From NCBI RefSeq assembly GCF_000614065.1, contig NZ_BAKG01000001.1, positions 124,001 through 188,000 of the forward strand: a stretch of DNA of 64,000 nucleotides. The letters are read 5' to 3'. Position numbers and translations under genes: made by a program. Each line of letters starts with the position of its first letter. Within the stretch, counting starts at the first letter, position 1. Below the pieces are notes generated by a model. That model was not told the origin of the DNA. It saw only the letters and a program-made list of their open reading frames with translations, and searched no databases. Positions 1 to 64,000 of this stretch are shown here, piece after piece. This DNA is from Prevotella dentasini JCM 15908 (GTDB lineage: Bacteria > Bacteroidota > Bacteroidia > Bacteroidales > Bacteroidaceae).

Positions 1-318
1 TTTGCGATACTGAACGTACTTCTGAATATAGAGCGCGATGGTCTCAATAACACAGAAATATTTCATGGTCTCGGGAATGGTAACGCGCATTTCCTTGGCA
101 AGTTTGAAGTAATTGTCAATAGCGTGGCGTGATGTGAATACAACAGCCGAATAGTCTAACAGATTGATTTTCTGCTGACGGAATTCCTTTGCCGATAGTC
201 CCTCGACCTGAAAGAATGGTCTGAATACCAGTTCAACGCCCAAATCTTCCGCTATGTCGTAGTAAGGCGACTTGTCGCTGGAGGGCTTTGGCTGTGATAT
301 CAAGATCTTTTTAATCAT
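1..318 (-). CDS. hemD: Uroporphyrinogen-III synthase, N-terminal part (runs off the window)
   Basis: The 106 visible codons start at an ATG at 318 and stay open to the window edge. The N-terminus has the pattern of Bacteroidetes HemD-like proteins: ILISQPKP near residue 5, SPYYDIAE, FRPFFQVEGLSAKEFR and VVFTSRHAIDNYF. The family cyclises hydroxymethylbilane to uroporphyrinogen III in haem and sirohaem synthesis in the cytoplasm. It begins 6 bp after the DUF4271 gene ends, so the two are co-transcribed leftward. In related genomes rnpA and yidD follow; that part is outside the window. The family call rests on remembered sequence similarity. Confidence 0.85.
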   Translation of the reverse strand, partial: MIKKILISQPKPSSDKSPYYDIAEDLGVELVFRPFFQVEGLSAKEFRQQKINLLDYSAVVFTSRHAIDNYFKLAKEMRVTIPETMKYFCVIETIALYIQKYVQYRK

Positions 319-324
319 CGTGTC

Positions 325-1293
325 CTAAAAATTTATAGTCAAATAGTTACCTGTATATGTCAAGACGCCGACCAATGCCGTCAACGGCATCAATTCAAGC
401 GCACAAAAGTACAAAATTATTTGCAGACTGACACTTGTTCTTTTGAAAAAGATAACGAACTCTTTGTAAAAGGCAAGTATTTTGATTAGAAGTATGGCTG
501 TAAGCAGGTAAATCATCGATATTTGCATCGACAGATTGAAATAAACCAACAGCAGCACGAGGGGGAAGAGCAGCACGCCCTCCATGGAGGTCAGGAAGAG
601 CCACGACTGCATCCATTGTAAACATTTATTCCTGCTGAAGTAGACCCAGTTGACGATGGAATAGAGGATGTATTTCGCCAAGAAATATCCCATGAAGATA
701 CCGAAATAGATGCCTATCATCTCCAATTGGGACTCCATGATGTAGCTGTTGCCTCCTGCCGTGCGGTTGTACAGATAGTAGACGATGCTGAGGATGAGTG
801 CCGTCTGTACGACAAGGAACAGCTGGAAACGCACTTCGTAGGAGGTCTCTGCCATGGTTGCGCGGTTGCGCGGTATGCGGAAGAGGCTTCCGACCTGCCG
901 GATGATGAAGTTGCGCGAGAGCGATGCCGCCACGAGGGCAAGTGCGAAGCACCCCAGAAGCAGTCCGGCAACGGTATTGTCGTTGCTGACGCTGTAGGGC
1001 GCGGGGTCGCCGAGGACACCGCTGTGGGCCGCTCTCAGTCCGGGGCGGAAGTACTGGCTGCCCTTGAAATAGCCTTCGTTGCGAAAGTCCACGTCGGTCA
1101 GCCGGAACTCTTTCTTCGGTTTCAGCCTCAGGAGTCCCGGCAGACTGGTCTCCGCATGAAGTGAATCGGCAGCCGGCAAATGCACCGAGTCGGACGCAGC
1201 CTGCCCGGCAGCGTCCGACTTTGCCTTTGCCCGACCCCCTGAGTCAAGCCTGCGGAGTAGTGGCGGAATTGCTGTTGAATCCGTACTGAGCAT
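325..1293 (-). CDS. DUF4271 family integral membrane protein
   Basis: A 322-residue protein with a Ser/Pro/Ala-rich N-terminal 100 residues, followed by several hydrophobic segments (about 107-125, 155-172, 190-212, 235-268 and 290-315). Length, topology and position between metK and hemD fit the DUF4271 family of Bacteroidetes, whose function is unknown. It starts 8 bp after the metK stop and ends 6 bp before hemD, so it is the middle gene of a leftward operon. No catalytic motif is visible. Confidence 0.8.
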   Translation of the reverse strand: MLSTDSTAIPPLLRRLDSGGRAKAKSDAAGQAASDSVHLPAADSLHAETSLPGLLRLKPKKEFRLTDVDFRNEGYFKGSQYFRPGLRAAHSGVLGDPAPYSVSNDNTVAGLLLGCFALALVAASLSRNFIIRQVGSLFRIPRNRATMAETSYEVRFQLFLVVQTALILSIVYYLYNRTAGGNSYIMESQLEMIGIYFGIFMGYFLAKYILYSIVNWVYFSRNKCLQWMQSWLFLTSMEGVLLFPLVLLLVYFNLSMQISMIYLLTAILLIKILAFYKEFVIFFKRTSVSLQIILYFCALELMPLTALVGVLTYTGNYLTINF

Positions 1294-1301
1294 GGTTCAG
1301 C

Positions 1302-2594
1302 CTATAGCCCGAAAGCCTTCCTGATGTCGTCTACCCTGTCTGTCTTCTCCCAAGTGAAGAGTTCTACGTCTATCACCTTTGTCTCGTGATAGTGGCTGGT
1401 AAAGGTTTTCCGTATCGTTTCGTTCTGTCGGCCCATGTGTCCGTATGCCGCTGTTTCGAGATACATCGGCTGCCGGAGGTTCAGCGCGCGTTCGATGGCC
1501 TTGGGACGGAGGTCGAAGAGCTTCTTGATGGTCTCTGCAATCTCGCTGTCGGAAGCCTTTACCTTGGAGCGTCCGTAGGTATTCACGTACACGCTGACGG
1601 GTTCTGCCACACCGATGGCGTAGGCCAGCTGCACGAGCATCTCGTCGCTGACGCCTGCTGCTACCATGTTCTTGGCGATATGCCGTGCTGCATAGGCTGC
1701 CGAACGGTCTACCTTGCTGGAGTCCTTGCCCGAGAAGGCACCGCCGCCGTGCGCACCTTTGCCGCCGTAGGTGTCGACGATAATCTTCCGTCCCGTCAGA
1801 CCCGTGTCGCCGTGAGGGCCGCCAATGACGAACTTACCCGTCGGATTGACCAAGTATTTGATGTTGTCGTTGAAGAGGGCGAGTACCTTTTCCGACTTGA
1901 TTTGCGCCTTCGTGCGCGGTATGAGTATCTCTATCACGTCCTTGCGAATCTGCTCCAGCATCTTTCTGTCGGCTTCGAGCTGTGCCTCGCGCGTGTCGCC
2001 GGCAGGCTGAATGAAGTCGTCGTGCTGTGTGGAAACGACGATGGTGTCGATGCGCTGCGGTATGTTCTCGTCGCTGTACTCTACCGTTACCTGACTCTTC
2101 GAGTCGGGACGGAGATAGGTCATCAGCTTGCCCTCCTTGCGGATGTCTGCCAGTGTGCGCATGAGCAGGTGCGCCAAGTCGAGCGTGACGGGCATGTAGC
2201 TCTCGGTCTCGTTGCAGGCGTAGCCGAACATCATGCCTTGGTCGCCGGCTCCCTGATTCTCCTCGTCGCCGTTGTCTACGCCCCGGTTGATGTCGTCGCT
2301 TTGTTCGTGGACGGCCGAGAGTATGCCGCAGCTGTTGCCGTCGAACTGATATTCTGCCTTTGTATAGCCGATGTTGTTGATGGTCTTGCGTGCAACGGCC
2401 TGTAGGTCGACGTATTCGGAGGAGCGTACTTCGCCCATGATGACTACCTGCCCCGTCGTGTTGAACGTCTCGATGGCGCAGCGTGCGTCCTTGTCGTAGG
2501 CGAGAAACTGGTCGAGGAGTGCGTCGCTTATCTGGTCGGCAACCTTGTCCGGGTGGCCTTCAGATACTGATTCTGATGAAAATAAATATGCCAT
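1302..2594 (-). CDS. metK: S-adenosylmethionine synthase
   Basis: A 430-residue enzyme that makes S-adenosylmethionine from ATP and methionine in the cytoplasm. Signature stretches are all present: [18 protein letters not shown] near the start, [12 protein letters not shown] in the middle, and [19 protein letters not shown] with the P-loop-like glycines. The start chosen is [11 protein letters not shown] longer reading beginning at 2627 is possible, but it would place the start inside the promoter found at 2625-2655. First gene of the metK-DUF4271-hemD operon. The sequence is intact. Confidence 0.97.
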
Positions 2595-2624
2595 ATCTTC
2601 TTCTCTGTTTTTTATTTGAGAGTG

Positions 2625-2655
2625 CAAAGTTACTGCAACTTAACGTGATAGCAAA
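2625..2655 (-). promoter_or_regulatory. Bacteroidetes-type promoter of metK
   Basis: On the minus strand TTTG (2652-2655) is followed after 19 bp by TAACTTTG (2625-2632), matching the TTTG / TAnnTTTG pattern of Bacteroidetes sigma factors. The ATG of metK lies about 30 bp downstream. Confidence 0.7.
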
Positions 2656-2842
2656 ATATTGACGGAATATTTAGAGAATATTATGCCCGGAAGAGCGGTG
2701 GTACGGCCGTGTGGGGGAGGTCTCCCGGAGTGTAGGGAATGACGGGAGCGGAGGGCGGGCCGCGCAGGTCGCTGACGTCGTTTTGTTGATATTTTTCATT
2801 CGCCGTGCCTTCCCCTTTCTGCCGGGAAGCCGTCTTCGTGTT

Positions 2843-2927
2843 GCGAAAGTGCCGGAACGGCCATGCGAAAGTGCCGTTTTCACTGTGTCAGAATGCTGCT
2901 TTCGCCTGCCGGGAACGGCGTTTTCGG
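2843..2927. repeat. Dispersed GAAAGTGCCG palindromic repeat, copy 1 (degenerate)
   Basis: Contains GCGAAAGTGCCG twice, plus the partial complements CTGCTTTCGC and AACGGCGTTTTCGG. The same core occurs at 9571, 23953 and 50359, always between genes. This is the least regular copy. It lies in the 548-bp gap between metK and the next rightward gene; apart from the metK promoter I see nothing else there. Confidence 0.6.
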
Positions 2928-3143
2928 AGGACCTGTGTAAGTGTTTGTCTGTTAGCTGGTTGCAGATAAGTGGACGAGGATGGCCTTCTGTGGGTGTTTG
3001 CGTGGATGCTTTTGTAGGCTGTAAATGTTTTTCGCGATTTCCGATAGTTTCCTGCCAGTATCTTGGCAGAACGTTTGCCGGTTTGGCTATAAATGTTTAT
3101 CTTTGCAAGGTCAAGCTGAAACGAAACTCTAACAGAAACGCTT

Positions 3144-3874
3144 ATGAAACCCTATATGTCCGTCGTCGTCTTTCTGGTGCTGCTGCTTTCGTCTGTCGGG
3201 GCAGGCATCGACAGCTACCATACTGCCGAACAGCGCATAGTGAGGATATGAATCAGGCTCTGAGCAAGACGCTTGCCGCAAGTCAGGAGGGCTGGATAAC
3301 GCCCGACACTATCCACTCTTACCGTCAGAACCTGCGGATAGCCGAGCTTCGTAACCACTCCTACCTCTACTATGCCGACTTGCAGCGCGACGACACTCTG
3401 TGCAGCCGGCGGATGGAATGGCGTTCGCAGCATGCGGCGGTGGCCTTGCGGGGCTATGCCAACTGCTCGTTTGCCACCGTGTGGGGCTTGGCCGACCATC
3501 GGCTGCCGTGGTTTCTGTCGCTCCTGACGGTGGGGTGGCTCTTCCTCTCGTTCCGCTCTGTACGTCGTCGGCGCGTAGAGGGTCTGTCGTTCGGCTCGCT
3601 GGTCTATGTCGCCGGCGAACGCCGTTTCTATCGTCCCGACTGCCAGCCCGTCCGTCTCACCCCGATGCAGCAGCAGTTGTTGGAGATGTTTTTCACCGCC
3701 GAGCAGCATTGCCTGTCCAAAGACGAGATTTGCGAACGGCTGTGGCCGCGGAAACCCGATGCCTCCGAGACGCTTTACACCCTCATCCGCCGCCTGAAGC
3801 CGATTGTGGAACGGCAAGGCAGTCTCAAAATTGTCTCCGAACGGGGCAGGAGCTATCGGCTGGAGGAAGCGTAG
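3144..3874 (+). pseudogene. Membrane-anchored winged-helix transcriptional regulator (frameshifted)
   Basis: Reading from the ATG at 3144 gives a hydrophobic signal-anchor (MKPYMSVVVFLVLLLSSVGA) and stops at a TGA at 3247. The rest of the protein continues in another frame from about 3246: a periplasmic-looking stretch, a second membrane segment (LPWFLSLLTVGWLFLSF), then a C-terminal winged-helix domain of the OmpR/ToxR type (LTPMQQQLLEMFF, LSKDEICERLWP, TLIRRLKPIVE). One G missing near 3245 explains the break, so a sequencing error is possible. The architecture suggests a one-component membrane sensor. It sits 280 bp before an outer-membrane barrel gene that it may control. Confidence 0.7.
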
Positions 3875-4154
3875 AAGCGTGAGCTTGGCTTTCTCAATCC
3901 GGGTACGTGTGGCACGTGTCTCTATTTGATGGTCATGTTTTTCTGATATTTCGGCTATCACATTCCGGGGTTGCGGACGGATGCGGAAGGAGGCTTGTTG
4001 TATATGATAAGGTGGAATGGTCATCCTCATTTTGTATTTTCATCCTTGTATATAGGCTTGCCTGTCCGATTGTCAGACAATTGTCAGCTTCTTTTTTCGC
4101 CTGTCTGCTTTGTTTTTCTCTATCTTTGCCAGCAATAACTAAACTTTAGTAAAG

Positions 4155-6304
4155 ATGGAAAAACTCCTGATTCTCTTCTTGGTGGTATCCCTATCGCATG
4201 CCACCCGTACCCGGGCGGCTGCCCTGTCGTCGTGCTGCGACTCCCTGTATATGCAGGACGGCGGTCCGGTTGCTTCGGTTCGCTCCGACAGCGTTGCAGC
4301 CCTCGCCCTGCCGGAGGTAACAGTAGAGGCCGCGCGTGTCGTCCGCAAACCCGACGGACAACTCCTTTTCCCCTCCGCAAAACAGCTGCAGGCCTCTACC
4401 AACGGCTACAGCCTGCTCGCCAAGCTCGCCCTGCCGCGCATCCGTGTAGACGAGGTGGCACGCACGATAACGCCCCTTGGCAACAACGGTTCGGTGCAGT
4501 TGCGGCTCAACGGTGCCATCACTACGCACGAAGAGTTGCTGTCGCTTGACCCGAAAACCGTGAAAAGCGTCGATTTCATCGACAATCCGGGCGTCAGATA
4601 CGGTGAAGGGATTGGCTACGTCATTGACATTCGCACGCGGAGGGGCGACAGCGGATGGCTGGCAGGGGCCGACCTGAACAACTCGCTGACCGCCCGGCAT
4701 GGCAGCAATACCGTTTTCGGGAAGGCGAACCGTGGAAACTCCGAGTTCGGGCTGACATATCAGCAGGACTATACCGACTTCCGGGGGAACGATAACAGCG
4801 AACAGACCGACTATCTGCTCAACAACGGCACGCTCTATCACGTCAGCCGGACCTGTCAGTCGGCCCGTTCGCGCAGCTATAATAATAGCTTGCAGGCGAA
4901 ATACAGCCTTGCCGATTCGGCTTCCTACGTTTTTCAGGCTGTCCTTACCAACGAATGGAGGCACGACCCCGGCAGCAGCGTGATACAAAATGTGTCGGAT
5001 AATGGCAGGAGTCCCTTGAACCCGGGTGTGAAGACCGATGCGGTCGTACATTCCCGCGGCCGCTCTTCCAGCTTCACCCCGGCTCTTGACCTCTATTTTA
5101 TGCACACTCTCGGCAGTCACCAAACCCTCACCGCCAATGCCGTAGGGACGGGCATAGCCACCGACGATTACGATTTCAACGACGAAGGAAGCGTCTACGA
5201 GTATGCCGTCAAGGGGCGGACGTGGTCGCTGCTGACCGAGGCCGTCTACGAGAACCGCCTCCGTCCCTTCACCGTCTCGTTGGGCATGAAGCACAGCACA
5301 AAGTACACGCGCAACGAATATACGGGTTCTGTGGCATCACTCACCCAGCTGCACAACAGCAGCCTGTATGTCTTCGGGGAGATAAAGGAAGATGGAAGGA
5401 CCTCAGCTACGTGGCAGGACTCGGGGTGAGCCATCATGGCTATCGGCAGGGAGGAAGCCGCTACTCATACTGGCTTTTCCGTCCCAAGACTACCGTGTCC
5501 TACGCGTTCACGCCTGCCCTTTCGCTCCGTTATTCGTTCGAGATGTACGAGCATGTATCGCGGATTGCCTTTATCGGCGGCACTGCTATCCGCACGAATG
5601 TAATGGAATGGACGGTCGGGAATCCCGACTTGAAGCCGAATAAGGTGTTCGACCATGTCCTCACGTTGAGTTATGACCGCCCGAGATTGTCGCTTTCGGC
5701 TGATTTCTGCTATCGGACGAACCCACGGTCCAATATGGCTTACTACGTCAGAACGGCCGACGACCGCTTTGTCTATACGCAGCGGAATCAGAAAGACATC
5801 CGTATGGTCTACGGAACGGTCTATGCCCGTTGCGACATCCTGCCCGAACGGCTGACGGCCAACCTGTGGGGAGGTGTCTTCCGCTTCTTTAACTATGGCG
5901 ATAACTACCGCCATTACCTGACGACCTACAACTTCTCGGGCAGCCTTAATGCCTATCTCGGACGCTGGACGCTCGTTGCCGCTGCCGACAATGGGTGGAA
6001 ATTCATGGAGGGCGAGACCATGGGACACGGTGGAAGTGCCACCTACGTGGGGGCAACCTGCCATATAGGCAACTTCGACCTGTCGGTTTTCTTTCAGCAT
6101 CCTTTCGAGCAACATCCCCGGACGAACAAGAGCATCATCTGCAACGAATACATGCACAAGGTCTTCATAGAGCGCGGACGGGATTACGGCAACATGCTGA
6201 CGTTCAATCTTACGTGGAAAATGCAGTGGGGACGAAAGTATAAGAGCATCAGGAAGACGCTTCAGAACAGAGATTCCCAAACGGGAATCATGCAGGGACG
6301 GTAA
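4155..6304 (+). pseudogene. Outer-membrane beta-barrel (TonB-receptor-like) protein, frameshifted
   Basis: The first part (from 4155, start MEKLLILFLVVSLSHA, a signal peptide) has a plug-like region: PEVTVEAARVV, then LNGAITTHEELLSLDPKTVKSVDFIDNPGVRYGEG. Alternating aromatic and polar strands follow, typical of an outer-membrane barrel. It runs into a stop at 5429, while the barrel continues in the neighbouring frame from about 5392 to 6304, including the NPDLKPN motif common in TonB-dependent receptors. Inserting one G in the AAAGG-AAGATGG run at about 5389 joins the parts into one protein of roughly 716 residues. The substrate is unknown. TATCTTTG just upstream may be its -7 box. Confidence 0.7.
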
Positions 6305-6365
6305 GGCAAGGGGCTTACGGTGGCCTTTCGTTCATTTTTTCATGCCAGTCCCATGATAAAAACAA

Positions 6366-6403
6366 GAGGAGACAGCACTGCCCTGATGGCAGTCTGTCTC
6401 CTC
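6366..6403 (-). terminator. Intrinsic terminator
   Basis: A strong stem (GAGGAGACAG / CTGTCTCCTC plus an inner ACTGCC / GGCAGT pair). On the minus strand it is followed by a T-rich run, so it should end the leftward 7845-6429 transcript. It also faces the end of the rightward barrel gene. Confidence 0.7.
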
Positions 6404-6428
6404 CATGCTGTATGTTCTACGTGCCGGT

Positions 6429-6602
6429 TTAGTCTTCCCAAAGGCTCTTGTTTCCTATATGGTTCTCCTTGGAAAGGATTTCCGACTCATTATTGATGGT
6501 CTCATCATCCACTAAAGGCAGTGTTTCACCACTTCCAGCTAACAGAGATTCTGCGTTCATTTCCTTTACCTTGATAGCCGGTACAATATAATTCTTGCTC
6601 AT
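6429..6602 (-). CDS. 57-residue peptide with an LLAGSG motif
   Basis: A complete small gene: ATG at 6602, stop at 6429. It has the form MSKNYIVPAIKVKEMNAES, then LLAGSGE, then an acidic tail ending KSLWED. Prevotella and Bacteroides genomes carry many short proteins of this outline (Lys/Tyr/Ile start, a central [L/M]LxxSG, an acidic end), usually near secreted or surface protein genes; none has an established role as far as I know. There is no signal peptide. It lies 20 bp downstream of the starch-binding protein gene and before a good terminator, so it is probably the last gene of that operon. A leader-peptide-like or RiPP-precursor nature is possible but unproven. Confidence 0.65.
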   Translation of the reverse strand: MSKNYIVPAIKVKEMNAESLLAGSGETLPLVDDETINNESEILSKENHIGNKSLWED

Positions 6603-6622
6603 AGTTGTATCTTTTAGTTTGT

Positions 6623-7845
6623 TTATTTGTTCAATATCTTCTTGCCGTTCTTGATTACAATTCCCTTGTAAGTGCTGTCTACACGCTGCCCGGAAAGGTT
6701 ATACATGGCGTCGTTGGCGGTAGCCGACATGGCAGCATGGCTGATGCCGGTTGTCTCGAAACCGATAAAGTCCTTCGCGCCAGCCTCTATCGGCATGGAG
6801 AGATAGCATTTTCCGGCAGGGATGGTTACGTTTTCAGCGAGACGGTAGAAGCCTACTCCCTTGCTCTTGTTAGCGAGTACATAGACCAGACCGGCCCCTG
6901 TCATCTTGCCATCGGAAACCTTCAGCTCTGTCGTAGCGGCAAACTGACTATCCTGCTCTTTGTTTGCCCAGATGGCAGCAGCCTTGTATGTCTGTGCGGC
7001 ACCTTTCAGTACGACCGGCGTACCGGGCAGTACCTCGTGCTCAATGGGCGAGAGGGTAACGCTGGCATCGGTTACCTTTACCGTGTAGGCGGTGATGCCG
7101 AGAGCCGAGAAATTGGTCTTCACGGATGGAACAAAGGTTGCATAGCCTGCCGACGGGATGGTAACATCCTGTGTGGCTGTCATGGCGATATTGTCGTTTT
7201 CAGGATTAAAGGTAATGGAAACGTCGAAAGTGCCGGCACGCTGCAGCAGGTCGCCATAATAGAAGTTCTCTTTCGGCAACCAAGTATTGCCCGGATTAAT
7301 GACCACCTTAAAGGCAAGGTTCTGCTTGTCGGCTGCCTCGGCCTCGCTAAGGGTAATGGTTCTCTTCCAGAGGTAGGTGCCGTTGGGCTGCTCCTGCATG
7401 ATGTTGGCATCGTTGTCTTTGTCCCACAATGTTTTAAAAACACTGGCAGGAGCACCTGCAACGGTATAGGTGGCCTTCATGCCATATTGTGATGTAATAT
7501 CCTCATAGCCACTCTCACCGTCGTAAATGAAGTAGCTGTCAGACGTAATGCCTCAATGTTGCCGGTTTGCTTGTCTGGCCCGTTGTTAAAAATGATGTTT
7601 ACAGCACCACCCTCGGGTATATTGATAAATCTCTTTACGTAGAAGGTCTGCTCCTGCTTCGTTGTCGGGTTCTTGAACGTCTTGGTTTCGGTCATCATTT
7701 CTCCCGGCCACTCTGAGTTGCCTGCGCTTCCCCAATAGTGGATATGGGGTGCTGCAGATGCCTGAACATAAACGGTGATGTCCTTCGCACACAGGTTAAG
7801 TACTGCCATTGTGAGCAGTACGCATAGCGTAAATAGTTTTCTCAT
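6623..7845 (-). pseudogene. Secreted protein with starch-binding (CBM26-like) modules, frameshifted
   Basis: Starts at 7845 with a signal peptide (MRKLFTLCVLLTMAVLNLCA). The first module (VYVQASAAPHIHYWGS, EWPGEMMTE, INIIFNNG-type strand) resembles the carbohydrate-binding family 26 fold. The frame is lost near 7545. Restoring one base there gives DSYFIYDGESGYEDIT and continues through a second module and a C-terminal tail (MYNLSGQRVDSTYKG, VIKNGKKILNK). That tail is common on secreted Prevotella proteins and resembles a sorting signal. The reconstructed protein has about 407 residues. It likely acts at the cell surface or outside. A sequencing deletion is the simplest explanation of the break. 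Confidence 0.7.
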
Positions 7846-7927
7846 TTCTTTAATTATTAGTTGTTATTATAGATTATTACTGAATTTATTATTCGGTTTG
7901 TACGTTGTAAATATGTCAGTCGGGTTG

Positions 7928-7935
7928 CAAAGTTA
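7928..7935 (-). promoter_or_regulatory. -7 element for the CBM26-like gene
   Basis: TAACTTTG on the minus strand about 83 bp upstream of the gene starting at 7845. No convincing TTTG box is seen 19-20 bp further up, so this is a partial match. Confidence 0.4.
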
Positions 7936-8088
7936 TGCCATTTCCTCGGATATTGATATAAAACGAATACAGATTAAGTATTTTTAATTATAGAGTGGCG
8001 TTCTTATGTATATTTAACTGCTTTGTTGTTGTGTATGGATGGAATATTCATTTATTTTCTGCTGTCGGCTCAACTTTATACAGGGAGA

Positions 8089-8123
8089 AACGCTGAGAAG
8101 CGTTTTTTTATTCGTAACTTTGC
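8089..8123 (+). promoter_or_regulatory. Terminator-like hairpin followed by the -7 element of the hydrolase gene
   Basis: AACGCT-gaga-AGCGTTTTTTT (8089-8107) is a short intrinsic terminator in the rightward sense. It is followed by TAACTTTG (8116-8123), a likely -7 box for the hydrolase at 8250. The hairpin sits between two divergent genes, so which transcript it ends is unclear. The remaining 404-bp gap shows no gene. Confidence 0.45.
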
Positions 8124-8249
8124 CCAAAGGCGGTGCCATGCTGCCGGAACAGCTCCTTGGCTATATGAGGACAGGACAGCTATAATATAAGGTAGGGCGT
8201 CCCGTGCCGCCTTGTCCGTCTTCCAATCTTCCAATCATCAACAATAGAA

Positions 8250-9532
8250 ATGAAGAATACAATCGCAACACTCCTGCTGCTTCTCCTCACCGCTGTGCCC
8301 GTCTGCGCACAGGGTATGGGAAAACTGATGAAGCAATATTACATGCTGCCGCAGCAGGCATACGGATATTTTGTCCACGGACAGGGCGACAGCCTGCTGA
8401 ACATGGCAGACGACGAGTTTCGGAAAGCCGTAACCAAGGAGCAGGCATCCGCCATGTTCAGGCAGATACAGCTGCAGCTGGGCGATTTCCGCTCGGCCGC
8501 GCTGTGGCTGCCTGCCGAGACAGGGCAGGCGGACATGAGGCTTTCACGCGCGTAATGACCTTTGCGCGCTGCCGGATAACGCTTTCGCTGACTTTCAATG
8601 CCGACAACCGTCTCGTCGGTCTGTTCTTCTCGCAGCCTGAAGCCATCGACGACAATCCGCCGCTGCCCCATGAGCGCGAGTTCACGCTGCAGACCGACGG
8701 ATTCGACCTGCCTGCCCGGCTGACTCTTCCCGGTGGTGAGAAGGGACGGAAATATCCTTGCGTCGTCCTCGTTCATGGGTCGGGACCGTCGGACATGAAC
8801 GAGTCGGTCGGGGCGAACAAGCCTTTCCGCGACCTTGCAGAGGGACTGAGTCGGCGCGGAATAGCCGTCATCAGATACGAGAAGCGCACCCACGTCTATG
8901 ACGTTGCCCGGCACGGGCTGCCCAAGGGACGGCAGCTGGACTACGATACCGAGACGGTAGACGACGTGCTGACGGCCATCGATTCGGCAAGGGTGTTCCC
9001 CGAGGTGTGCAGGGACAGCATCTACGTAGTAGGGCACAGCCTTGGGGCAATGCTCGCACCCCGCATTGCCGAGCGGTCGGGACACTTGGCAGGCATCGTC
9101 ATGCTTGCCGGAACACCCCGAAAGCTGATGGACGTGTTGCGCGACCAGAACATCGCTGCCCTGAAAACATCGGATGCGGCAGTTGTCGACTCCGTGATGG
9201 CCGTCGCGCGCAGGCAGTTGCCCGAGAGCTACATAGCCTTTGACAGTCTTTATTCGGCCGGTGCGACGGCAGCCCGTCTCCGTCTCCCAATGCTTCTGTT
9301 GCAGGGTGAACGCGACGTACAGGTAACCGTGGCAGATTATCGGGCGTGGGACAAATGGTTGAAGAAGAACCGCGGCGTGGTGCGCAGGACCTATCCGCTG
9401 CTGAACCACCTCTTCGTGGAGGACACGGGGAAGCCCGTAGCCGAAGAGTACAATACGCCCTCGCATATCCCCGGCTACGTCATGGACGACATAGCGCAGT
9501 TTGTCAGGACAGGGAAAATAGCGGAGCAATGA
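8250..9532 (+). pseudogene. Alpha/beta hydrolase with N-terminal DUF3887-like domain (frameshifted)
   Basis: Starts at 8250 with a signal peptide (MKNTIATLLLLLLTAVPVCA) and an N-terminal helical region of DUF3887 type. The frame breaks near 8533, where GGG appears as GG. The other frame carries the rest: an oxyanion-loop stretch VLVHGSGPSDMNE, the nucleophile elbow GHSLGA, the acid in LQGERDVQV and the histidine in NHLFVED, a complete Ser-Asp-His triad. Reconstructed length is about 427 residues. It is a secreted or periplasmic esterase/peptidase-like enzyme of unknown substrate. One inserted G restores the whole reading frame, so this is probably not a real pseudogene. Confidence 0.75.
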
Positions 9533-9570
9533 GCCTTGTCCGCTGACTCCGTTGGCGGGCGTAAGAATGT

Positions 9571-9645
9571 GGCAAAACGAAAGTGCCGCTTTCGCAGTGT
9601 CAAAGTGCCGTTCTGACCTTGCGAAAACGGCACTTTCGTTTTGCC
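9571..9645. repeat. Dispersed GAAAGTGCCG palindromic repeat, copy 2
   Basis: Outer arms GGCAAAACGAAAGTGCCG and CGGCACTTTCGTTTTGCC are exact inverted repeats; a third AAAGTGCCG lies in the loop. It sits between the hydrolase and the convergent cotransporter gene, where it could also serve as a bidirectional terminator. Confidence 0.75.
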
Positions 9646-9701
9646 GTTAAGCCTTTATGGATTTGTCGGTGTCCGTCATGCACAGGCAGACAGGGCGGCG
9701 G

Positions 9702-11416
9702 TTATGCCTCCTGCTGCCTGATGCCCATTCGTGCCTCAACCACGTTGACCACATAGTCGCCGAGTTTTTCGCACTCCTGAATGATGTCCATGTACATCGT
9801 ACCGATAGCGTAGGTGTACTTATGGTCGTTTACATCGCTGATGTTCTGGCTGCGCAGCTGATTGCGGTAGTTGTTTATCTCGTTCTCAATGTTGAACGAA
9901 CGGTTGATGTTGTTGTCCTGCTTGTGGCCTACGAGGATGCAGTTCATCTGCGTGAGGCGTCGTCGGTCAGCTCAAACATCTGGTGAATGTGGTTCAGCTG
10001 GTCTTCCGTGAACTCCTCCTTGCCCTTTATGCGGCGGCTTTCCGTCCGTGCAATGTTGTAGCAGGCGTCTCCGATGCTCTCCAGTTCGGATATTTCACGG
10101 AGCATGGCACGCACCTTGTCCTTGGTTTCGTCGCTCAGATGGGCGTTGCTCACCTCGTCGAGGTATTTCGCTATCTCAATTTCCATGTTGTCGGAGATGC
10201 CCTCATATTTTTCTATACGGGTATAGAGCTTCACGAAGGCCGACTCCTCCTTGGTGGTAAGCAGTTCGCGCACCATGCTGAACATGCGCTGAAGGCGGTC
10301 GGCAAAGGCCTGAATCTCCTTGCTGGCTTCGAGTACGGACAGCTCGGGGGTCTTCATGATGCCGGCCTGAATGAAGCGCAGGCGGAAGTCTTCCTCCTCC
10401 TCGCGCTTCCGCGGCTTGATAATCGAGCAGACCAGACGCTCCAGCAGGGGGATGAACCAGATGAGCAGGAAGGTGTTGACGATATTGAAGGATGTATGGA
10501 AGGCCGCCAGTACGATGGGGAGCTTGAGGGCAAGCTGCTGCTGGGTGAGGTTGTGCTGTTGCGGATCATAGCCGACGAAGCTGCAAACCGTGTCTACGAA
10601 AGGATAGAACAGGCAGAGTACCCAGACCACGCCGATGACATTGAACATCAGGTGGGCAAGGGCAGCACGCCGGGCCTGCGTGTTGGCAGCGAGCGCGGCG
10701 AGGTTGGCGGTGATGGTCGTACCTATATTCTCGCCCATGACCAGCGCGATGCCGAGGTAGATGGGCAGTACGCCCGTGGAGCACATGAGGATGGTGATGG
10801 CCATGACGGCTGCCGACGACTGCACGATGCACGTGATGGCGGTACCGATGGCAAGGAATACGAGTATGGTGAGGTAGCTGTTGACGTCGAACGAACGGAA
10901 GAAGTCTATGATGGCAGGGTTGTGTTCCAGTTGCAAATCGCCTCCGGCAGCACTGAGGAGTACAAGGCTTAGGAACATGAACGAAAGTCCGAAGAGGAAG
11001 TCGCCGACGTAGCGGAGCTTCCGCGTATAGATAAGGATGATGCCCACGAGGAAGGCAGGGAACACGAAGCTCGTCAGGTCGACCGAATAGCCGAGGGACA
11101 TAATCCACGCGGTGAGGGTCGTTCCGATGTTGGCACCCATGATGACGGAAATGGCCTGTGCCAACGTGATGAGTCCGGCATTGACGAAGGAAACCGTCAT
11201 TACGGTGGTTGCCGAAGACGACTGTACGGCGCAGGTGATGAACGTACCCGTAAGCATGCCGGTGAAGCGGTTGGTTGTCATGGCCCCGAGGATGTGGCGC
11301 AACTGCGATCCTGCCATTTTTTGCAGGGCTTCGCTCATCACTTTCATGCCGTAGATAAGCAGGGCGAGAGACCCTACTATCTTAAAGGCAATTGCTAAAT
11401 AAGCACTTGTACTCAT
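9702..11416 (-). pseudogene. Na/Pi cotransporter family protein with C-terminal PhoU-like domain (frameshifted near the end)
   Basis: The membrane part carries the two family repeats (CAVQSSSATTVMTVSF and CIVQSSAAVMAITI) and GANIGTT / GENIGTT motifs of sodium-dependent phosphate transporters. It is followed by a helical PhoU-like cytoplasmic domain. The start MSTSAYLAIAF at 11416 is preferred; an in-frame ATG lies 11 codons upstream. The frame is lost at about 9963, where CCC reads as CC. The last 80 residues (QMNCILVGHKQDNNINRSF to the end) follow in the next frame to 9702. Likely takes up phosphate or related anions across the inner membrane. Confidence 0.85.
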
Positions 11417-11442
11417 AATAATAATATTGTAATGCGATATAT

Positions 11443-11473
11443 TTTGCATTCCGGGTGGATTTTGCTACCTTTA
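11443..11473 (+). promoter_or_regulatory. Promoter of the nucleoside kinase gene
   Basis: TTTG (11443-11446), 19 bp, then TACCTTTA (11466-11473), one base from TAnnTTTG, 30 bp before the start at 11503. It lies in the divergent gap with the cotransporter gene. Confidence 0.55.
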
Positions 11474-11502
11474 CACCCAGATAACACTTAAAGTTAGTTG
11501 GT

Positions 11503-13172
11503 ATGAAACAAGTATTGCAAATCCGTTGCAAAAATAACAAAAAAACTCTGAAAGTCCCAATCGGCAGTACACTTTTTGAGATTTTCAATGCAAATAACCT
11601 ACAAATGGAGTATGGACCCGTCAGTGCAAAGGTCAATAATAAGGTGGAAGGCCTGCACTATCGGGTCTACCACAACAAGGACGTCGAGTTTCTCGACCTG
11701 CGCACACCGTCGGGTATACGCACCTACACGCGGTCGCTGTTCTTTGTTCTCTGCAAGGCCGTACACGACCTCTATCCCGGCAGTCAGGTCGTCATAGATA
11801 TTCCCGTCTCCAACGGCTACTATTGCAACCTTCAGCTCGGGCGGCCCGAAAGGGGCGTAAGTGCCGGAGACGTGGCTGCCATCCGCAGGAGGATGCAGGA
11901 AATAATAGATGCCCATCTTCCCATACAGCGATACGAGACGACCACCGAAGATGCGGTCAGGATGTTTGCCGGGCTGGGCGACAAGGCCAAGACAAAGCTC
12001 CTGCGCAGCAGCAGTACGCTCTACACCACCTATTATGTAATAGACGACTACAAGGACTACTACTATGGCTCGATGCTGACGAACACTTCGCAGATTCGTC
12101 TTTTCGGACTGGAACCCTACTACGACGGTGTCCTGCTGCGTATTCCGTCGTTGCAGGACCCTTCCCGTCTGGGGGAGGTGATACGGCAGGACAAGATGTT
12201 CGAGGTGTTTAAGGAGCATCACCGCTGGCAGAGCATCCTCGGGGTTACGACCGTGGGCGACTTCAACGAGGCGGTGGGGAAGGGACTGGCCACCGACCTT
12301 ATCAACGTCAGTGAGGCTTTGCAGGAGAAGAAGATTTCGAGAATAGCGGATGCGGTTGCAGAGCGCAAGGAGGTGAAGGCGGTGCTGATAGCCGGTCCGT
12401 CGTCAAGCGGAAAGACGACGTTCTGCAAGCGTCTCTCGGTGCAGCTCCTTGCAAGCGGAATCCGCCCGGTGCAGGTGTCGCTCGACGACTATTTCGTCAA
12501 CCGTTTGGACACACCGAAGGACGAGAATGGCGAACTCGACTACGAGAGCATCCACGCCCTGAACATACCCCTGATAAACGAACAGTTCAGTGCGCTGTTC
12601 CGGGGAGAGGAGGTGGAACTTCCGAAATATAACTTCCAGACGGGCAAGAGCGAGAAGAGCGGCAAGCTGCTGAGGCTCGGTGAGAACGACATTCTGGTAG
12701 TAGAGGGTATCCACGCCCTCAATCCGATGTTGACGGAGCAGATACCGATGCGCTCAAGTTCAAGGTCTATGCCTCTGCGCTGACTACTATCCTGTTGGAC
12801 GACCACAACTATATTCCCACGACCGACAACCGCCTGCTGCGCCGCATCGTCCGCGACTACAAGTATAGGGGCAGTTCTGCGCAGGAGACCATCCGCCGGT
12901 GGCCTTCGGTACGTGCCGGGGAGAACAAGTGGATATTCCCCTATCAGGAGAACGCCGACGTGATGTTCAACACCGCCATGCTCTTTGAACTGGCAGTAAT
13001 CAAGCCACAGGCCGAGGAGATACTGGAGCAGGTGCCGGAGAATTGTGATGAATATGCTGAGGCATACAGGCTGAGGAAGTTCCTGAAATACTTCTCTTCG
13101 CTGCCTTTTCGGAATCTTCCCCCGACGTCGCTGCTGAGAGAGTTCTTGGGCGGCTCGTCGTTCAAGTATTGA
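11503..13172 (+). pseudogene. Nucleoside (uridine) kinase with N-terminal TGS/SAD-like domains (frameshifted)
   Basis: The first 220 residues resemble the TGS and second additional domains of threonyl-tRNA synthetase (IGSTLFEIFNANN; later YYYGSMLTNTSQI). The C-terminal half is a uridine kinase/phosphoribulokinase fold with a Walker A motif (AGPSSSGKTTF), SLDDYFVNR and VVEGIHALNP. This fusion is widespread in Bacteroidetes and annotated as nucleoside kinase. The frame breaks near 12752. The next frame continues DALKFKVYASALTTILLDD to the stop at 13172, giving about 556 residues. One missing base explains it. Confidence 0.85.
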
Positions 13173-13209
13173 GACGGGGGAAGCCCTGCCTGTGAAAAAA
13201 TAATGGGAA

Positions 13210-13270
13210 ACTGCCCCCGAAGCCTGTTGTGTGGTTGCATTTAGCCGAAAAACAGGGTTTCGGGGGCAGT
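13210..13270. terminator. Bidirectional terminator between convergent genes
   Basis: ACTGCCCCCGAAGCCTGTT and AACAGGGTTTCGGGGGCAGT form a long near-perfect stem with a loop of about 22 bases, between the ends of the kinase and the glycosyltransferase genes. Confidence 0.6.
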
Positions 13271-13301
13271 CTTGTCTGTCCGTGAAGGCTGTGTCTTGTC
13301 T

Positions 13302-14359
13302 TTACGGCCGGGAGCTTGCAGGCGAAAGCACCTTCTCTACAATGTCTTCGGGGCGGATGGAGTTGATGCAGGCAAGGTCGCCGCGATGGCAGGGCTTGTT
13401 GCCGAAGACCGAACAGGGGCGGCAGGAAAGTCCGTTGTCTTGTACGGCATCGTCGGGAGACTGCTGCCACCCCATGAAACCGCAATAGGGATGGGTCGCC
13501 CCCCATACGCTGACGACGCGTGTGCCCGTCAGCGAGGCAAGGTGCATGTTGGCACTGTCCATCGAAACCATCACGTCGAGATGGCTTATCAGCGTCAGTT
13601 CTTCTTTCAGGCCGTTCAGGGTTGAGGCTGCGAGATGCACTGGCTGTGTTTCTCTGCCCATCTGCCGAGTATGTCTTTCTCTTTCTTGCCGCCTCCAAAC
13701 AGGAATATGCGGCACGTGGGGGCGCGCTGGACAAGCAGGTCTATCACTCGCTCCATCTTCTCCTGTGGGTACATCTTGCCTTGGTGGGCGGCAAAGGGTG
13801 CGATTCCTATCCATTGGCAGCCGGACGGTTTTGTGCCGACGACGGGGGACAGCGTTGACAGGTCGCCGCCCTCTTTGGGAAAAATGCTCTGGAAGGAAAG
13901 TCGGACAGGATACCCCAGCTCCTTCAGTACGTCCTGATAGTTGCTGAAGGAGGTCGGCTGCTGTACGAAGACCTTGTTTCTGCGCCTGCACAATAGTCGT
14001 TTCCCCTCCTTGTGCTTATCTATATGTGCTGTCTTGATTCTGTCAAGATGGAATCTTTGGCGGAGAAACTTCGTCCGCAGTACGTTGTGGAAGTCGGCTA
14101 CGGCTGTCGGGTGCTTGGCAATCAGGCGGCGGTAAAGCCGGTTCAGTCCCTTGATACCCTTGTATTCGCCCTTCAGGTCGGCCTCCATGAAGTCGACGTT
14201 TGGTGCAATGGACTCGAAGAAAGCGCGCGCGAAGGGACGCGAGAGGACGCTGATTCGCAAGTCGGGATACTGCTTGGCGAGCGAGTAGACGACTGGCAGG
14301 GTCATGGCAACGTCGCCCATGGCCGAAAAGCGGATGATGATGATATGTTCAGCGTGCAT
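13302..14359 (-). pseudogene. Glycosyltransferase family 9 (heptosyltransferase-like), frameshifted
   Basis: The start MHAEHIIIIRFSAMGDVAMT at 14359 shows the typical GT9 N-terminus (R-x-S-x-x-GD); a longer in-frame reading to 14485 looks artificial (proline-rich). The C-terminal part has HLDVMVSMDSANMHLA and GTRVVSVWGATHP, the donor-binding end of the fold. The two parts are in different frames meeting near 13635; one missing base joins them into about 352 residues. It probably adds a sugar to lipopolysaccharide core at the inner membrane. It lies downstream of the DUF4254 gene, a pairing familiar in Bacteroidetes. Confidence 0.8.
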
Positions 14360-14521
14360 AACAGGAGGATGGGGTGATGGTGGAAGAATGACGGACGGGC
14401 TTGCAGGAGGGACGTCATGCCTTAATAGAAATGGTGGAAGCAAAGGGAATGGGTGTTGAAGAAAGCCACGGCTTTTCGTCAACACCCATCACGCAACGTG
14501 CCTTCTTCCGGAGCCGGCATC

Positions 14522-15124
14522 TTATTTCTTATACAATACGGGATTGGTAGAAGGGTCGTTGTACATCTTCATCTGCCGGTAGACCTTCATATACTTGCGT
14601 CCGGCCTTGATGTCGTCGAGCAACTGGTCGATGGCGGTGCCGAGGTCAGCCTGCTGTTCGAGCAGGATGTTGAGCTTGGAACGGCATTTCTCCGTATGCT
14701 CCGGGGCTGCATCGGTACGCTCGGCCTGCTCCTTCATGTGGTAAATCTTCAGTGCGAGGATGGAGAGACGGTCTACCGCCCATGCCGGACTCTCGGTATT
14801 GATGGTGGCGTCGGGCATCGGTGCGATGTCGGAATAGAGCTGACGGAAATAGGAGTCAATCTGCTCCACGAGGTCGGTACGGTCTTGGTTCGACCTGTCT
14901 ATGCGGCGTTTAAGGCTCATTCCGTCCTCCGGTTTGATGTGAGGGTCGCGGATTAAATCCTCGAAATGCCACTGGACGGTATCTATCCAACACTTCAGGT
15001 ACAGACGATTCTCTATGGAATCCCTGTCGTAAGGATTGTTGATGGGTGTGTCTACATTGTCCGTGATATGGTAATCGCGGATGGCCTGTGCGAAAATCTC
15101 GTTGCAATGATCAGTAAATGACAT
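14522..15124 (-). CDS. DUF4254 domain protein
   Basis: A 200-residue soluble, largely helical protein starting MSFTDHCNEIFAQAI at 15124; the longer in-frame reading to 15190 has a low-complexity extension. The pattern NNPYDRDSIENRLYLKCWID and AWAVDRLSILALKIYHMKEQ fits DUF4254, a Bacteroidetes family without known function. Its place directly upstream of a GT9 gene (163 bp) suggests a link to envelope polysaccharide synthesis. Intact. Confidence 0.8.
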   Translation of the reverse strand: MSFTDHCNEIFAQAIRDYHITDNVDTPINNPYDRDSIENRLYLKCWIDTVQWHFEDLIRDPHIKPEDGMSLKRRIDRSNQDRTDLVEQIDSYFRQLYSDIAPMPDATINTESPAWAVDRLSILALKIYHMKEQAERTDAAPEHTEKCRSKLNILLEQQADLGTAIDQLLDDIKAGRKYMKVYRQMKMYNDPSTNPVLYKK

Positions 15125-15381
15125 TTCTATTAGATTTGAATTGATTGTGCAAATATAAGTGAAAATATGCGATTGACAAAATAAAAACACGTCTTTTTCG
15201 TGCCGTTGTGCTTATTCCGATAGGCGGGTGTGCCGTTCCTGTTGTGCCGGATATTGGAAGTAATGTTTGAATAAAGCTATATAATAACTTGATTTAACGC
15301 AAGATAAACGGTATTTTAGGCTAATTTGATGCACAATGTTGGGTTGTTTGTGCAGCAAAAGGTATATTTTTGAATGAAAAA

Positions 15382-15413
15382 TTTGCGTAGCTTGAAAAAT
15401 TATTGTTCCTTTG
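15382..15413 (+). promoter_or_regulatory. Promoter of acpP
   Basis: TTTG (15382-15385), 20 bp, then TTCCTTTG (15406-15413), 54 bp before the acpP start. The second position of the -7 box is T rather than A. Confidence 0.6.
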
Positions 15414-15467
15414 CAGCCGAATTTTAGAATAAGAAAGTAATCATCAAACATTTTAAAACTTACAATT

Positions 15468-15704
15468 ATGTCAGAAATTGAATCAAAGGTAAAGGCTATT
15501 ATCGTAGACAAGCTCGGTGTTGACGAAGCAGAGGTAAAGGCAGAAGCAAGCTTCACAAACGACCTTGGTGCAGACTCTCTCGACACGGTAGAGCTGATTA
15601 TGGAGTTCGAGAAGGAATTCGGTATTTCCATTCCTGATGACAAGGCTGAGAAGATTTCTACTGTAGGCGACGCTATCTCTTACATCGAAGAGAACGCTAA
15701 GTAA
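15468..15704 (+). CDS. acpP: Acyl carrier protein
   Basis: A 78-residue acidic helical protein. [12 protein letters not shown] holds the serine (residue 37) that receives 4'-phosphopantetheine. It carries growing acyl chains in type II fatty acid synthesis in the cytoplasm. fabF follows on the same strand after 349 bp, with a hairpin between them. Length and sequence are standard for the family. Confidence 0.97.
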
Positions 15705-15725
15705 AGATTGCAGTAAAAGAGATAA

Positions 15726-15757
15726 AGGCGGAAAGATTCTTCCCGCCTATCTTTTTT
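15726..15757 (+). terminator. Intrinsic terminator or attenuator after acpP
   Basis: AGGCGG / CCCGCCT stem followed by ATCTTTTTTC. It would partly uncouple acpP from fabF. Confidence 0.6.
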
Positions 15758-16053
15758 CAGTCATTGACTTATCGGGCGCGTTCCGAAAAAATCATCACGT
15801 ACACGATAGGGAGGTACGAAAGCGTTCTTTGTGCCTTTTTGTTTTTATTCGGCACCTTATTCAATACAGAATAGCCATCGTTCCGGCATAGACGGATGTT
15901 TCTATGTCCGAGAACGGAAGCTTTTTCTTCTGCACCTTTCTATTCGTGTGGCATTGCCAGCCCAAGACATGGGGTGAGGAAGTATGTGCAGAGAAAAAGG
16001 CAAGGAAGCACAAAGGAAAATTCGGATTCGCCATAACAATATAACTTATATAA
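15758..16053. other. Gap between acpP and fabF
   Basis: About 300 bp with no gene I can support. An antisense reading at 15861-16262 overlaps the start of fabF and looks like chance. No clear promoter for fabF is visible. Confidence 0.4.
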
Positions 16054-17316
16054 ATGGAATTAAAAAGAGTAGTCGTAACAGGACTTGGTGCCGTTACACC
16101 GTTAGGCAACAGCCCGGAGGAAACTTGGCAGAATATGTTGGCTGGCAAGAGTGGTGCTGCACCTATTACAAAGTTCGATGCAACTCTGTTCAAGACCCAG
16201 TTTGCGTGTGAGGTAAAGGACTTGAACATCAACGAATACATTGACCGCAAGGAAGCCCGCAAACTTGACCACTATACCCAGTTGGCCATGATTAGTGCGA
16301 TGCAGGGCGTCAAAGACAGCGGCATTGACTTGGAGACGGCCGACAAGAACCGCATCGGTGTTATCTACGGTGTCGGTATCGGCGGCATCCGTACCTTTGA
16401 AGAGGAGGTTACCTACTATGGACAGAACAAGGAGAAAGGTCCTAAGTTCAACCCGTTCTTCATTCCGAAGATGATTGCCGACATCGCTTCGGGACAGATT
16501 AGCATACATTTCGGCTTCCACGGACCTAATTTCACTACCACGTCCGCCTGTGCTTCTTCAAGCAATGCGTTGGCGGCAGCCTTCAATCAAATTCGTCTTG
16601 GCAAGGCAGACATGATTGTCAGTGGTGGTGCGGAGAGTGCTATATGTGCTTGTGGGGTAGGCGGATTCAATGCCATGCACGCTCTTTCCACCCGCAACGA
16701 CGACCCTGAGCACGCTTCGCGTCCATTCTCGGCAAGCCGCGACGGCTTTGTCATGGGTGAGGGTGCCGGCTGCGTCGTTCTCGAAGAGTTGGAGCATGCC
16801 AAGGCCCGTGGTGCGAGAATCTATGCAGAGATGATTGGCGAGGGCGAGTCTGCCGATGCCTACCACATCACTGCTTCTCATCCGGATGGTCTCGGTGCAA
16901 AGCTCGTCATGCAGGCAGCTCTCGACGATGCCGGATTAAAGCCAGAGGACATTGACTATATCAACGTTCACGGTACTTCGACTCACGTTGGTGACATCTC
17001 TGAGGCCAAGGCCATCAAGGAGCTGTTCGGTGATGCTGCATACAAGCTGAATATTTCCTCTACCAAAAGTATGACGGGCCATCTTCTCGGTGCAGCCGGT
17101 GCGGTAGAGGCCATGGCTTGTATTCTCGCCGTGAAGAACGACATCGTACCTCCTACCATCAACCACGAGGAGGATGATAAGGACGAAGAACTTGATTACA
17201 ACATGAATTTTACGTTCAACAAGGCGCAGAAGCGCGAAGTGCGTGCTGCTCTCAGCAACACCTTCGGTTTCGGTGGCCACAATGCTTGCGTAGTATTCAA
17301 AAAGTATGCTGAATAA
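16054..17316 (+). CDS. fabF: 3-oxoacyl-[acyl-carrier-protein] synthase II
   Basis: A 420-residue condensing enzyme that elongates acyl-ACP with malonyl-ACP in the cytoplasm. The catalytic triad is visible: cysteine in TTSACASSSNAL, histidine in NVHGTSTHVGD and histidine in KSMTGHLLGAAG, with a glycine-rich end FGFGGHNACVVF. It starts MELKRVVVTGLGAVTPLG. It overlaps the following rnc gene by 11 bp, so the two are translationally coupled. Intact. Confidence 0.97.
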   Translation: MELKRVVVTGLGAVTPLGNSPEETWQNMLAGKSGAAPITKFDATLFKTQFACEVKDLNINEYIDRKEARKLDHYTQLAMISAMQGVKDSGIDLETADKNRIGVIYGVGIGGIRTFEEEVTYYGQNKEKGPKFNPFFIPKMIADIASGQISIHFGFHGPNFTTTSACASSSNALAAAFNQIRLGKADMIVSGGAESAICACGVGGFNAMHALSTRNDDPEHASRPFSASRDGFVMGEGAGCVVLEELEHAKARGARIYAEMIGEGESADAYHITASHPDGLGAKLVMQAALDDAGLKPEDIDYINVHGTSTHVGDISEAKAIKELFGDAAYKLNISSTKSMTGHLLGAAGAVEAMACILAVKNDIVPPTINHEEDDKDEELDYNMNFTFNKAQKREVRAALSNTFGFGGHNACVVFKKYAE

Positions 17317-18346
17317 TATTATAGATAGGATAAGGCTCCCTTTCCGCAAGGAAAAGGAGCTTTATTTGTCTTTATACCACATCATAGGAATCCTTCCACA
17401 CGACCTTAGTTACTATAAGACTGCGCTTCTTCACAAGAGTATTGCACGTCGTAACGAGAAGGGAAAGCCGGTCAACAATGAGCGTCTGGAGTTTCTCGGG
17501 GATGCCATTCTTGATGCTGTCGTCGGAGACATTGTCTTCGAACATTTTCCGGGAAAGCGCGAAGGTTTCCTGACCAATACACGGTCGAAGATTGTACAGC
17601 GTGATACTCTCAACCGGCTTGCAAAGGAAATGGGTATCTGCAATCTTGTTTTGTCCAGCGGACAAATTTCGTCGCACAACAGCTACTTGGGGGGCAATGC
17701 CTTCGAGGCACTGGTAGGAGCACTCTATCTTGACCACGGATATGATGCCTGCATGAAGTTCATGAAGCGGCAGATATTGGGTGGGCTTATCAATATAGAT
17801 AAGGTGGCTTACAAAGAAGTCAACTTCAAGTCGAAGCTCATCGAATGGAGTCAGAAGAACAAGGTGAAGATGGAGTTCAAACTTCTGAACTTCGAGAAAG
17901 ACAAGGACAACAATCCTGTCTTTCTGTTCCGTGTTGTCATGGAGGGCGTGGAATGTGGAGAAGGCAAGGGATATTCCAAAAAGGAAAGTCAGCAGTTGGC
18001 TGCCAAGCAGACGTTGCAGCGGCTGCGCCGCGAACCGCAGTTCATAAACGAGGTGTTTACCGCTAAGGCCAACCGTACAAAGATGGAGGAAGAGCCTGTG
18101 GTAGATGTTCCGGCAATGCCGCAGGGTACCGATTTCATGGCAGGTTGCAAGAGTCAGGAGGAAAAGCGCAGGAATCCTTTTCACGAAGAGGTGTATGCCG
18201 ATAACCCTGTCTCGAAGCTGGGAAGAAGTAAGTCGGATGGGCAGGACCAAGCAGATGAATCTGTTTCTTCCGGCATCTCTTACGAGCGAGATGCTGACCG
18301 TGAGGCTGCCATTGCCGCAGCAGAGGCAAAAGCCTTTGGAGAATAG
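17306..18346 (+). CDS. rnc: Ribonuclease III with a C-terminal extension
   Basis: A 346-residue double-strand-specific endoribonuclease that processes rRNA and other structured RNAs. The nuclease signature NERLEFLGDAILDAVVGD is near residue 55; a double-strand RNA-binding domain follows (KSKLIEWSQKNK ... KKESQQLAAKQTLQRL) to about residue 245. The last 100 residues are a low-complexity charged extension absent from typical 220-250-residue RNase III, and its role is unknown. It overlaps fabF by 11 bp, as expected for the fab-rnc operon. Confidence 0.93.
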   Translation: MLNNIIDRIRLPFRKEKELYLSLYHIIGILPHDLSYYKTALLHKSIARRNEKGKPVNNERLEFLGDAILDAVVGDIVFEHFPGKREGFLTNTRSKIVQRDTLNRLAKEMGICNLVLSSGQISSHNSYLGGNAFEALVGALYLDHGYDACMKFMKRQILGGLINIDKVAYKEVNFKSKLIEWSQKNKVKMEFKLLNFEKDKDNNPVFLFRVVMEGVECGEGKGYSKKESQQLAAKQTLQRLRREPQFINEVFTAKANRTKMEEEPVVDVPAMPQGTDFMAGCKSQEEKRRNPFHEEVYADNPVSKLGRSKSDGQDQADESVSSGISYERDADREAAIAAAEAKAFGE

Positions 18347-18358
18347 CAGTTTTTGTTT

Positions 18359-18421
18359 ATGATATCAGAGTACTGGCAAGCCGTACCTCATGTGTTGGTA
18401 GGGCTTGTCAGTTGATATGAT
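18359..18421. repeat. Long inverted repeat after rnc
   Basis: ATGATATCA...ACTGGCAAGCC pairs with GGCTTGTCAGT...TGATATGAT, allowing G-U pairs, giving a hairpin of about 63 bases. It has no U-run, so it is an mRNA-end structure rather than a classic terminator. From here to 18586 nothing else is seen. Confidence 0.5.
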
Positions 18422-18585
18422 TTAGTGAAAGTACGCAAGCCTCTTTATTAAAATCCTTGTATTCATGTGTGAAATATAGGTAATAGCTTCGTTTGGGCCT
18501 TTAGGAAATAACCAATAAAGTACTTCCCTGCTGCTTGTAGTATAAGGAAAATTCTTAGCATAATAGAGTTATAAATCGTCTAATC

Positions 18586-18619
18586 ATAAAAAAATACGAC
18601 ACGGGAAATGTGTCGTATT
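18586..18619 (-). terminator. Terminator of tRNA-Arg
   Basis: The perfect 10-bp stem AATACGACAC / GTGTCGTATT is followed on the minus strand by a T-run, 4 bp beyond the tRNA 3' end. Confidence 0.8.
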
Positions 18620-18622
18620 CAG

Positions 18623-18697
18623 TGATTCCGTTGGGGTTCGAACCCAAGACCCACAGCTTAGAAGGCTGTTGCTCTAATCCAACTGAGCTACGGAACC
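18623..18697 (-). tRNA. tRNA-Arg (anticodon TCT)
   Basis: The minus strand folds as a cloverleaf: acceptor GGTTCCG / CGGAATC, D-arm TAGCTCAGTTGGATTAGAGCA, anticodon stem-loop ACAGCCTTCTAAGCTGT with TCT, and T-arm GGGTTCGAACCC. The 3' CCA is not encoded. It has its own promoter and terminator. Confidence 0.95.
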
Positions 18698-18709
18698 ATT
18701 AATCGGGTG

Positions 18710-18741
18710 CAAAGATAGTGATTTTATTCTGTTCTACCAAA
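18710..18741 (-). promoter_or_regulatory. Promoter of tRNA-Arg
   Basis: On the minus strand TTTG (18738-18741), 20 bp, then TATCTTTG (18710-18717), 12 bp before the tRNA 5' end. Confidence 0.75.
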
Positions 18742-19092
18742 TAAGAGAGAGATTTATTGGTGGTGGTATTGGAACGCATAAATACCGTTCATTCTATTCC
18801 ATCCGCAGATTCTTCCGTAATAATTTCTCTTTTTATTCTCTCTTGAAGGAAAACTTTTGCAAGGTTTTATTTGGAAACAATATAGTAAAAAGTACGATTG
18901 GGGAAATTCTCTGTTTAACGTGGATGAGCCTGTTTCGTTATCTCTCTGATATTTCTGTCTTGGGTAGTTTGTCAGATATTATATCAAAACATTCATCTTC
19001 AGTGTAAATAAAAAAGTGAATTTTGTTCTTAATTTCAGAATAAATACTTTTATCAAGAGAGTTTAGATTTCTTTCTAATAATGAAATTAACT

Positions 19093-20404
19093 CATTGCCG
19101 TCCACTAAAAATCGCTAAGCGTTCTTTGAAATAATTGAAATATAGTTAGTTACAGAGATTTTCAAGGTGCGACGATTTGATTTTGTATCTTTGCAGTCCA
19201 AACAGATGACTGCATATGAACAAGCCCAAATTCGTTTTCTCCCAATTGGTCGCTTTTATGGATTCAGACAAGTTCCGTCACATCGTTGACAAGTATGGCG
19301 GTAACCGCTATGTGAAACTTCACATGTTGGAACCAACTCCTTACACTGATGTTTGGTCAGTTGAGCAATCGTGAGAGCATGCGAGACTTGATTGTCGCCA
19401 TAGAAGCACATCACCAGAAGTGCTATCATCTCGGACTTGGCAAGCATGTGACCAGAAGTAATCTGGCTAAAGCCAATACAAATCGTGACTATCGCATCTT
19501 CGAGGAGTATGCCTACTACCTTGTGAGTAAGGCCAGGCGCAAACGGGCTGCTAATATCTTCAAACTTGCCGGTAATGTCTATGCTTTCGATTCCACGACC
19601 ATCTCGCTGTGCCTGAATGTGTTTTGGTGGGCCAAGTTCCGCAAGCATAAGGGCGGTATCAAGATACATACCCTATATGACCTGGAGACTCAGATTCCTG
19701 CCTTCTTTCATATCACCACAGCATCAGTGCATGACTCCAAGGCGATGAGGGAAATCCCCATTGAGACAGGTGCTTACTACATTTTTGACCGTGGCTACAA
19801 CAACTTCAAGGAGCTCTATCGCATACATCGTGCAGAGTCGTTCTTCGTTGTCAGGGCTAAGACCAATTTGCAGTACAAGTGCATCAAGTGGAGACGCAGG
19901 CTGCCCAGGGTAATAATGACAGATGCTGAGATAGAGCTGACCATCTATGGCAGTCAGAAAGGCTATCCAGAACATCTTAGGCTTGTACGATTCTTCGATG
20001 AGGAGCAAGGCCGTGAGTTCATGTTCCTGACTAATGCAATGGAACTGACCGCACTGCAAGTTTCCGACCTCTACAAGAATCGTTGGCAGATAGAACTTTT
20101 CTTCAAGTGGCTCAAGCAGCACCTCAAAATCAAGAAATTTTGGGGAATAACTGAGAATGCTGTCAGAATACATATTTACTTTGCCATCTGCGCTACTGCC
20201 TCGTTGCCATTGTGCAATATGATATGCGATTGGATAGAAGCACTTATGAGATGCTGCAAATCCTCAGCATGTCACTTACAGACACAACAAATCTCAGAGA
20301 TCTCTTCGACAAAACTATATTCAAAAATGACAAAGACCGAAGCGGTTCAGGTGAACCTAATTTATTTAATTTTTAAACTCGTCCATTTTTAGTAGACACT
20401 AGTG
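19093..20404 (+). mobile_element. IS4-family insertion sequence
   Basis: The terminal region GTCCACTAAAAAT (19100-19112) is matched by ATTTTTAGTAGAC (20385-20397) in inverse orientation. AAATTAA occurs directly outside both ends (19084-19090 and 20405-20411) and is a likely target duplication. Exact outer ends are uncertain by several bases. It carries one DDE transposase gene. Confidence 0.7.
19216..20376 (+). pseudogene. IS4-family transposase (two frameshifts)
   Basis: Starts MNKPKFVFSQLVAFMDSDKF, a DUF4372-type N-terminal domain. The frame is lost near 19325 (expected CWNQLLTLMFGQLS). The central part has the DDE features YAFDSTTISLCL, YYIFDRGYNNFKELY and RWQIELFFKWLKQHLKIKKFWG (the Y-1-E signature). 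A second loss near 20195 hides the C-terminus, which reads YCLVAIVQYDMRLDRSTYEM in the other frame to a stop at 20376. With both single bases restored it would be a normal 387-residue transposase. As read, it is inactive. Confidence 0.8.
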
Positions 20405-20590
20405 AAATTAAATTGGAGTTTTTCAACTATAAAGAAGTTATTGAAATGCCCTCCAATACAATCAGCTTCATTAGTTAAACAAAAGTTAGATAGGCTTATC
20501 AATACGTGAAATGGCATATCCTCAAATGTCAGGGTAACTTCATACTTGTCATTATAGAGTTTTATAATGGCTCTATTATAAGCAATATTA

Positions 20591-21652
20591 GGCGTAATGG
20601 ACATTTGGTAGGCTGAAACCTTGTATGCTTGTTAGCAATGGACATTTGGCAGGCTGGATTATCCAGCCTACTTTTTGTATTGAGGGAACCCGTCAATAAA
20701 TTTCTTCTTATTAATATCATTCAACCCGTTGTGATTTAGTAATGCCCTTTTGAGTTGTGCGTTAAATCCTTCCAAACGGTTTGTCGTATAATGTTCAGTT
20801 CAGGATGTTCCTCATAGGTGAAAAGCCATTTGAGATGCGTTCTTATAGCTCGTCTTGCTGTTCTTAGCCTTCTATGCGTATAGGCGGTTTTCCCGGAAAC
20901 CAATACCGTTCTTTCATTGAGAAAATCTTCCCAGTCCTCACACCATTTGTTAAACAGCGATATAAACTCATTTTTCTTCATCGGGAACATACTCTGTACT
21001 AACTTCAGCAACTCTATACCGGCTGACAGATGTGGGTCTTTCGTGAGTACCCTCCTGATTATCTGTAACTGATGAAACTGGCACATCTGTGCAGGATAGG
21101 AGTTTATAGCTTGCAAGAGTCCTGTGTGTCCGTCACATACGACTGACTTTATTTCTGTTCCAAACTCTTCTATATGGTTGAGTCCGTCAAGATAATCCCT
21201 GTTCGTTTCATTCCTGACATACTTGCGATGAAGTATCTTTCCGGATTCCTCATCCATAAACAGCATAACGCCAAGCTGCGGGAGAAGTATGTTGTATCAG
21301 TGATGATGACGGCTGACTCTGGACAGACAGAATTGAAACTGTCCGCTGCCAATGCCAGATGGCAGCGTATTGTCCTCTCTGAACATTTGTGGATAACAGC
21401 CGGTTCTGAAACCGTCCGTCTATCAGTCAGATATTCGTTCCAAAGGGTTATGTCTCTAATGCGCTTTCCCCCTTGGAATTGCTTATCACAGTCCCGGCAA
21501 TAATACATTTGGAAGCCACGCCGATGACCCTTCTTTTTAACATTTGAGCCGTTGCAGCATATACAGTTTTTATTCATAGGTTTTCAAATGCTGCGAAGGT
21601 AATAAATGAAGGACATTAAGAAGGTTTCAGCCTACCAAATGTCCATTACGCC
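20591..21652 (-). mobile_element. IS256-like insertion sequence, copy 1
   Basis: Perfect 32-bp terminal inverted repeats begin GGCGTAATGGACATTTGGTA (20591) and end at 21652. The element is flanked by the direct duplication CAATATTA (20583-20590 and 21653-21660), 8 bp, as expected for the IS256 group. Length 1062 bp. An internal repeat of the end (AATGGACATTTGGCAGGCTG, 20637 on) follows the left inverted repeat. Confidence 0.9.
20668..21577 (-). pseudogene. IS256-like transposase with N-terminal zinc ribbon, copy 1 (frameshifted)
   Basis: Starts at 21577 with a zinc-ribbon-like segment (CICCNGSNVKKKG, YYCRDCDKQF) and a helix-turn-helix, then an IS256/MULE-type catalytic domain (IITDTTYFSRS, VVCDGHTGLLQAI, MCQFHQLQIIRR). 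Compared with copy 2 at 47.2 kb it lacks one A at about 21272 (SFGVMLF becomes SLALCCL) and four bases near 20791, where NIPNTTNRLEGF is lost. The intact C-terminus would end at 20668. It is not functional as read. Confidence 0.8.
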
Positions 21653-21771
21653 CAATATTATAGGAATCTCTGAAAAGTTCCCCAATATCTTTGTCAATAT
21701 TGTATGGAATTAAATCCTGATGCTTGCTTAATATTCTCATTATTAGAGTAGTTAACGTGAGTTCGATGAAT

Positions 21772-22390
21772 TTAAAACAAAGCAAGTTGTGTATCTACAG
21801 TCCTTTGTACATTGATGCACGGCTTCTTGGGGAACAGGCAATAGGCAGCGATGGCACCCAATAAATTGACGATGAAATTGTCAAAGGACCGATGTCTGGA
21901 GTGCTCCACCTATGCAATGTTCTTGAGTTCATCATTCACGGTTTCAATGATAGCCCTTTTTCTGAGCAGCAATTTGTCAGAGACGCTCATCAGCGCCCCC
22001 TTTTATGTTGCTTTTCAACTTGGTAATAAGCTGTATGCCATCAACGAAAAGTCTCTGAAAGAGATTCTTGCTGATATATCCCTTGTCGCCTACCAACTTG
22101 CCGTAAATGAACTCTACAAAGGCTTTGTATTCCTGAGATTTTCGGTCATCCACGTCACCCGGAGTTATCATGAAGTTGAGAAGTTCTCCCTTCTCGTTGC
22201 AAATCAGGTGCAACTTGAAAGCGAAGAACCACCCCATGGAGCATTTTCCCCTTTGGGCAATGCCCTTGAACACCCTGTGAATGTGTTTTCTCTGGTTCCG
22301 GAGACGCGAAGTGGTGTACTGTCAACGAAGCTGATATTGCATCAAAAAACTTGCAGAAGTCGTCTGCCATACAAAATATTTATGTAACTT
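21772..22390 (-). pseudogene. IS982-family transposase, deleted and frameshifted
   Basis: Pieces on the minus strand match IS982 transposases: an N-terminal scrap [14 protein letters not shown], then directly [11 protein letters not shown] (so roughly the residues between are deleted), then in another frame [53 protein letters not shown] and LLGAIAAYCLFPKKP to a stop at 21772. At least one further single-base loss is present (GTCTCCGG for GTCTGCCGG, about 22310). A dead copy. Confidence 0.75.
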
Positions 22391-22392
22391 TG
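22385..22392 (+). promoter_or_regulatory. -7 element of cysS at the IS982 junction
   Basis: TAACTTTG 25 bp before the cysS start. The bases are the last ones shared with the IS982 5' end (compare ACAAAGTTACAG at 48635 on the other strand). No TTTG box is seen at the normal distance upstream. Confidence 0.5.
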
Positions 22393-22416
22393 CAATCAGT
22401 ATCAATTCAGAAGATT

Positions 22417-23904
22417 ATGCAAGACTTAGTTATTTACAATACGCTGCATCGACAGAAGGAACTCTTCCAGCCTATAGCAGCACCCAACGTGGGCATGTAC
22501 GTCTGCGGACCGACCGTATATGGCGATCCGCATCTGGGACACGCACGCCCTGCCATCACCTTCGACATCCTCTTCCGCTACCTGAAGCACATCGGCTACA
22601 AGGTGCGCTACGTCCGCAACATCACCGATGTGGGGCACTTGGAACACGATGCCGACGAGGGAGACGACAAGATTGAGAAGAAGGCAAGGCTCGAACAGCT
22701 CGAGCCGATGGAGATAGCGCAGTATTATACCAACCGCTATCACGACGCCATGCGGTCGCTCAACGTGCTTCCGCCAAGCATAGAACCGCACGCAACGGGC
22801 CACATCATAGAGCAGGAAGAGCTGGTAAGGCAGATTCTCGACAACGGTTACGCCTACGAAAGCAACGGCAGCATCTACTTCGATGTGGAGAAATACAACA
22901 AGGACCACCGCTATGGCGTCCTCTCGGGCCGTAATCTAAGCGACATGGTCAACAACTCCCGGGAACTGGCAGGAGTCAACGAGAAACGCAATCAGGCTGA
23001 TTTCGCCCTTTGGAAACGGGCTATGCCGGAACACATCATGCGCTGGCCGTCTCCTTGGAGCGACGGTTTCCCCGGCTGGCACTGCGAGTGCACGGCCATG
23101 GGACGCAAGTATCTGGGCAGTCATTTCGACATTCACGGGGGAGGCATGGACTTGGTTTTCCCACACCATGAGTGCGAGATTGCACAGGCGGTAGCCTCGC
23201 AGGGCGACGAGATGGTGAAGTATTGGATGCACAACAACATGATTACCATCAACGGACAGAAGATGGGCAAGTCGCTCGGAAACTTCATCACGCTTGAGCA
23301 ATTCTTCACCGGCAGCCATCAGACGCTTACCCAAGCCTACTCGCCGATGACCATCCGTTTCTTCATCCTCTCCGCCCACTACCGCGGAACGGTCGATTTC
23401 TCCAACGAGGCCCTGCAGGCCGCCGAGAAGGGATACGAACGGCTGATGAACAGCTTGGAAGACCTCGCACACATACAGACCGCTGCCGCTTCCGACGAAA
23501 ACACGAAGAAACTTGCCGGAAACCTCCGTCAGAAGTGTTACGAGGCCATGAACGACGACCTGATGACGCCTGCCGTCATCTCCGCTCTCTTCGAGGCGTG
23601 CCATTCGGTCAACCTCCTCATAGACCACAAGGCGCAGATTTCAACCGACGACCTGAAGGAACTCACCGAGACGATGAACCTTTTCGCCTTCGACATCCTC
23701 GGACTCCGCAACGAGCGCAGTGCCAACAACGACGCGCGCGAGGAGGCATACGGTAAGGTGGTAGAGATGGTGCTCGACCTCCGGGCAAAGGCCAAGGCAG
23801 AGAAAAACTGGGCAGTCAGCGACCAGATTCGCGACTCCCTCGCCGCCGCCGGCTTCCAAGTGAAGGACACCAAGGACGGTGTTACTTGGAAGCTCGACCG
23901 GTAA
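22417..23904 (+). CDS. cysS: Cysteinyl-tRNA synthetase
   Basis: A 495-residue class I synthetase charging tRNA-Cys in the cytoplasm. The start is [15 protein letters not shown] at 22417; an in-frame reading to 22351 would lie in the IS remnant. The zinc site begins with [16 protein letters not shown], which also holds the HIGH-type motif (HLGH); [10 protein letters not shown] and HHECEIAQA supply further ligands; KMGKSLGNF is the KMSKS-type loop. The C-terminal anticodon-binding part ends [14 protein letters not shown]. Intact. Confidence 0.97.
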
Positions 23905-23952
23905 CCGACCATCAGGAGCACAGCCGACATACGGGCAAAAAGCCACAGCAAC

Positions 23953-24018
23953 AAAATGAAAGTGCCGTTTTCACAGGGTCAAAGTGCCACTTTGGCCCCA
24001 TGAAAACGGCACTTTCGC
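23953..24018. repeat. Dispersed GAAAGTGCCG palindromic repeat, copy 3
   Basis: ATGAAAGTGCCGTTTTCA and TGAAAACGGCACTTTCGCC form the arms, with AAAGTGCCA in between. It sits between the convergent cysS and TPR genes. Confidence 0.75.
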
Positions 24019-24148
24019 CTACTCGCATAGATACTACTGACTATCAGAACTTTACGACCCTTTTCTTCCGCCGACGACACCGAAAGGGAAGAGGGCCGTT
24101 GCCTGTGTATAAAACAGAAGGCCTCCTACCATCAAGAGCTGTCCAATA

Positions 24149-25120
24149 CTACTCCTTGGGAATATCGTCATCGTCGGGATGCACCTTCCTCTTGCCACGC
24201 AGCCCGTCCTGCTCAGCCTTCAGTTCGCCGTCATAGGTATATCCCAGTGCCTTCTCCCAACAGGCATACGCCCTGCCATAGTAGGAGCGCGCGAGTTCGG
24301 CCTCGCCCATGTTCTTGTAGATGACATACATAATGGTCTTGTTCGGCTCGTAGAGGAAGGCGGCCTTCTTGAGATAGCCGATGGACGCTTCGGGATGCTT
24401 CAGATGGTTTTCAACCACGCCCAGACGATAATAGGCAACAGCCAGTCTGGCATTGCGGCGGATGGCCTTCCGGAAATAGACGGCGGCAGAGTCGAGATAG
24501 TAAAGATACTCAAAGCAGCCGGCAAGATAGTAAAGATTGTTGTAGGCAGAGTCCTTGGCGGCAAGCAATCGCCTATAGACACTGATGGCCTCATCGTACC
24601 TCCGACAGGTGAAGTAGGCCTCGCCGAGGGCGCGGTTGACGTGGATATTGTCCGAATCTACCGCACAATAGCGTTCGCCATAGTCTATTGCCAACTGGGC
24701 TGCGTCGAACAGGTCTGTCATATAGAGGTTCATCTGTTCCGAGACAATCTTCCCGTCCATCGGAAATCGCCGCAGGAGAACGTCGCCCCACCTGACCTGC
24801 CGTCTTACTTGGTCCTGCGCACCGAAGGAATAGAAAAGCTGACGGAGCGATTCGTGGTTGAGGCTGTCTTCGGGAACGCGCAGAAGGATGGACGCGCAGC
24901 CGCTGTAGTTACCCCGATTGTAATAACAATATCCTATTTTCTGCTTGATGGCGTTGTCGTCGAGCAGCGTCTGCGCCTGCCGATAGTACTTCAGGGCATT
25001 GAAATAGTCGTAGTCGCGCACGCAGCTGTCGCCTTGAGCAACAAGATGCCGGCGTTCGGTATTGTCTGCCCGAAGGGGCAGGGCAAGCAGAAAGAGGAAG
25101 AAAAGAAGGATATGTTTCAT
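24149..25120 (-). CDS. Exported tetratricopeptide-repeat protein
   Basis: A 323-residue protein starting MKHILLFFLFLLALPLRADN (signal peptide) at 25120; a longer in-frame reading to 25246 is unlikely. The body is helical with TPR-like units: YFNALKYYRQAQTLL, RYDEAISVYRRLLAA, DSAAVYFRKAIRRNARLAVAYYRLG and ASIGYLKKAAFLYEP. The tail is charged (GLRGKRKVHPDDDDIPKE). It probably works in the periplasm as a scaffold; no specific partner can be named. It lies 162 bp downstream of the M56 gene on the same strand. Confidence 0.8.
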   Translation of the reverse strand: MKHILLFFLFLLALPLRADNTERRHLVAQGDSCVRDYDYFNALKYYRQAQTLLDDNAIKQKIGYCYYNRGNYSGCASILLRVPEDSLNHESLRQLFYSFGAQDQVRRQVRWGDVLLRRFPMDGKIVSEQMNLYMTDLFDAAQLAIDYGERYCAVDSDNIHVNRALGEAYFTCRRYDEAISVYRRLLAAKDSAYNNLYYLAGCFEYLYYLDSAAVYFRKAIRRNARLAVAYYRLGVVENHLKHPEASIGYLKKAAFLYEPNKTIMYVIYKNMGEAELARSYYGRAYACWEKALGYTYDGELKAEQDGLRGKRKVHPDDDDIPKE

Positions 25121-25282
25121 AATGACAGAACGATAAAGGTGAAACGGAACGGGCGGACAAAAGTTCAGAACATGAGGAGGCTGTCGTCCTATATGCCTCC
25201 TGCAAGCGGCAGGGAAACCCGTCGGAGCTGTCTGACAGACAATCACCGACGGGCCGAAAGGGTTTAGGCTATGGAAAGCCGG

Positions 25283-26896
25283 CTATTTCTTTTCACTGGT
25301 GGAGATGCGGATGGCGTTGTCAGACTTGTCTACGTCTATAGAACGTATTGTCTCTGCGTTGATATTTTTCGACTCAGCATCCGATATTTTCTTACCGTCC
25401 AGATAGATTTTGAATTGCGGAGTCTCCTTTTCGGATTTGCGCGTGGTCTCGTTCGCCTTAGCTGTATTCCGCACTAAGGTTGCAGAGGTTCCGCGCGAAC
25501 CACTCTCCCCGTCCGGTTTCATCGAGAAACTAACGGGAAGCACAAACCAGACATCAGCAGGCTTGCCGTCCTGATAACCGGGATTCCAGTCGGGCATAGT
25601 CGACACAATACGGAGAGCTTCAGCATCCAGTGCCGGAGAGACACCGCGGATGACGGCAGGCTTCATCACCTTTCCAGTCTTGCTGACAAGAAATCTGACT
25701 ACAACCCGCCCGTGCTCGTTATTCTTCACAGCCTCTGCCGGATATTTGAGGTTCTGCATAATCCACACGTTTACATTCCCTTTGAATGACGGCATCTGGT
25801 CTACTGCGATATATTCCTTCGCTTTTGCAGTATCGCCGGGCAGGACAGACGTTGCCGGTTGTATGGTTTCCTGCATCGGAAGTTCCTCTGCCGTGGCGGC
25901 ATCGGAAACCGTCGCCCCGTCAGCCTGCTGATTCATTAGGGCAACGGAGGTGCTCTGGCCGTCCGACTCGGCTATCGCCTTCACCATCTTGCCCAATACA
26001 GGCACTTCGCCCATGCTCGTTTTTATGCTTCGGGCCACAGTTTCTATGTTACTGACTAACAGCAATGTGGCTGCCAATGGTGCGAAAAGAAGGTACTTTG
26101 CCTTCTTAATTCCTTTACTACGCTGTTTGTTCATCATTTTAATACGTTGTTTAAGGGGTAAAACATTGAAGTTATTTGATATTGTAGCTACGTTCTTGTG
26201 ATAGGTCAGACCGACGAGATGATACTGGTAGGACTTGCTGTCGGTACCATGGGAGAGTACGCGGTGGTCGGCCATGTACTCGAGATTGATGCGCACCTCA
26301 CGCCGCATCAGCCACACGAAGGGATTCAGCCAAAAGGCGATGGCGTAAAGCTCGCACAGCAGGACGTCGGCAGAGTGGAGCTGGCGGCAGTGGGTCTGCT
26401 CGTGGAGGAGTATCTCGTCAAGTTCTTCCCTGCTGTGTCTCGACGGGTTCAGGAATATCATCCGAAAGAAGGAAAACGGGCCTTGCTCGCCTGTCAGGAC
26501 ATGGACGCGGACACCGTTGACCTCCATTGCAGGGCACTTTCGGGCCAGCCGGTAGATGGAGAACAGCTGCACGGCAAAACGAATCAGCAGCAGGAGCACC
26601 ACTGCCATATAGCCCCAAAACAGCAGCGGCTGCCAGTAGGTGGCGGTATCGGGACGGGCCTGAACGCTGACAGCAGGAAGGACAACCTGTGCATAGGCAG
26701 CAGCCACAGAGTGGGCCTCGCTGTTCGAGGCTATCCAATAGGCCATGTTGAGTCCCGGAACTGCCGTTGCCATAAGGTAGATTCCGATGAGGGCGGCACG
26801 TCGCCAAGCGAAGAAAGTATCGCGGGCGAACGCCACCTTATAGAAGCCGAAGAGGAGTGCGAGGGCTACATTGAGCTTGATGAAATAAATAATCAT
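25283..26896 (-). CDS. M56-family (BlaR1/MecR1-like) membrane metallopeptidase with TonB-like C-terminus
   Basis: A 537-residue protein with four N-terminal membrane segments and the zinc motif HEQTH (residues 165-169) in LLHEQTHCRQLHSADVL. A distal EYMADHRVL probably supplies the third ligand. After a further membrane helix (YLLFAPLAATLLLVSNI) comes a periplasmic TonB C-terminal fold (NLKYPAEAVKNNEHGRVVVR, KVMKPAVIRGVSP). BlaR1-type proteins sense an envelope signal and cleave the partner BlaI repressor. Here the sensor is TonB-like rather than a penicillin-binding domain, the usual form in Bacteroidetes. It starts 35 bp after the BlaI-like gene. Confidence 0.88.
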   Translation of the reverse strand: MIIYFIKLNVALALLFGFYKVAFARDTFFAWRRAALIGIYLMATAVPGLNMAYWIASNSEAHSVAAAYAQVVLPAVSVQARPDTATYWQPLLFWGYMAVVLLLLIRFAVQLFSIYRLARKCPAMEVNGVRVHVLTGEQGPFSFFRMIFLNPSRHSREELDEILLHEQTHCRQLHSADVLLCELYAIAFWLNPFVWLMRREVRINLEYMADHRVLSHGTDSKSYQYHLVGLTYHKNVATISNNFNVLPLKQRIKMMNKQRSKGIKKAKYLLFAPLAATLLLVSNIETVARSIKTSMGEVPVLGKMVKAIAESDGQSTSVALMNQQADGATVSDAATAEELPMQETIQPATSVLPGDTAKAKEYIAVDQMPSFKGNVNVWIMQNLKYPAEAVKNNEHGRVVVRFLVSKTGKVMKPAVIRGVSPALDAEALRIVSTMPDWNPGYQDGKPADVWFVLPVSFSMKPDGESGSRGTSATLVRNTAKANETTRKSEKETPQFKIYLDGKKISDAESKNINAETIRSIDVDKSDNAIRISTSEKK

Positions 26897-26931
26897 GATG
26901 GTAGAGCTTACTGAAACAACAATAGGGCGGC

Positions 26932-27294
26932 CTAATCCTTTCCCCGTTCTATCTCGGCAATGATGTCTTTCAATTCCTCGGGCGATATTTTGTCTTCCTT
27001 GGCAAAGAACGACACCATCTCACGGAAGGAGTTGCGGAAATAATCGTGTACGAAGCCCGTCATAAAACTGCGCTTGTACTCGGCGGCGGCAATGGCAGGC
27101 TGATAGATGTAAGTAAGTCCCCGCTGCACTGCCGAGACATACCCCTTGCGCTTCAGATTGCCGAACACCGAGGCGAGGGTGGTATAGGGCGGTTGCGGTT
27201 CGGGCAGAATATTCAGGACTTCCTTCACGGTACAGCTGCCGAGCTGCCACACGCGCAGCATAACTTCTTCTTCTTGTCTGGTCAGTTTTTCCAT
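26932..27294 (-). CDS. BlaI/MecI/CopY-family transcriptional repressor
   Basis: A 120-residue winged-helix repressor starting MEKLTRQEEEVMLRVWQLG at 27294. The recognition region follows (VKEVLNILPEPQPPYTTLASVFGNLKRKGYV), then a dimerisation tail with DKISPEELKDIIAEIERG. The family represses its own operon until cleaved by the M56 partner, which follows 35 bp downstream. Two palindromic operators lie upstream (27333-27347 and 27415-27431), the first inside the promoter. Intact. Confidence 0.92.
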   Translation of the reverse strand: MEKLTRQEEEVMLRVWQLGSCTVKEVLNILPEPQPPYTTLASVFGNLKRKGYVSAVQRGLTYIYQPAIAAAEYKRSFMTGFVHDYFRNSFREMVSFFAKEDKISPEELKDIIAEIERGKD

Positions 27295-27326
27295 ATTGTC
27301 TGTGCTGTTTAATACTTTTGATGTCG

Positions 27327-27358
27327 CAAATCTACGAATATCTCGTAATAAAAGCAAA
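27327..27358 (-). promoter_or_regulatory. Promoter of the BlaI-M56 operon with embedded operator
   Basis: On the minus strand TTTG (27355-27358), 20 bp, then TAGATTTG (27327-27334). Between and overlapping them is the palindrome TACGA-n5-TCGTA (27333-27347), so a bound repressor would block polymerase. Confidence 0.7.
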
Positions 27359-27414
27359 TTATCAAAGTTAACAAAACTAAATTTTGATTATTTTATTTGT
27401 TGACAAACAATTTA

Positions 27415-27431
27415 TTACGATAGTATCGTAA
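27415..27431. promoter_or_regulatory. Second BlaI-type operator
   Basis: TTACGATAGTATCGTAA is a perfect palindrome around a central G and shares TACGA/TCGTA half-sites with the operator at 27333-27347, 82 bp away. Confidence 0.65.
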
Positions 27432-28046
27432 GCATGAGTCCGCTTCTTTTTCCGCCTGCCCTACCCAAACTGTTATAGCCGGAAAAAGGAATCTTGGCGA
27501 CCATAAAGCACAAACAAGACGGGAGGAAGCAAGAGACAAAATATCCCCTTCACGGCTTTATATTATAGATTAGGTGGCACATTGACCAATACAATCAGAC
27601 CAGCCGGAAGTTCCGCATTTGCTATTTGCCAACTCAAGCACACACTACCTGACAAGGTGCAATACGGTAAGCAAGCATGCACATTCCGGCTACCACACCT
27701 CCGGCCTGTCTAAAAGCCTGCATGGTGCCCGTTGTCCGTTATCTTCATCAAGGCGGATGCCATTTATCGGAAAAACTTCTTAAAAACACTTTCCACCCAT
27801 CATTTGACCACATATCTTTTCTCTTGGCTGAAAGTTCCCGAAAGACGGGTTATTGTATCTTATAGTTACAGATAACAAGAAAAGCGAAGACAAATGTTAG
27901 TTTCCCCATGCCTGAGTTTACGGTTCGTTGTCTGAAAAGTATAAAAAGAGAAAGACGACATGACAATTTTCCCTCAAAATATTTTGGATTCTCAAATATT
28001 ATTTGCAATTTTGCGGAAGAATACTAACATAAACATGAAATAATCT
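27432..28046. other. Gap before korA
   Basis: About 600 bp without a supportable gene. The last 60 bp are AT-rich and include ATTTTGGA and CAATTTTGCGG about 20 bp apart, a weak promoter candidate for korA. Nothing else is recognised. Confidence 0.4.
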
Positions 28047-30022
28047 ATGAATGAACAACTTGAAGTGAAAGAGCTAGACAATGTTGTCATACATTTCTCC
28101 GGCGACTCCGGCGACGGTATGCAGCTTGCAGGCAACATTTTCTCAACAGTTTCAGCAACAGTTGGTAACGGCATCTCTACGTTCCCAGACTATCCTGCCG
28201 ACATCCGCGCCCCGCAAGGATCGTTGACGGGCGTCAGTGGATTTCAGGTACGCATCGGTTCGGGCAGGGTTCTGACACCGGGCGACAAGTGCGACGTGCT
28301 TGTAGCAATGAATGCTGCAGCCCTGAAGATGCAGTATCACTACTGCAAGCCACAGGCTACAATCATCATTGATACCGACTCCTTCGGCCCACGCGACCTC
28401 CAGAAGGCAGAGTTCAAGAGCGACGACTACCTCGGCGAGATGGGCATAGACCCCGACCGCGTAGTGGCATGCCCCATCACCAAGATGGTGAAGGATTGTC
28501 TGGCAGACACGGGTATGGACAACAAGTCAATACTCAAGTGCCGTAACATGTTTGCACTCGGCTTGGTGAGCTGGCTCTTCAACCGCGACTTGGAGTTAAT
28601 CAACAACTTCCTGCGCGAGAAGTTCCGCAAGAAGCCGGCTATTGCAGAAGCCAACATCAAGGTAGTAGAAGCCGGATATAACTATGGCAACAACGTACAC
28701 GCCTCCGTTCCCAATACCTATCGCATTGAGACAAAGGTAAAGGTGCCCGGACGCTATATGGACATCACGGGTAACAAGGCCACAGCCTATGGTCTGATGG
28801 CAGCTGCGGAGAAGGCCGGACTGCGCCTCTTCCTCGGTTCATACCCTATCACACCGGCTACCGACATCCTGCACGAACTGGCAAAACACAAGTCGATGGG
28901 TGTTACAACCGTACAATGCGAGGACGAGATTGCAGGCTGCGCATCGGCCATTGGTGCCGCATTTGCAGGCGCACTGGCTGCCACCTCTACTTCCGGCCCC
29001 GGTATCTGCTTGAAGAGCGAGGCTCTGAACCTTGCCGTTATCGACGAGTTGCCGTTGGTAGTTGTCGACGTTCAGCGCGGTGGTCCATCTACGGGACTTC
29101 CTACAAAGAGCGAGCAGACCGACCTTTTGCAGGTGCTCTACGGTCGCAATGGCGAAAGTCCGATGCCTGTCATCGCTGCAACCAGCCCGACAGACTGCTT
29201 CGATGCAGCCTACCATGCCTGCAAGATAGCCCTTGAGCACATGACCCCGGTTGTACTTCTGACCGATGCCTTCATTGCCAATGGTTCATCGGCTTGGAGA
29301 CTCCCCGACATCAACGACTTGCCAGAGATTCATCCGCACTATGCTACCGAAGAGCAGAAATATAAGTACTCACCGTACAAGCGCGACCCGGAAACTCTCG
29401 TAAGATACTGGGCTATCCCGGGACAGGAAGGCTATACCCACATTCTTGGCGGTCTGGAGAAAGACGGCGAGACTGGAGCTATCTCTACCGACCCGGAGAA
29501 CCATGACCTGATGGATCACCTGCGCTGGGACAAGGTTGCACGAATCCCCGTTCCCGACCTTGAGGTTTTGGGCGACAAGGACGATGCAGACCTCCTCATA
29601 GTAGGATTCGGAAGTACATACGGCCATCTCTATTCGGCTATGGAAGAACTTCGTGCTGCCGGACACAAGATTGCCCTCGCACAGTTTAAGTATATCAACC
29701 ACTGCCGAAGAACACTGCCGAAGTGCTCAGCAAGTACAAGAAAGTGGTAGTTGCCGAGCAGAACCTCGGACAGCTGGCAGCCCTTCTCCGTATCCGCATC
29801 AACAACTTCGCTCCTTACCAGTACAATCAGGTTAAGGGACAGCCTTTCGTGGTCAGCGAGTTGGTGAAAGGATTCGAGAAACTTATCAATGCCCCACTGC
29901 CAAAGGAAGAAGGTGCACATTCTATACTAAGATATTACAATAAAGGAGGAACACGACATGAACGAATATACAGCACAAGATTTCAAGAAGGGACAGCCCA
30001 GATGGTGTCCGGGATGCGGTGA
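28047..30022 (+). pseudogene. korA: 2-oxoglutarate:ferredoxin oxidoreductase, alpha subunit (frameshifted)
   Basis: Starts MNEQLEVKELDNVVIHFSGD. The N-terminal gamma-type domain has SGDSGDGMQLAGNIF and FPDYPADIRAPQG; the alpha domain has GSYPITPATDILHELAKHK, QCEDEIAGCASAIGAA and RGGPSTGLPTKSEQTDLL. With KorB it makes succinyl-CoA from 2-oxoglutarate, reducing ferredoxin. Near 29702 CCC reads as CC and the frame is lost; the other frame gives PLPKNTAEVLSKYKKVVVAE and the C-terminus. As read, that frame runs to 30022 and overlaps korB. A second missing base could instead end it at about 29942, just before an AGGAGG site for korB. Confidence 0.85.
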
Positions 30023-30965
30023 CCATTTCTTCCTCGCCAGCCTTCAGAAGGCTATGGCCGAGATTGGTGTTCCGCCATACGAAACAGCAGTTATATCGGG
30101 TATCGGCTGCTCAAGCCGTCTTCCCTACTATGCTAACACGTATGCCATGCAGACTATCCACGGTCGTTCGGCAGCCATAGCAACAGGAGCAAAGGTAACG
30201 AACCCGAACCTGACAATATGGCAGGTTTCCGGAGACGGTGATGCACTGGCTATCGGTGGCAATCACTTCATCCACGCCATGCGCCGCAATATCAACCTGA
30301 ACATGATATTGCTCAACAACCGCATCTATGGATTGACAAAGGGACAATACTCTCCTACCAGTCCGCGCGGATTTGTGTCTAAGTCAAGCCCCTACGGCAC
30401 CACGGAAGACCCGTTCCGCCCGGCAGAACTCTGCTTCGGAGCACGTGGTAACTTCTTCGCACGCAGTGTGGCCAGCGACAACACCGAAACAATGGCTATT
30501 CTTCAGGCAGCCTACCGCCATCAGGGTGCGGCCGTGTGTGAGATTCTCCAGAATTGTGTCATCTTCAACGATGGATGCCACGACTCTGTCTACACTTCGG
30601 CAGGCAGAAAGGAAAATGCCATCTATGTACGCCACGGCGAACCGCTCATCTTCGGCAAAGACAACGAAATGGGTCTGATTCAGGAAGGATTCGGACTGAA
30701 GGTCGTAAAAATTGGCGAGAACGGTATCACCAAGGACGATATCCTCGTACATGATGCCCATTGCATGGACAACACTCTGCAACTGAAACTTGCGATGATG
30801 AGCAATGAGGACGGCTTCCCAGTTGCGCTCGGTGTTATCCGCGACGTGGACGCTCCAACATACGATGCTGCTGTCAATCAGCAAATTGAAGACGTGAAGG
30901 CAAAGAAGCCTTATCACACGTTTATGGAGATGTTGGAAACCAATGACATTTGGGAAGTACAATAA
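29958..30965 (+). CDS. korB: 2-oxoglutarate:ferredoxin oxidoreductase, beta subunit
   Basis: A 335-residue thiamine-diphosphate-binding subunit. RWCPGCGDHFFLASLQ is the N-terminal motif; GDGDALAIGGNHFIHAMRR to NNRIYGLTKGQYSPTSP is the TPP/Mg site (GDGxx...NN). GIGCSSRLPYY is also typical. It pairs with KorA. Its start is preceded by AGGAGG 9 bp upstream, one of the few strong ribosome sites in this window. The product acts in the cytoplasm. Intact. Confidence 0.95.
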   Translation: MNEYTAQDFKKGQPRWCPGCGDHFFLASLQKAMAEIGVPPYETAVISGIGCSSRLPYYANTYAMQTIHGRSAAIATGAKVTNPNLTIWQVSGDGDALAIGGNHFIHAMRRNINLNMILLNNRIYGLTKGQYSPTSPRGFVSKSSPYGTTEDPFRPAELCFGARGNFFARSVASDNTETMAILQAAYRHQGAAVCEILQNCVIFNDGCHDSVYTSAGRKENAIYVRHGEPLIFGKDNEMGLIQEGFGLKVVKIGENGITKDDILVHDAHCMDNTLQLKLAMMSNEDGFPVALGVIRDVDAPTYDAAVNQQIEDVKAKKPYHTFMEMLETNDIWEVQ

Positions 30966-31094
30966 TTGTGAAAGTCCTCAGGAGAGAGCCAAACACCTAA
31001 GACAGACCGCCAAACGGTCAAATAATAGGGCATTAGCCCTCTCCATAATGCTGAGGAAACAAATTCTATCATAATATCATAGGTTATTAATTAT

Positions 31095-31126
31095 GGAGCA
31101 CACCGAGTTGTCGGTGTGCTCCTTTC
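31095..31126 (+). terminator. Terminator of korAB
   Basis: Perfect stem GGAGCACACCGA / TCGGTGTGCTCC with a 4-base loop, followed by TTTC, 130 bp after korB. Confidence 0.75.
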
Positions 31127-31181
31127 ATAATATATATACCAAGAACCATCATCCCATAGAACCGAAAAAACAAACAATAAA

Positions 31182-31215
31182 TTCGGCCAGACAAGCACCT
31201 ATCCGTCTGGCCGAA
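31182..31215 (-). terminator. Terminator of manC
   Basis: Stem TTCGGCCAGAC / GTCTGGCCGAA. On the minus strand it is followed by a T-rich tract, 30 bp beyond the manC stop. Confidence 0.75.
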
Positions 31216-31244
31216 CCTATATCCAATTGCCATTGACCGACCGC

Positions 31245-32334
31245 TTACACGAAACCTTCTCCTTTCTTTATCTGCACTTCATTGATATACTTCCGTATAA
31301 GATTGGAAGAGGCTTCTTTTCTGCAAATGAGCAATACATTTTCATGTTCGGCAACGACATATCCATCCAATCCGTCAATAACGGTCAGGCGATTCTTAGG
31401 CACTTTGATTACGTTGTTTTTGGAGTTTTCTACAATGGCATTAGAGTCAATGATGACATTATCGCCTTTTCCCCGACTTTTGGCTCGTAGATACTATGCC
31501 AAGCTCCGAGGTCGGCCCACCCGAAACCACATCGCAGCACATAAACATTATCTGATTTTTCCAATATACCATAATCTATGGAAAGATTGGGATAGGATGG
31601 GAATTTCTCACGGATAAAAGCATTTTCTTCCTCTATACTGAAATTTCCCCGGCATACTTCCTGACAACCCAAAGCTACGGGAAGAATCAGCGACATACAT
31701 TCGTTCAGGTAACGGGCATTGGATAGGAACATACCTGTATTCCAATACCATTCTCCGCTATCCATAAATAGCTGAGCAAAATTGCCGTCTGGCTTTTCAG
31801 TAAAGGCTTTTACCTTGAAAATACCTTCCATCCCGGCACTCTCTCCTTCTTGAATATATCCATAGCAAGGCTCTGGACGGGTGGGACGAATACCCATGGT
31901 CAGCAGACTATCATGTTGGGAGACAAACTCAAGTCCTTCTTCTACATTGCGTTGGAATATGTCTTCGTTGAATATGCTTTGGTCGGAAGGTGCTATTATT
32001 ACGTTGGCGTTAGGATTAAGGTGCACGATGCGGTGGGCTGCCCATGCCACGCTCGGGGCTGTATTGCGGTGAATAGGCTCTGCATGATATGGTCATCGGC
32101 AAGTTTGGGCAGCTGCTCTTTCACCAATTCCAGATAATCTTCGCTGGTATTGACAAAAATATTCTCCTGAGGTATAAATTTGGCAAACCTGTCAAAGGTC
32201 TGTTGCAGTTGCGTGCGCCCGACATTGAAAAAGTCAATAAATTGTTTGGGGAATCTTTCACGGCTAACAGGCCATAGGCGACGTCCCTTTCCTCCTGCCA
32301 GAATTACACAATAGTTATTATTCCTTTGAGTCAT
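31245..32334 (-). pseudogene. manC: Mannose-1-phosphate guanylyltransferase (two frameshifts)
   Basis: Starts MTQRNNNYCVILAGGKGRRL at 32334, the nucleotidyltransferase signature, then WPVSRERFPKQF. Three pieces in three frames form one protein. The first loss is near 32060 (GG read as G before AGCCTATTCACCGC); the second piece runs IHRNTAPSVAWAAHRI ... GFGWADLGAWHSIYEPK. The second loss is near 31485 (an A missing); the third piece is GDNVIIDSNAIVENS ... KKGEGFV to a stop at 31245. The enzyme makes GDP-mannose for surface glycans. About 363 residues when joined. TATCTTTG at 32370-32377 (minus) is its likely -7 box. Confidence 0.85.
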
Positions 32335-32377
32335 TTCGATATCAGTATAGACTTTCTTTATTAACACTTCAAAGATA

Positions 32378-32756
32378 TCCCAATAAATTAACAACAACGA
32401 ATTTTTGATTAATAAATAACTATTTTTTATTATCTTTGGCAACTCATTTATTTCTCCCTCCACCTATCCTCGATATAAGAATAGTATTTTGAAAATACAG
32501 CTCCCAATCCTGCTAGAAATAATCTTTCTAAACGAAAAATAAAAGAAAAACAAATTATACCCTACATACTATGTTGCTTTCCTGAATGTGAACTTTCAAA
32601 TCTCTTCAATAAAATTGCAAACACCTGCTTCATAAGTAGTATCAGTGCCATTACAAATGTTTACTTTTCATATATATCAATAGAATATTATATTTACACA
32701 TCGTCTCTTTAAAATAAGGGAAAAGCGACCATCCCTCTACGATTTTCTGTAAAAAA
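32378..32756. other. AT-rich gap before tRNA-Leu
   Basis: About 380 bp without a gene. On the plus strand TTTG (32404-32407) and TATCTTTG (32431-32438), 23 bp apart, form a possible orphan promoter pointing to the tRNA; no terminator or reading frame follows. Confidence 0.35.
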
Positions 32757-32788
32757 TTTGCCATTTCCAGATTTTCTCCCTACCTTTG
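32757..32788 (+). promoter_or_regulatory. Promoter of tRNA-Leu
   Basis: TTTG (32757-32760), 20 bp, TACCTTTG (32781-32788), 23 bp before the tRNA. A good consensus match. Confidence 0.75.
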
Positions 32789-32811
32789 CAGCGTCTTTTT
32801 TAAGACCGTTA

Positions 32812-32896
32812 GCCCAGATGGCGGAATAGGTAGACGCGCTGGTCTCAAACACCAGTGGAGTAATCCATCCCGGTTCGAGCCCGGGTCTGGGTACCA
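32812..32896 (+). tRNA. tRNA-Leu (anticodon CAA), integration target
   Basis: Acceptor GCCCAGA / TCTGGGT, anticodon arm CTGGTCTCAAACACCAG with CAA, a long variable arm (class II tRNA), T-arm CCCGGTTCGAGCCCGGG, and an encoded CCA. Its last bases, CGGGTCTGGGTAC, recur at 46148-46160 at the far end of the mobile element. Confidence 0.95.
32882..32894. repeat. Left attachment-site repeat
   Basis: CGGGTCTGGGTAC in the T-arm/acceptor end of tRNA-Leu, identical to 46148-46160. The tRNA itself stays whole. Confidence 0.85.
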
Positions 32897-32994
32897 AGAA
32901 AAAAGCTAAGTAGTTTGATTACAAACACTTAGCTTTTTTGTTATTTTATAAATGTTCCCAAAATGTTCCCAGTCAGCATATAATCAAATATCAA

Positions 32995-33594
32995 TTATTT
33001 ATATCTACTAATAGTCCATACTTGATCCTTAGCATCATATTTGATCATATCTCTGTAGACTGGTAATAATTGAAGAGCAGAATCTATTTGTGGTGCAGAT
33101 ATCATATAAACATTACCTTTTTTTTGAAAACTAATAGGATAATTTCTTGTAACTAACCCCAATTGTATTCGATAATGCTCCTTTAGGTTTTCTATATTAC
33201 TACTTTTTTCCTCTAATGAGTCTTTTTCTTTCTCTAATTGATGATATGTAACAGGTTTTCCATTTATCGTACGATATGTGATAAAAGAATTAGAGTCTGG
33301 TTCCATAAATTTCTTAAAAAGAGAATCTCTATATTCTAGCAATTCCAATTTCGATTCTAACGCATCATTTCTATCTAATAAAAGAATATTTCCAGTGATT
33401 AAAACTGCAAAGATAATTAGTAGTAAAAGCCAAAGATTTGCTAATCCTCTTTTTGTTTTTTCATGGATTTCAATTTTTTGTTCAAGTTTATCCATTGTTT
33501 CTAGCACTCTATCATTCTTTGCTAAGTCAGTTACTCTTAGTTCATCCTTGAGTTCTGAGACTATTGCTTTAATCGTTTGTTCATTATTTTTCAT
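32995..33594 (-). CDS. Membrane-anchored coiled-coil protein of unknown function
   Basis: A 199-residue protein: about 50 charged helical residues (ELRVTDLAKNDRVLETMDKL), one membrane segment (ANLWLLLLIIFAVLITGNIL, about 52-71), a coiled coil (LEKEKDSLEEKSSNIENLKE), then a C-terminal soluble domain. No family is recognised. It overlaps the gene at 33584 by 11 bp, so both are translated together. It is the last gene of the element, between the restriction genes and the left attachment site. A defence or membrane-sensing role is a guess. Confidence 0.65.
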   Translation of the reverse strand: MKNNEQTIKAIVSELKDELRVTDLAKNDRVLETMDKLEQKIEIHEKTKRGLANLWLLLLIIFAVLITGNILLLDRNDALESKLELLEYRDSLFKKFMEPDSNSFITYRTINGKPVTYHQLEKEKDSLEEKSSNIENLKEHYRIQLGLVTRNYPISFQKKGNVYMISAPQIDSALQLLPVYRDMIKYDAKDQVWTISRYK

Positions 33595-33901
33595 ATTTGC
33601 CTTTACTATGAAGTTCTGGGAACTTAAGATTATTAATTTGATATTTTAATTCAAGTCGTTCCTGTTTAAGAATATCTATTTCTGACCTATAATTTGTCTC
33701 TCTGTCAATCCATTTTATCCATTGCTCTTTCTCTAACTGGAGTTGATCACGAGTCATTTTGGTTTCTTGATAGAAACATCCAGTTTTAAAACCAACAGAT
33801 AGAATAATCAATATTATCGCAAGCTTTCCCCACAAACTGTCTAAAGCTGAAAGAAAACTTTCTACCCATTTTTCTTTTTCTCGTTGTTTTTTTACTGGCA
33901 T
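33584..33901 (-). CDS. Single-pass membrane protein with coiled coil, unknown function
   Basis: A 105-residue protein with a basic N-terminus (MPVKKQREKEKWVESFLSAL), one membrane helix (LAIILIILSVGFKTGCF, about 27-43) and a charged coiled-coil tail. It is coupled to the gene after it by an 11-bp overlap, and both have a similar layout (helix, membrane segment, coiled coil), so they may form one complex. Not recognised. AT-rich like the rest of the element. Confidence 0.6.
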   Translation of the reverse strand: MPVKKQREKEKWVESFLSALDSLWGKLAIILIILSVGFKTGCFYQETKMTRDQLQLEKEQWIKWIDRETNYRSEIDILKQERLELKYQINNLKFPELHSKGKYEK

Positions 33902-33980
33902 AAATAAGGTGTTTCTTTCATTTTATTTTCCATTTGAATTTACATATCCATATCTCAAATTTACTTGAAAAACATATATT

Positions 33981-34355
33981 TTAAGCATTATACCCTCTAT
34001 CAAAATCTTCCCTGAAAGCATTAGGAATAGTGTCCAAAATATCCTGTCTATTCTGATGTTTCCCCATGATAAAATTATGATTGTCTACAAGATTCTGTAT
34101 AAATTCATTGCAATTTAATCTATTTATGATATTCCCAACGCCTGCTGATAGAGAAAAAGTTCCCATCCCAGTTGGAAGATTTGAAATATATATTTGTATA
34201 CGATTCTCACTCCCCCAAGCTCCCTGCTCTTCGTTATGTTCCAAAACCAGAGATGTACTTCCATCTGATTTAGCAAGAAAACCTAAGAACTTATAATACT
34301 CATGTTCATTAGCAAATTGTATTTGCTGATTTTTTCCAAACGATTGTTTATACAT
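33981..34355 (-). CDS. Hypothetical protein coupled to the HNH nuclease gene
   Basis: A 124-residue soluble protein (FANEHEYYKFLGFLAK, AWGSENRIQIYISNLPTG, SLSAGVGNIINRLNC). It starts inside the nuclease gene (8-bp overlap), which implies translational coupling and a shared task, perhaps a partner or inhibitor of the nuclease. No family is recognised and there are no membrane segments. Confidence 0.6.
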   Translation of the reverse strand: MYKQSFGKNQQIQFANEHEYYKFLGFLAKSDGSTSLVLEHNEEQGAWGSENRIQIYISNLPTGMGTFSLSAGVGNIINRLNCNEFIQNLVDNHNFIMGKHQNRQDILDTIPNAFREDFDRGYNA

Positions 34356-35541
34356 AGTTGTATGCTTTAATTAATTCTTTCTTTATTACATCAAAACTTG
34401 TGCCAATACTAATATTCGTATCTAATCCTGTATTAATGATAAAAACAAAAGACTCTTTGCGGTAGTATTTATCACCAACTATCCTCAACGATGCTTCAAT
34501 CGTATCTGCCTTAGCTAAAAGACAGGTAAGTTGATAATCACGATTTATCTCCTGAGTTTTATTATTAGGATGGGCTTTTGTAAAGTGTTGCGTTGCTGTA
34601 AGCTTTATCAGATTTTCTAAATAATGTGCCAGTTGCGGAAACTGAGATTTTGGAAAAATATGATGGACTTGCGTTGCTTCACCATTTCCCCATTGGTCAT
34701 GAACTTCACTTTCTACTTGTATTTTTCGCAATAGATTCATAGCTTTTTGAACATAATAAGCATTGTATGCTTCCTGCTGCTCAACATCCTGTTGCTCTTG
34801 TGCCTCCTGCCGAGTAATGGATTTATCTTTATTTAGGTCTCTCCAATTCTTGCGATTGTACATTAAATCCGAGAATGTAAAGATATATTTTGACATATGT
34901 CCTTTTTCAGTTCCATTAATCTGATTTTCTACAGCATATACATTTAATATCTTACTAAAGATACGATGTACTTCAACTTCTGTATTTATAGCTGTATGAC
35001 CAATTACAAAACGGTCATATCTACTTTTTAACTCTTGGAAGTCTGCATTCGTAGCTTTTCCCTGCAAACATTTATCTTTGAACGCATCAAAATATCGGAT
35101 AATCCCACTATCCGAAAGAACCTTTTGCAGATAGCAATAGAGGAAATTATATGTATTTCTTTCTCTTTGCGCTATATAGTCAAGAATATCCAAATTAGCA
35201 ACACGATAATAATTTGTTCCCGATCGCTTTTCTATCTCCAACACATGGGCATAAGCAAGCATTCGGAGAGGCTGTTGTATAAACTTATCATACTCATGAC
35301 GAGCTTTGGGATTAGTAGGTAATGGCTTATTGAAAATAGCTCTTGCGTTCTTTATGAAGTATTGAGCATCCCAAATGTTGGACACCGTAAACTCATTGTC
35401 AACATCTATTGTATTGATGATGCAATCAGCAATGAAGCAAACAACATCAGGAGTGCATTTCTGATCCATAAAACGTGCATCTTGGGATTTACGTACATCT
35501 AAATCAAAGCTACTAAGATACTTTATTATATTTTCTCTCAT
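34348..35541 (-). CDS. HNH-type restriction endonuclease (putative)
   Basis: A 397-residue protein with an HNH active site near its C-terminus: QVHHIFPKSQ (H293, H294), ENLIKL (N310) and H319/H324 in TATQHFTKAHP. The first 280 residues are mainly helical and presumably recognise DNA. It lies 5 bp after the methyltransferase gene. Pairing an HNH nuclease with C5 and N6 methyltransferase activities recalls type IIS systems of the Eco31I group, where an asymmetric site needs a different mark on each strand. That parallel is inference; the specificity is unknown. Confidence 0.75.
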   Translation of the reverse strand: MRENIIKYLSSFDLDVRKSQDARFMDQKCTPDVVCFIADCIINTIDVDNEFTVSNIWDAQYFIKNARAIFNKPLPTNPKARHEYDKFIQQPLRMLAYAHVLEIEKRSGTNYYRVANLDILDYIAQRERNTYNFLYCYLQKVLSDSGIIRYFDAFKDKCLQGKATNADFQELKSRYDRFVIGHTAINTEVEVHRIFSKILNVYAVENQINGTEKGHMSKYIFTFSDLMYNRKNWRDLNKDKSITRQEAQEQQDVEQQEAYNAYYVQKAMNLLRKIQVESEVHDQWGNGEATQVHHIFPKSQFPQLAHYLENLIKLTATQHFTKAHPNNKTQEINRDYQLTCLLAKADTIEASLRIVGDKYYRKESFVFIINTGLDTNISIGTSFDVIKKELIKAYNYV

Positions 35542-35546
35542 TTCAT

Positions 35547-38104
35547 CTATCCTTTAAGTTTTCCAAAAAAGAAAACAGAGTTGTTGTCAATATTAAGTGA
35601 ACGTGTACCTAAATTTCTTGCTATTGCATAGAATTTAGTAAATTTATCTGTGGCATAAAACGACAGGTCTTCTTTTGTTATAACCTCATCATTATTTGTC
35701 AAAGTAAGAATTGCAACAGAACCATCCGCAATGCACCTTTGGGGAGAAAGCATGCTCGTGGGTTATATGTCAAGTTTGGGAGCAGGACACAATTTGTTTT
35801 GTTCAGAAACTTACTAACATCCAGCCCATCTAAATTATCCACATAACTGTCATATTCTGGAATATCTATAATTTGATTATCACCAATATTCCTTGACTTG
35901 AGAACTCTTACCTGACCTTTTCCTTTTGTCAAAGACTTGGTTATTACTCTATCTCTATATGCTTTGAACACATTAAACTCCATTTTATCTGCAACTTGAT
36001 CAAAATCTTTGTTACGATATATTATCCAATAAGGAAACTTTGTATCCATAAGGTAGGATTGCTGTTGTACTACAACTTTTTCCGTAATGTAAGATTCGAC
36101 AATAGTCTGAGCAGGCTTTCGCTGTGTTTCAATAATAAAGTTTATAGTTTCAATCTTAACATTCTTGAATCCTTTTTCCCCAAAATCAATGATATGAGAA
36201 ACTCTTTTTTTACTCATTAGTTGACGAGTTTTATTAAACTCAGGAGCATTTATCAAACTTTTAGGTACAATTAATGATACTACATTTCCGATTCTCATAG
36301 ACTTTTCTATAAAAAAAGAAAATATGTTATTTGTATCTGTATTGTAGGCTTCAGCTTTATAGACAGATAGTAACTCTTTTTCCTTTGTCAGTTTTTTATA
36401 AGGAGGATTTCCAACTACCACATCATACTTTTTCTCAAAACAATAAGTAAGAAAGTCTGTATGAATGTAATTTATGTGTACATTATTAGGAACATTTACA
36501 TGATTGACTAAAGCCTTAAGTACTTCAAGGCTGTCATTATCAATATCCACAACATCTATGTTTACAGAGGGAACGTCCGCATACTTTTGAATAAGCATGG
36601 GAATAAAGTTGCCCACACCAACAGAGGGTTCCAAAATATCGATTTCTGTAAAGCCTTTCGCTTCTGGCAAGTTCTCAACTACTGAAAAACAAATATCCTG
36701 TCGTGTATAATATGCTGCGTTATTATTTCTATTAGCATTTGATAATTCTGCAATTTTTGAGAGTTCACTGAAACGGTATCTTGTAGATTTATTGATAAAA
36801 TCTACAAGATTTATTTGACTATCAAGATGCTTCCGCTCTATCAAATCCTTAATATCTTGTTCTGTCATATTGATACGACAGGAAACTTTGGATATTTTAT
36901 GCGCTATCTGTCTAAATATGATAGTAGGAACAGCTTCGCCCAAATTTTGCCTTATATTCATTTCTTCCTTTTTGAGGAATGTTTCTTTTTCTTTTATTGG
37001 CAAATTGTTCAGTTCGTCAAAAGGAATATCACTCCATTGAAAAGATGCAGGAACCGACATCATAAGCATCACTTCACGAATACTGAAAACCCGATTATCC
37101 ACAGGATGAACAGTATTTTGACTTGCCATAATATCATTACGAGTATGAATACATGGTGCAACTTTATCCCAACATTGACGTGTATATTTGTCCCCATTCT
37201 TCTGAGCATTATAAACTACAACCCCATTCTTTATAGTATGGGGAATCTTGGTTATGTCAGTATTGTCAAAAGCTGATTGTCCTTCCTTTATATCGGCAAT
37301 CCATGCTTCCATTCTTGGCGAGTATTTCCTAAAATTGTGATAAATATCGGTTTCAGAAATTTCTCCCATAGTTCTTAATGGTGGTAAATCACCTATTATC
37401 TGTCGTAAGGTTCGCTCAGGCTGTCTATCGGGAAATACATCATAAGGGGTAATTTCTCTTAAATCTTTTCTTACCCCAATGACTAAAGTTCGTGTTCTAC
37501 TTGACGGATTACCATAATCCTTAAAGTTCACAACCTTAAACAGCACATTATACAATCCTCCAAGATTCAACTCTATTGCATTTCTAATAGTCTTATCTTG
37601 ACCATCGACATCTGTACAAATGGATGTAAGAAATGCACGGACATTCTCGAATATGAAAAATTTTGGCTGTATTTTGCTAACCATTTTTATAGATTCAACA
37701 ACCAAAGAATTCCTTTTCAGTTCATCTTTCTTTTTATGATTTGCCACAGACATACCCTGACATGGTGGTGTCGCAACGATTACATCTAAATCTTTTACAT
37801 TAAAATTTCGTCTCCACAAATCCAATTCTTCAAACACTCGACCTTGAGTTTCTTTTTGGGTCATATCCCCACAAATATACCCACTATCGTATGCACATTT
37901 TTGATTGTATTTTTGTATTTTTAGCCTACGTTCAAGTAGTTCTACCGTAGCAATACAATAGAAATTTTCTTGTTTAAAACCATAACATCCTACCCCAGCA
38001 CTACTGAACAAACTGACATATGTTTTCAGTCCATATGGAGAACGACTTTCTGCAACTATAGCGGGTTCCTGATTTATTGGATTATATTTCTTTTGTAACA
38101 TCAC
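35547..38104 (-). pseudogene. Fused C5-cytosine / N6-adenine DNA methyltransferase (frameshifted near the end)
   Basis: The N-terminal half is a Dcm-type C5 methyltransferase: motif I SLFSSAGVGCYG (31-42), catalytic cysteine 115 in ATPPCQGMS, ENV at 153-155, and SSRTRTLVIG (motif VIII). The C-terminal half is an N6-adenine enzyme: ILEPSVGVGNF (about 490-500) and GNPPYK (565-570). The frame is lost near 35736, where GGG reads as GG; the last 60 residues (CIADGSVAILTLTNNDEV ... FFFGKLKG) follow in the next frame to 35547. Total about 852 residues. It protects host DNA from the HNH nuclease. It overlaps the XRE gene by 4 bp. Confidence 0.85.
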
Positions 38105-38391
38105 ACTATACGCTTTAAGTTTTCTTTGACAACAGATAAAACATTTATAGCGACTTGTTTCTCTGGTGCCACAATATCGGAGACTTTATCGGCAAGCCAT
38201 AACACTATCAAGTCTTCTTGCTTGACATGAAATAGCCCCGACAGGATACATACTTGTTCTCTTTTAGCTTTCCTTTCTCCTTTTTCTATTTTGCAATAAG
38301 TCGCGGTATCAATATCAAGCGCTGCTGCCAAATGGCGTTGTGGCAGCTTATATTGCATACGCAACTCTTTTATTCGTTCAGAAAATAGCAT
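38101..38391 (-). CDS. XRE-family helix-turn-helix controller protein
   Basis: A 96-residue protein whose N-terminal half is an XRE domain (MLFSERIKELRMQYKLPQRHLAAALDID..., CKIEKGERK). It stands at the head of the restriction-modification operon and overlaps the methyltransferase start by 4 bp (ATGA type). In restriction systems, such C proteins time expression so that methylation precedes cutting. Its C-terminal 35 residues are helical. An operator could not be pinned down in the 130-bp AT-rich gap before it. Confidence 0.85.
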   Translation of the reverse strand: MLFSERIKELRMQYKLPQRHLAAALDIDTATYCKIEKGERKAKREQVCILSGLFHVKQEDLIVLWLADKVSDIVAPEKQVAINVLSVVKENLKRIV

Positions 38392-38517
38392 ATTACCTAC
38401 TTACGTCTTGACATTATTTGGCAAAATTACGATTTTTATTTGAGTAATCTGTGATTTTTCTTGTTTATTTTAAGTAAAGGTCGAAAGTTTTACCTCTACG
38501 CCTCTACTATCACAATT

Positions 38518-39168
38518 CTACTCATTTAATTTCTTCTGCATCAGGCTATCTGCCTTTTGCTTCAAATCCATATCGTAACCATTAGCTTTTTCCTTAATTA
38601 ACTTGATTACCTTTTCATTTCGATGAATGTCAAACACATCATTGAGCCATAAGATTTCCTTGGAACTACAGCCCCTCCACACTCTGATGATACGGAATTT
38701 CAAGGCATCATCCTTATATTGCAGTTTGCTTTGCCATAAGGAGTAATTACCAACCAAAGAAACAAGACAAAGGATAGACACTGCCACCACAGTAGTAAAG
38801 ACTTTCGACGACTTTATGTCAAAGCTATGTCTGTGAAGCAGTTCCTGCGGTATTGGATGCTCTTTCTGCTCCTGCCACTCGTGCAGCATAGTCATGACAC
38901 TTGCCACCAACTTGTCCATGGATTTAGCCTCCTCGTCCTTGATGCGCACTTGTACACCAATATACTTGTTAATCACGGCTTTTATCCGCTGTTCATACTG
39001 ATTGAGCAATTCCAGTTCCTGTTGGTCGTCACGTTGTGCAGGTGTGGAGGGAACAGGGAGAGAAACAGAACTGTTCTCCTTTTCTTTCAGCTCCTTCAGT
39101 TCCCTGTAAATTGTCTCCAACTTGTTCTTGATTTCCTCAAAGAGGACAAATGCATTATTATCTGCCAT
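38518..39168 (-). CDS. Mobilization-region membrane protein with coiled coil
   Basis: A 216-residue protein beginning MADNNAFVLFEEIKNKLETI with heptad-like leucines, a single membrane segment (FTTVVAVSILCLVSLVGNYS, about 122-141), then a charged helical tail. It starts 2 bp after the relaxase stop. Proteins of this outline follow relaxases in Bacteroides mobilizable elements; it may tether the relaxosome to the membrane. No catalytic motif. Confidence 0.65.
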   Translation of the reverse strand: MADNNAFVLFEEIKNKLETIYRELKELKEKENSSVSLPVPSTPAQRDDQQELELLNQYEQRIKAVINKYIGVQVRIKDEEAKSMDKLVASVMTMLHEWQEQKEHPIPQELLHRHSFDIKSSKVFTTVVAVSILCLVSLVGNYSLWQSKLQYKDDALKFRIIRVWRGCSSKEILWLNDVFDIHRNEKVIKLIKEKANGYDMDLKQKADSLMQKKLNE

Positions 39169-39170
39169 AG

Positions 39171-40091
39171 TTATAAATGTATTTTACGTTTTTTCTTTTT
39201 CTTCTTTTTGTCAAGTGTGTTGTAAATTTCCGCAGGGACTGTGCCATGAGTCTGAAACAATCCCAATCCTCCTTCTATGAGTTCGTTGACTATTTCGCTC
39301 GTAGCATCTGCAACATTAGATATAAGATTTGTCGTTCCTTGCATCTGCTGTTCGTGTTCCCTATTGTTCTGTTGCAGGGCAAAGTCAATCTTGGAATAAC
39401 TGAAACTCCTGTCCACCTTCGAGCCATTGAAATGATAACCGTTCTTTTCGAAGATAATACCCTGAACTTCCTGCGAGTTGCCTTTGTACTTGAAACGGAC
39501 ATTAATATCTTGTTCTTTCAAGTGAGTAAGTAAGGTTTTCCAATCTCTGCACCGAGCTATTTCTGCTTTCAATGCCTGATAGACTTCATACTTAGTCTTA
39601 TCAGGTTCTTTCAAGCGGTATTCCTTGACATTCTCCTTACCACCGGCGAAGTACAAACCATATTTGGCAGTCAGTTCCTTGCAAATCTTCTCGCTTCTGA
39701 ATCGGTCGTTACGGTCAGAAATGGTCTTGCCGTTATTGTCTATCCGATTGAATGCGATATGAATGTGCGGATGTTCCTTGTCGAAATGGCGACCGATGAT
39801 GTACTGAGTATCTTTTATACCCATCTTCTCCATATACTCATGCGCCACTTTCGCCATCCACTCATTGCTGAGTTTGGGAGAGTCCTGTGCGGAGAAGCTC
39901 AGGGAGATATGTCCGACAACCTTACTTACTCGTGGATTCAGTTCCGTCTGGTCAATGAAACTTTGGACAATATGGCTGATACTGTCTGTTCTCACGCCGG
40001 AACAGTCTATAAGCTCCGTTCCTTTCTTCGGGTCAAGGATGTAATTGATGACACCCTTGAAGCCCGAACCTTTCCTTATCTTGGCGATCAT
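39171..40091 (-). CDS. Relaxase / mobilization nuclease
   Basis: A 306-residue relaxase of the MobA/VirD2 type. It starts MIAKIRKGSGFKGVINYILD. The triple-histidine metal site is HFDKEHPHIHIAFNRID (about 101-117), and a nucleophilic tyrosine probably lies in the N-terminal motif (NYIL). It nicks one strand at oriT and leads it into the recipient. It overlaps mobC by 4 bp. The C-terminus ends in a lysine-rich tract (KKKKKKRKIHL). Intact. Confidence 0.88.
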   Translation of the reverse strand: MIAKIRKGSGFKGVINYILDPKKGTELIDCSGVRTDSISHIVQSFIDQTELNPRVSKVVGHISLSFSAQDSPKLSNEWMAKVAHEYMEKMGIKDTQYIIGRHFDKEHPHIHIAFNRIDNNGKTISDRNDRFRSEKICKELTAKYGLYFAGGKENVKEYRLKEPDKTKYEVYQALKAEIARCRDWKTLLTHLKEQDINVRFKYKGNSQEVQGIIFEKNGYHFNGSKVDRSFSYSKIDFALQQNNREHEQQMQGTTNLISNVADATSEIVNELIEGGLGLFQTHGTVPAEIYNTLDKKKKKKKRKIHL

Positions 40092-40441
40092 CTTCGTATC
40101 ATGTTTAGGATTTCGTCAATCTTGCCAATGACGATTTTGTGGAAAGGAGCAATGGCATGAAACCCTTCCGCATTGGCACGATGTGCCAACTGGTTGAGAT
40201 TGTTTGCCATGCCACACAGCTTGCGAATGAAGTCTGCCTGCTCTACGGTCAGCCGTTCTATGACGTTTCCTTTCTCAAGAACTTTTCTTACAAACTCACT
40301 TATGGATATTCCTGCGCTTTTGGCTTTACCTTTGAGCGTGTAGTAATCCTCTGTGGTAAGTTTTACCGTGATGCGGTATTTCTTCTTTTCGGCTGCGCCT
40401 TTGGTCGGGCGCCCGCCTTTGTTGTATTCTGATTTAGTCAT
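40088..40441 (-). CDS. mobC: MobC-like relaxosome accessory protein
   Basis: A 117-residue basic protein starting MTKSEYNKGGRPTKGAAEKK at 40441; a longer in-frame reading to 40588 would run through the oriT-like palindromes. A ribbon-helix-helix-type segment (YRITVKLTTEDYYTLKGKA, ISISEFVRKVLEKG) precedes MANNLNQLAHRAN, the hallmark of MobC-type proteins. It binds oriT and helps the relaxase open the strands. Translationally coupled to the relaxase (4-bp overlap). Confidence 0.82.
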   Translation of the reverse strand: MTKSEYNKGGRPTKGAAEKKKYRITVKLTTEDYYTLKGKAKSAGISISEFVRKVLEKGNVIERLTVEQADFIRKLCGMANNLNQLAHRANAEGFHAIAPFHKIVIGKIDEILNMIRR

Positions 40442-40508
40442 ATTTGTTTCTTTAATTTGTTTTGATGGAGACCGACGGGATAATCCTCTGCACCGAGTGG
40501 CAGGAGGT

Positions 40509-40550
40509 GGAGCAAGTGGTTTTGGTATGCCCAAAACATAAACTTGCTCC
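40509..40550. other. Candidate origin of transfer (nested inverted repeats)
   Basis: GGAGCAAGT (40509-40517) pairs with ACTTGCTCC (40542-40550), and inside it GTTTTGG (40519-40525) pairs with CCAAAAC (40531-40537). The structure sits just upstream of mobC, where oriT lies in related elements. No nick site can be read with certainty. Confidence 0.5.
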
Positions 40551-40584
40551 CCGAAAAACAGATTATGCCAAACTATTCCTGTAA

Positions 40585-41514
40585 TCATAGCTTAATCCCT
40601 TTGGATTTCTTGATTTCAGCTCTCTCTGAATGCTTGGATTCAGCACACAGATACTCATTCAAGTCCTTGTAGCCATTATATAAGGTTGATGCATCCGTAA
40701 CAGATTTTCCCAATTCCTTTGATAATTGTAGATAGGCATTTCTTCCTGCTTCGTCATTGTCCAAGAAGCATTGAACGCTATCATAGCGTGATAATCTCTT
40801 TGCAGCCTTATGAATATTCGTTACAGAATTGAGTATCAAATAATCCTGTTCCCGCAGTCCTGTACTCTGCGGATTCTTCTTCCTTTTCAGCGTCATGAAT
40901 GACAGAAAGTCCATAAAACCCTCGAAAAGAAAACATACTTTCTTCGGCTCATCGGCACAGAAATGACTGATGTCTTTCGGTGCAATGCAGCCCTTGAAAA
41001 ATGGGTTACGCAATTCATACCCACCTGCTATGTTGGGAAAGCCTATACCGAAGTAATGCTTGCCATTGAAATCGTAATGCAGTTCCTTACAGACAGAAGC
41101 TGCCACCTCCATATCAATACACCTGTCATCGAGATACCTTATCAAAGCAGGATGTGACAAATGAAGTACCTGCAAATTCTCAAAAGAGTTTGTTCGCTGT
41201 ACTGACTTAACATCTGCAAATGGTGCAGAAGATATCGGCATACAATGTGGGGCATCACTCGCTATCTTGCGAATGAGATATGAGACATCAGAGGATTTGT
41301 AAAGCAGTTCTGCCAAATCTATGATGTTTCCACCTTTGCCAATACCGAAATCATACCACTGGTTACGCTCGGTGTTTACCTTGAAAGAAGCATGGTTCTC
41401 CTGACGAAAGGGAGAAAGATACCACAGGTTGTTACCTTGTTGCTTGGTGGGAGAATATCCCAAACTCGCAAGAACTTCCTGCAACTTTATCGCTTTTATT
41501 TCTTGTATATTCAT
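40585..41514 (-). CDS. Primase with CHC2-like zinc finger and Toprim domain
   Basis: A 309-residue protein starting MNIQEIKAIKLQEVLASLGY at 41514, preferred over an upstream ATG at 41568. The N-terminal part (LWYLSPFRQENHASFKVN, NQWYDFGIGKGGNIIDLAELL) is a CHC2-type primase zinc-binding fold, though the cysteines are not conserved. The C-terminal part has a Toprim domain (VCFLFEGFMDFLSF; VQCFLDNDEAGRNAY). It probably primes replication of the excised element. It stops about 35 bp before the oriT-like site. Confidence 0.82.
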   Translation of the reverse strand: MNIQEIKAIKLQEVLASLGYSPTKQQGNNLWYLSPFRQENHASFKVNTERNQWYDFGIGKGGNIIDLAELLYKSSDVSYLIRKIASDAPHCMPISSAPFADVKSVQRTNSFENLQVLHLSHPALIRYLDDRCIDMEVAASVCKELHYDFNGKHYFGIGFPNIAGGYELRNPFFKGCIAPKDISHFCADEPKKVCFLFEGFMDFLSFMTLKRKKNPQSTGLREQDYLILNSVTNIHKAAKRLSRYDSVQCFLDNDEAGRNAYLQLSKELGKSVTDASTLYNGYKDLNEYLCAESKHSERAEIKKSKGIKL

Positions 41515-41649
41515 ATTATAATGAAGTTGGATGGTTTGAAAAAGTGATGATTTGATGAAAATGCACATAATCGTTTCATAACAAACAAGTTACCTGTTCA
41601 TCATGGTCTCATCATAAAACTTACCAAAAGATAAAGAACAACTCACATT

Positions 41650-41982
41650 CTATGATATTGTCATTTCGACTTTTCTTGATTTCTCTATTTTGGATTCTCT
41701 GTTTTCTATAAAATCACGACATCGGTTTTTGAGTCTCTCAATACCTCGATAGAATTTGTTTAGCAAGTTGTACTTTTGTGCGGACAAAAGTATGTTGCCG
41801 ACTACACGAAGTCGGGAAAAGGATTCACAAATTCCATCCCGATACCTGCCAAAAGAAAAACTAAATTCATTTCTCTTTTGGGCAGCAGTAAAGTTCGCTT
41901 TCATCATTCTTTTACATTGATGAGTGGAAAGATGAATCGAGTAGATGTTGTCAATCAATCTGTTATATATATTTTTCATCAT
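41650..41982 (-). CDS. Possible small basic protein
   Basis: A 110-residue basic reading frame (MMKNIYNRLIDNIYSIHLST ... RKVEMTIS), 16 bp after the helicase gene and 135 bp before the primase start. It is crossed by two strong hairpins (41771-41815), which makes coding less certain. No family is recognised. It may be a chance frame over a structured replication or regulatory region. Confidence 0.35.
   Translation of the reverse strand: MMKNIYNRLIDNIYSIHLSTHQCKRMMKANFTAAQKRNEFSFSFGRYRDGICESFSRLRVVGNILLSAQKYNLLNKFYRGIERLKNRCRDFIENRESKIEKSRKVEMTIS
41771..41815. other. Twin hairpins between helicase and primase genes
   Basis: TACTTTTGT-gcgg-ACAAAAGTA (41771-41792) and CCGACT-acacga-AGTCGG (41798-41815) are two perfect stem-loops 5 bp apart. 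They could be a replication origin, a protein site or an RNA structure. Confidence 0.5.
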
Positions 41983-41998
41983 TTCATCAAAATAATGA

Positions 41999-43189
41999 TT
42001 AAATGTTCGTGAGCTGTTCTTTGGTTACGGTGTAATATCTGCCTGTCCGCTTGATGGGTGAGTAGTTCCGCAAGCTGTTGTAGTCTATCTGATAGGTTAG
42101 ATACGTCAGCGTATTGGGAGCAGGAATGAGTTTCCATATATCCTGCACTATCCTACGAACTTGGCTTTTGTCAGCCTTGCATCCTGTGTTGTTCAGCAGG
42201 CACACCATGTCATTGATACAGAATGAAAACTCGGTAACAACCATTTGCTCCATTACCTCCAAACTGAGTTCTGACATTTCCAACTCAATCTTATTGCGGT
42301 TGCTGCGGATAATGCGCTGCAAGGCTGGTGTAAAGGTCAGCTTGGGTGCAAACCACATACGGCTTTCCTTGTGAGTGGACAGGGTACGGTGCTGCAGAAA
42401 ATAGAGAAAGGCAGGGATTTCTGCTTTCAGTTTTTGCAGAAAGTCGGTATCATCGTTTTTAAGACGCTCTATCTTCCTTACCCAATATCGGGTTTCTCCC
42501 ACGTCTATGATGACAGGGAGTAACTCGTTATTGGAGCACAGCACGAACTTGGCAAAGAAGGAGATTTCGTCTCGGTCTTTGCCTTTTGCTTCCACCTTAT
42601 AGGAGAGCGTTGTGCTAAGATTTTTCAATCGTTCACTGTCTTCCCTGCGGTTGAGCAGAACTTCATCCACAACAATGAGCAGCTTTCCTGCCCAATCAGC
42701 ATTGAATTGGCTACGAAAATCCTCGTTAGTGTTGAAAGTTACATTGTTCTGGAAAACGGCTTTAAGGAAATTGAGGAACGTACTCTTCCCTGTATTGCGT
42801 TCCTCTGACACCATCAGGAGGATGGGTAGTTTCTGCACGGGTTGGAGATAGAGCAACTGCAAATAGTCCATACCCAACTCGTATTGTTCCCCGAAGATAT
42901 GCCTTATCAGGGAATCAACGTTCGGAAATTCACCCTCTTTTGGTTGGTGTCCTATCGGCTCGTAGAGATTGAGGAACTTGTCAATTACAGGCTTGTAGTT
43001 GACATGATCAGGAACAGTGCAGAAACCATCGTACTTAGGGACAGTGGCTATGAAATCCTTGCCATAGTCTTGCCGTAGCGTTTCATTGTTCCACACGATA
43101 CGCTTCTTGGCAAAACCGCCATTGATGCGTGGTTGGTTCACGATCTTGTATAAGGTCGTGCCAACACGGATAAATTCTTCTTGTGCCAT
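41999..43189 (-). CDS. Primase-helicase family ATPase (DUF5906/VirE-like)
   Basis: A 396-residue protein with a superfamily-3-like ATPase core: Walker A SEERNTGKSTFLNF (about 128-141), Walker B KLLIVVDEV, and a downstream sensor region (FVLCSNNELLPV). The N-terminal and C-terminal parts are unassigned. Such proteins drive replication of Bacteroides mobilizable elements after excision. It starts 3 bp after the HTH gene. Intact. Confidence 0.8.
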   Translation of the reverse strand: MAQEEFIRVGTTLYKIVNQPRINGGFAKKRIVWNNETLRQDYGKDFIATVPKYDGFCTVPDHVNYKPVIDKFLNLYEPIGHQPKEGEFPNVDSLIRHIFGEQYELGMDYLQLLYLQPVQKLPILLMVSEERNTGKSTFLNFLKAVFQNNVTFNTNEDFRSQFNADWAGKLLIVVDEVLLNRREDSERLKNLSTTLSYKVEAKGKDRDEISFFAKFVLCSNNELLPVIIDVGETRYWVRKIERLKNDDTDFLQKLKAEIPAFLYFLQHRTLSTHKESRMWFAPKLTFTPALQRIIRSNRNKIELEMSELSLEVMEQMVVTEFSFCINDMVCLLNNTGCKADKSQVRRIVQDIWKLIPAPNTLTYLTYQIDYNSLRNYSPIKRTGRYYTVTKEQLTNI

Positions 43190-43192
43190 AAG

Positions 43193-43507
43193 TTAGATAC
43201 TTGGAGTATAGTTTCCTAAAATTTTCTGCACATCAGACATTTTATATCTGACTTTGTTACCTACCTTTATTGGCTTTAGGTAGTTCTTTTTCCCCCAATG
43301 CCATAAGGTTGCATCACAGACACCACAGAGTTGTTTTACTTCTTCCTTTGAAAGAAAGCGTTCTTTGCGTGCTTCTTCAACGATAGTCGTTAGTTCGTCT
43401 TTTGCACGATTGATAAGATTGTTAGAGAAAGCCAACAGGTCCTCTCCTGACACTTCTAATCGCACATGTGCATTAGAACTTTGAATAATTGATAGAATAT
43501 CGGTCAT
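43193..43507 (-). CDS. Excisionase-like helix-turn-helix protein
   Basis: A 104-residue protein. Its C-terminal half is a MerR/excisionase-type winged helix: FLSKEEVKQLCGVCDATLWHW, then KKNYLKPIKVGNKVRYKMSD. The N-terminal half is helical. In this element family such proteins steer excision and replication. It is 3 bp upstream of the helicase and 173 bp downstream of the gene at 43681. Intact. Confidence 0.8.
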   Translation of the reverse strand: MTDILSIIQSSNAHVRLEVSGEDLLAFSNNLINRAKDELTTIVEEARKERFLSKEEVKQLCGVCDATLWHWGKKNYLKPIKVGNKVRYKMSDVQKILGNYTPSI

Positions 43508-43680
43508 ATTTTTTTAGACTCCACCAGCTTGTTTGACTTTCTGTTGTCGGTGGGTTTGCAAACAAAAAGCCGCCACCTCGCTTGAGATGACGACTGCAAA
43601 TTTATATCGTAAAATGACTGATCTTCAACGATTTTGCAAACGCTTAATTCACATAAATATTAAACGAATTAAACGAACTC

Positions 43681-44604
43681 TTATTCCGTTAAAAAGGATT
43701 TGATTTCATTGATGGCAGCACGGTCTTCGCCTTTATCCATCAGCCTTATTCCTGTCTTCCCTATGGCTTCAGAAAGATTTTTGTTGGCTTTCTGAACGCC
43801 TCGAAGCCCTACCAAGCGAATATTATAATGGTCAGATAATGCTCTGTAGAATGGTGCAATATCACATTCTCTGAGCAAGTTTGCTTCTTCTAAAGCTATT
43901 TTGAGATAAATAATATCTTTCTCTTTTGGCTTAGTCAATAGCCGATTCCTAATCTTTTCAAGTAGTTTTTCCTTATTTTCTATCTTTAAAAGTTCTTCTA
44001 AAGTTCTCTCATCCTTAACTCTGCCACGCCTATTATTGATTGCCTTTGAATCCTCATTATCAGAGAAGTTTTCTTCCAAAGCAGATTCGACAAGTCCGTC
44101 GGAACCTATAGATTTCTGGTATTGTTGAAACTCTTTCCAATCTTCCTTTGTTCTTTCCCCTGATGATACACTTCTGAGAATAATGTATTTTATCATCAAA
44201 GAAAGCAGCCATTTGTGCAATCGGTTGGTCTTGCTGTTTTGAATAAGGCTCTCACCATGTTCTACCATACATTCATAACTACGACCAAAATACAACCATG
44301 CAAGCATTGCTGGAACTATTGATTTTCTATCAGTATTATGAAATTCATGTATCAGGCGTTCTGCAAGGTCTGAATTAGTTAGCATATTTTCCAAAGAAGA
44401 AAAATCCTTTAATGTATCGTTGAACATCCTTTTCTTGACCTCGTCTTTGTATTTCGGTACAATCTTTACGACAAGCATAAAGACTTTCTGAAAACCAGCA
44501 CTATCTTTACGGTTCATTTCCTCAACAAATGAGCAATATTCCTTCGGATGCGTATCAAGCCAATCTTTTATAAGTCGCTTAAAATCTTCAAAACTTTCTT
44601 TCAT
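43681..44604 (-). CDS. Hypothetical protein next to the integrase (possibly DUF6043 family)
   Basis: A 307-residue soluble helical protein, rich in Lys and Glu (FKRLIKDWLDTHPKEYCSFV; SDNEDSKAINNRRGRVKDER). It follows the integrase gene by 8 bp, so the two are co-transcribed. Proteins of this size beside integrases in Bacteroides elements are sometimes assigned to DUF6043; I cannot confirm that from the sequence alone. No enzymatic motif is seen. Confidence 0.6.
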   Translation of the reverse strand: MKESFEDFKRLIKDWLDTHPKEYCSFVEEMNRKDSAGFQKVFMLVVKIVPKYKDEVKKRMFNDTLKDFSSLENMLTNSDLAERLIHEFHNTDRKSIVPAMLAWLYFGRSYECMVEHGESLIQNSKTNRLHKWLLSLMIKYIILRSVSSGERTKEDWKEFQQYQKSIGSDGLVESALEENFSDNEDSKAINNRRGRVKDERTLEELLKIENKEKLLEKIRNRLLTKPKEKDIIYLKIALEEANLLRECDIAPFYRALSDHYNIRLVGLRGVQKANKNLSEAIGKTGIRLMDKGEDRAAINEIKSFLTE

Positions 44605-44612
44605 CGTTGGAT

Positions 44613-45950
44613 TTAGTCTAAAAGTTTTACCAAGTCTTTCTTCATTTCTTCATCAATATCTCTATAACGCCTAAAGGCTTTGCTCCCTTCCTTGTGCCCT
44701 GATAATGCAGAAACCAGATTGGGGTCTTTTACTTTTTTATAGATATTGCCAATGAATGTGCGTCTTGCCAAATGGCTACTTGCTACCTCATATATTGGTC
44801 GCTTCACCTCATCATGAGTCAAAGGGTCTAAGATAGTTACTATCCTATCTACACCTGCTTCTTGAAAAATGCGTTTGATAGCTACATTATACTTTTGTTC
44901 TGATATAAATGGAAATAACTTTGCGCCCTCGTAGTCCTTATAGCGAGCTAATATTGTCTTTGCTTTGCTATTCAAGGGTACTCTAACGGTTACAGGATTA
45001 CCCTCTCTGGTCTTTTTAGGGATATATTCTATAGCCTCATTGACTATGTTTCTTTTGGTCAGCCGATATAAATCGCTAACTCTGCAGCCTATTAAAGTTT
45101 GAAAAATAAAAATATCTCGTTGAATAGCAAGCTGTGGGTGTTCAGATAAATCTGCATCAAATATTTGGTCACGCTCATCTAAGGTAATATAATAAGGCGT
45201 TCCATAGGTACATTCGTCTAATGGGAAGTCATCAAATGGACGATTGGTTGTGATTTTCTTATCGTAGCACCATATAAAGAATGTCCTGATACGAGAAAAC
45301 CTATCTATCAAAGTATTCTTGCCTCTTGGTAACGGTACTCGCTTTTCAGGAAAAGCCTCATACAACTTTGGGTATTTCTCATAATAGATATATTCATTTT
45401 CAAAGAAATCCCACATGTCTCTCAATATATCAGCAGTCACATCATCAACATCAAGAATGAAGTCGCGACGACCACGTTTAGCAGTTCTGACATACATTTC
45501 ATATCGAGCCAAAGAGCGCTGAATAACTTTAAAGTTCTTCACACGTACCTCAGATAATTTATGTTCAACAAGAAATTTAGCAAAGAGTTCCAAAAGTTTA
45601 GGCTTATTTTCCAGCATCAACTCTTCCTCCGTCTTATATCGATTAGGATGATGATATTTGTCGATAATCATTGCCAACCATTCATTATCAGCTTCTGCCG
45701 TATATTGCTCGGTAATCGTTGACACAATATCTTGTACACTTTGTGCCAAATGCAATTTATTCTCTTCTGAAACCAGTGCAACACGATCCTTGTACCCTTG
45801 CTTCTCGCTACTCCAATGGTTAGGATTTATAACAAGTTCACTTGCAGCCTTAATATCTTTCTTACCATCACGCAAACGAAAATAGATAGTTGCCATACTA
45901 TCTGTGTCGTTCTTTTTTGCCGTCTTGCGAATGAATGCAGTAACCTTCAT
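44613..45950 (-). CDS. int: Tyrosine site-specific integrase
   Basis: A 445-residue recombinase. The N-terminal arm-binding domain starts MKVTAFIRKTAKKNDTD, a core-binding domain lies around residues 110-215, and the catalytic domain has arginine in IGCRVSDLYRL, the H-x-x-R box in SSHLARRTFIGNIY and the tyrosine in KAFRRYRDID. It recombines the element with the 3' end of tRNA-Leu. It lies 198 bp from the right attachment repeat, as expected. Intact. Confidence 0.95.
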   Translation of the reverse strand: MKVTAFIRKTAKKNDTDSMATIYFRLRDGKKDIKAASELVINPNHWSSEKQGYKDRVALVSEENKLHLAQSVQDIVSTITEQYTAEADNEWLAMIIDKYHHPNRYKTEEELMLENKPKLLELFAKFLVEHKLSEVRVKNFKVIQRSLARYEMYVRTAKRGRRDFILDVDDVTADILRDMWDFFENEYIYYEKYPKLYEAFPEKRVPLPRGKNTLIDRFSRIRTFFIWCYDKKITTNRPFDDFPLDECTYGTPYYITLDERDQIFDADLSEHPQLAIQRDIFIFQTLIGCRVSDLYRLTKRNIVNEAIEYIPKKTREGNPVTVRVPLNSKAKTILARYKDYEGAKLFPFISEQKYNVAIKRIFQEAGVDRIVTILDPLTHDEVKRPIYEVASSHLARRTFIGNIYKKVKDPNLVSALSGHKEGSKAFRRYRDIDEEMKKDLVKLLD

Positions 45951-46147
45951 AATCGTTGTTTTTTAATTCTATTGCAAAGATACTAATTTGTTCCCAAATT
46001 GTTCCCGTTCATCCTAAATTTATTTTTATTGTTTTCAATAAGAATAAACACAATATTCTTTTATACTGTTGATTATAAGGTGTTTATATTTAGTTGTGGG
46101 ATTTAATAGAATTAATTGAAATGTTCCCATATTTAATATTTCAAATG

Positions 46148-46160
46148 CGGGTCTGGGTAC
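46148..46160. repeat. Right attachment-site repeat
   Basis: CGGGTCTGGGTAC, an exact copy of the tRNA-Leu 3' segment at 32882-32894; it marks the right end of the element. Confidence 0.85.
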
Positions 46161-46168
46161 TTTATAAG

Positions 46169-46213
46169 AAAAGGAAGAGGCTGATTATCAATTAGATACA
46201 GCTTCTTCCTTTC
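46169..46213. terminator. Hairpin with T-run beyond the element
   Basis: GGAAGAGGCTG pairs with CAGCTTCTTCC around a 15-base loop, followed by TTTCTTTTT. Before the element entered, this probably terminated the tRNA-Leu transcript. Confidence 0.6.
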
Positions 46214-46333
46214 TTTTTAGTGCAACATTGGTGCAACAATTCGGAAAATATTTGGGTTTGGCAATGCTGGGGCTCTAACAATACCCCATATAAACATCTC
46301 CCCCAAAATGGTCTTTAGCAAGATGTTTTTTAT

Positions 46334-46561
46334 CTATCGAAATTCTTCATACTCTTCCTTGCTGATTTCGTCACCATACATCTTAGATTCAAAAATATCT
46401 TTATCTGTTGAATCTACCTCCACTTCTGTTCTTCCTCGCCTTTTGATAAAACAATGCGTAGATTTACCAATGACTACCACTCTTAAAACAATGTCTTCGT
46501 AATCATCTTTGAGATATACTGCTCCTTTTTCAAGTTTGCTACATAATTTTACCACATCCAT
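46334..46561 (-). CDS. Small hypothetical protein
   Basis: A 75-residue acidic protein (MDVVKLCSKLEKGAVYLKDD ... EISKEEYEEFR). It begins directly where the upstream gene stops, so the two form one unit. Not recognised. It lies in an AT-rich strip between the mobile element and an insertion sequence. A role as half of a small toxin, immunity or antitoxin pair is possible. Confidence 0.5.
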   Translation of the reverse strand: MDVVKLCSKLEKGAVYLKDDYEDIVLRVVVIGKSTHCFIKRRGRTEVEVDSTDKDIFESKMYGDEISKEEYEEFR

Positions 46562-46798
46562 TTACTCTATAACTTCCAAACCTTTGCACAATTCATCTAA
46601 CATTTGTTTCTGTTCAGCTAACTTCCACAATGGAAATAACTCTTCCATCGTATAAACAGCATCCATACAATCTGGTTGATACATAATACTAACCATTTCA
46701 CACATAGCATCTAAAAAATACTTACTTTCTGTTTCAACATGCTCAAACTCCCATTTTAATGCGCTTGCCAAATCTTCACTTACTTTTATCTGTACCAT
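46562..46798 (-). CDS. Small hypothetical protein
   Basis: A 78-residue protein starting MVQIKVSEDLASALKWEFEH at 46798; an in-frame ATG at 46855 would add a hydrophobic stretch. It is rich in acidic residues and Met (YQPDCMDAVYTMEELFPLWK). It ends directly before the 46561 gene starts. Not recognised. Confidence 0.5.
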   Translation of the reverse strand: MVQIKVSEDLASALKWEFEHVETESKYFLDAMCEMVSIMYQPDCMDAVYTMEELFPLWKLAEQKQMLDELCKGLEVIE

Positions 46799-46891
46799 AA
46801 TATTTATATTTGATTGATAATGTAAAAGTAACCAATAAAGTAATCTGATAATCATGTGTTAAGTTAAAAGATTTTGATGCATATTTGATTA

Positions 46892-47098
46892 TCAAATAAC
46901 TTTATTCTTTTTTAACTCATTGTTAATTTCAATAACTTTCTGTATATCCTCATCAGATAGTATCGGTATAGTATCTACTCTTACAGATTTATCACTTAAC
47001 TTTGCCAATAGGTTAGGTGTCTTGTCTGTATTCCATACACTATTTTTAATGGCTAACAAAAGTTCTATTTTGTCCTCTCTGCTTAATTGTATCTTCAT
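46892..47098 (-). CDS. Small hypothetical protein
   Basis: A 68-residue helical protein (MKIQLSREDKIELLLAIKNS ... NELKKNKVI), upstream of the two small genes at 46798 and 46561 and on the same strand. Its right neighbour is the end of an insertion sequence (47158), so its promoter region may have been changed. Not recognised. Confidence 0.5.
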   Translation of the reverse strand: MKIQLSREDKIELLLAIKNSVWNTDKTPNLLAKLSDKSVRVDTIPILSDEDIQKVIEINNELKKNKVI

Positions 47099-47157
47099 TC
47101 CTTTAATCTTCCACTTTGTCTGGAAGTGATTGCATTAGTTGGAAAAATGCATTATTA

Positions 47158-48225
47158 GGCGTAATGGACATTTGGTAGGCTGAAACCTTGTATGCTTGTT
47201 AGCAATGGACATTTGGTAGGCTGGATTATCCAGCCTACTTTTTTGTATTGAGTAACCCGTCAATAAATTTCTTCTTATTAATATCATTCAACCCGTTGTG
47301 ATTTAATAATGCCTTTTTGATGTGTGTGTTAAATCCTTCCAAACGGTTTGTCGTATTAGGAATGTTCAGTTCAGGATGTTCCTCATAGGTGAAAAGCCAT
47401 TTGAGATGCGTTCTTATAGATCGTCTTGCTGTTCTTAGCCTTCTATGGATATAGGTGGCTTTCCCGGAAAGCAATACCGTTCTTTCATTGAGAAAATCTT
47501 CCCAGTCCTCACACCATTTGTTAAACAGCGATATAAACTCATTTTTCTTCATCGGGAACATACTCTGTACTAACTTCAGCAACTCTATACCGGCAGACAG
47601 ATGTGGGTCTTTCGTGAGTAACCTCCTGATTATCTGTAACTGATGGAACTGGCACATCTGTGCAGGACAGGAGTTTATAGCTTGCAAGAGTCCTGTGTGT
47701 CCGTCACATACGACTGACTTTATTTCTGTTCCAAACTCTTCTATATGGTTGAGTCCGTCAAGATAATCCCTGTTCGTTTCATTCCTGACATACTTGCGAT
47801 GAAGTATCTTTCCGGATTCCGCATCCATAAACAGCATAACACCAAAGCTGCGGGAGAAGTATGTCGTATCAGTGATGATGACGGCTGACTCTGGACAGAC
47901 AGAATTGAAATTGTCCGCTGCCAATGCCAGATGGCGGCGTATTGTCCTCTCTGAACATTTGTGGATAACAGCCGGTTCTGAAACCGTCCGTCTATCAGTC
48001 AGATATTCGTTCCAAAGGGTTATGTCTCTAATGCGCTTTTCTCCTTGGAATTGCTCATCACAGTCCCGGCAATAATACATTTGGAAGCCACACCGATGAC
48101 CGTTCTTTTTAACATTTGAGCCATTGCAGCATATACAGTTTTTTATTCATAAGTTTTCAAATGCTGCGAAGGTAATAAATGAAGGACATTCGGAAGGTTT
48201 CATCCTACCAAATGTCCATTACGCC
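47158..48225 (-). mobile_element. IS256-like insertion sequence, copy 2
   Basis: Ends GGCGTAATGGACATTTGGTA (47158) and its inverse (to 48225) match copy 1 at 20591-21652. Flanking octamers differ (CATTATTA left; AAAAAACA right), so there is no target duplication. Length 1068 bp. Confidence 0.88.
47235..48150 (-). pseudogene. IS256-like transposase, copy 2 (frameshifted at the start)
   Basis: Same protein as copy 1. From 48080 leftward the frame is open: YYCRDCDEQFQGEKRIRD, TDTTYFSRSFGVMLF, CDGHTGLLQAI, and an intact end (NIPNTTNRLEGFNTHIKKAL). The first 20 codons are out of frame because ATGAAT is followed by six A where copy 1 has five, giving a stop after 13 codons. Translation could restart at the internal ATG at 48080 but would lack the first zinc-ribbon half. 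Confidence 0.8.
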
Positions 48226-48400
48226 AAAAAACAATAAAAACAGTCTTTTCGATATTGAGGTTTTTTATAACGCATTACAAAAGATAGTCTGGGGAGATAA
48301 TTACCATTCTAAAGAAAGAAGAGTAATTATCGGAAACATGAGGATTCCGGAAGACATCAACCCCAAACTGATAGAAACTATCAAAAATATGCTTGAATAA
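48226..48400 (+). pseudogene. C-terminal fragment of an unknown gene cut by the insertion sequence
   Basis: From the insertion-sequence end an open frame reads KNNKNSLFDIEVFYNALQKI ... NPKLIETIKNMLE and stops at 48400. The 58 residues look like genuine protein but have no start of their own; an ATG within the insertion sequence (48179) could create a chimeric protein of 73 residues. The 5' part of the gene is missing. Not recognised. Confidence 0.45.
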
Positions 48401-48521
48401 ACTCAGAATATCATGTCAACAATATTAGTTTATTAATAACAAACACCATAATCAGTTCTTATAAAAATGAAACTTCCCTAAATCATAAATTGTAATGGTA
48501 TTAGTTGCCATTCTAACTAAT

Positions 48522-48646
48522 GTGAGTTCGACGAATTATAAGTTCTTGTAAATTTGGTGATTAGCGAAATTTGTTGTAACTTTATAGTGCTAAAAACAAA
48601 GAATTACAAACAAAAATCGCTATAATCACCAAAGACAAAGTTACAG
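48522..48646 (+). mobile_element. IS982-family 5'-end remnant
   Basis: Begins with the terminal repeat GTGAGTTCGACGAATT, shared with 21757. It reaches codons reading IITKDKVT, the usual beginning of IS982 transposases, and breaks off at 48646. The element's remainder is missing. Confidence 0.55.
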
Positions 48647-48732
48647 ATAAAACTAACAAAAGTGGTATCGGAGCGGAAAGAAACATCCGTCGTCAGGCAT
48701 GTGCCCGGCAGTATTCCCGTCCCGCCGTTTGT

Positions 48733-49508
48733 CTATAGTGCAGCCTTCAGGCCGCGGATGACTGCGAGGTGAACCCTGCGTGCTCCATTTCGTTCAGCCC
48801 CCGGATGGTCAGACCGCCCGGTGTCGTTACCTTGTCTATCTCCGCCTCGGGATGATTGCCGTTAGCCTGTAGCAGGGCGACCGCTCCCTTGAGCGTCTGG
48901 AGCACGATGTCCTTGGCGAGATCTGCCTTGAATCCCAGTTCCACACCGCCTTCGGAGGCGGCTCGGACATAGCGCATGGCGTAGGCGATGCCGCAGCTCG
49001 CGAGAGTCGTGCCTGCACCGAGGTGGGCCTCGTCGGTGATAAGGGTCTCGCCAAGGTCGTCGAACACTTCTTTGACGGCATGGGTCTGGCCGGCGGATGC
49101 ACCTACGGGGACGATAAGGGTCATGGAGGCCCGCTCGGCTATGGCGATGTTCGGGATTATCTGGAAGAGGGCCAGCTCTTTCGATTCCATCCATTCAATA
49201 ATCTGACTGCTCTTGATGGAGGCCGCCATATTGGCGAGAAGCTGCTTCCGGGGATTGAACACGGGCTTTATTTCGCGCACTACCTGCTCTACGAGCCATG
49301 GTTTTACTACAATCGCAACGAGGTCTGCGCCCTCAGCAGCGGCCTTGTTGTCGGTGGTTATACTGGCTCCCATCTCGGCAAACCGCTTTAGTTTGTCATC
49401 GTGAGGATTGGCTACGACCACGTCGGAAGGCTTGACCACGTGGCTCTTCAGAAGTCCTTCGGCCACGGCACCGCCCATGGCTCCGGCACCTATAATTGCT
49501 ATTTTCAT
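48733..49508 (-). pseudogene. proC: Pyrroline-5-carboxylate reductase (frameshifted in the last residues)
   Basis: The Rossmann start is MKIAIIGAGAMGGAVAEGLL, with VAIVVKPWLVEQV and VTTPGGLTIRGLNEMEHAGF near the end, the ProC signature. It reduces pyrroline-5-carboxylate to proline with NAD(P)H. As read it stops at 48747 with TSQSSAA. One more G in CAG-TCATCC gives TSQVIRGLKAAL and a stop at 48733, which fits the family. It lies 58 bp after argR on the same strand. About 258 residues. Confidence 0.93.
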
Positions 49509-49566
49509 AAGTCTTTTGATATCTTTCTTTGTCTGTAAGTGAAGCTGCCTGCCCGGCAGACGCCTG

Positions 49567-50073
49567 CTATAGCGTCTCCGAAGGGGCGTCGTCCTTGTAT
49601 TCCAGTTCGGGAATGATGCCCGATAGAGCCTTCAGTATCTCCTCGTGCGTGCTTGTCTCGGTCGTGGCAATGAAGATGGTGTCGTCTCCGGCAATTGTCC
49701 CGAGGATGCCCGGGAGGTCGGTGTTGTCGATGTCGTAGGCGAGGGCACTGGCATAGCCGGGCCGTGTCTTCAGTATGGCAAGCTGTCCCGAGAAGCGGAT
49801 GGAGCGGTAGCCCGACTTCATCAGCATGTCCTGCGCCCGTCGTGGGGTCGTTACGCGCTTATACATCGTTTCGTTGGGCAATACATAGACGTATTTCCCG
49901 TTCATCGAAGCGGCTTTTGCAACTTTCAGCTGCTTGAGGTCGCGGCTCAGGGTGGCTTGTGTCAGCGTGAATCCTTCTTTCTTCAATGCTTTGAGAACTT
50001 CCTCCTGCGAGCTGAACTCAAGGCTCGAAATGAGCATCTTCAGTGTTTCCAGTCTGCTGTTCTTTACTTTCAT
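49567..50073 (-). CDS. argR: Arginine repressor
   Basis: A 168-residue protein. The N-terminal winged helix (SSQEEVLKALKKEGFTLTQA, TLSRDLKQLKVAK) is followed by the hexamerisation and arginine-binding domain (ALAYDIDNTDLPGILGTIAG, DDTIFIATT). The start is MKVKNSRLETLKML at 50073; a longer reading to 50133 would cross the promoter. It controls arginine genes in response to arginine. It is followed by proC; in many Bacteroidales arg genes lie between the two, here they do not. Intact. Confidence 0.93.
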   Translation of the reverse strand: MKVKNSRLETLKMLISSLEFSSQEEVLKALKKEGFTLTQATLSRDLKQLKVAKAASMNGKYVYVLPNETMYKRVTTPRRAQDMLMKSGYRSIRFSGQLAILKTRPGYASALAYDIDNTDLPGILGTIAGDDTIFIATTETSTHEEILKALSGIIPELEYKDDAPSETL

Positions 50074-50091
50074 GAGTCGAATAATTACCTG

Positions 50092-50134
50092 TTTGCTTTC
50101 TGCAAAAATATACATAACTTTGCTAATATGCAAA
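50092..50134. promoter_or_regulatory. Overlapping face-to-face promoters at argR
   Basis: Minus strand (argR): TTTG (50131-50134), 20 bp, TATTTTTG (50103-50110). Plus strand: TTTG (50092-50095), 19 bp, TAACTTTG (50115-50122). The two overlap almost fully, so they compete. Confidence 0.6.
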
Positions 50135-50592
50135 TTTTATCCATAAAAAGTTTGGTTTTATTCTCGTTTTTGTGTCTTTTCGCATTGCTGAAGGATAATC
50201 TTTCAGCAAATCATCCATTCCCGTCGGGTTGCCGGACCTTGCGTCGGCATGTATCTGCATGGAGGATGGGGCGCATACAGACGGGCGGCTTTGGAGGCGG
50301 GAAACGGGAAGCCGGGAATAGCAGGGCAGAGAGCTTGTGTGTCGGCATAAGAATGGCCGCAAAACGAAAGTGCCGTTTCGGCTACATGAAAGTGCCGCTT
50401 TCGCAGTGCGAAAACGCCACTTTCGTTTTGCAGCCGAGGCTTGACGGAAAACGGGACAGGGAGAGGGTACTCTCCGGGGGTGGCGTTCTGCTTGTACCAC
50501 GTTGCAGATTTTGTGCGGAAACTCGCGAATGTTTATTTATTTGCAGTTTACGGGGCATAATAAAAAATAATTGTTATCTTTGCAGAAGATAG
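50128..50592 (+). other. Open frame with a signal-peptide-like start, doubtful gene
   Basis: An ATG 6 bp after the plus-strand promoter begins MQILSIKSLVLFSFLCLFAL, then LKDNLSANHPFPSG, a good signal-peptide outline. The remainder of the frame (to 50592) is Arg/Gly/Cys-rich and runs through a palindromic repeat into the tandem repeats, so it does not look like protein. It may be the remnant of a secreted-protein gene. If expressed, its mRNA would have almost no leader. Confidence 0.25.
50359..50431. repeat. Dispersed GAAAGTGCCG palindromic repeat, copy 4
   Basis: GCAAAACGAAAGTGCCGTTT and GAAAACGCCACTTTCGTTTTGC form the arms; ATGAAAGTGCCGCTTTCGC lies between. Closest in form to copy 2. Confidence 0.75.
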
Positions 50593-50724
50593 CCTGCGCT
50601 CGGCAATTAGAAAACAAGTTTTCATTGCCCTCGCTTGCACTATCTTTGCAGAAGATAGCCTGCACCCGGCAATTAGAAAACAAGTTTTCATTGCCCTCGC
50701 TTGTACTATCTTTGCAGAAGATAG
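50575..50724 (+). repeat. 66-bp tandem repeat carrying promoter-like elements
   Basis: TATCTTTGCAGAAGATAG starts at 50575, 50641 and 50707, exactly 66 bp apart; two full units and part of a third. Each contains TATCTTTG (a -7 box), the short inverted repeat CTATCTT/AAGATAG, and, in the full units, GAAAACAAGTTTTC. The array ends about 70 bp before the DUF59 gene and may supply multiple promoters. Confidence 0.7.
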
Positions 50725-50792
50725 TCGGCACCCGGTATAGGGGAAGGCGGGCTTTCGGTTTGAATCGTCCATTATAAATTGAAGATTACAAT

Positions 50793-51113
50793 ATGACACA
50801 GGCAGAAAAAACAAAGATGGAGGAAGAAATCGTAGATGTGTTGAAGACAGTCTACGACCCGGAAATTCCGGTAAACATCTACGATCTCGGCATGATTTAC
50901 AAGATAGACGTGCAGGACGACGGAAGTCTGGAAATGGATATGACCTTTACGGCACCGTCTTGTCCGGCCGCCGACTTCATTCTGGAGGATGTACGCTCCA
51001 AGGTGGAGAGCGTAAGGGGAATCACGGCTGCCAACATCAACCTTGTCTTCGACCCGGCATGGGACCAGAGCATGATGTCGGAAGAGGCACGGGTGGAGCT
51101 TGGGTTTGAATAG
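50793..51113 (+). CDS. DUF59 / MIP18-family iron-sulfur assembly protein
   Basis: A 106-residue protein of the SufT/MIP18 type. VLKTVYDPEIPVNIYDLGMI is the DPE-(I/L)-x-x-(S/N)-(I/V) hallmark; APSCPAADF holds the conserved cysteine; the end is DQSMMSEEARVELGF. Members help load iron-sulfur clusters into proteins. It lies downstream of the 66-bp repeats and 135 bp before lpxH on the same strand. Intact. Confidence 0.92.
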   Translation: MTQAEKTKMEEEIVDVLKTVYDPEIPVNIYDLGMIYKIDVQDDGSLEMDMTFTAPSCPAADFILEDVRSKVESVRGITAANINLVFDPAWDQSMMSEEARVELGFE

Positions 51114-51248
51114 ATACGGGTCTTCTTTCTGCTTCATGGCTCACGATGCCGTGTCCGTCACGGGAGACGCGGACAGCCGGTAAGCTCCCGTCATAAAATC
51201 ATCGTCGCTTCTGCGATACGTTTAACACTCCTCATTCAAGAATCAATC

Positions 51249-52013
51249 ATGAAGAATGTCTATTTCCTTTCGGATGCCCACCTCGGTTCACTTGCCATTG
51301 AGCATCGGCGGATGCACGAGCGAAGACTGGTGCGTTTCCTTGACAGCATCAAGCACAAGGCTGCAGCCGTCTATCTGCTGGGCGACATGTTCGACTTCTG
51401 GAACGAATACAAGTATGTCGTTCCCAAGGGGTTTACGCGGTTTCTGGGCAAGATATCGGAACTGACCGATATGGGCGTGGAGGTTCATTTCTTCACCGGC
51501 AATCATGATATCTGGACGTATGGGTACTTGGAAGAGGAGTGCGGAGTCATCCTGCACCGCCGGGCCATAACGACGGAGATATACGACAAGGTGTTCTATC
51601 TGGCGCACGGCGACGGCTTGGGCGACCCCGACCCGAAGTTCCGCTTCCTCCGCAAGATGTTCCATAACCGCGGCTGTCAGCGGCTGCTCAATTTCTTCCA
51701 TCCGTGGTGGGGGATGCAGCTCGGAATCAACTGGGCCAAGAAGAGCCGCCTGAAGCGTGCCGACGGCAAGGAAGCCCCCTACATGGGCGAGGACAGGGAG
51801 TATCTTGTCCGGTTCACGAGGGAATACATGAAGACCCACTCCGACATAGACTATTATATATATGGTCATCGGCACATCGAACTCGACCTGTCGCTCTCGC
51901 GCAACTCGCGCCTGTTCATACTCGGAGACTGGATTTGGCAGTTCACCTACGTGGTATTTGACGGAGAGCATATCTTCTTGGAAGAGTATGTAGAGGGCGA
52001 AAGTCAGCCGTGA
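51249..52013 (+). CDS. lpxH: UDP-2,3-diacylglucosamine diphosphatase
   Basis: A 254-residue calcineurin-like metallophosphoesterase. Metal-site motifs in order: FLSDAHLGS (about 6-14), LLGDMFDFWNEY, FTGNHDIWTY, AHGDGLG and YGHRHIELD. The enzyme hydrolyses UDP-2,3-diacylglucosamine to lipid X at the inner membrane in lipid A synthesis. The following rightward transcript (52126 on) has its own promoter. Intact. Confidence 0.9.
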   Translation: MKNVYFLSDAHLGSLAIEHRRMHERRLVRFLDSIKHKAAAVYLLGDMFDFWNEYKYVVPKGFTRFLGKISELTDMGVEVHFFTGNHDIWTYGYLEEECGVILHRRAITTEIYDKVFYLAHGDGLGDPDPKFRFLRKMFHNRGCQRLLNFFHPWWGMQLGINWAKKSRLKRADGKEAPYMGEDREYLVRFTREYMKTHSDIDYYIYGHRHIELDLSLSRNSRLFILGDWIWQFTYVVFDGEHIFLEEYVEGESQP

Positions 52014-52087
52014 TATACCCAAAACAGGCGTTTTATCGTTAAATTTAGGCTAATTTACCGATAAAAGTCAATAATTCGTTGAAAGAA

Positions 52088-52119
52088 TTTGGTAGTTTGC
52101 GGCTTTCGGTGTATATTTG
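52088..52119 (+). promoter_or_regulatory. Promoter of a probable small RNA
   Basis: TTTG (52088-52091), 20 bp, TATATTTG (52112-52119). No open frame follows before the terminator at 52247. Confidence 0.65.
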
Positions 52120-52125
52120 CAGCAG

Positions 52126-52288
52126 GATTAGACCAAAGTGTTGAAGATAACACAAGCAGATAGTCCGTAAGGCTGAATGAGCCAATGCAATAAACAATTC
52201 ATCATTTAGATAAAACTCAGGTTTGTAGATTAAGTTTAGTCAAAAGAAAGGTGGTTGTCGGGATGACAACCACCTTTCGCTTTTTCTA
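52126..52288 (+). ncRNA. Probable small RNA with own promoter and terminator
   Basis: An intergenic unit of about 160 bases between lpxH and the leftward dehydrogenase gene. It starts about 7 bp after a consensus promoter and ends in a perfect hairpin plus T-run. The longest ATG frame inside is 10 codons. It contains a small stem-loop, GTGTT-gaagat-AACAC, near the 5' end. I cannot assign a class. A 6S-like RNA is one idea, without direct support. Confidence 0.5.
52247..52286 (+). terminator. Intrinsic terminator of the small RNA
   Basis: AAAGGTGGTTGTC / GACAACCACCTTT is a perfect 13-bp stem with a 5-base loop, followed by CGCTTTTTC. Confidence 0.85.
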
Positions 52289-52339
52289 GGTTCTCCCGAC
52301 AGGCGGAAGAGCCTGCCGGGGATACCCTGTCCGGGGAGT

Positions 52340-53293
52340 TTATTTCAGTTTTGCCTCCAAGTTCTTCAGCATGTCAACGGTCATCGACTCAAGGTCGTAC
52401 TGTGGCTGCCAGTCCCATTCGGCACGTGCGCAGCTGTCGTCGAGGCTGTCGGGCCAGCTGTCAGCGATGCCCTGCTTGAGTGGGTCAACGTCGTAAACCA
52501 TCTCGAAGTCAGGCTTGTGCCGCTTGATGACGTTGAAGATGGCTTCCGGGTCGAAGCTCATGGCAGCAATGTTGAAGCCGTTGCGGTGAACCAGCCGGTC
52601 GGGGTTGGCCTCCATCAGCGAGATGGCAGCGTGCAGTCCGTCCGGCATATACATCATGTCCATCAGCGTACCCTTCTTGATAGGGCAGACAAACTTCTCG
52701 CCCCGTACGGCCGAGTAGTAGATGTCCACAGCGTAGTCGGTAGTACCGCCGCCCGGAGGGGTAACGTAGGAAATCAAGCCCGGGAAGCGCACCGAACGGG
52801 TGTCTACTCCGTACTTCTTGAAATAGTAGTCGCTGAGAAGCTCTGTCGTAACCTTCGACACGCCATATATGGTGCCCGGACGCTGTACGGTGTCCTGTGG
52901 GGTCTTTGTGTGTGGGGTACTCAGACCGAAAGAGCCGATAGAACTGGGCGTGAAGACGGCACACTTGTTTTCGCGTGCCACCTCAAGGATATTCCAAAGT
53001 CCGTCGATTCCGATTTTCCAAGCCAGTTGCGGCTTGTTTTCTGCTACTACCGAAAGCAGCGCGGCAAGGTTGTAGATGGTGTCGATGTTGTGTTTTTTCA
53101 CAACTTCGGCAATCATTGCAGGGTTGGTAACGTCAGCTTCAGCGGACGGGCCAGACTCCTTCAGCTCGCCGGTAGGCTCTGCTCCCTTGATATAACCTGC
53201 TACAATGTTCTCGCTTCCATAGCGTTTTCTCAATTCTCTGGTCAGCTCAGAGCCTATCTGCCCTGTAGAGCCGATAACCAAGACATTTTTCAT
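52340..53293 (-). CDS. NAD-dependent L-threonine 3-dehydrogenase (SDR/epimerase type)
   Basis: A 317-residue extended short-chain dehydrogenase starting MKNVLVIGSTGQIGSELTRE (Rossmann GxxGxxG). It has the YGVSK catalytic Tyr-Lys pair, PSSIGSFG, and VRFPGLISYVTPPGGGTTDY, the pattern of epimerase-like threonine dehydrogenases. It oxidises threonine to 2-amino-3-ketobutyrate, the substrate of Kbl, whose gene starts 182 bp away on the other strand. The product call is strengthened by that pairing. Intact. Confidence 0.9.
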   Translation of the reverse strand: MKNVLVIGSTGQIGSELTRELRKRYGSENIVAGYIKGAEPTGELKESGPSAEADVTNPAMIAEVVKKHNIDTIYNLAALLSVVAENKPQLAWKIGIDGLWNILEVARENKCAVFTPSSIGSFGLSTPHTKTPQDTVQRPGTIYGVSKVTTELLSDYYFKKYGVDTRSVRFPGLISYVTPPGGGTTDYAVDIYYSAVRGEKFVCPIKKGTLMDMMYMPDGLHAAISLMEANPDRLVHRNGFNIAAMSFDPEAIFNVIKRHKPDFEMVYDVDPLKQGIADSWPDSLDDSCARAEWDWQPQYDLESMTVDMLKNLEAKLK

Positions 53294-53474
53294 ATTACCG
53301 ATAAGTTTTTGTTTAATTGAGTGCAAATTAAGCATTTTTTTTGTTGAAAGTACGAAATAAAGGTCTTAAATTTATTAAATTTTGGGTTTTTTAGGCAAAA
53401 AACACGGCTAAAACCTCTTTTTTCTCGAATTTTATGAGTTACTTTGCCTTCAGTATTATTAAAAATCTAATGTT

Positions 53475-54662
53475 ATGTACGGAAAGATGAAAGAGCATCT
53501 CTGCACTACGCTTGCAGAGATTAAGGAGGCAGGACTTTACAAGGAAGAAAGAATCATTGAGAGTCCGCAGAGAGCAGCAATTGAGGTAAAGGGCAAGGAA
53601 GTGCTTAACTTCTGTGCCAATAACTACTTGGGCCTGTCCGACCATCCGCGGTTGGTAGAGGGCGCAAAGAAGATGATGGACCGCCGAGGATTCGGTATGT
53701 CGTCCGTCCGTTTCATTTGCGGCACGCAGGACAGCCACAAGGAGCTTGAGGCTGCCATCTCCGAGTATTTCCAGACAGAGGACACCATATTATATGCGGC
53801 CTGCTTCGATGCCAACGGTGGCGTTTTCGAGCCATTGTTCACCGATCAGGATGCCATCATCTCCGACTCGCTCAATCACGCTTCCATCATTGATGGCGTG
53901 CGCCTCTGCAAGGCAAAGCGTTACCGCTATGCCAATGCGGACATGGCCGACCTTGAGCGTTGCTTGCAGGAGGCTCAGGCACAGCGTTTCCGTATCATCG
54001 TTACCGACGGTGTGTTCTCCATGGACGGCAATGTGGCTCCTATTGACAAGATTTGCGATTTGGCAGAAAAGTACGATGCTCTCGTAATGGTAGACGAGTC
54101 GCACTCGGCAGGTGTCGTTGGTGCAACGGGACATGGTGTGAGCGAACTCTGCAAGACCTACGGCAGGGTGGATATCTATACGGGAACGCTCGGCAAGGCA
54201 TTCGGCGGTGCACTCGGAGGATTTACGACCGGACGAAAGGAAATTATCGATATGCTCCGTCAGCGCAGCCGTCCTTACCTCTTCTCCAACTCGCTCGCTC
54301 CATGCATTATCGGTGCTACCCTTGAGGTGTTCAAGATGTTGAAGGAAAGCAACGAGCTGCATGACCGTCTGGTAGAGAACGTCAACTACTTCCGCGACAA
54401 GATGATGGCAGCCGGATTCGACATCAAGCCAACCCAGAGTGCTATCTGTGCGGTGATGCTCTACGACGCCAAGCTGTCTCAGGTATATGCTTCCAAACTC
54501 CTTGAGGAGGGTATCTATGTAACAGGTTTCTACTATCCGGTAGTTCCGAAGGGTGAGGCTCGTATCCGTGTTCAGCTCTCAGCAGGACACAACCGCGAGC
54601 AGCTCGACAAGTGCATTGCTGCCTTCATCAAGATTGGCAAGGAGCTGGGCGTGCTGAAATAA
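53475..54662 (+). CDS. kbl: Glycine C-acetyltransferase (2-amino-3-ketobutyrate CoA ligase)
   Basis: A 395-residue PLP enzyme of the alpha-oxoamine synthase family: NFCANNYLGLSDHP, FICGTQDSHKELE, VMVDESHSAGVVGATGHG, and the PLP lysine in TGTLGKAFGGALGG. It splits 2-amino-3-ketobutyrate with CoA into glycine and acetyl-CoA, completing threonine degradation with the divergent dehydrogenase. TTACTTTG about 35 bp upstream is a -7 candidate. A strong terminator follows at 54728. Intact. Confidence 0.95.
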   Translation: MYGKMKEHLCTTLAEIKEAGLYKEERIIESPQRAAIEVKGKEVLNFCANNYLGLSDHPRLVEGAKKMMDRRGFGMSSVRFICGTQDSHKELEAAISEYFQTEDTILYAACFDANGGVFEPLFTDQDAIISDSLNHASIIDGVRLCKAKRYRYANADMADLERCLQEAQAQRFRIIVTDGVFSMDGNVAPIDKICDLAEKYDALVMVDESHSAGVVGATGHGVSELCKTYGRVDIYTGTLGKAFGGALGGFTTGRKEIIDMLRQRSRPYLFSNSLAPCIIGATLEVFKMLKESNELHDRLVENVNYFRDKMMAAGFDIKPTQSAICAVMLYDAKLSQVYASKLLEEGIYVTGFYYPVVPKGEARIRVQLSAGHNREQLDKCIAAFIKIGKELGVLK

Positions 54663-54727
54663 GAAGGCAGATTTCCCAAGGGAGCTTTCCCTGAAAATGG
54701 AGAATCTGTTAAACGTAAATAATTGAG

Positions 54728-54768
54728 TCCTGTCGAACCTGATTAGTATGGTTCGGCAGGATTTTTTC
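54728..54768 (+). terminator. Terminator of kbl
   Basis: TCCTGTCGAACC / GGTTCGGCAGGA stem with a 10-base loop, then TTTTTTC. Confidence 0.85.
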
Positions 54769-55025
54769 TTCCTTCCCTTTGCAAGAAAGAGTGGGGATGA
54801 GGAAACGAAATCAACATTTTCACCTCTCCTCCCCGTATCTGACGGCATTGTGTATTTTCCCAAAGGCTGCATGGGTTTCTTGCGTAAGGCGAGGGTAGGT
54901 CTCTTGGCTGTTTCGGGATGTTTTTGAGGGGAGATAATCTTGACATTTTTATAGGGAAAGAAGTTTTTTATGCTGATGAGGAAAAAAATATTCAAAAAAA
55001 TAAAGCAATTCAAAATAAAAAACAT

Positions 55026-55482
55026 TATCTTTGCAACAAACTACCAGTTACTACTTTCCTAAGATAGGAAAATGTAAATAAAATAGATATTGCAGTCATA
55101 CCTTTTCAGTATTTCGCATAAAACGAGAAATCATAAAAATAAAAACATAGGCCATGCCGCCGTTACGCTGCCAACCTAAAAGCTCTTTGACATGATGACA
55201 GGTTAAATGCCGTTTCTGCATTTCTTATACCTTATAATATAATGTAGGTATATCAAGATGTGTTCGGTATGGGAAATCCAATCAGATGCTCATCTGTATT
55301 CTTGAGCATTTCTTTTTGGTTATTGGCGTTAGGGCATTTTGCCCGGAAGCATCCCCGTTTAATTTAGTCATGTATGGAGTCTTTTCGTTCCCTCATCTTC
55401 GGCCAGTCAGGCAGGGAGACTGAGAACCTTGGAATGTGCGTATCTTCAGTTAGCTTAGTATATTATTCACCAAATCTATAAT
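55026..55482 (+). promoter_or_regulatory. Long 5' leader of the large surface protein with a boxA-like element
   Basis: TATCTTTG (55026-55033) is a -7 box; the gene starts only at 55483, leaving a leader of about 440 bases with no supported gene. AGCTCTTTGACAT (55181-55193) resembles the boxA antitermination element (GCTCTTTAACA in E. coli rRNA leaders) and the sequence before 16S rRNA in Bacteroidetes. It is followed by hairpins AAATGC/GCATTT (55205 on), TATACCT/AGGTATA (55226-55252) and GGGCA/TGCCC (about 55332). No rRNA lies here. Confidence 0.5.
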
Positions 55483-58400
55483 ATGATGAAAAAAAGGTTT
55501 CTAAACACGTTGGGCATCTTGCTCCTTGCCCTACTCACCCCCCTCTCTGTTGGTGCCCAACGGCCCCAACGCACGATGGGGCCAAACACGGAGCTTAAAA
55601 AACGAGTTCCCTCACAAGCTCGAAAACATCTTGGGGCATCAGCCAAGCCAAGTCCTCGTCTTGACACTCGTCAGTTGCAGCAGAGGTATGCAGGGAATAA
55701 TTACCTGCGCAATGCAGCGAAGATACCATTGACTTATGGGAACACGAACTTGTTTGCTCCTCCAGTGCAAACTATGCCTCTCTATGCCGGCAGCGATGCC
55801 CCTGTATTTTGGGGAAATGTTGTGGGACAGGCTTCTTGGGAGAACCTCCAGCCTTCAGAGTACCGATATGGAATGTACCAGTTCAAGGGTTCGTCGGATA
55901 TTTCTCTCGACAAGCTGGCGGTGCATGAAAACTTCAATGCCAATGGCGGTGGTGCATTCTTCGACGGACAGTTCCATTTCATAACTTACGCAACAATGGA
56001 AGGTGTCGGTACGTTTGCACAGTACTTTGTTTATGATACCAAGACATGGAAAATCGTAAGCACTCAGGAAGTTGCAGATTTGGGCAACATAGCCGTAACT
56101 TCTTCCTACGACCCGGCAACCAAGCGTCTGTATGGTAGTTTCTATCAGTCGGACATGCAAGGCTTCGAGTTTGGATACTATGATTATGCCGACATGAAAA
56201 AAACTACCATCAAGTCTCTGGACGACTGGTATATGGCTATGGCAGTTAATGCCGAGGGCGAATTATATGCCATCGACAAAGTCGGAAATCTCTTGAAGGT
56301 TGACAAGAATACAGGAGCTGAAACTAAAATCGGCCCTACAGGTCTGTCGCCTTACTGGCAGCAGAGTATGACCTTTGACAGAAAGACGGGCAAGCTCTAC
56401 TGGGCAGCTTCGTTCTACAGCTCCCCTTCCGGACTTTATGAAGTAGATACCACAACGGGTAAAGCCGCCAAGATTACCAACTTCCCTGACAATGAGCAAA
56501 TCCTATGTCTCTATGTTCCTGACCCTGCCGCAGCAGAAGGGGCACCTGATAAGATTTCAGACCTTGCAATTAATTTTGAGAAAGGTGCGACAACTGGAAA
56601 CGTAACGTTCACAGCTCCATCTACATCTTATGCCGGTGGAAAGCTGACAGGCACGCTTAACTATGTTGTCAAAGTCAACAACATGCAGAAGGCCCAAGGC
56701 ACTGCCGTTCCCGGTGAGAAGGTGAGCGTACCTCTTACAGTTGACGGAGGACAGACGGTCTTTGAGGTTACGACTTCTAATGAGTCCGGTATTAGTCCGG
56801 CAGCTCAAATGGAATCGTGGATAGGATTCGATACACCGCTTCCACCGACCAACCTTAAGATGGATTTGAACGAAGAGACAGGTCAGGTGAAACTTACTTG
56901 GGACAGGCCTGCGTCTGGTGCGCATGGCGGATATGTGGACTATGACAATATGGTCTATTACGTTTACCGGGTAGGCAGCCTTAAGTCAAAGGCACAAAAG
57001 GGTCTTTCATACGAGGAAACTATTGACGTGAACGGAAAGTTAGACTACTATTATTATGAAGTAGGAGCAGCTAATAAAGAAGGTAATCCGATTGGCGACC
57101 ATGCTTACACCAGAGAATTTGTACTGGGAGCACCTATCAAGCCTGACTTCACAGAGAAATTCGATAGTAATAATAAGTTCAGACTCTTTACCGTCGTTGA
57201 CGTCAATGAAGACGGCAAGACATGGGAATACATGAAGAACGGAAGCACCCGCTTGGCACGTGCAATGGGCAGTGAGACTGTGTCATCCGACGACTGGCTC
57301 ATGTCTCCGCCTCTCCGTCTCGAACCAGAGCAGTTCTATAAAGTTTCCTTCAAGGCACGCCGTGGATTGACGAGCTATCCGGAGAAGCTGTCTGTTTGGT
57401 ACGGAAACGGAAAGAAGCCGAGTGATATGAAGATGCAGATTCTTCCGACTACCGAGCTGCCTGACCAGTCTGACTTTACAACATACACTGCTGAGATTTC
57501 TGTTAAAGAGGCAGGCACCTATTATGTTGGATTCCATGCTGAAAGTGATCCCGGACAATTTGCTGTTTATGTTGACAATATTTCAATTGTAAATGGTGTA
57601 ACATTCGATGCGCCAGACTCTGTTACTAACCTCAAGGCCGTTGCAGGCGCAGAGGGAGCACCACAGGTTACAATCTCCTTCAAGGCACCTACGCAGACCA
57701 TCAAGAAGGACGAACTGACTTCTTTGTCCAAGATTGAGTTGTTCCGCGGCGAGGAACTCATTAAGACATTTGACAATCCACAGCCGGGTGCAGACCTGAC
57801 CTATACCGACGATGCTGTTACAAACGGTCTTGTTACATATACCGTTGCTGCAACAAACGCTGTTGGAACTGGCATGAAGGCCAAGTGCTCTGTGTTCGTT
57901 GGATACGACGTTCCTGTTGCACCGCGCAACATCACGCTGAAGGACAACCTTGACGGAACTCTCGGTCTGTCTTGGGAAACTCCGGGCAAGATAGGTGCAA
58001 ATGGCGGCTACGTGGATGACGAGAATGTTACATACAATGTTTACAGCGTTGACCCGGAGACCGGCGACGCTACGCTGCTTAAGGGCGACCTCGAAGAGAT
58101 GAGCCTCAAGATTGAGAATGTGAAACTTGACGGACGTCAGGATGTTCTCTACTACGATGTTTCCGCTAAGTCTGAAAACAACGAAGAGGGGGAGCATGGC
58201 ATTTCCAACATCATCGTTAAGGGTACTCCTTACGAGTTGCCATATTCCGAGTCTTTGGTCAACGGACTCCTCAAATACAACGATTTCTGGTGGGTAGAGA
58301 CTTCTTCTTCCGATACTCCTGATTTCAAGGCAACAAACGAAATGTCTGCCGACGGCGACGATGGCTGTGTATTCTGGCAGTCTGGTGCCATCGGACAGTG

Positions 58401-60066
58401 GGCATCGTTCAATTCAGGAAAGATTGCCCTGCAGAGTGCTACCAACCCTGAACTCATGTTCAACTACTATGCCGTACCTCAGAAGGACGTGAAGCTCATC
58501 GTTGAGGCTTATCCGGCAGGTAAGGACAAGGAAGAGGTTGCAGAAATCTACTTCAAGACCTTGACCGGAAGTGCAGGATGGCGTCAGGCTATCGTGAACC
58601 TGACCGATGTTAAGGATGCACCTTACACCATTATCAAGTTCCGCATAGAAAGCAATGAGACGACCGTACTGACTGCACTTGACAACTTCCTCATCATGGA
58701 CATGTACAAGTACAATCTGGCTGCTTCCATCAAGTGTCCTACCGCAGGTACTGTCGGAAAGCCGATGACCGTTAACGTAAATGTCAAGAACAATGGTTCC
58801 GAGACCGCATCTGGCTTCACCGTTGACCTCTATGCAGGCAAACGCCTTGTGGAGAGCGTAGACGGCGGTACGCTGAAGATGTTCGAGGACAAGACCTACG
58901 AGTTCACCTACGTTCCCAAGATTGAGGAAGAAGGTACCGTAAACGTACATGCCGTTGCCAATTATAAGGAAGAGCTTGCTCCGGCCGACAACACGACCGA
59001 AGATGTAGCCGTAACCGTCAAGCAGCCTGAACTGCCGACAGTTGTCGACCTCACGGCTTCGACAAGCGGCGAGGGCAACGTCGTGAACCTGAAGTGGAGC
59101 GAGCCGGCATCGCTCGACCGCACCATCATCGACGACATGGAAGGCTATGAGACATGGACCATCGATGCCTTTGGAGACTGGACCGTAATTGACAGAGACC
59201 AGCTGCCGACAACAGGCGTAGAAGGATTCAGATGGGAGAACTTGGGCGTACCGCAGGCTTTCATCGTCTTCGACGCAGCCGAATGTGGACTCGGCGCACT
59301 GCCGCGCTACAAGGCTCATTCCGGCAGCCAGTATCTCGCCAGCTTTGCAGCTTATTCCGAGACAGGAGAGTCTGTCAACGACGACTGGCTGATTTCGCCG
59401 GAACTGAAGGGAGACGCACAGACTATCAGCCTCTGGGCGAAGGGTGCTTCACTGACCTATGTTCCCGAGACCTTCGAAATTCTCTATTCGACGACCGACG
59501 ACAATCCCGAGAGCTTCAAGGTAATCAGCAAGAACAATCCTGAAGGCGACATCTGGTCTGAGTACACTGCCGACCTCCCAGAGGGAACCAAGTACTTTGC
59601 CATCCACTGCATCTCAAACGACAAGCTTGCTCTGCTCATTGACGACATTACGTACCACAACGGCAAGCTGAAGGTAGCAGGTTACACCATCTTCCGCGAT
59701 GGTGAGAAGATTGCCTCTGTTGATGCCGGCGTACATTCGTTCGTCGACGACAAGGCTGCTAACGGCATGCATGTTTACAACGTGAAGGTGAATTATGTTT
59801 CCGACGGTGAGTCTGTATTCTCCAACGATGCAGCCACAACCGTTGTCAACACAATCTCTTCTCTGGGCGACAACACGCTGTCCGTCCGCACATCCAATGG
59901 TGCCATCAAGGTTGAGAATATCGGCGGCGAGCCGGTATATGTCTACACCGCAGGCGGCGTATTGGTATTCCATGCCGACAACCGCAGCGAGGTTACCGTT
60001 CCCGTACAGCGCGGACAGTATCTCGTCAAGGTTGGCTCCAAGACCTTTAATGTAACTGTGAAGTAG
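55483..60066 (+). CDS. Large secreted surface protein with adhesin-like and fibronectin-type domains and T9SS-type tail
   Basis: 1527 residues. The signal peptide is KKRFLNTLGILLLALLTPLS. An N-terminal beta-propeller-like region (about 100-350) is followed by repeated fibronectin III-like units (PPTNLKMDLNEETGQVKLTW; VAPRNITLKDNLDGTLGLSW), which alternate with cleaved-adhesin/choice-of-anchor-J-like domains (SSDDWLMSPPLRL; NDDWLISPELKG). The C-terminal 70 residues (VYVYTAGGVLVFHA, RGQYLVKVGSKTFNVTVK) fit a type IX secretion sorting domain. Likely exported through T9SS and held at the surface, possibly for adhesion or proteolysis-linked functions. Despite its length, it has no frameshift. Confidence 0.85.
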   Translation: MMKKRFLNTLGILLLALLTPLSVGAQRPQRTMGPNTELKKRVPSQARKHLGASAKPSPRLDTRQLQQRYAGNNYLRNAAKIPLTYGNTNLFAPPVQTMPLYAGSDAPVFWGNVVGQASWENLQPSEYRYGMYQFKGSSDISLDKLAVHENFNANGGGAFFDGQFHFITYATMEGVGTFAQYFVYDTKTWKIVSTQEVADLGNIAVTSSYDPATKRLYGSFYQSDMQGFEFGYYDYADMKKTTIKSLDDWYMAMAVNAEGELYAIDKVGNLLKVDKNTGAETKIGPTGLSPYWQQSMTFDRKTGKLYWAASFYSSPSGLYEVDTTTGKAAKITNFPDNEQILCLYVPDPAAAEGAPDKISDLAINFEKGATTGNVTFTAPSTSYAGGKLTGTLNYVVKVNNMQKAQGTAVPGEKVSVPLTVDGGQTVFEVTTSNESGISPAAQMESWIGFDTPLPPTNLKMDLNEETGQVKLTWDRPASGAHGGYVDYDNMVYYVYRVGSLKSKAQKGLSYEETIDVNGKLDYYYYEVGAANKEGNPIGDHAYTREFVLGAPIKPDFTEKFDSNNKFRLFTVVDVNEDGKTWEYMKNGSTRLARAMGSETVSSDDWLMSPPLRLEPEQFYKVSFKARRGLTSYPEKLSVWYGNGKKPSDMKMQILPTTELPDQSDFTTYTAEISVKEAGTYYVGFHAESDPGQFAVYVDNISIVNGVTFDAPDSVTNLKAVAGAEGAPQVTISFKAPTQTIKKDELTSLSKIELFRGEELIKTFDNPQPGADLTYTDDAVTNGLVTYTVAATNAVGTGMKAKCSVFVGYDVPVAPRNITLKDNLDGTLGLSWETPGKIGANGGYVDDENVTYNVYSVDPETGDATLLKGDLEEMSLKIENVKLDGRQDVLYYDVSAKSENNEEGEHGISNIIVKGTPYELPYSESLVNGLLKYNDFWWVETSSSDTPDFKATNEMSADGDDGCVFWQSGAIGQWASFNSGKIALQSATNPELMFNYYAVPQKDVKLIVEAYPAGKDKEEVAEIYFKTLTGSAGWRQAIVNLTDVKDAPYTIIKFRIESNETTVLTALDNFLIMDMYKYNLAASIKCPTAGTVGKPMTVNVNVKNNGSETASGFTVDLYAGKRLVESVDGGTLKMFEDKTYEFTYVPKIEEEGTVNVHAVANYKEELAPADNTTEDVAVTVKQPELPTVVDLTASTSGEGNVVNLKWSEPASLDRTIIDDMEGYETWTIDAFGDWTVIDRDQLPTTGVEGFRWENLGVPQAFIVFDAAECGLGALPRYKAHSGSQYLASFAAYSETGESVNDDWLISPELKGDAQTISLWAKGASLTYVPETFEILYSTTDDNPESFKVISKNNPEGDIWSEYTADLPEGTKYFAIHCISNDKLALLIDDITYHNGKLKVAGYTIFRDGEKIASVDAGVHSFVDDKAANGMHVYNVKVNYVSDGESVFSNDAATTVVNTISSLGDNTLSVRTSNGAIKVENIGGEPVYVYTAGGVLVFHADNRSEVTVPVQRGQYLVKVGSKTFNVTVK

Positions 60067-60193
60067 TCGCAGTGAAAATGTAGATATATCTCCTTCGGGG
60101 GATAAGTCCGTGATTCGTTTACGGAAGAGTAATTCATTTTGTTGCGGTGCGTTGAAACATTGTTTTCAGCGCATCGCTTTTTTGTTTTCTAAT

Positions 60194-60306
60194 TTGTAGG
60201 GACAGACCGCGTGTCTGTCCGCATCGGGATCTGTATCGCTGTGTTGCGTCTGTCTGCTTGTTTTGTTCGTTTTGTTGCGGACAGGCACGGGGCCTGTCCC
60301 TACAGG
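60194..60306. repeat. Inverted pair of REP-like GGGACAG palindromes
   Basis: TGTAGGGACAGACCGCGTGT... (60194-60223) and TGCGGACAGGCACGGGGCCT... ending CCCTACAGG (60276-60306) are the same palindromic unit in opposite orientation. A third copy is at 62557. They lie downstream of the surface protein gene. Confidence 0.65.
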
Positions 60307-60393
60307 TGGGTGGTTTTGTTTATTGACAGATGCGGAGGTGGCTGTTTTGCGGGTCGGCAGATACGGGAAAGGTTGTCCGCACCGCCCGATACC

Positions 60394-60449
60394 CGTACAG
60401 ACGGAAACGGAAGGCCATGCGGACAGCCGGTACAGACGGAAACAAAAGG
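60394..60449. repeat. Short direct repeat GTACAGACGGAAAC
   Basis: GTACAGACGGAAAC followed by GGAAGGCC or AAAAGGCC occurs twice, about 35 bp apart, just before the HU terminator. Confidence 0.5.
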
Positions 60450-60486
60450 CCGCCCCGACTGCTGTGCGTCGGGGCGGCCCGTTTTC
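60448..60486. terminator. Terminator of the HU-type gene
   Basis: Perfect GC-rich stem GGCCGCCCCGAC / GTCGGGGCGGCC with an 8-base loop. T-runs occur on both sides, so it can act in both directions. Confidence 0.75.
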
Positions 60487-60513
60487 AGATACCTGCGGTT
60501 CTTGGCGGCAGGC

Positions 60514-60957
60514 TTACGGCAGAACAGGATTTTCTTCTTCCGATGATTCCTTTTTCTTGCTGTCCTTCACCTGTTCGTAGGTAACGTCGGTCAGCGTGAA
60601 ATACTTGCGCGAGGGCACGAATTTCACCACGGGCTTCTCGATGTGTTCCTGAGCGCGGAAGGTCTTGCCTTTCTCCACGGACTTGCTCTTGAACGAGGGC
60701 TTGAGCGTGCCGAGGTCGCCGAATTCGACAATGTCGCCGTTGGCAACGATGTCGCGCGCTATCTCGGTGGCAAGGTTCAGCACTGCCAGCACCTCCTGTG
60801 GGCTGAAGGTTGTAGCCCTGGCCACGCGTGCACAGAAGTTTCGGAAGTCTACGCGGTGGCGTCCCGTGGGCAGTGCCACTACTACGACTTTTCCATCCTG
60901 TTTGCCGATGTTGAGCTTTCGCTCTCTCAAAATGAATTGTAAAGGCTTGTTTGCCAT
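60514..60957 (-). CDS. HU/IHF-type DNA-binding protein with charged tail
   Basis: A 147-residue protein starting MANKPLQFILRERKLNIGKQ at 60957; an in-frame ATG at 60993 adds 12 doubtful residues. The HU-like fold is seen in RVDFRNFCARVARATTFSPQ, then EVLAVLNLATEIARDIVANG, with a DNA-binding arm region (VEFGDLGTLKPSFKSKSVEK). The C-terminal 20 residues are charged (KDSKKKESSEEENPVLP), unlike plain HU. It belongs to the Bacteroidetes subgroup of long HU-like proteins and presumably shapes the nucleoid. Intact. Confidence 0.85.
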   Translation of the reverse strand: MANKPLQFILRERKLNIGKQDGKVVVVALPTGRHRVDFRNFCARVARATTFSPQEVLAVLNLATEIARDIVANGDIVEFGDLGTLKPSFKSKSVEKGKTFRAQEHIEKPVVKFVPSRKYFTLTDVTYEQVKDSKKKESSEEENPVLP

Positions 60958-61084
60958 GATAATGATAAATCGGTTTCCTGTTGTCAGTCTCATGCGAGCC
61001 GGAAACCATTAAACCCGCAGAGACGGTCGCGCTTTTGGCAACCTGAAAATTATCTTCCTTTTAGGAGTAAATCATCAATGTTTG

Positions 61085-61148
61085 AAAAGTTCGCCAACTT
61101 TTTCAAAAAAGTTCGCCAACTTTTTGCAAAAAGTTCGCCAACTCTTTT
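61085..61148. repeat. Three tandem AAAGTTCGCCAACTTT hairpins
   Basis: AAAAAGTT-CGCC-AACTTTTT recurs three times in about 64 bp (61085, 61106 and 61127 onward). Each unit can form a stem-loop with a CGCC loop; the third is imperfect (AACTCTTTT). They lie between two leftward genes. Confidence 0.65.
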
Positions 61149-61247
61149 AAATATGGTCTTGAGCTTTCAGGAACATGCTCGCGAGCTTTCTGCGGAGAGG
61201 CACTTTCTTTCGGTCTTGCAGGTGCTTCCTGCCGCGCGTCTGTGTCC

Positions 61248-62443
61248 CTACTTTTTCACTATTTTCCGTCCGTCTACGATGTAGATACCGTCCGGCAGTC
61301 TGTCGGGCGACGTGCCCATGCTGACGCCTGCAGGCTGTATATGCCCTTGGGCTGTGGGGCCGCGCCGGTGGCTGCTGAGGCTATGCCGTCTGCGGTCTTC
61401 CTCGTGAAGTAGCCCGTCTCGGGGTTGGCCATCGTTACGTCCGTCTTGCTATTGTCGTATGCCACCGCGCCTACGAGCTGCGTGCAGTCGGAGAACATTC
61501 CTTCTGATTTCCCGCACGTCCACGTATCGTTATTATAGATGGTGGTGAGGGCATCGCAGCCGGAAAACATGTATCTCATGTCGGTAACGTTCTTGGTGTT
61601 GAATCCCGACAGGTCGAGCGACTGGACATCGCAGCCAGCGAACATGGTGTACATGTCGGTAACGTTCTCCGTGTTGAATCCCGACAGGTTGAGCGATTTC
61701 AGGGTTTCGCAGTTATAGAACATGCTGCTCATGTCGGTAACGTTCTCCGTGTCGAATCCCGACAGGTCGAGCGATTGCAGGTTGGTGCCGTTATAGAACA
61801 TGCCGCTCATGTTGGTAACGTTCTTGGTGTTGAATCCCGATAGGTCGAGCGATTTCAGGCCCTCGCATCCAGCGAACATAGCTTCCATGTCGGTAACGTT
61901 CTCCGTGTTGAATCCCGATAGGTCGAGCGATTGCAGGGCATAGCAGCTAATGAACATGGCTTTCATGTTGGTTACGTTCTTGGTGTTGAATCCCGACAGG
62001 TCGAGTGATTTCAGGGCATCGCATTCAGCGAACATGTAGCCCATGTCGGTAACGTCCTCAGTGTTGAGGTTCTCCATGTCTCCGATTTCCTTAAGTGTGG
62101 AACAATAGCCAAACCACAGTCTGGTGCTTGTCGGCCGGTAGTCCTTGAACGATGCGTTGAATACGGCAGTGGTAATTGTCTCGTTCGATTGGATAAAAGA
62201 AGTTCCTGCCCAAGCCGGATAAATTTTTCCTTTCTCATCCTTCTGCGTGTCGCCGATGCCCCAGACGGTGCCCTTTCTGTCCGCGCGCTGTGCATCGTAG
62301 TAGAAGGTCAGGGTGGTCTGGTCTTCGCTGACTACCACGTAGGCTTCCTTGGCCTGTGCCGTTGCCTTTTGTGGCAGTGTCGCCATTGCGATGAACAGCG
62401 CGGCTATCGCCGTCGTCATGTTTTTGAATAGATTTGTTTTCAT
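61248..62443 (-). pseudogene. BspA-family leucine-rich-repeat surface protein (frameshifted at the C-terminus)
   Basis: Signal peptide MKTNLFKNMTTAIAALFIAM, then eight or so 23-residue DUF285/BspA-type repeats with the pattern LKSLDLSGFNTKNVTNM...MF..C (about residues 110-310). The C-terminus as read stops at 61274. One more G near 61338 (CTGCAGG-CGTC) gives LQGVSMGTSPDRLPDGIYIV and DGRKIVKK with a stop at 61248, a typical secretion tail of Prevotella. BspA proteins mediate adhesion to host matrix and to other bacteria. The near-identical repeats could recombine and change in number. Confidence 0.85.
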
Positions 62444-62556
62444 TTTTTGTTTGTTTGATAGCTATATGTGTTTGTTTGGATGATTGATGTTTCTGCTTGT
62501 GTGGACGCGTCCTGTGCGTGTCCGTCTGTTAATCTGTTCCAGTTTGTTTCTCGTTT

Positions 62557-62586
62557 TCGGACAGACACGGGGTCTGTCCCTACAGG
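62557..62586. repeat. REP-like GGGACAG palindrome, third copy
   Basis: TCGGACAGACACGGGGTCTG then TCCCTACAGG, the same unit as at 60276-60306 and in the same orientation. From here to 63024 I see no gene; a leftward frame at 62662-62940 is not convincing. Confidence 0.65.
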
Positions 62587-63024
62587 TTGGGTGTTCGTTT
62601 TGCACATCAGGCAGACGTGGGGTCGTTGGCTGCTTTGTGTGTACGCGTCCCTGTGCAGGTGTCAGTGTTCTGTAGGCTTTGCATGGTTGGCAGAATTAGA
62701 AAGCTCCGCCCGCATCTCCTTGTCGTGAAGATACTTGCCTGTGGTTGCCGACATTCCTGTAGTGGTGTCTTGTGCGGTTAAGTTGATTGTTTTCAATTCA
62801 CGTTCAAAATTAGCCCTTTTTATTGAGAGTGGCAAGGAAAAGTTCGTCAATTTTCCCCGTTTCCCGTGCATTTCCTGTATACTCCCCTCGGATGCAAGGG
62901 CTGTGCTGCTCCCTTTGTGCCCATTGTGCAGGTTCTGCAACGGTGGGGGAATGGCAGGGCAATTATATAAAAGTTGTTTTGATGCCTTTTCAATTACAAA
63001 TTACATATAATATAGCAGCAAAAA

Positions 63025-63055
63025 TTTGATTGTATAAAACTTTTTTGTATCTTTG
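63025..63055 (+). promoter_or_regulatory. Promoter of the last gene
   Basis: TTTG (63025-63028), 19 bp, TATCTTTG (63048-63055), 50 bp before the start at 63106. Confidence 0.75.
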
Positions 63056-63105
63056 CACGGAAAAATTTATGTACTCTGACTTATTCATTTTTAACCGATA
63101 AACAC

Positions 63106-64000
63106 ATGAGAAAAATTTTATTCACAATGTTATGTATTTTCTCATCAATGCTTGTTCAGGCCAAGGAAGACTCCTTGGCGATAGGCTATTGCATGGGAGA
63201 AGTTGCCAAGGCGAGCGTATATGGCAAGAAAGACAAGGGCGACGTTTCTGCCGCTATTCATCTGCCTGCCGCTATGGTAAAGAAGTATGTAGGCAATCGC
63301 ATTGCCTCTGTCCGCGTGGGCTTGGCTTCGCGCGTCAATGTAGACTCCGTAAGGGTATGGGTCCGCTCCGGCTTGGACGGTGCCAATATCTCGGAGGGCC
63401 TGCTCAAGAGAAGCGAGGGACAGAAGATCAACAAGGGCTGGAACGAGGTGGAGTTGTCCGCTCCCGTCAGTATCGGCAATGAAAGCGGTGAGCTTTACAT
63501 AGGCTATACCTGCTACCAGAGAGCGGAAGTTTATGCCATCTCGGTGGTCGGAAGCCCGAGGAACGGCACTTCCTTCATCAACCTGAACGGAAAGTGGGAG
63601 GATATCAAGGATGCCGGGGTTCTTAGCATCGAGGGCGTTTTCGTAGGCGACAAGATGCCGCAGTATGACCTTGAGCTGAACTCCGTTATCTTAGGCCCGA
63701 AGGAGTCGGTTTCGCCCACTACCTATTATGCCAAGATGAACGTAACGAACTTGGCTCTCCGCACGGTCAGCGATTTCAAGATTCGCATTGCTGACCAGAA
63801 TGGCGAGATAGCTGTCGTGCCGTGCAAGGAATCGTTGGCAAGCCGGGAGTTGAAGACCATCAATATTGACTTCGACGCACACCGCAATTTTGATACCAAC
63901 GAGGAGATTACTTTCACCATTTCCGAACTCGGAGAGGGAACTGACGAAGACCTGTCTAACAACAGCCTTGTTGCTGACTTCATCTTCGAGCGCAACGTGC
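63106..64000 (+). CDS. Secreted surface protein, N-terminal part (runs off the window)
   Basis: Opens at 63106 with a signal peptide (MRKILFTMLCIFSSMLVQAK) and stays open for 298 codons to the window end. The first domain (SLAIGYCMGEVAKASVYGKK, GWNEVELSAPVSIGN, LYIGYTCYQ) is all-beta and resembles the N-terminal unit of secreted Prevotella peptidases and adhesins. From about residue 195 a CARDB/fibronectin-like beta domain starts (LELNSVILGPKESVSPTTYY). Domain context and its place near the T9SS-tailed protein suggest a surface role; the function cannot be told from this part. Confidence 0.75.
   Translation, partial: MRKILFTMLCIFSSMLVQAKEDSLAIGYCMGEVAKASVYGKKDKGDVSAAIHLPAAMVKKYVGNRIASVRVGLASRVNVDSVRVWVRSGLDGANISEGLLKRSEGQKINKGWNEVELSAPVSIGNESGELYIGYTCYQRAEVYAISVVGSPRNGTSFINLNGKWEDIKDAGVLSIEGVFVGDKMPQYDLELNSVILGPKESVSPTTYYAKMNVTNLALRTVSDFKIRIADQNGEIAVVPCKESLASRELKTINIDFDAHRNFDTNEEITFTISELGEGTDEDLSNNSLVADFIFERNV

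Follow-up and report, generated by a model that had tools for sequence, protein, structure and literature searches.

A 64,000-nucleotide stretch of Prevotella dentasini JCM 15908 DNA (the window) carries what we judge, with a probability of about 0.88, to be a Type IIS restriction-modification cassette of the HpyAV type, carried on a mobile island. To judge from protein homology its relatives are HpyAV and Hin4II, and a system of this kind has already been described. The assignment draws on gene content, homology, catalytic spacing, island structure and site avoidance, each established in the present analysis. The genes form an operon, C–M–R, on the minus strand, encoding a helix-turn-helix controller (C), a cytosine-C5 plus adenine-N6 methyltransferase (M) and an HNH nuclease (R); Pfam domains and coordinates bear out this three-gene restriction set, which an earlier, sequence-only reading had proposed while overlooking a fourth gene, X (33981–34355). 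The first gene, C (38101–38391, minus strand; 96 aa), encodes a putative XRE/HTH_3 controller, scoring 26.0 bits with Pfam HTH_3 against a cut-off of 23 and matching PADLOC Control_protein (E 1.6e-5). Its control role is a guess, according to which C would probably time expression on the island's entry into a new cell. Residues C115 and N566 of M and the 4-bp C/M overlap, as previously noted, are valid given a GTG start of M at 38104; an alternative ATG start at 38101 would leave a 1-bp overlap with C (counted by hand).

M, assigned by Pfam and PADLOC, is an 801-aa open frame (35699–38104, minus strand) with a C5 domain at about residues 28–410 and an N6 domain at about 415–786. Pfam DNA_methylase matched residues 29–358 (5e-38) and Eco57I residues 548–644 (7e-17), and the PADLOC MTase_II model PDLC03277 aligned residues 28–786 onto its positions 8–756 of 823 (E 1.4e-219). 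Residues 1–786 are 47.3% identical over 748 residues to M of a Helicobacter pylori-like locus (L127). The frame is broken near the end of M in the assembly: the 801-aa frame stops at 35699, and the conserved C-terminal end lies out of frame at 35547–35753 (minus strand), a stretch that is in frame in four close Prevotella relatives (L007–L010), in which M is intact at 852, 852, 855 and 851 aa. Programmed frameshifting was ruled out, since M of these four relatives reads through in one frame. Prevotella strains whose copy is intact include P. bivia DSM 20514 and P. denticola NCTC13067. The description of M as a single polypeptide with both domains therefore stands as to the fusion but not as to one open frame in the assembled sequence, and the reported 5-bp gap between M and R was measured from the second frame (ORF 35547–35753), not from the 801-aa frame.

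R (34348–35541, minus strand; 397 aa) was identified as an HNH nuclease by its catalytic residues and by PADLOC REase_II (residues 3–377, E 3e-105). Within the HNH domain, at about residues 251–353, the four catalytic residues H293, H294, N310 and H319 are invariant across 45 aligned sequences and spaced identically to those of HpyAV (293/294/310/319 against 294/295/311/320, with 16- and 9-residue intervals). HpyAV is an HNH nuclease (H294, H295, N311 and H320) with the specificity CCTTC 6/5, accompanied by a fused C5/N6 methyltransferase, M.HpyAV (PMC2816704, PMC3936762). Against five Helicobacter-family homologues R shows 43.5–45.5% identity; two of these are broken genes and were compared piecewise, and an intact one gave 45.5% of 378. 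As in HpyAV, R follows a C5 plus N6 methyltransferase gene that runs the same way, its frame in the window being broken near the end. The predicted structure of R (model pLDDT 89.2) gave no Foldseek match reaching E 0.001, PDB sequence searches returned nothing below E 0.1, and the structure nearest to the HNH part was ScoMcrA (Z 6.0, the best second-look Z).

By analogy with HpyAV, the C5 half of M would place m5C on CCTTC and the N6 half m6A on GAAGG, so that each strand of the asymmetric site would carry one mark. R would bind unmodified CCTTC, presumably through its N-terminal half, and would cut a few bases downstream through its C-terminal HNH domain, 6/5 as in HpyAV; methylation, cleavage and offset are all carried over from that system. 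In the M.HpyAV methylome, m5C was found at 1198 of 1304 CCTTC sites and m6A on the other strand at 1252 of 1304 (PMC2816704, PMC3936762). The writing of two base marks on an asymmetric site by one protein is settled biology, and the novelty claimed for it in the window falls to this precedent, in which both marks were measured. The Neisseria locus NEIS0295, which we infer from locus number and species to be the 42% homologue of Chan's Table 2, has been assigned a GAAGG m6A mark (98.7–99.9%). Comparison of the intact M of L007 with that of L127 (47.3% identity overall) gave 53–60% in the presumed C5 TRD and 42–49% in the presumed N6 TRD, the TRD positions having been assigned by inference.

Recognition of CCTTC/GAAGG is supported indirectly, and mostly at the family level, by this presumed TRD conservation and by site avoidance, since the pentamer is the most depleted by ratio in the family's own M and R genes. 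Under synonymous shuffles, which hold proteins and codon usage fixed, these genes contain 138 sites against 387 expected (ratio 0.36), with 81 of 85 loci below expectation, three above and one equal; the loci are related and the counts are not independent. The 15 one-base neighbours of the pentamer have ratios of 0.78–1.23 in the same genes, and its eight one-base extensions 0.21–0.45. Taken separately, M genes (116 sites against 289.2 expected) and R genes (22 against 93.9) each rank it first by ratio, with third place by z-score in R, and the window's own M and R contain one site against 4.2 expected. Among all 512 pentamers it ranks first in 81 pooled cassettes, which hold 155 sites where 322.3 are expected, and third in the window's island, with 9 where 20.7 are expected. 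A weaker depletion extends to the flanks, where it ranks fifth of 512 in the DNA (749 sites, 955.2 expected) and, in the genes, 26th by ratio but fourth by z-score (526 sites, 712.9 expected). CCTTC was known from HpyAV before the avoidance test was made, and because the test places this already known site first by ratio among all pentamers, it suggests a cheap route to site prediction for uncharacterised restriction-modification families. In those parts of the literature on site avoidance that were available, host and virus genomes are treated and an account of restriction-modification genes themselves was not found; a word search of a Prevotella intermedia methylome paper returned no match.

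The depletion bears on whether the Prevotella branch might consist of HpyAV-like proteins that recognise a different site. Identity between R and its Helicobacter-family counterparts is only about 44%, and Chan et al. allowed a site differing by 1 bp for two environmental homologues. However, across 41 cassettes (the window and loci from L007–L048) CCTTC/GAAGG is second of 512 pentamers with a ratio of 0.48, against 0.87 in the flanks; none of its one-base neighbours approaches such depletion in the pooled set, the lowest standing at 0.78, and the presumed TRD stretches are conserved about as well as the remainder, which together make a changed site highly improbable. Even harder to credit is an Alw26I/Eco31I/Esp3I-like (GTCTC-family) system with its two methyltransferases fused. 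The two different marks would suit it, and the N6 half matches TIGR02987 (E 9e-15), but it scores 54.4 bits where the cut-off is 353.5, over 129 residues only; kinship was rejected on this cut-off and coverage, which leaves Alw26I/Eco31I/Esp3I related, distantly, to the N6 half alone. R matched no NCBIfam model (0 at E up to 1), in a library that probably includes one for the Alw26I/Eco31I/Esp3I-family nuclease. The near-full-length PADLOC matches, the catalytic spacing and the avoided pentamer all favour HpyAV. The best reading is of the kind proposed from the sequence alone, a Type IIS-like restriction-modification system whose asymmetric site would bear a single mark on each strand, but its nearest relative is HpyAV/Hin4II, not Eco31I.

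A different matter is whether the window copy is decaying or modification-dead, with M truncated and R silent or inactive, a state compatible with the HpyAV-type explanation, which concerns the kind of system. The frame break does remove the conserved end of M, but R and X are open frames, the draft assembly (41 contigs, 85.85% complete) can contain sequence errors, and R, if active while M is not, should be toxic; we consider decay unlikely, though a good deal less so than either change of identity.

Among known systems, HpyAV of H. pylori 26695 (R hp0053, M hp0054; PMC2816704, PMC3936762) shares with the window the catalytic spacing, the fused C5 and N6 domains, the order M then R in one direction and the predicted site, CCTTC; the H. 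pylori-like R of L127 is about 44% identical to the window's. The window system differs in its mobilizable island and in the presence of C and X, and a word search of the HpyAV paper's text found no control protein, third gene or accessory gene. That paper lists ten homologous systems, one of them from Bacteroides stercoris: the putative homologue Bst43183ORF2897P/M.Bst43183ORF2897P (Table 2), from the same bacterial order as the window, with an R of 390 aa and a fused M of 856 aa (PMC2816704). Hin4II of Haemophilus influenzae is an isoschizomer and homologue of HpyAV but encodes M1 (387 aa) and M2 (445 aa) separately (PMC2816704), an arrangement also present in L006, L067 and L082. MhoVII of Mycoplasma hominis, in the accessible part of its description (PMC12898733), likewise joins two methyltransferases, each acting on its own strand of an asymmetric site, but m6A is the product of both halves (GATG/CATC), which that paper assigns to other methyltransferase classes.

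The mobilizable element claimed earlier is real. The cassette sits on a 13,279-bp (13.3-kb) island inserted in tRNA-Leu, bounded by a 13-bp direct repeat whose copies lie at the 3' end of tRNA-Leu(CAA) (32812–32896; repeat 32882–32894) and at the far end (46148–46160). On its minus strand are a relaxase (39171–40091; Pfam Relaxase 9e-40), a NikA/MbpA-like mobilization protein (40088–40588; Pfam NikA-like 1e-17), Toprim_2/CHC2 primase-like, DUF5906, HTH_17 and DUF6043 genes (40585–44604) and a tyrosine integrase (44613–45950; Pfam Phage_integrase 8e-8). The HpyAV-type family, in whose M and R genes it is precisely CCTTC/GAAGG that is avoided, is wide. In genome contigs 212 relatives were confirmed by a patterned scan, 70 of 90 loci have a fused M longer than 700 aa, and a viral scan found no relative with a single R sequence and four with an R alignment. 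According to the part of PMC12118455 available, a GAAGG m6A motif occurs in more than five gut species, on which the family may bear.

Less expected is X (33981–34355, minus strand; 124 aa), a conserved protein recognised by its recurrence beside R, whose stop it overlaps by 8 bp. X would be an optional accessory gene of the cassette: of 90 loci 35 carry it, 34 of them at most 103 bp from R, and it is scattered on the R tree (34 with, 51 without and 2 not judged, in 87 rows). A phylogenetic block was rejected: X requires 25 changes where shuffling gives a mean of 26.9, and 136 of 500 shuffles were as low. Where X is absent, same-strand frames of at least 60 aa starting within 200 bp of R formed no recurrent cluster at E 1e-5. 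The window's protein has no family in Pfam, NCBIfam, PADLOC or PHROGs, and 27 aligned relatives gave single-member library matches only, among which the PcrA/UvrD tudor match agrees with an additional C-terminal domain present in two long forms. A PDB sequence search returned nothing below E 0.1, Foldseek gave no match at E 0.001 against either the PDB (best E 0.21) or the viral BFVD, and among the entries listed by a literature search no similar restriction-modification accessory was apparent.

The predicted structure of X (model pLDDT 93.1) is LAGLIDADG-like (best Z 6.5, 92 of 124 residues, rmsd 3.0), although a Z below 8 may reflect a common arrangement, and the 50 fold matches listed are homing endonucleases and homing-endonuclease inteins, which are LAGLIDADG proteins. 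X would share this predicted fold with enzymes such as I-DmoI but lacks a conserved catalytic acid where the motif helix ends (at D31 just 15 of 29 homologues have Asp, in a register set by eye) and a LAGLIDADG Pfam match (none among 28 members). X also stands beside other restriction systems, in an AlwI-type locus and, as a weak match, in an Eco57I/ResIII-type locus. We guess that it is an accessory DNA-binding protein, and tentatively, at somewhat less than even odds, that it founds an undescribed restriction-accessory family: a degenerate LAGLIDADG-like DNA-binding protein beside mechanistically unrelated nucleases (HNH HpyAV-type, AlwI-type and the Eco57I/ResIII locus), easily gained and lost, helpful to restriction or its control, and dispensable. 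As a recurrent optional gene common to different restriction systems, X is a testable unknown. Several results run counter to this reading. Eight other genomes have an X match, one being a decayed fragment (L132 in G1193) with no restriction-modification genes within the 13 kb examined; that of G759 is weak, with E 8e-7 in one search and 8e-11 in another. X has an internal stop in G838 and G1253, is a short frame in L022 and L041, and in L056 lies in two pieces on the opposite strand, 791 bp away. In the plasmid and phage collections every record with X (2 and 1, respectively) contains R as well.

The window carries genes for a putative controller (C, an HTH gene), a methyltransferase (M) and an HNH nuclease (R) on the minus strand at 38391-34348. 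A fourth gene, X (33981-34355, minus strand), has an 8-bp overlap with the R stop. Pfam places a DNA_methylase domain at residues 29-358 of M and an Eco57I-type N6 methylase domain at 548-644; the sequence-only reading of one polypeptide with C5 and N6 domains holds for the domains, but the M frame is broken near its end. R gave nothing above the Pfam cut-off, an HNH match being seen only at E 0.094. Against PADLOC, nearly the whole length of R matched REase_II (E 3e-105) and nearly the whole length of M matched MTase_II PDLC03277 (E 1.4e-219; residues 28-786 onto 8-756 of 823).

HpyAV of H. pylori is described as an HNH Type IIS nuclease of specificity CCTTC(6/5), with catalytic residues H294, H295, N311 and H320, each tested by mutation, and a methyltransferase that is a true C5 and N6 fusion (PMC2816704). 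The methyltransferase gene hp0054 alone is credited with both marks, m5C at 1198 of 1304 CCTTC sites and opposite-strand m6A at 1252 of 1304 (PMC3936762). Ten homologous systems, including one of Bacteroides stercoris, appear in Table 2 of PMC2816704; by locus number and species, we equate its Neisseria homologue with the N. meningitidis methyltransferase NEIS0295, for which m6A at GAAGG is given as 98.7-99.9% (PMC7973814). The HH/N/H residues of the window R (293/294/310/319) have spacing identical to those of HpyAV (294/295/311/320) and are unchanged in 45 of 45 aligned sequences. Residues 1-786 of the window M are 47.3% identical over 748 residues to M of L127, a related locus whose gene order presumably matches that of H. 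pylori. The window R is 43.5% (92 residues) and 44.7% (226 residues) identical to the L127 R, itself broken, and 45.5% identical over 378 residues to the intact R of L131, a locus from the same bacterial family as L127. The window system is a further member of the already known HpyAV-type kind.

The 801-aa M frame stops at 35699, with a short tail absent from four close relatives, P. amnii, P. bivia, P. ihumii and P. denticola (L007-L010; R identities to the window 93, 93, 90 and 83%). These keep a single M frame holding both parts, and the ending that they retain is found in the window in a separate ORF (35547-35753). The host genome is a draft assembly with one R copy, and the break may be either a sequencing or assembly error or a genuine mutation. 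The P. denticola locus is collinear with the window from C through to the tRNA (74% DNA identity), and the P. bivia locus has a separate C5 methyltransferase (7191-8261 of L008) in the slot after R, overlapping the R stop.

The proposal that the system sits on a mobilizable element was borne out: a 13-bp repeat bounds the 13,279-bp island on both sides, one copy lying at the tRNA-Leu 3' end, and the island's products include a tyrosine integrase, a relaxase, and NikA-like and primase-like proteins. G+C is ∼31-43% in this region versus mostly 45-57% in the surroundings. Two small genes lie between X and tRNA-Leu (32995-33901); inspection by eye suggests a hydrophobic stretch in each. Two similar copies of a gene judged by eye to be transposase-like occur at 20736-21577 (two overlapping frames) and 47235-48080 (one frame, 281 aa).

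In genome contigs, one patterned scan yielded 212 confirmed relatives. The best 80 of these, four from viral contigs, five from plasmid and phage records and the window itself made up the 90 loci examined, which omit the own-genome duplicate L005 and include a few near-identical loci (for example L003, L065 and L087). By the names on their records, the genome-contig relatives come from Bacteroidales, Flavobacteriaceae, Ignavibacteria, Patescibacteria, Gamma-, Alpha- and Epsilonproteobacteria, Clostridia, Streptococcus and one Pacearchaeota archaeon, among others. M is fused (>700 aa) in 70 loci, partial in 8 and scored as split or short in 12, three of which (L019, L031, L064) have the two domains together in one short frame. 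Ten loci (L017, L018, L022, L023, L024, L025, L029, L030, L039, L060) have M frames of 992-1012 aa, ∼150 aa above the usual length in the window's family, the excess seemingly N-terminal; a Pfam search with the first 200 aa of the L024 M returned no family. In L089, from a viral contig, a second R-family nuclease-like frame (5016-6260) follows R and X.

The recognition site CCTTC/GAAGG was predicted from HpyAV and then checked by site depletion. The island holds 9 sites against 20.7 expected (third most depleted of 512 pentamers; none of 500 third-order simulations gave so few), and the rest of the window 165 against 184.9 (rank 52). Eight relatives taken singly ranked from 8 to 148. L003, L005, L006, L018 and L087 (duplicates, near-duplicates or own-genome copy) were removed from pooled and shuffle tests, and a length filter additionally left 81 pooled cassettes, in which the site ranked first (155 versus 322.3 expected); in their flanks it ranked fifth (749 versus 955.2). 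We also permuted synonymous codons gene by gene, which leaves the protein and its codon usage unaltered. Ranked by ratio, the site was the most depleted among 511 for the 90 M genes (0.40) and among 499 for the 86 R genes (0.23, where its z-score placed it third), and this held for both orientations; 319 flanking genes gave 0.74 (rank 26 by ratio, 4 by z-score). M and R combined had 138 sites against 387.4 expected, with the 15 one-base neighbours at 0.78-1.23 and all eight one-base extensions at 0.21-0.45. By locus (n=85), 81 fell under expectation, 3 over and 1 equal, with 21 site-free, counts that are not independent trials because the loci are related; the window M and R have one site versus 4.2 expected. 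Host genomes are known to avoid Type II sites, asymmetric ones included (PMC4687349). Outside 32882-46160 the most depleted pentamer was CCAGG/CCTGG (4 versus 61.1 expected), with several others strongly depleted, hinting at another restriction history of the host.

The predicted R structure (pLDDT 89.2) falls into two parts. The C-terminal one comes closest to HNH domains, those of ScoMcrA (Z 6.0) and EcoKMcrA (Z 5.5); matches to the N-terminal half are weak and mixed (none above Z 5.1) and include Fur/Zur-type regulators, which are winged-helix proteins. Such matches would be in keeping with separate halves for recognition and cleavage, and on this model the N-terminal half probably recognises the site and the HNH half cleaves. 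By analogy, the C5 domain of M would probably guard one strand and the N6 domain the other; the gene position of C probably suits a control role.

The X family is present in 35 of the 90 loci, and in 34 of these it shares the strand of R, spaced -47 to 103 bp from it; in L068, L078, L079 and L080 it lies between M and R. The distribution of X over the R tree is patchy (present in 34, absent from 51, not judged in 2; 25 changes versus a shuffled mean of 26.9), and X and R identities are correlated (r 0.56, 0 of 2000 permutations, 29 loci). Old company with R and frequent loss, or local gain, could either one account for this history. In genome-first searches, with the window's own genome counted in each, X turned up in 4 of 301 genomes of the family, 4 of 395 of the phylum and 4 of 395 of the class; together these give eight other X-bearing genomes. 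An HpyAV-type R adjoins X in five of these eight, two of the five X genes having an internal stop. Of the remaining three, L119 has X placed after an AlwI-type nuclease that is accompanied by two D12 methyltransferases; L122 has a weak X match amid an Eco57I-type methylase, a ResIII/T5orf172 protein and a GmrSD_N protein; and L132 has a decayed X fragment, with R-M genes absent nearby.

The window X protein matched no named family in Pfam, NCBIfam, PADLOC or PHROGs. Its predicted structure (pLDDT 93.1) matched, among the matches listed, only LAGLIDADG-type proteins (best Z 6.5 over 92 residues), moderate evidence from modelling for a LAGLIDADG-like fold. Across 29 sequences N41, G45 and A46 do not vary, E39, W47, R52, G72, R79 and N81 are almost fully conserved, and position 31 is Asp in 15. 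Our guess is that X is a non-cleaving, DNA-binding accessory protein; as an undescribed accessory gene it merits bench study. One member of the X alignment matched PcrA_UvrD_tudor (E 7.5e-5), and X carries an extra C-terminal domain in L039 (4727-5353) and L089 (4375-5001).
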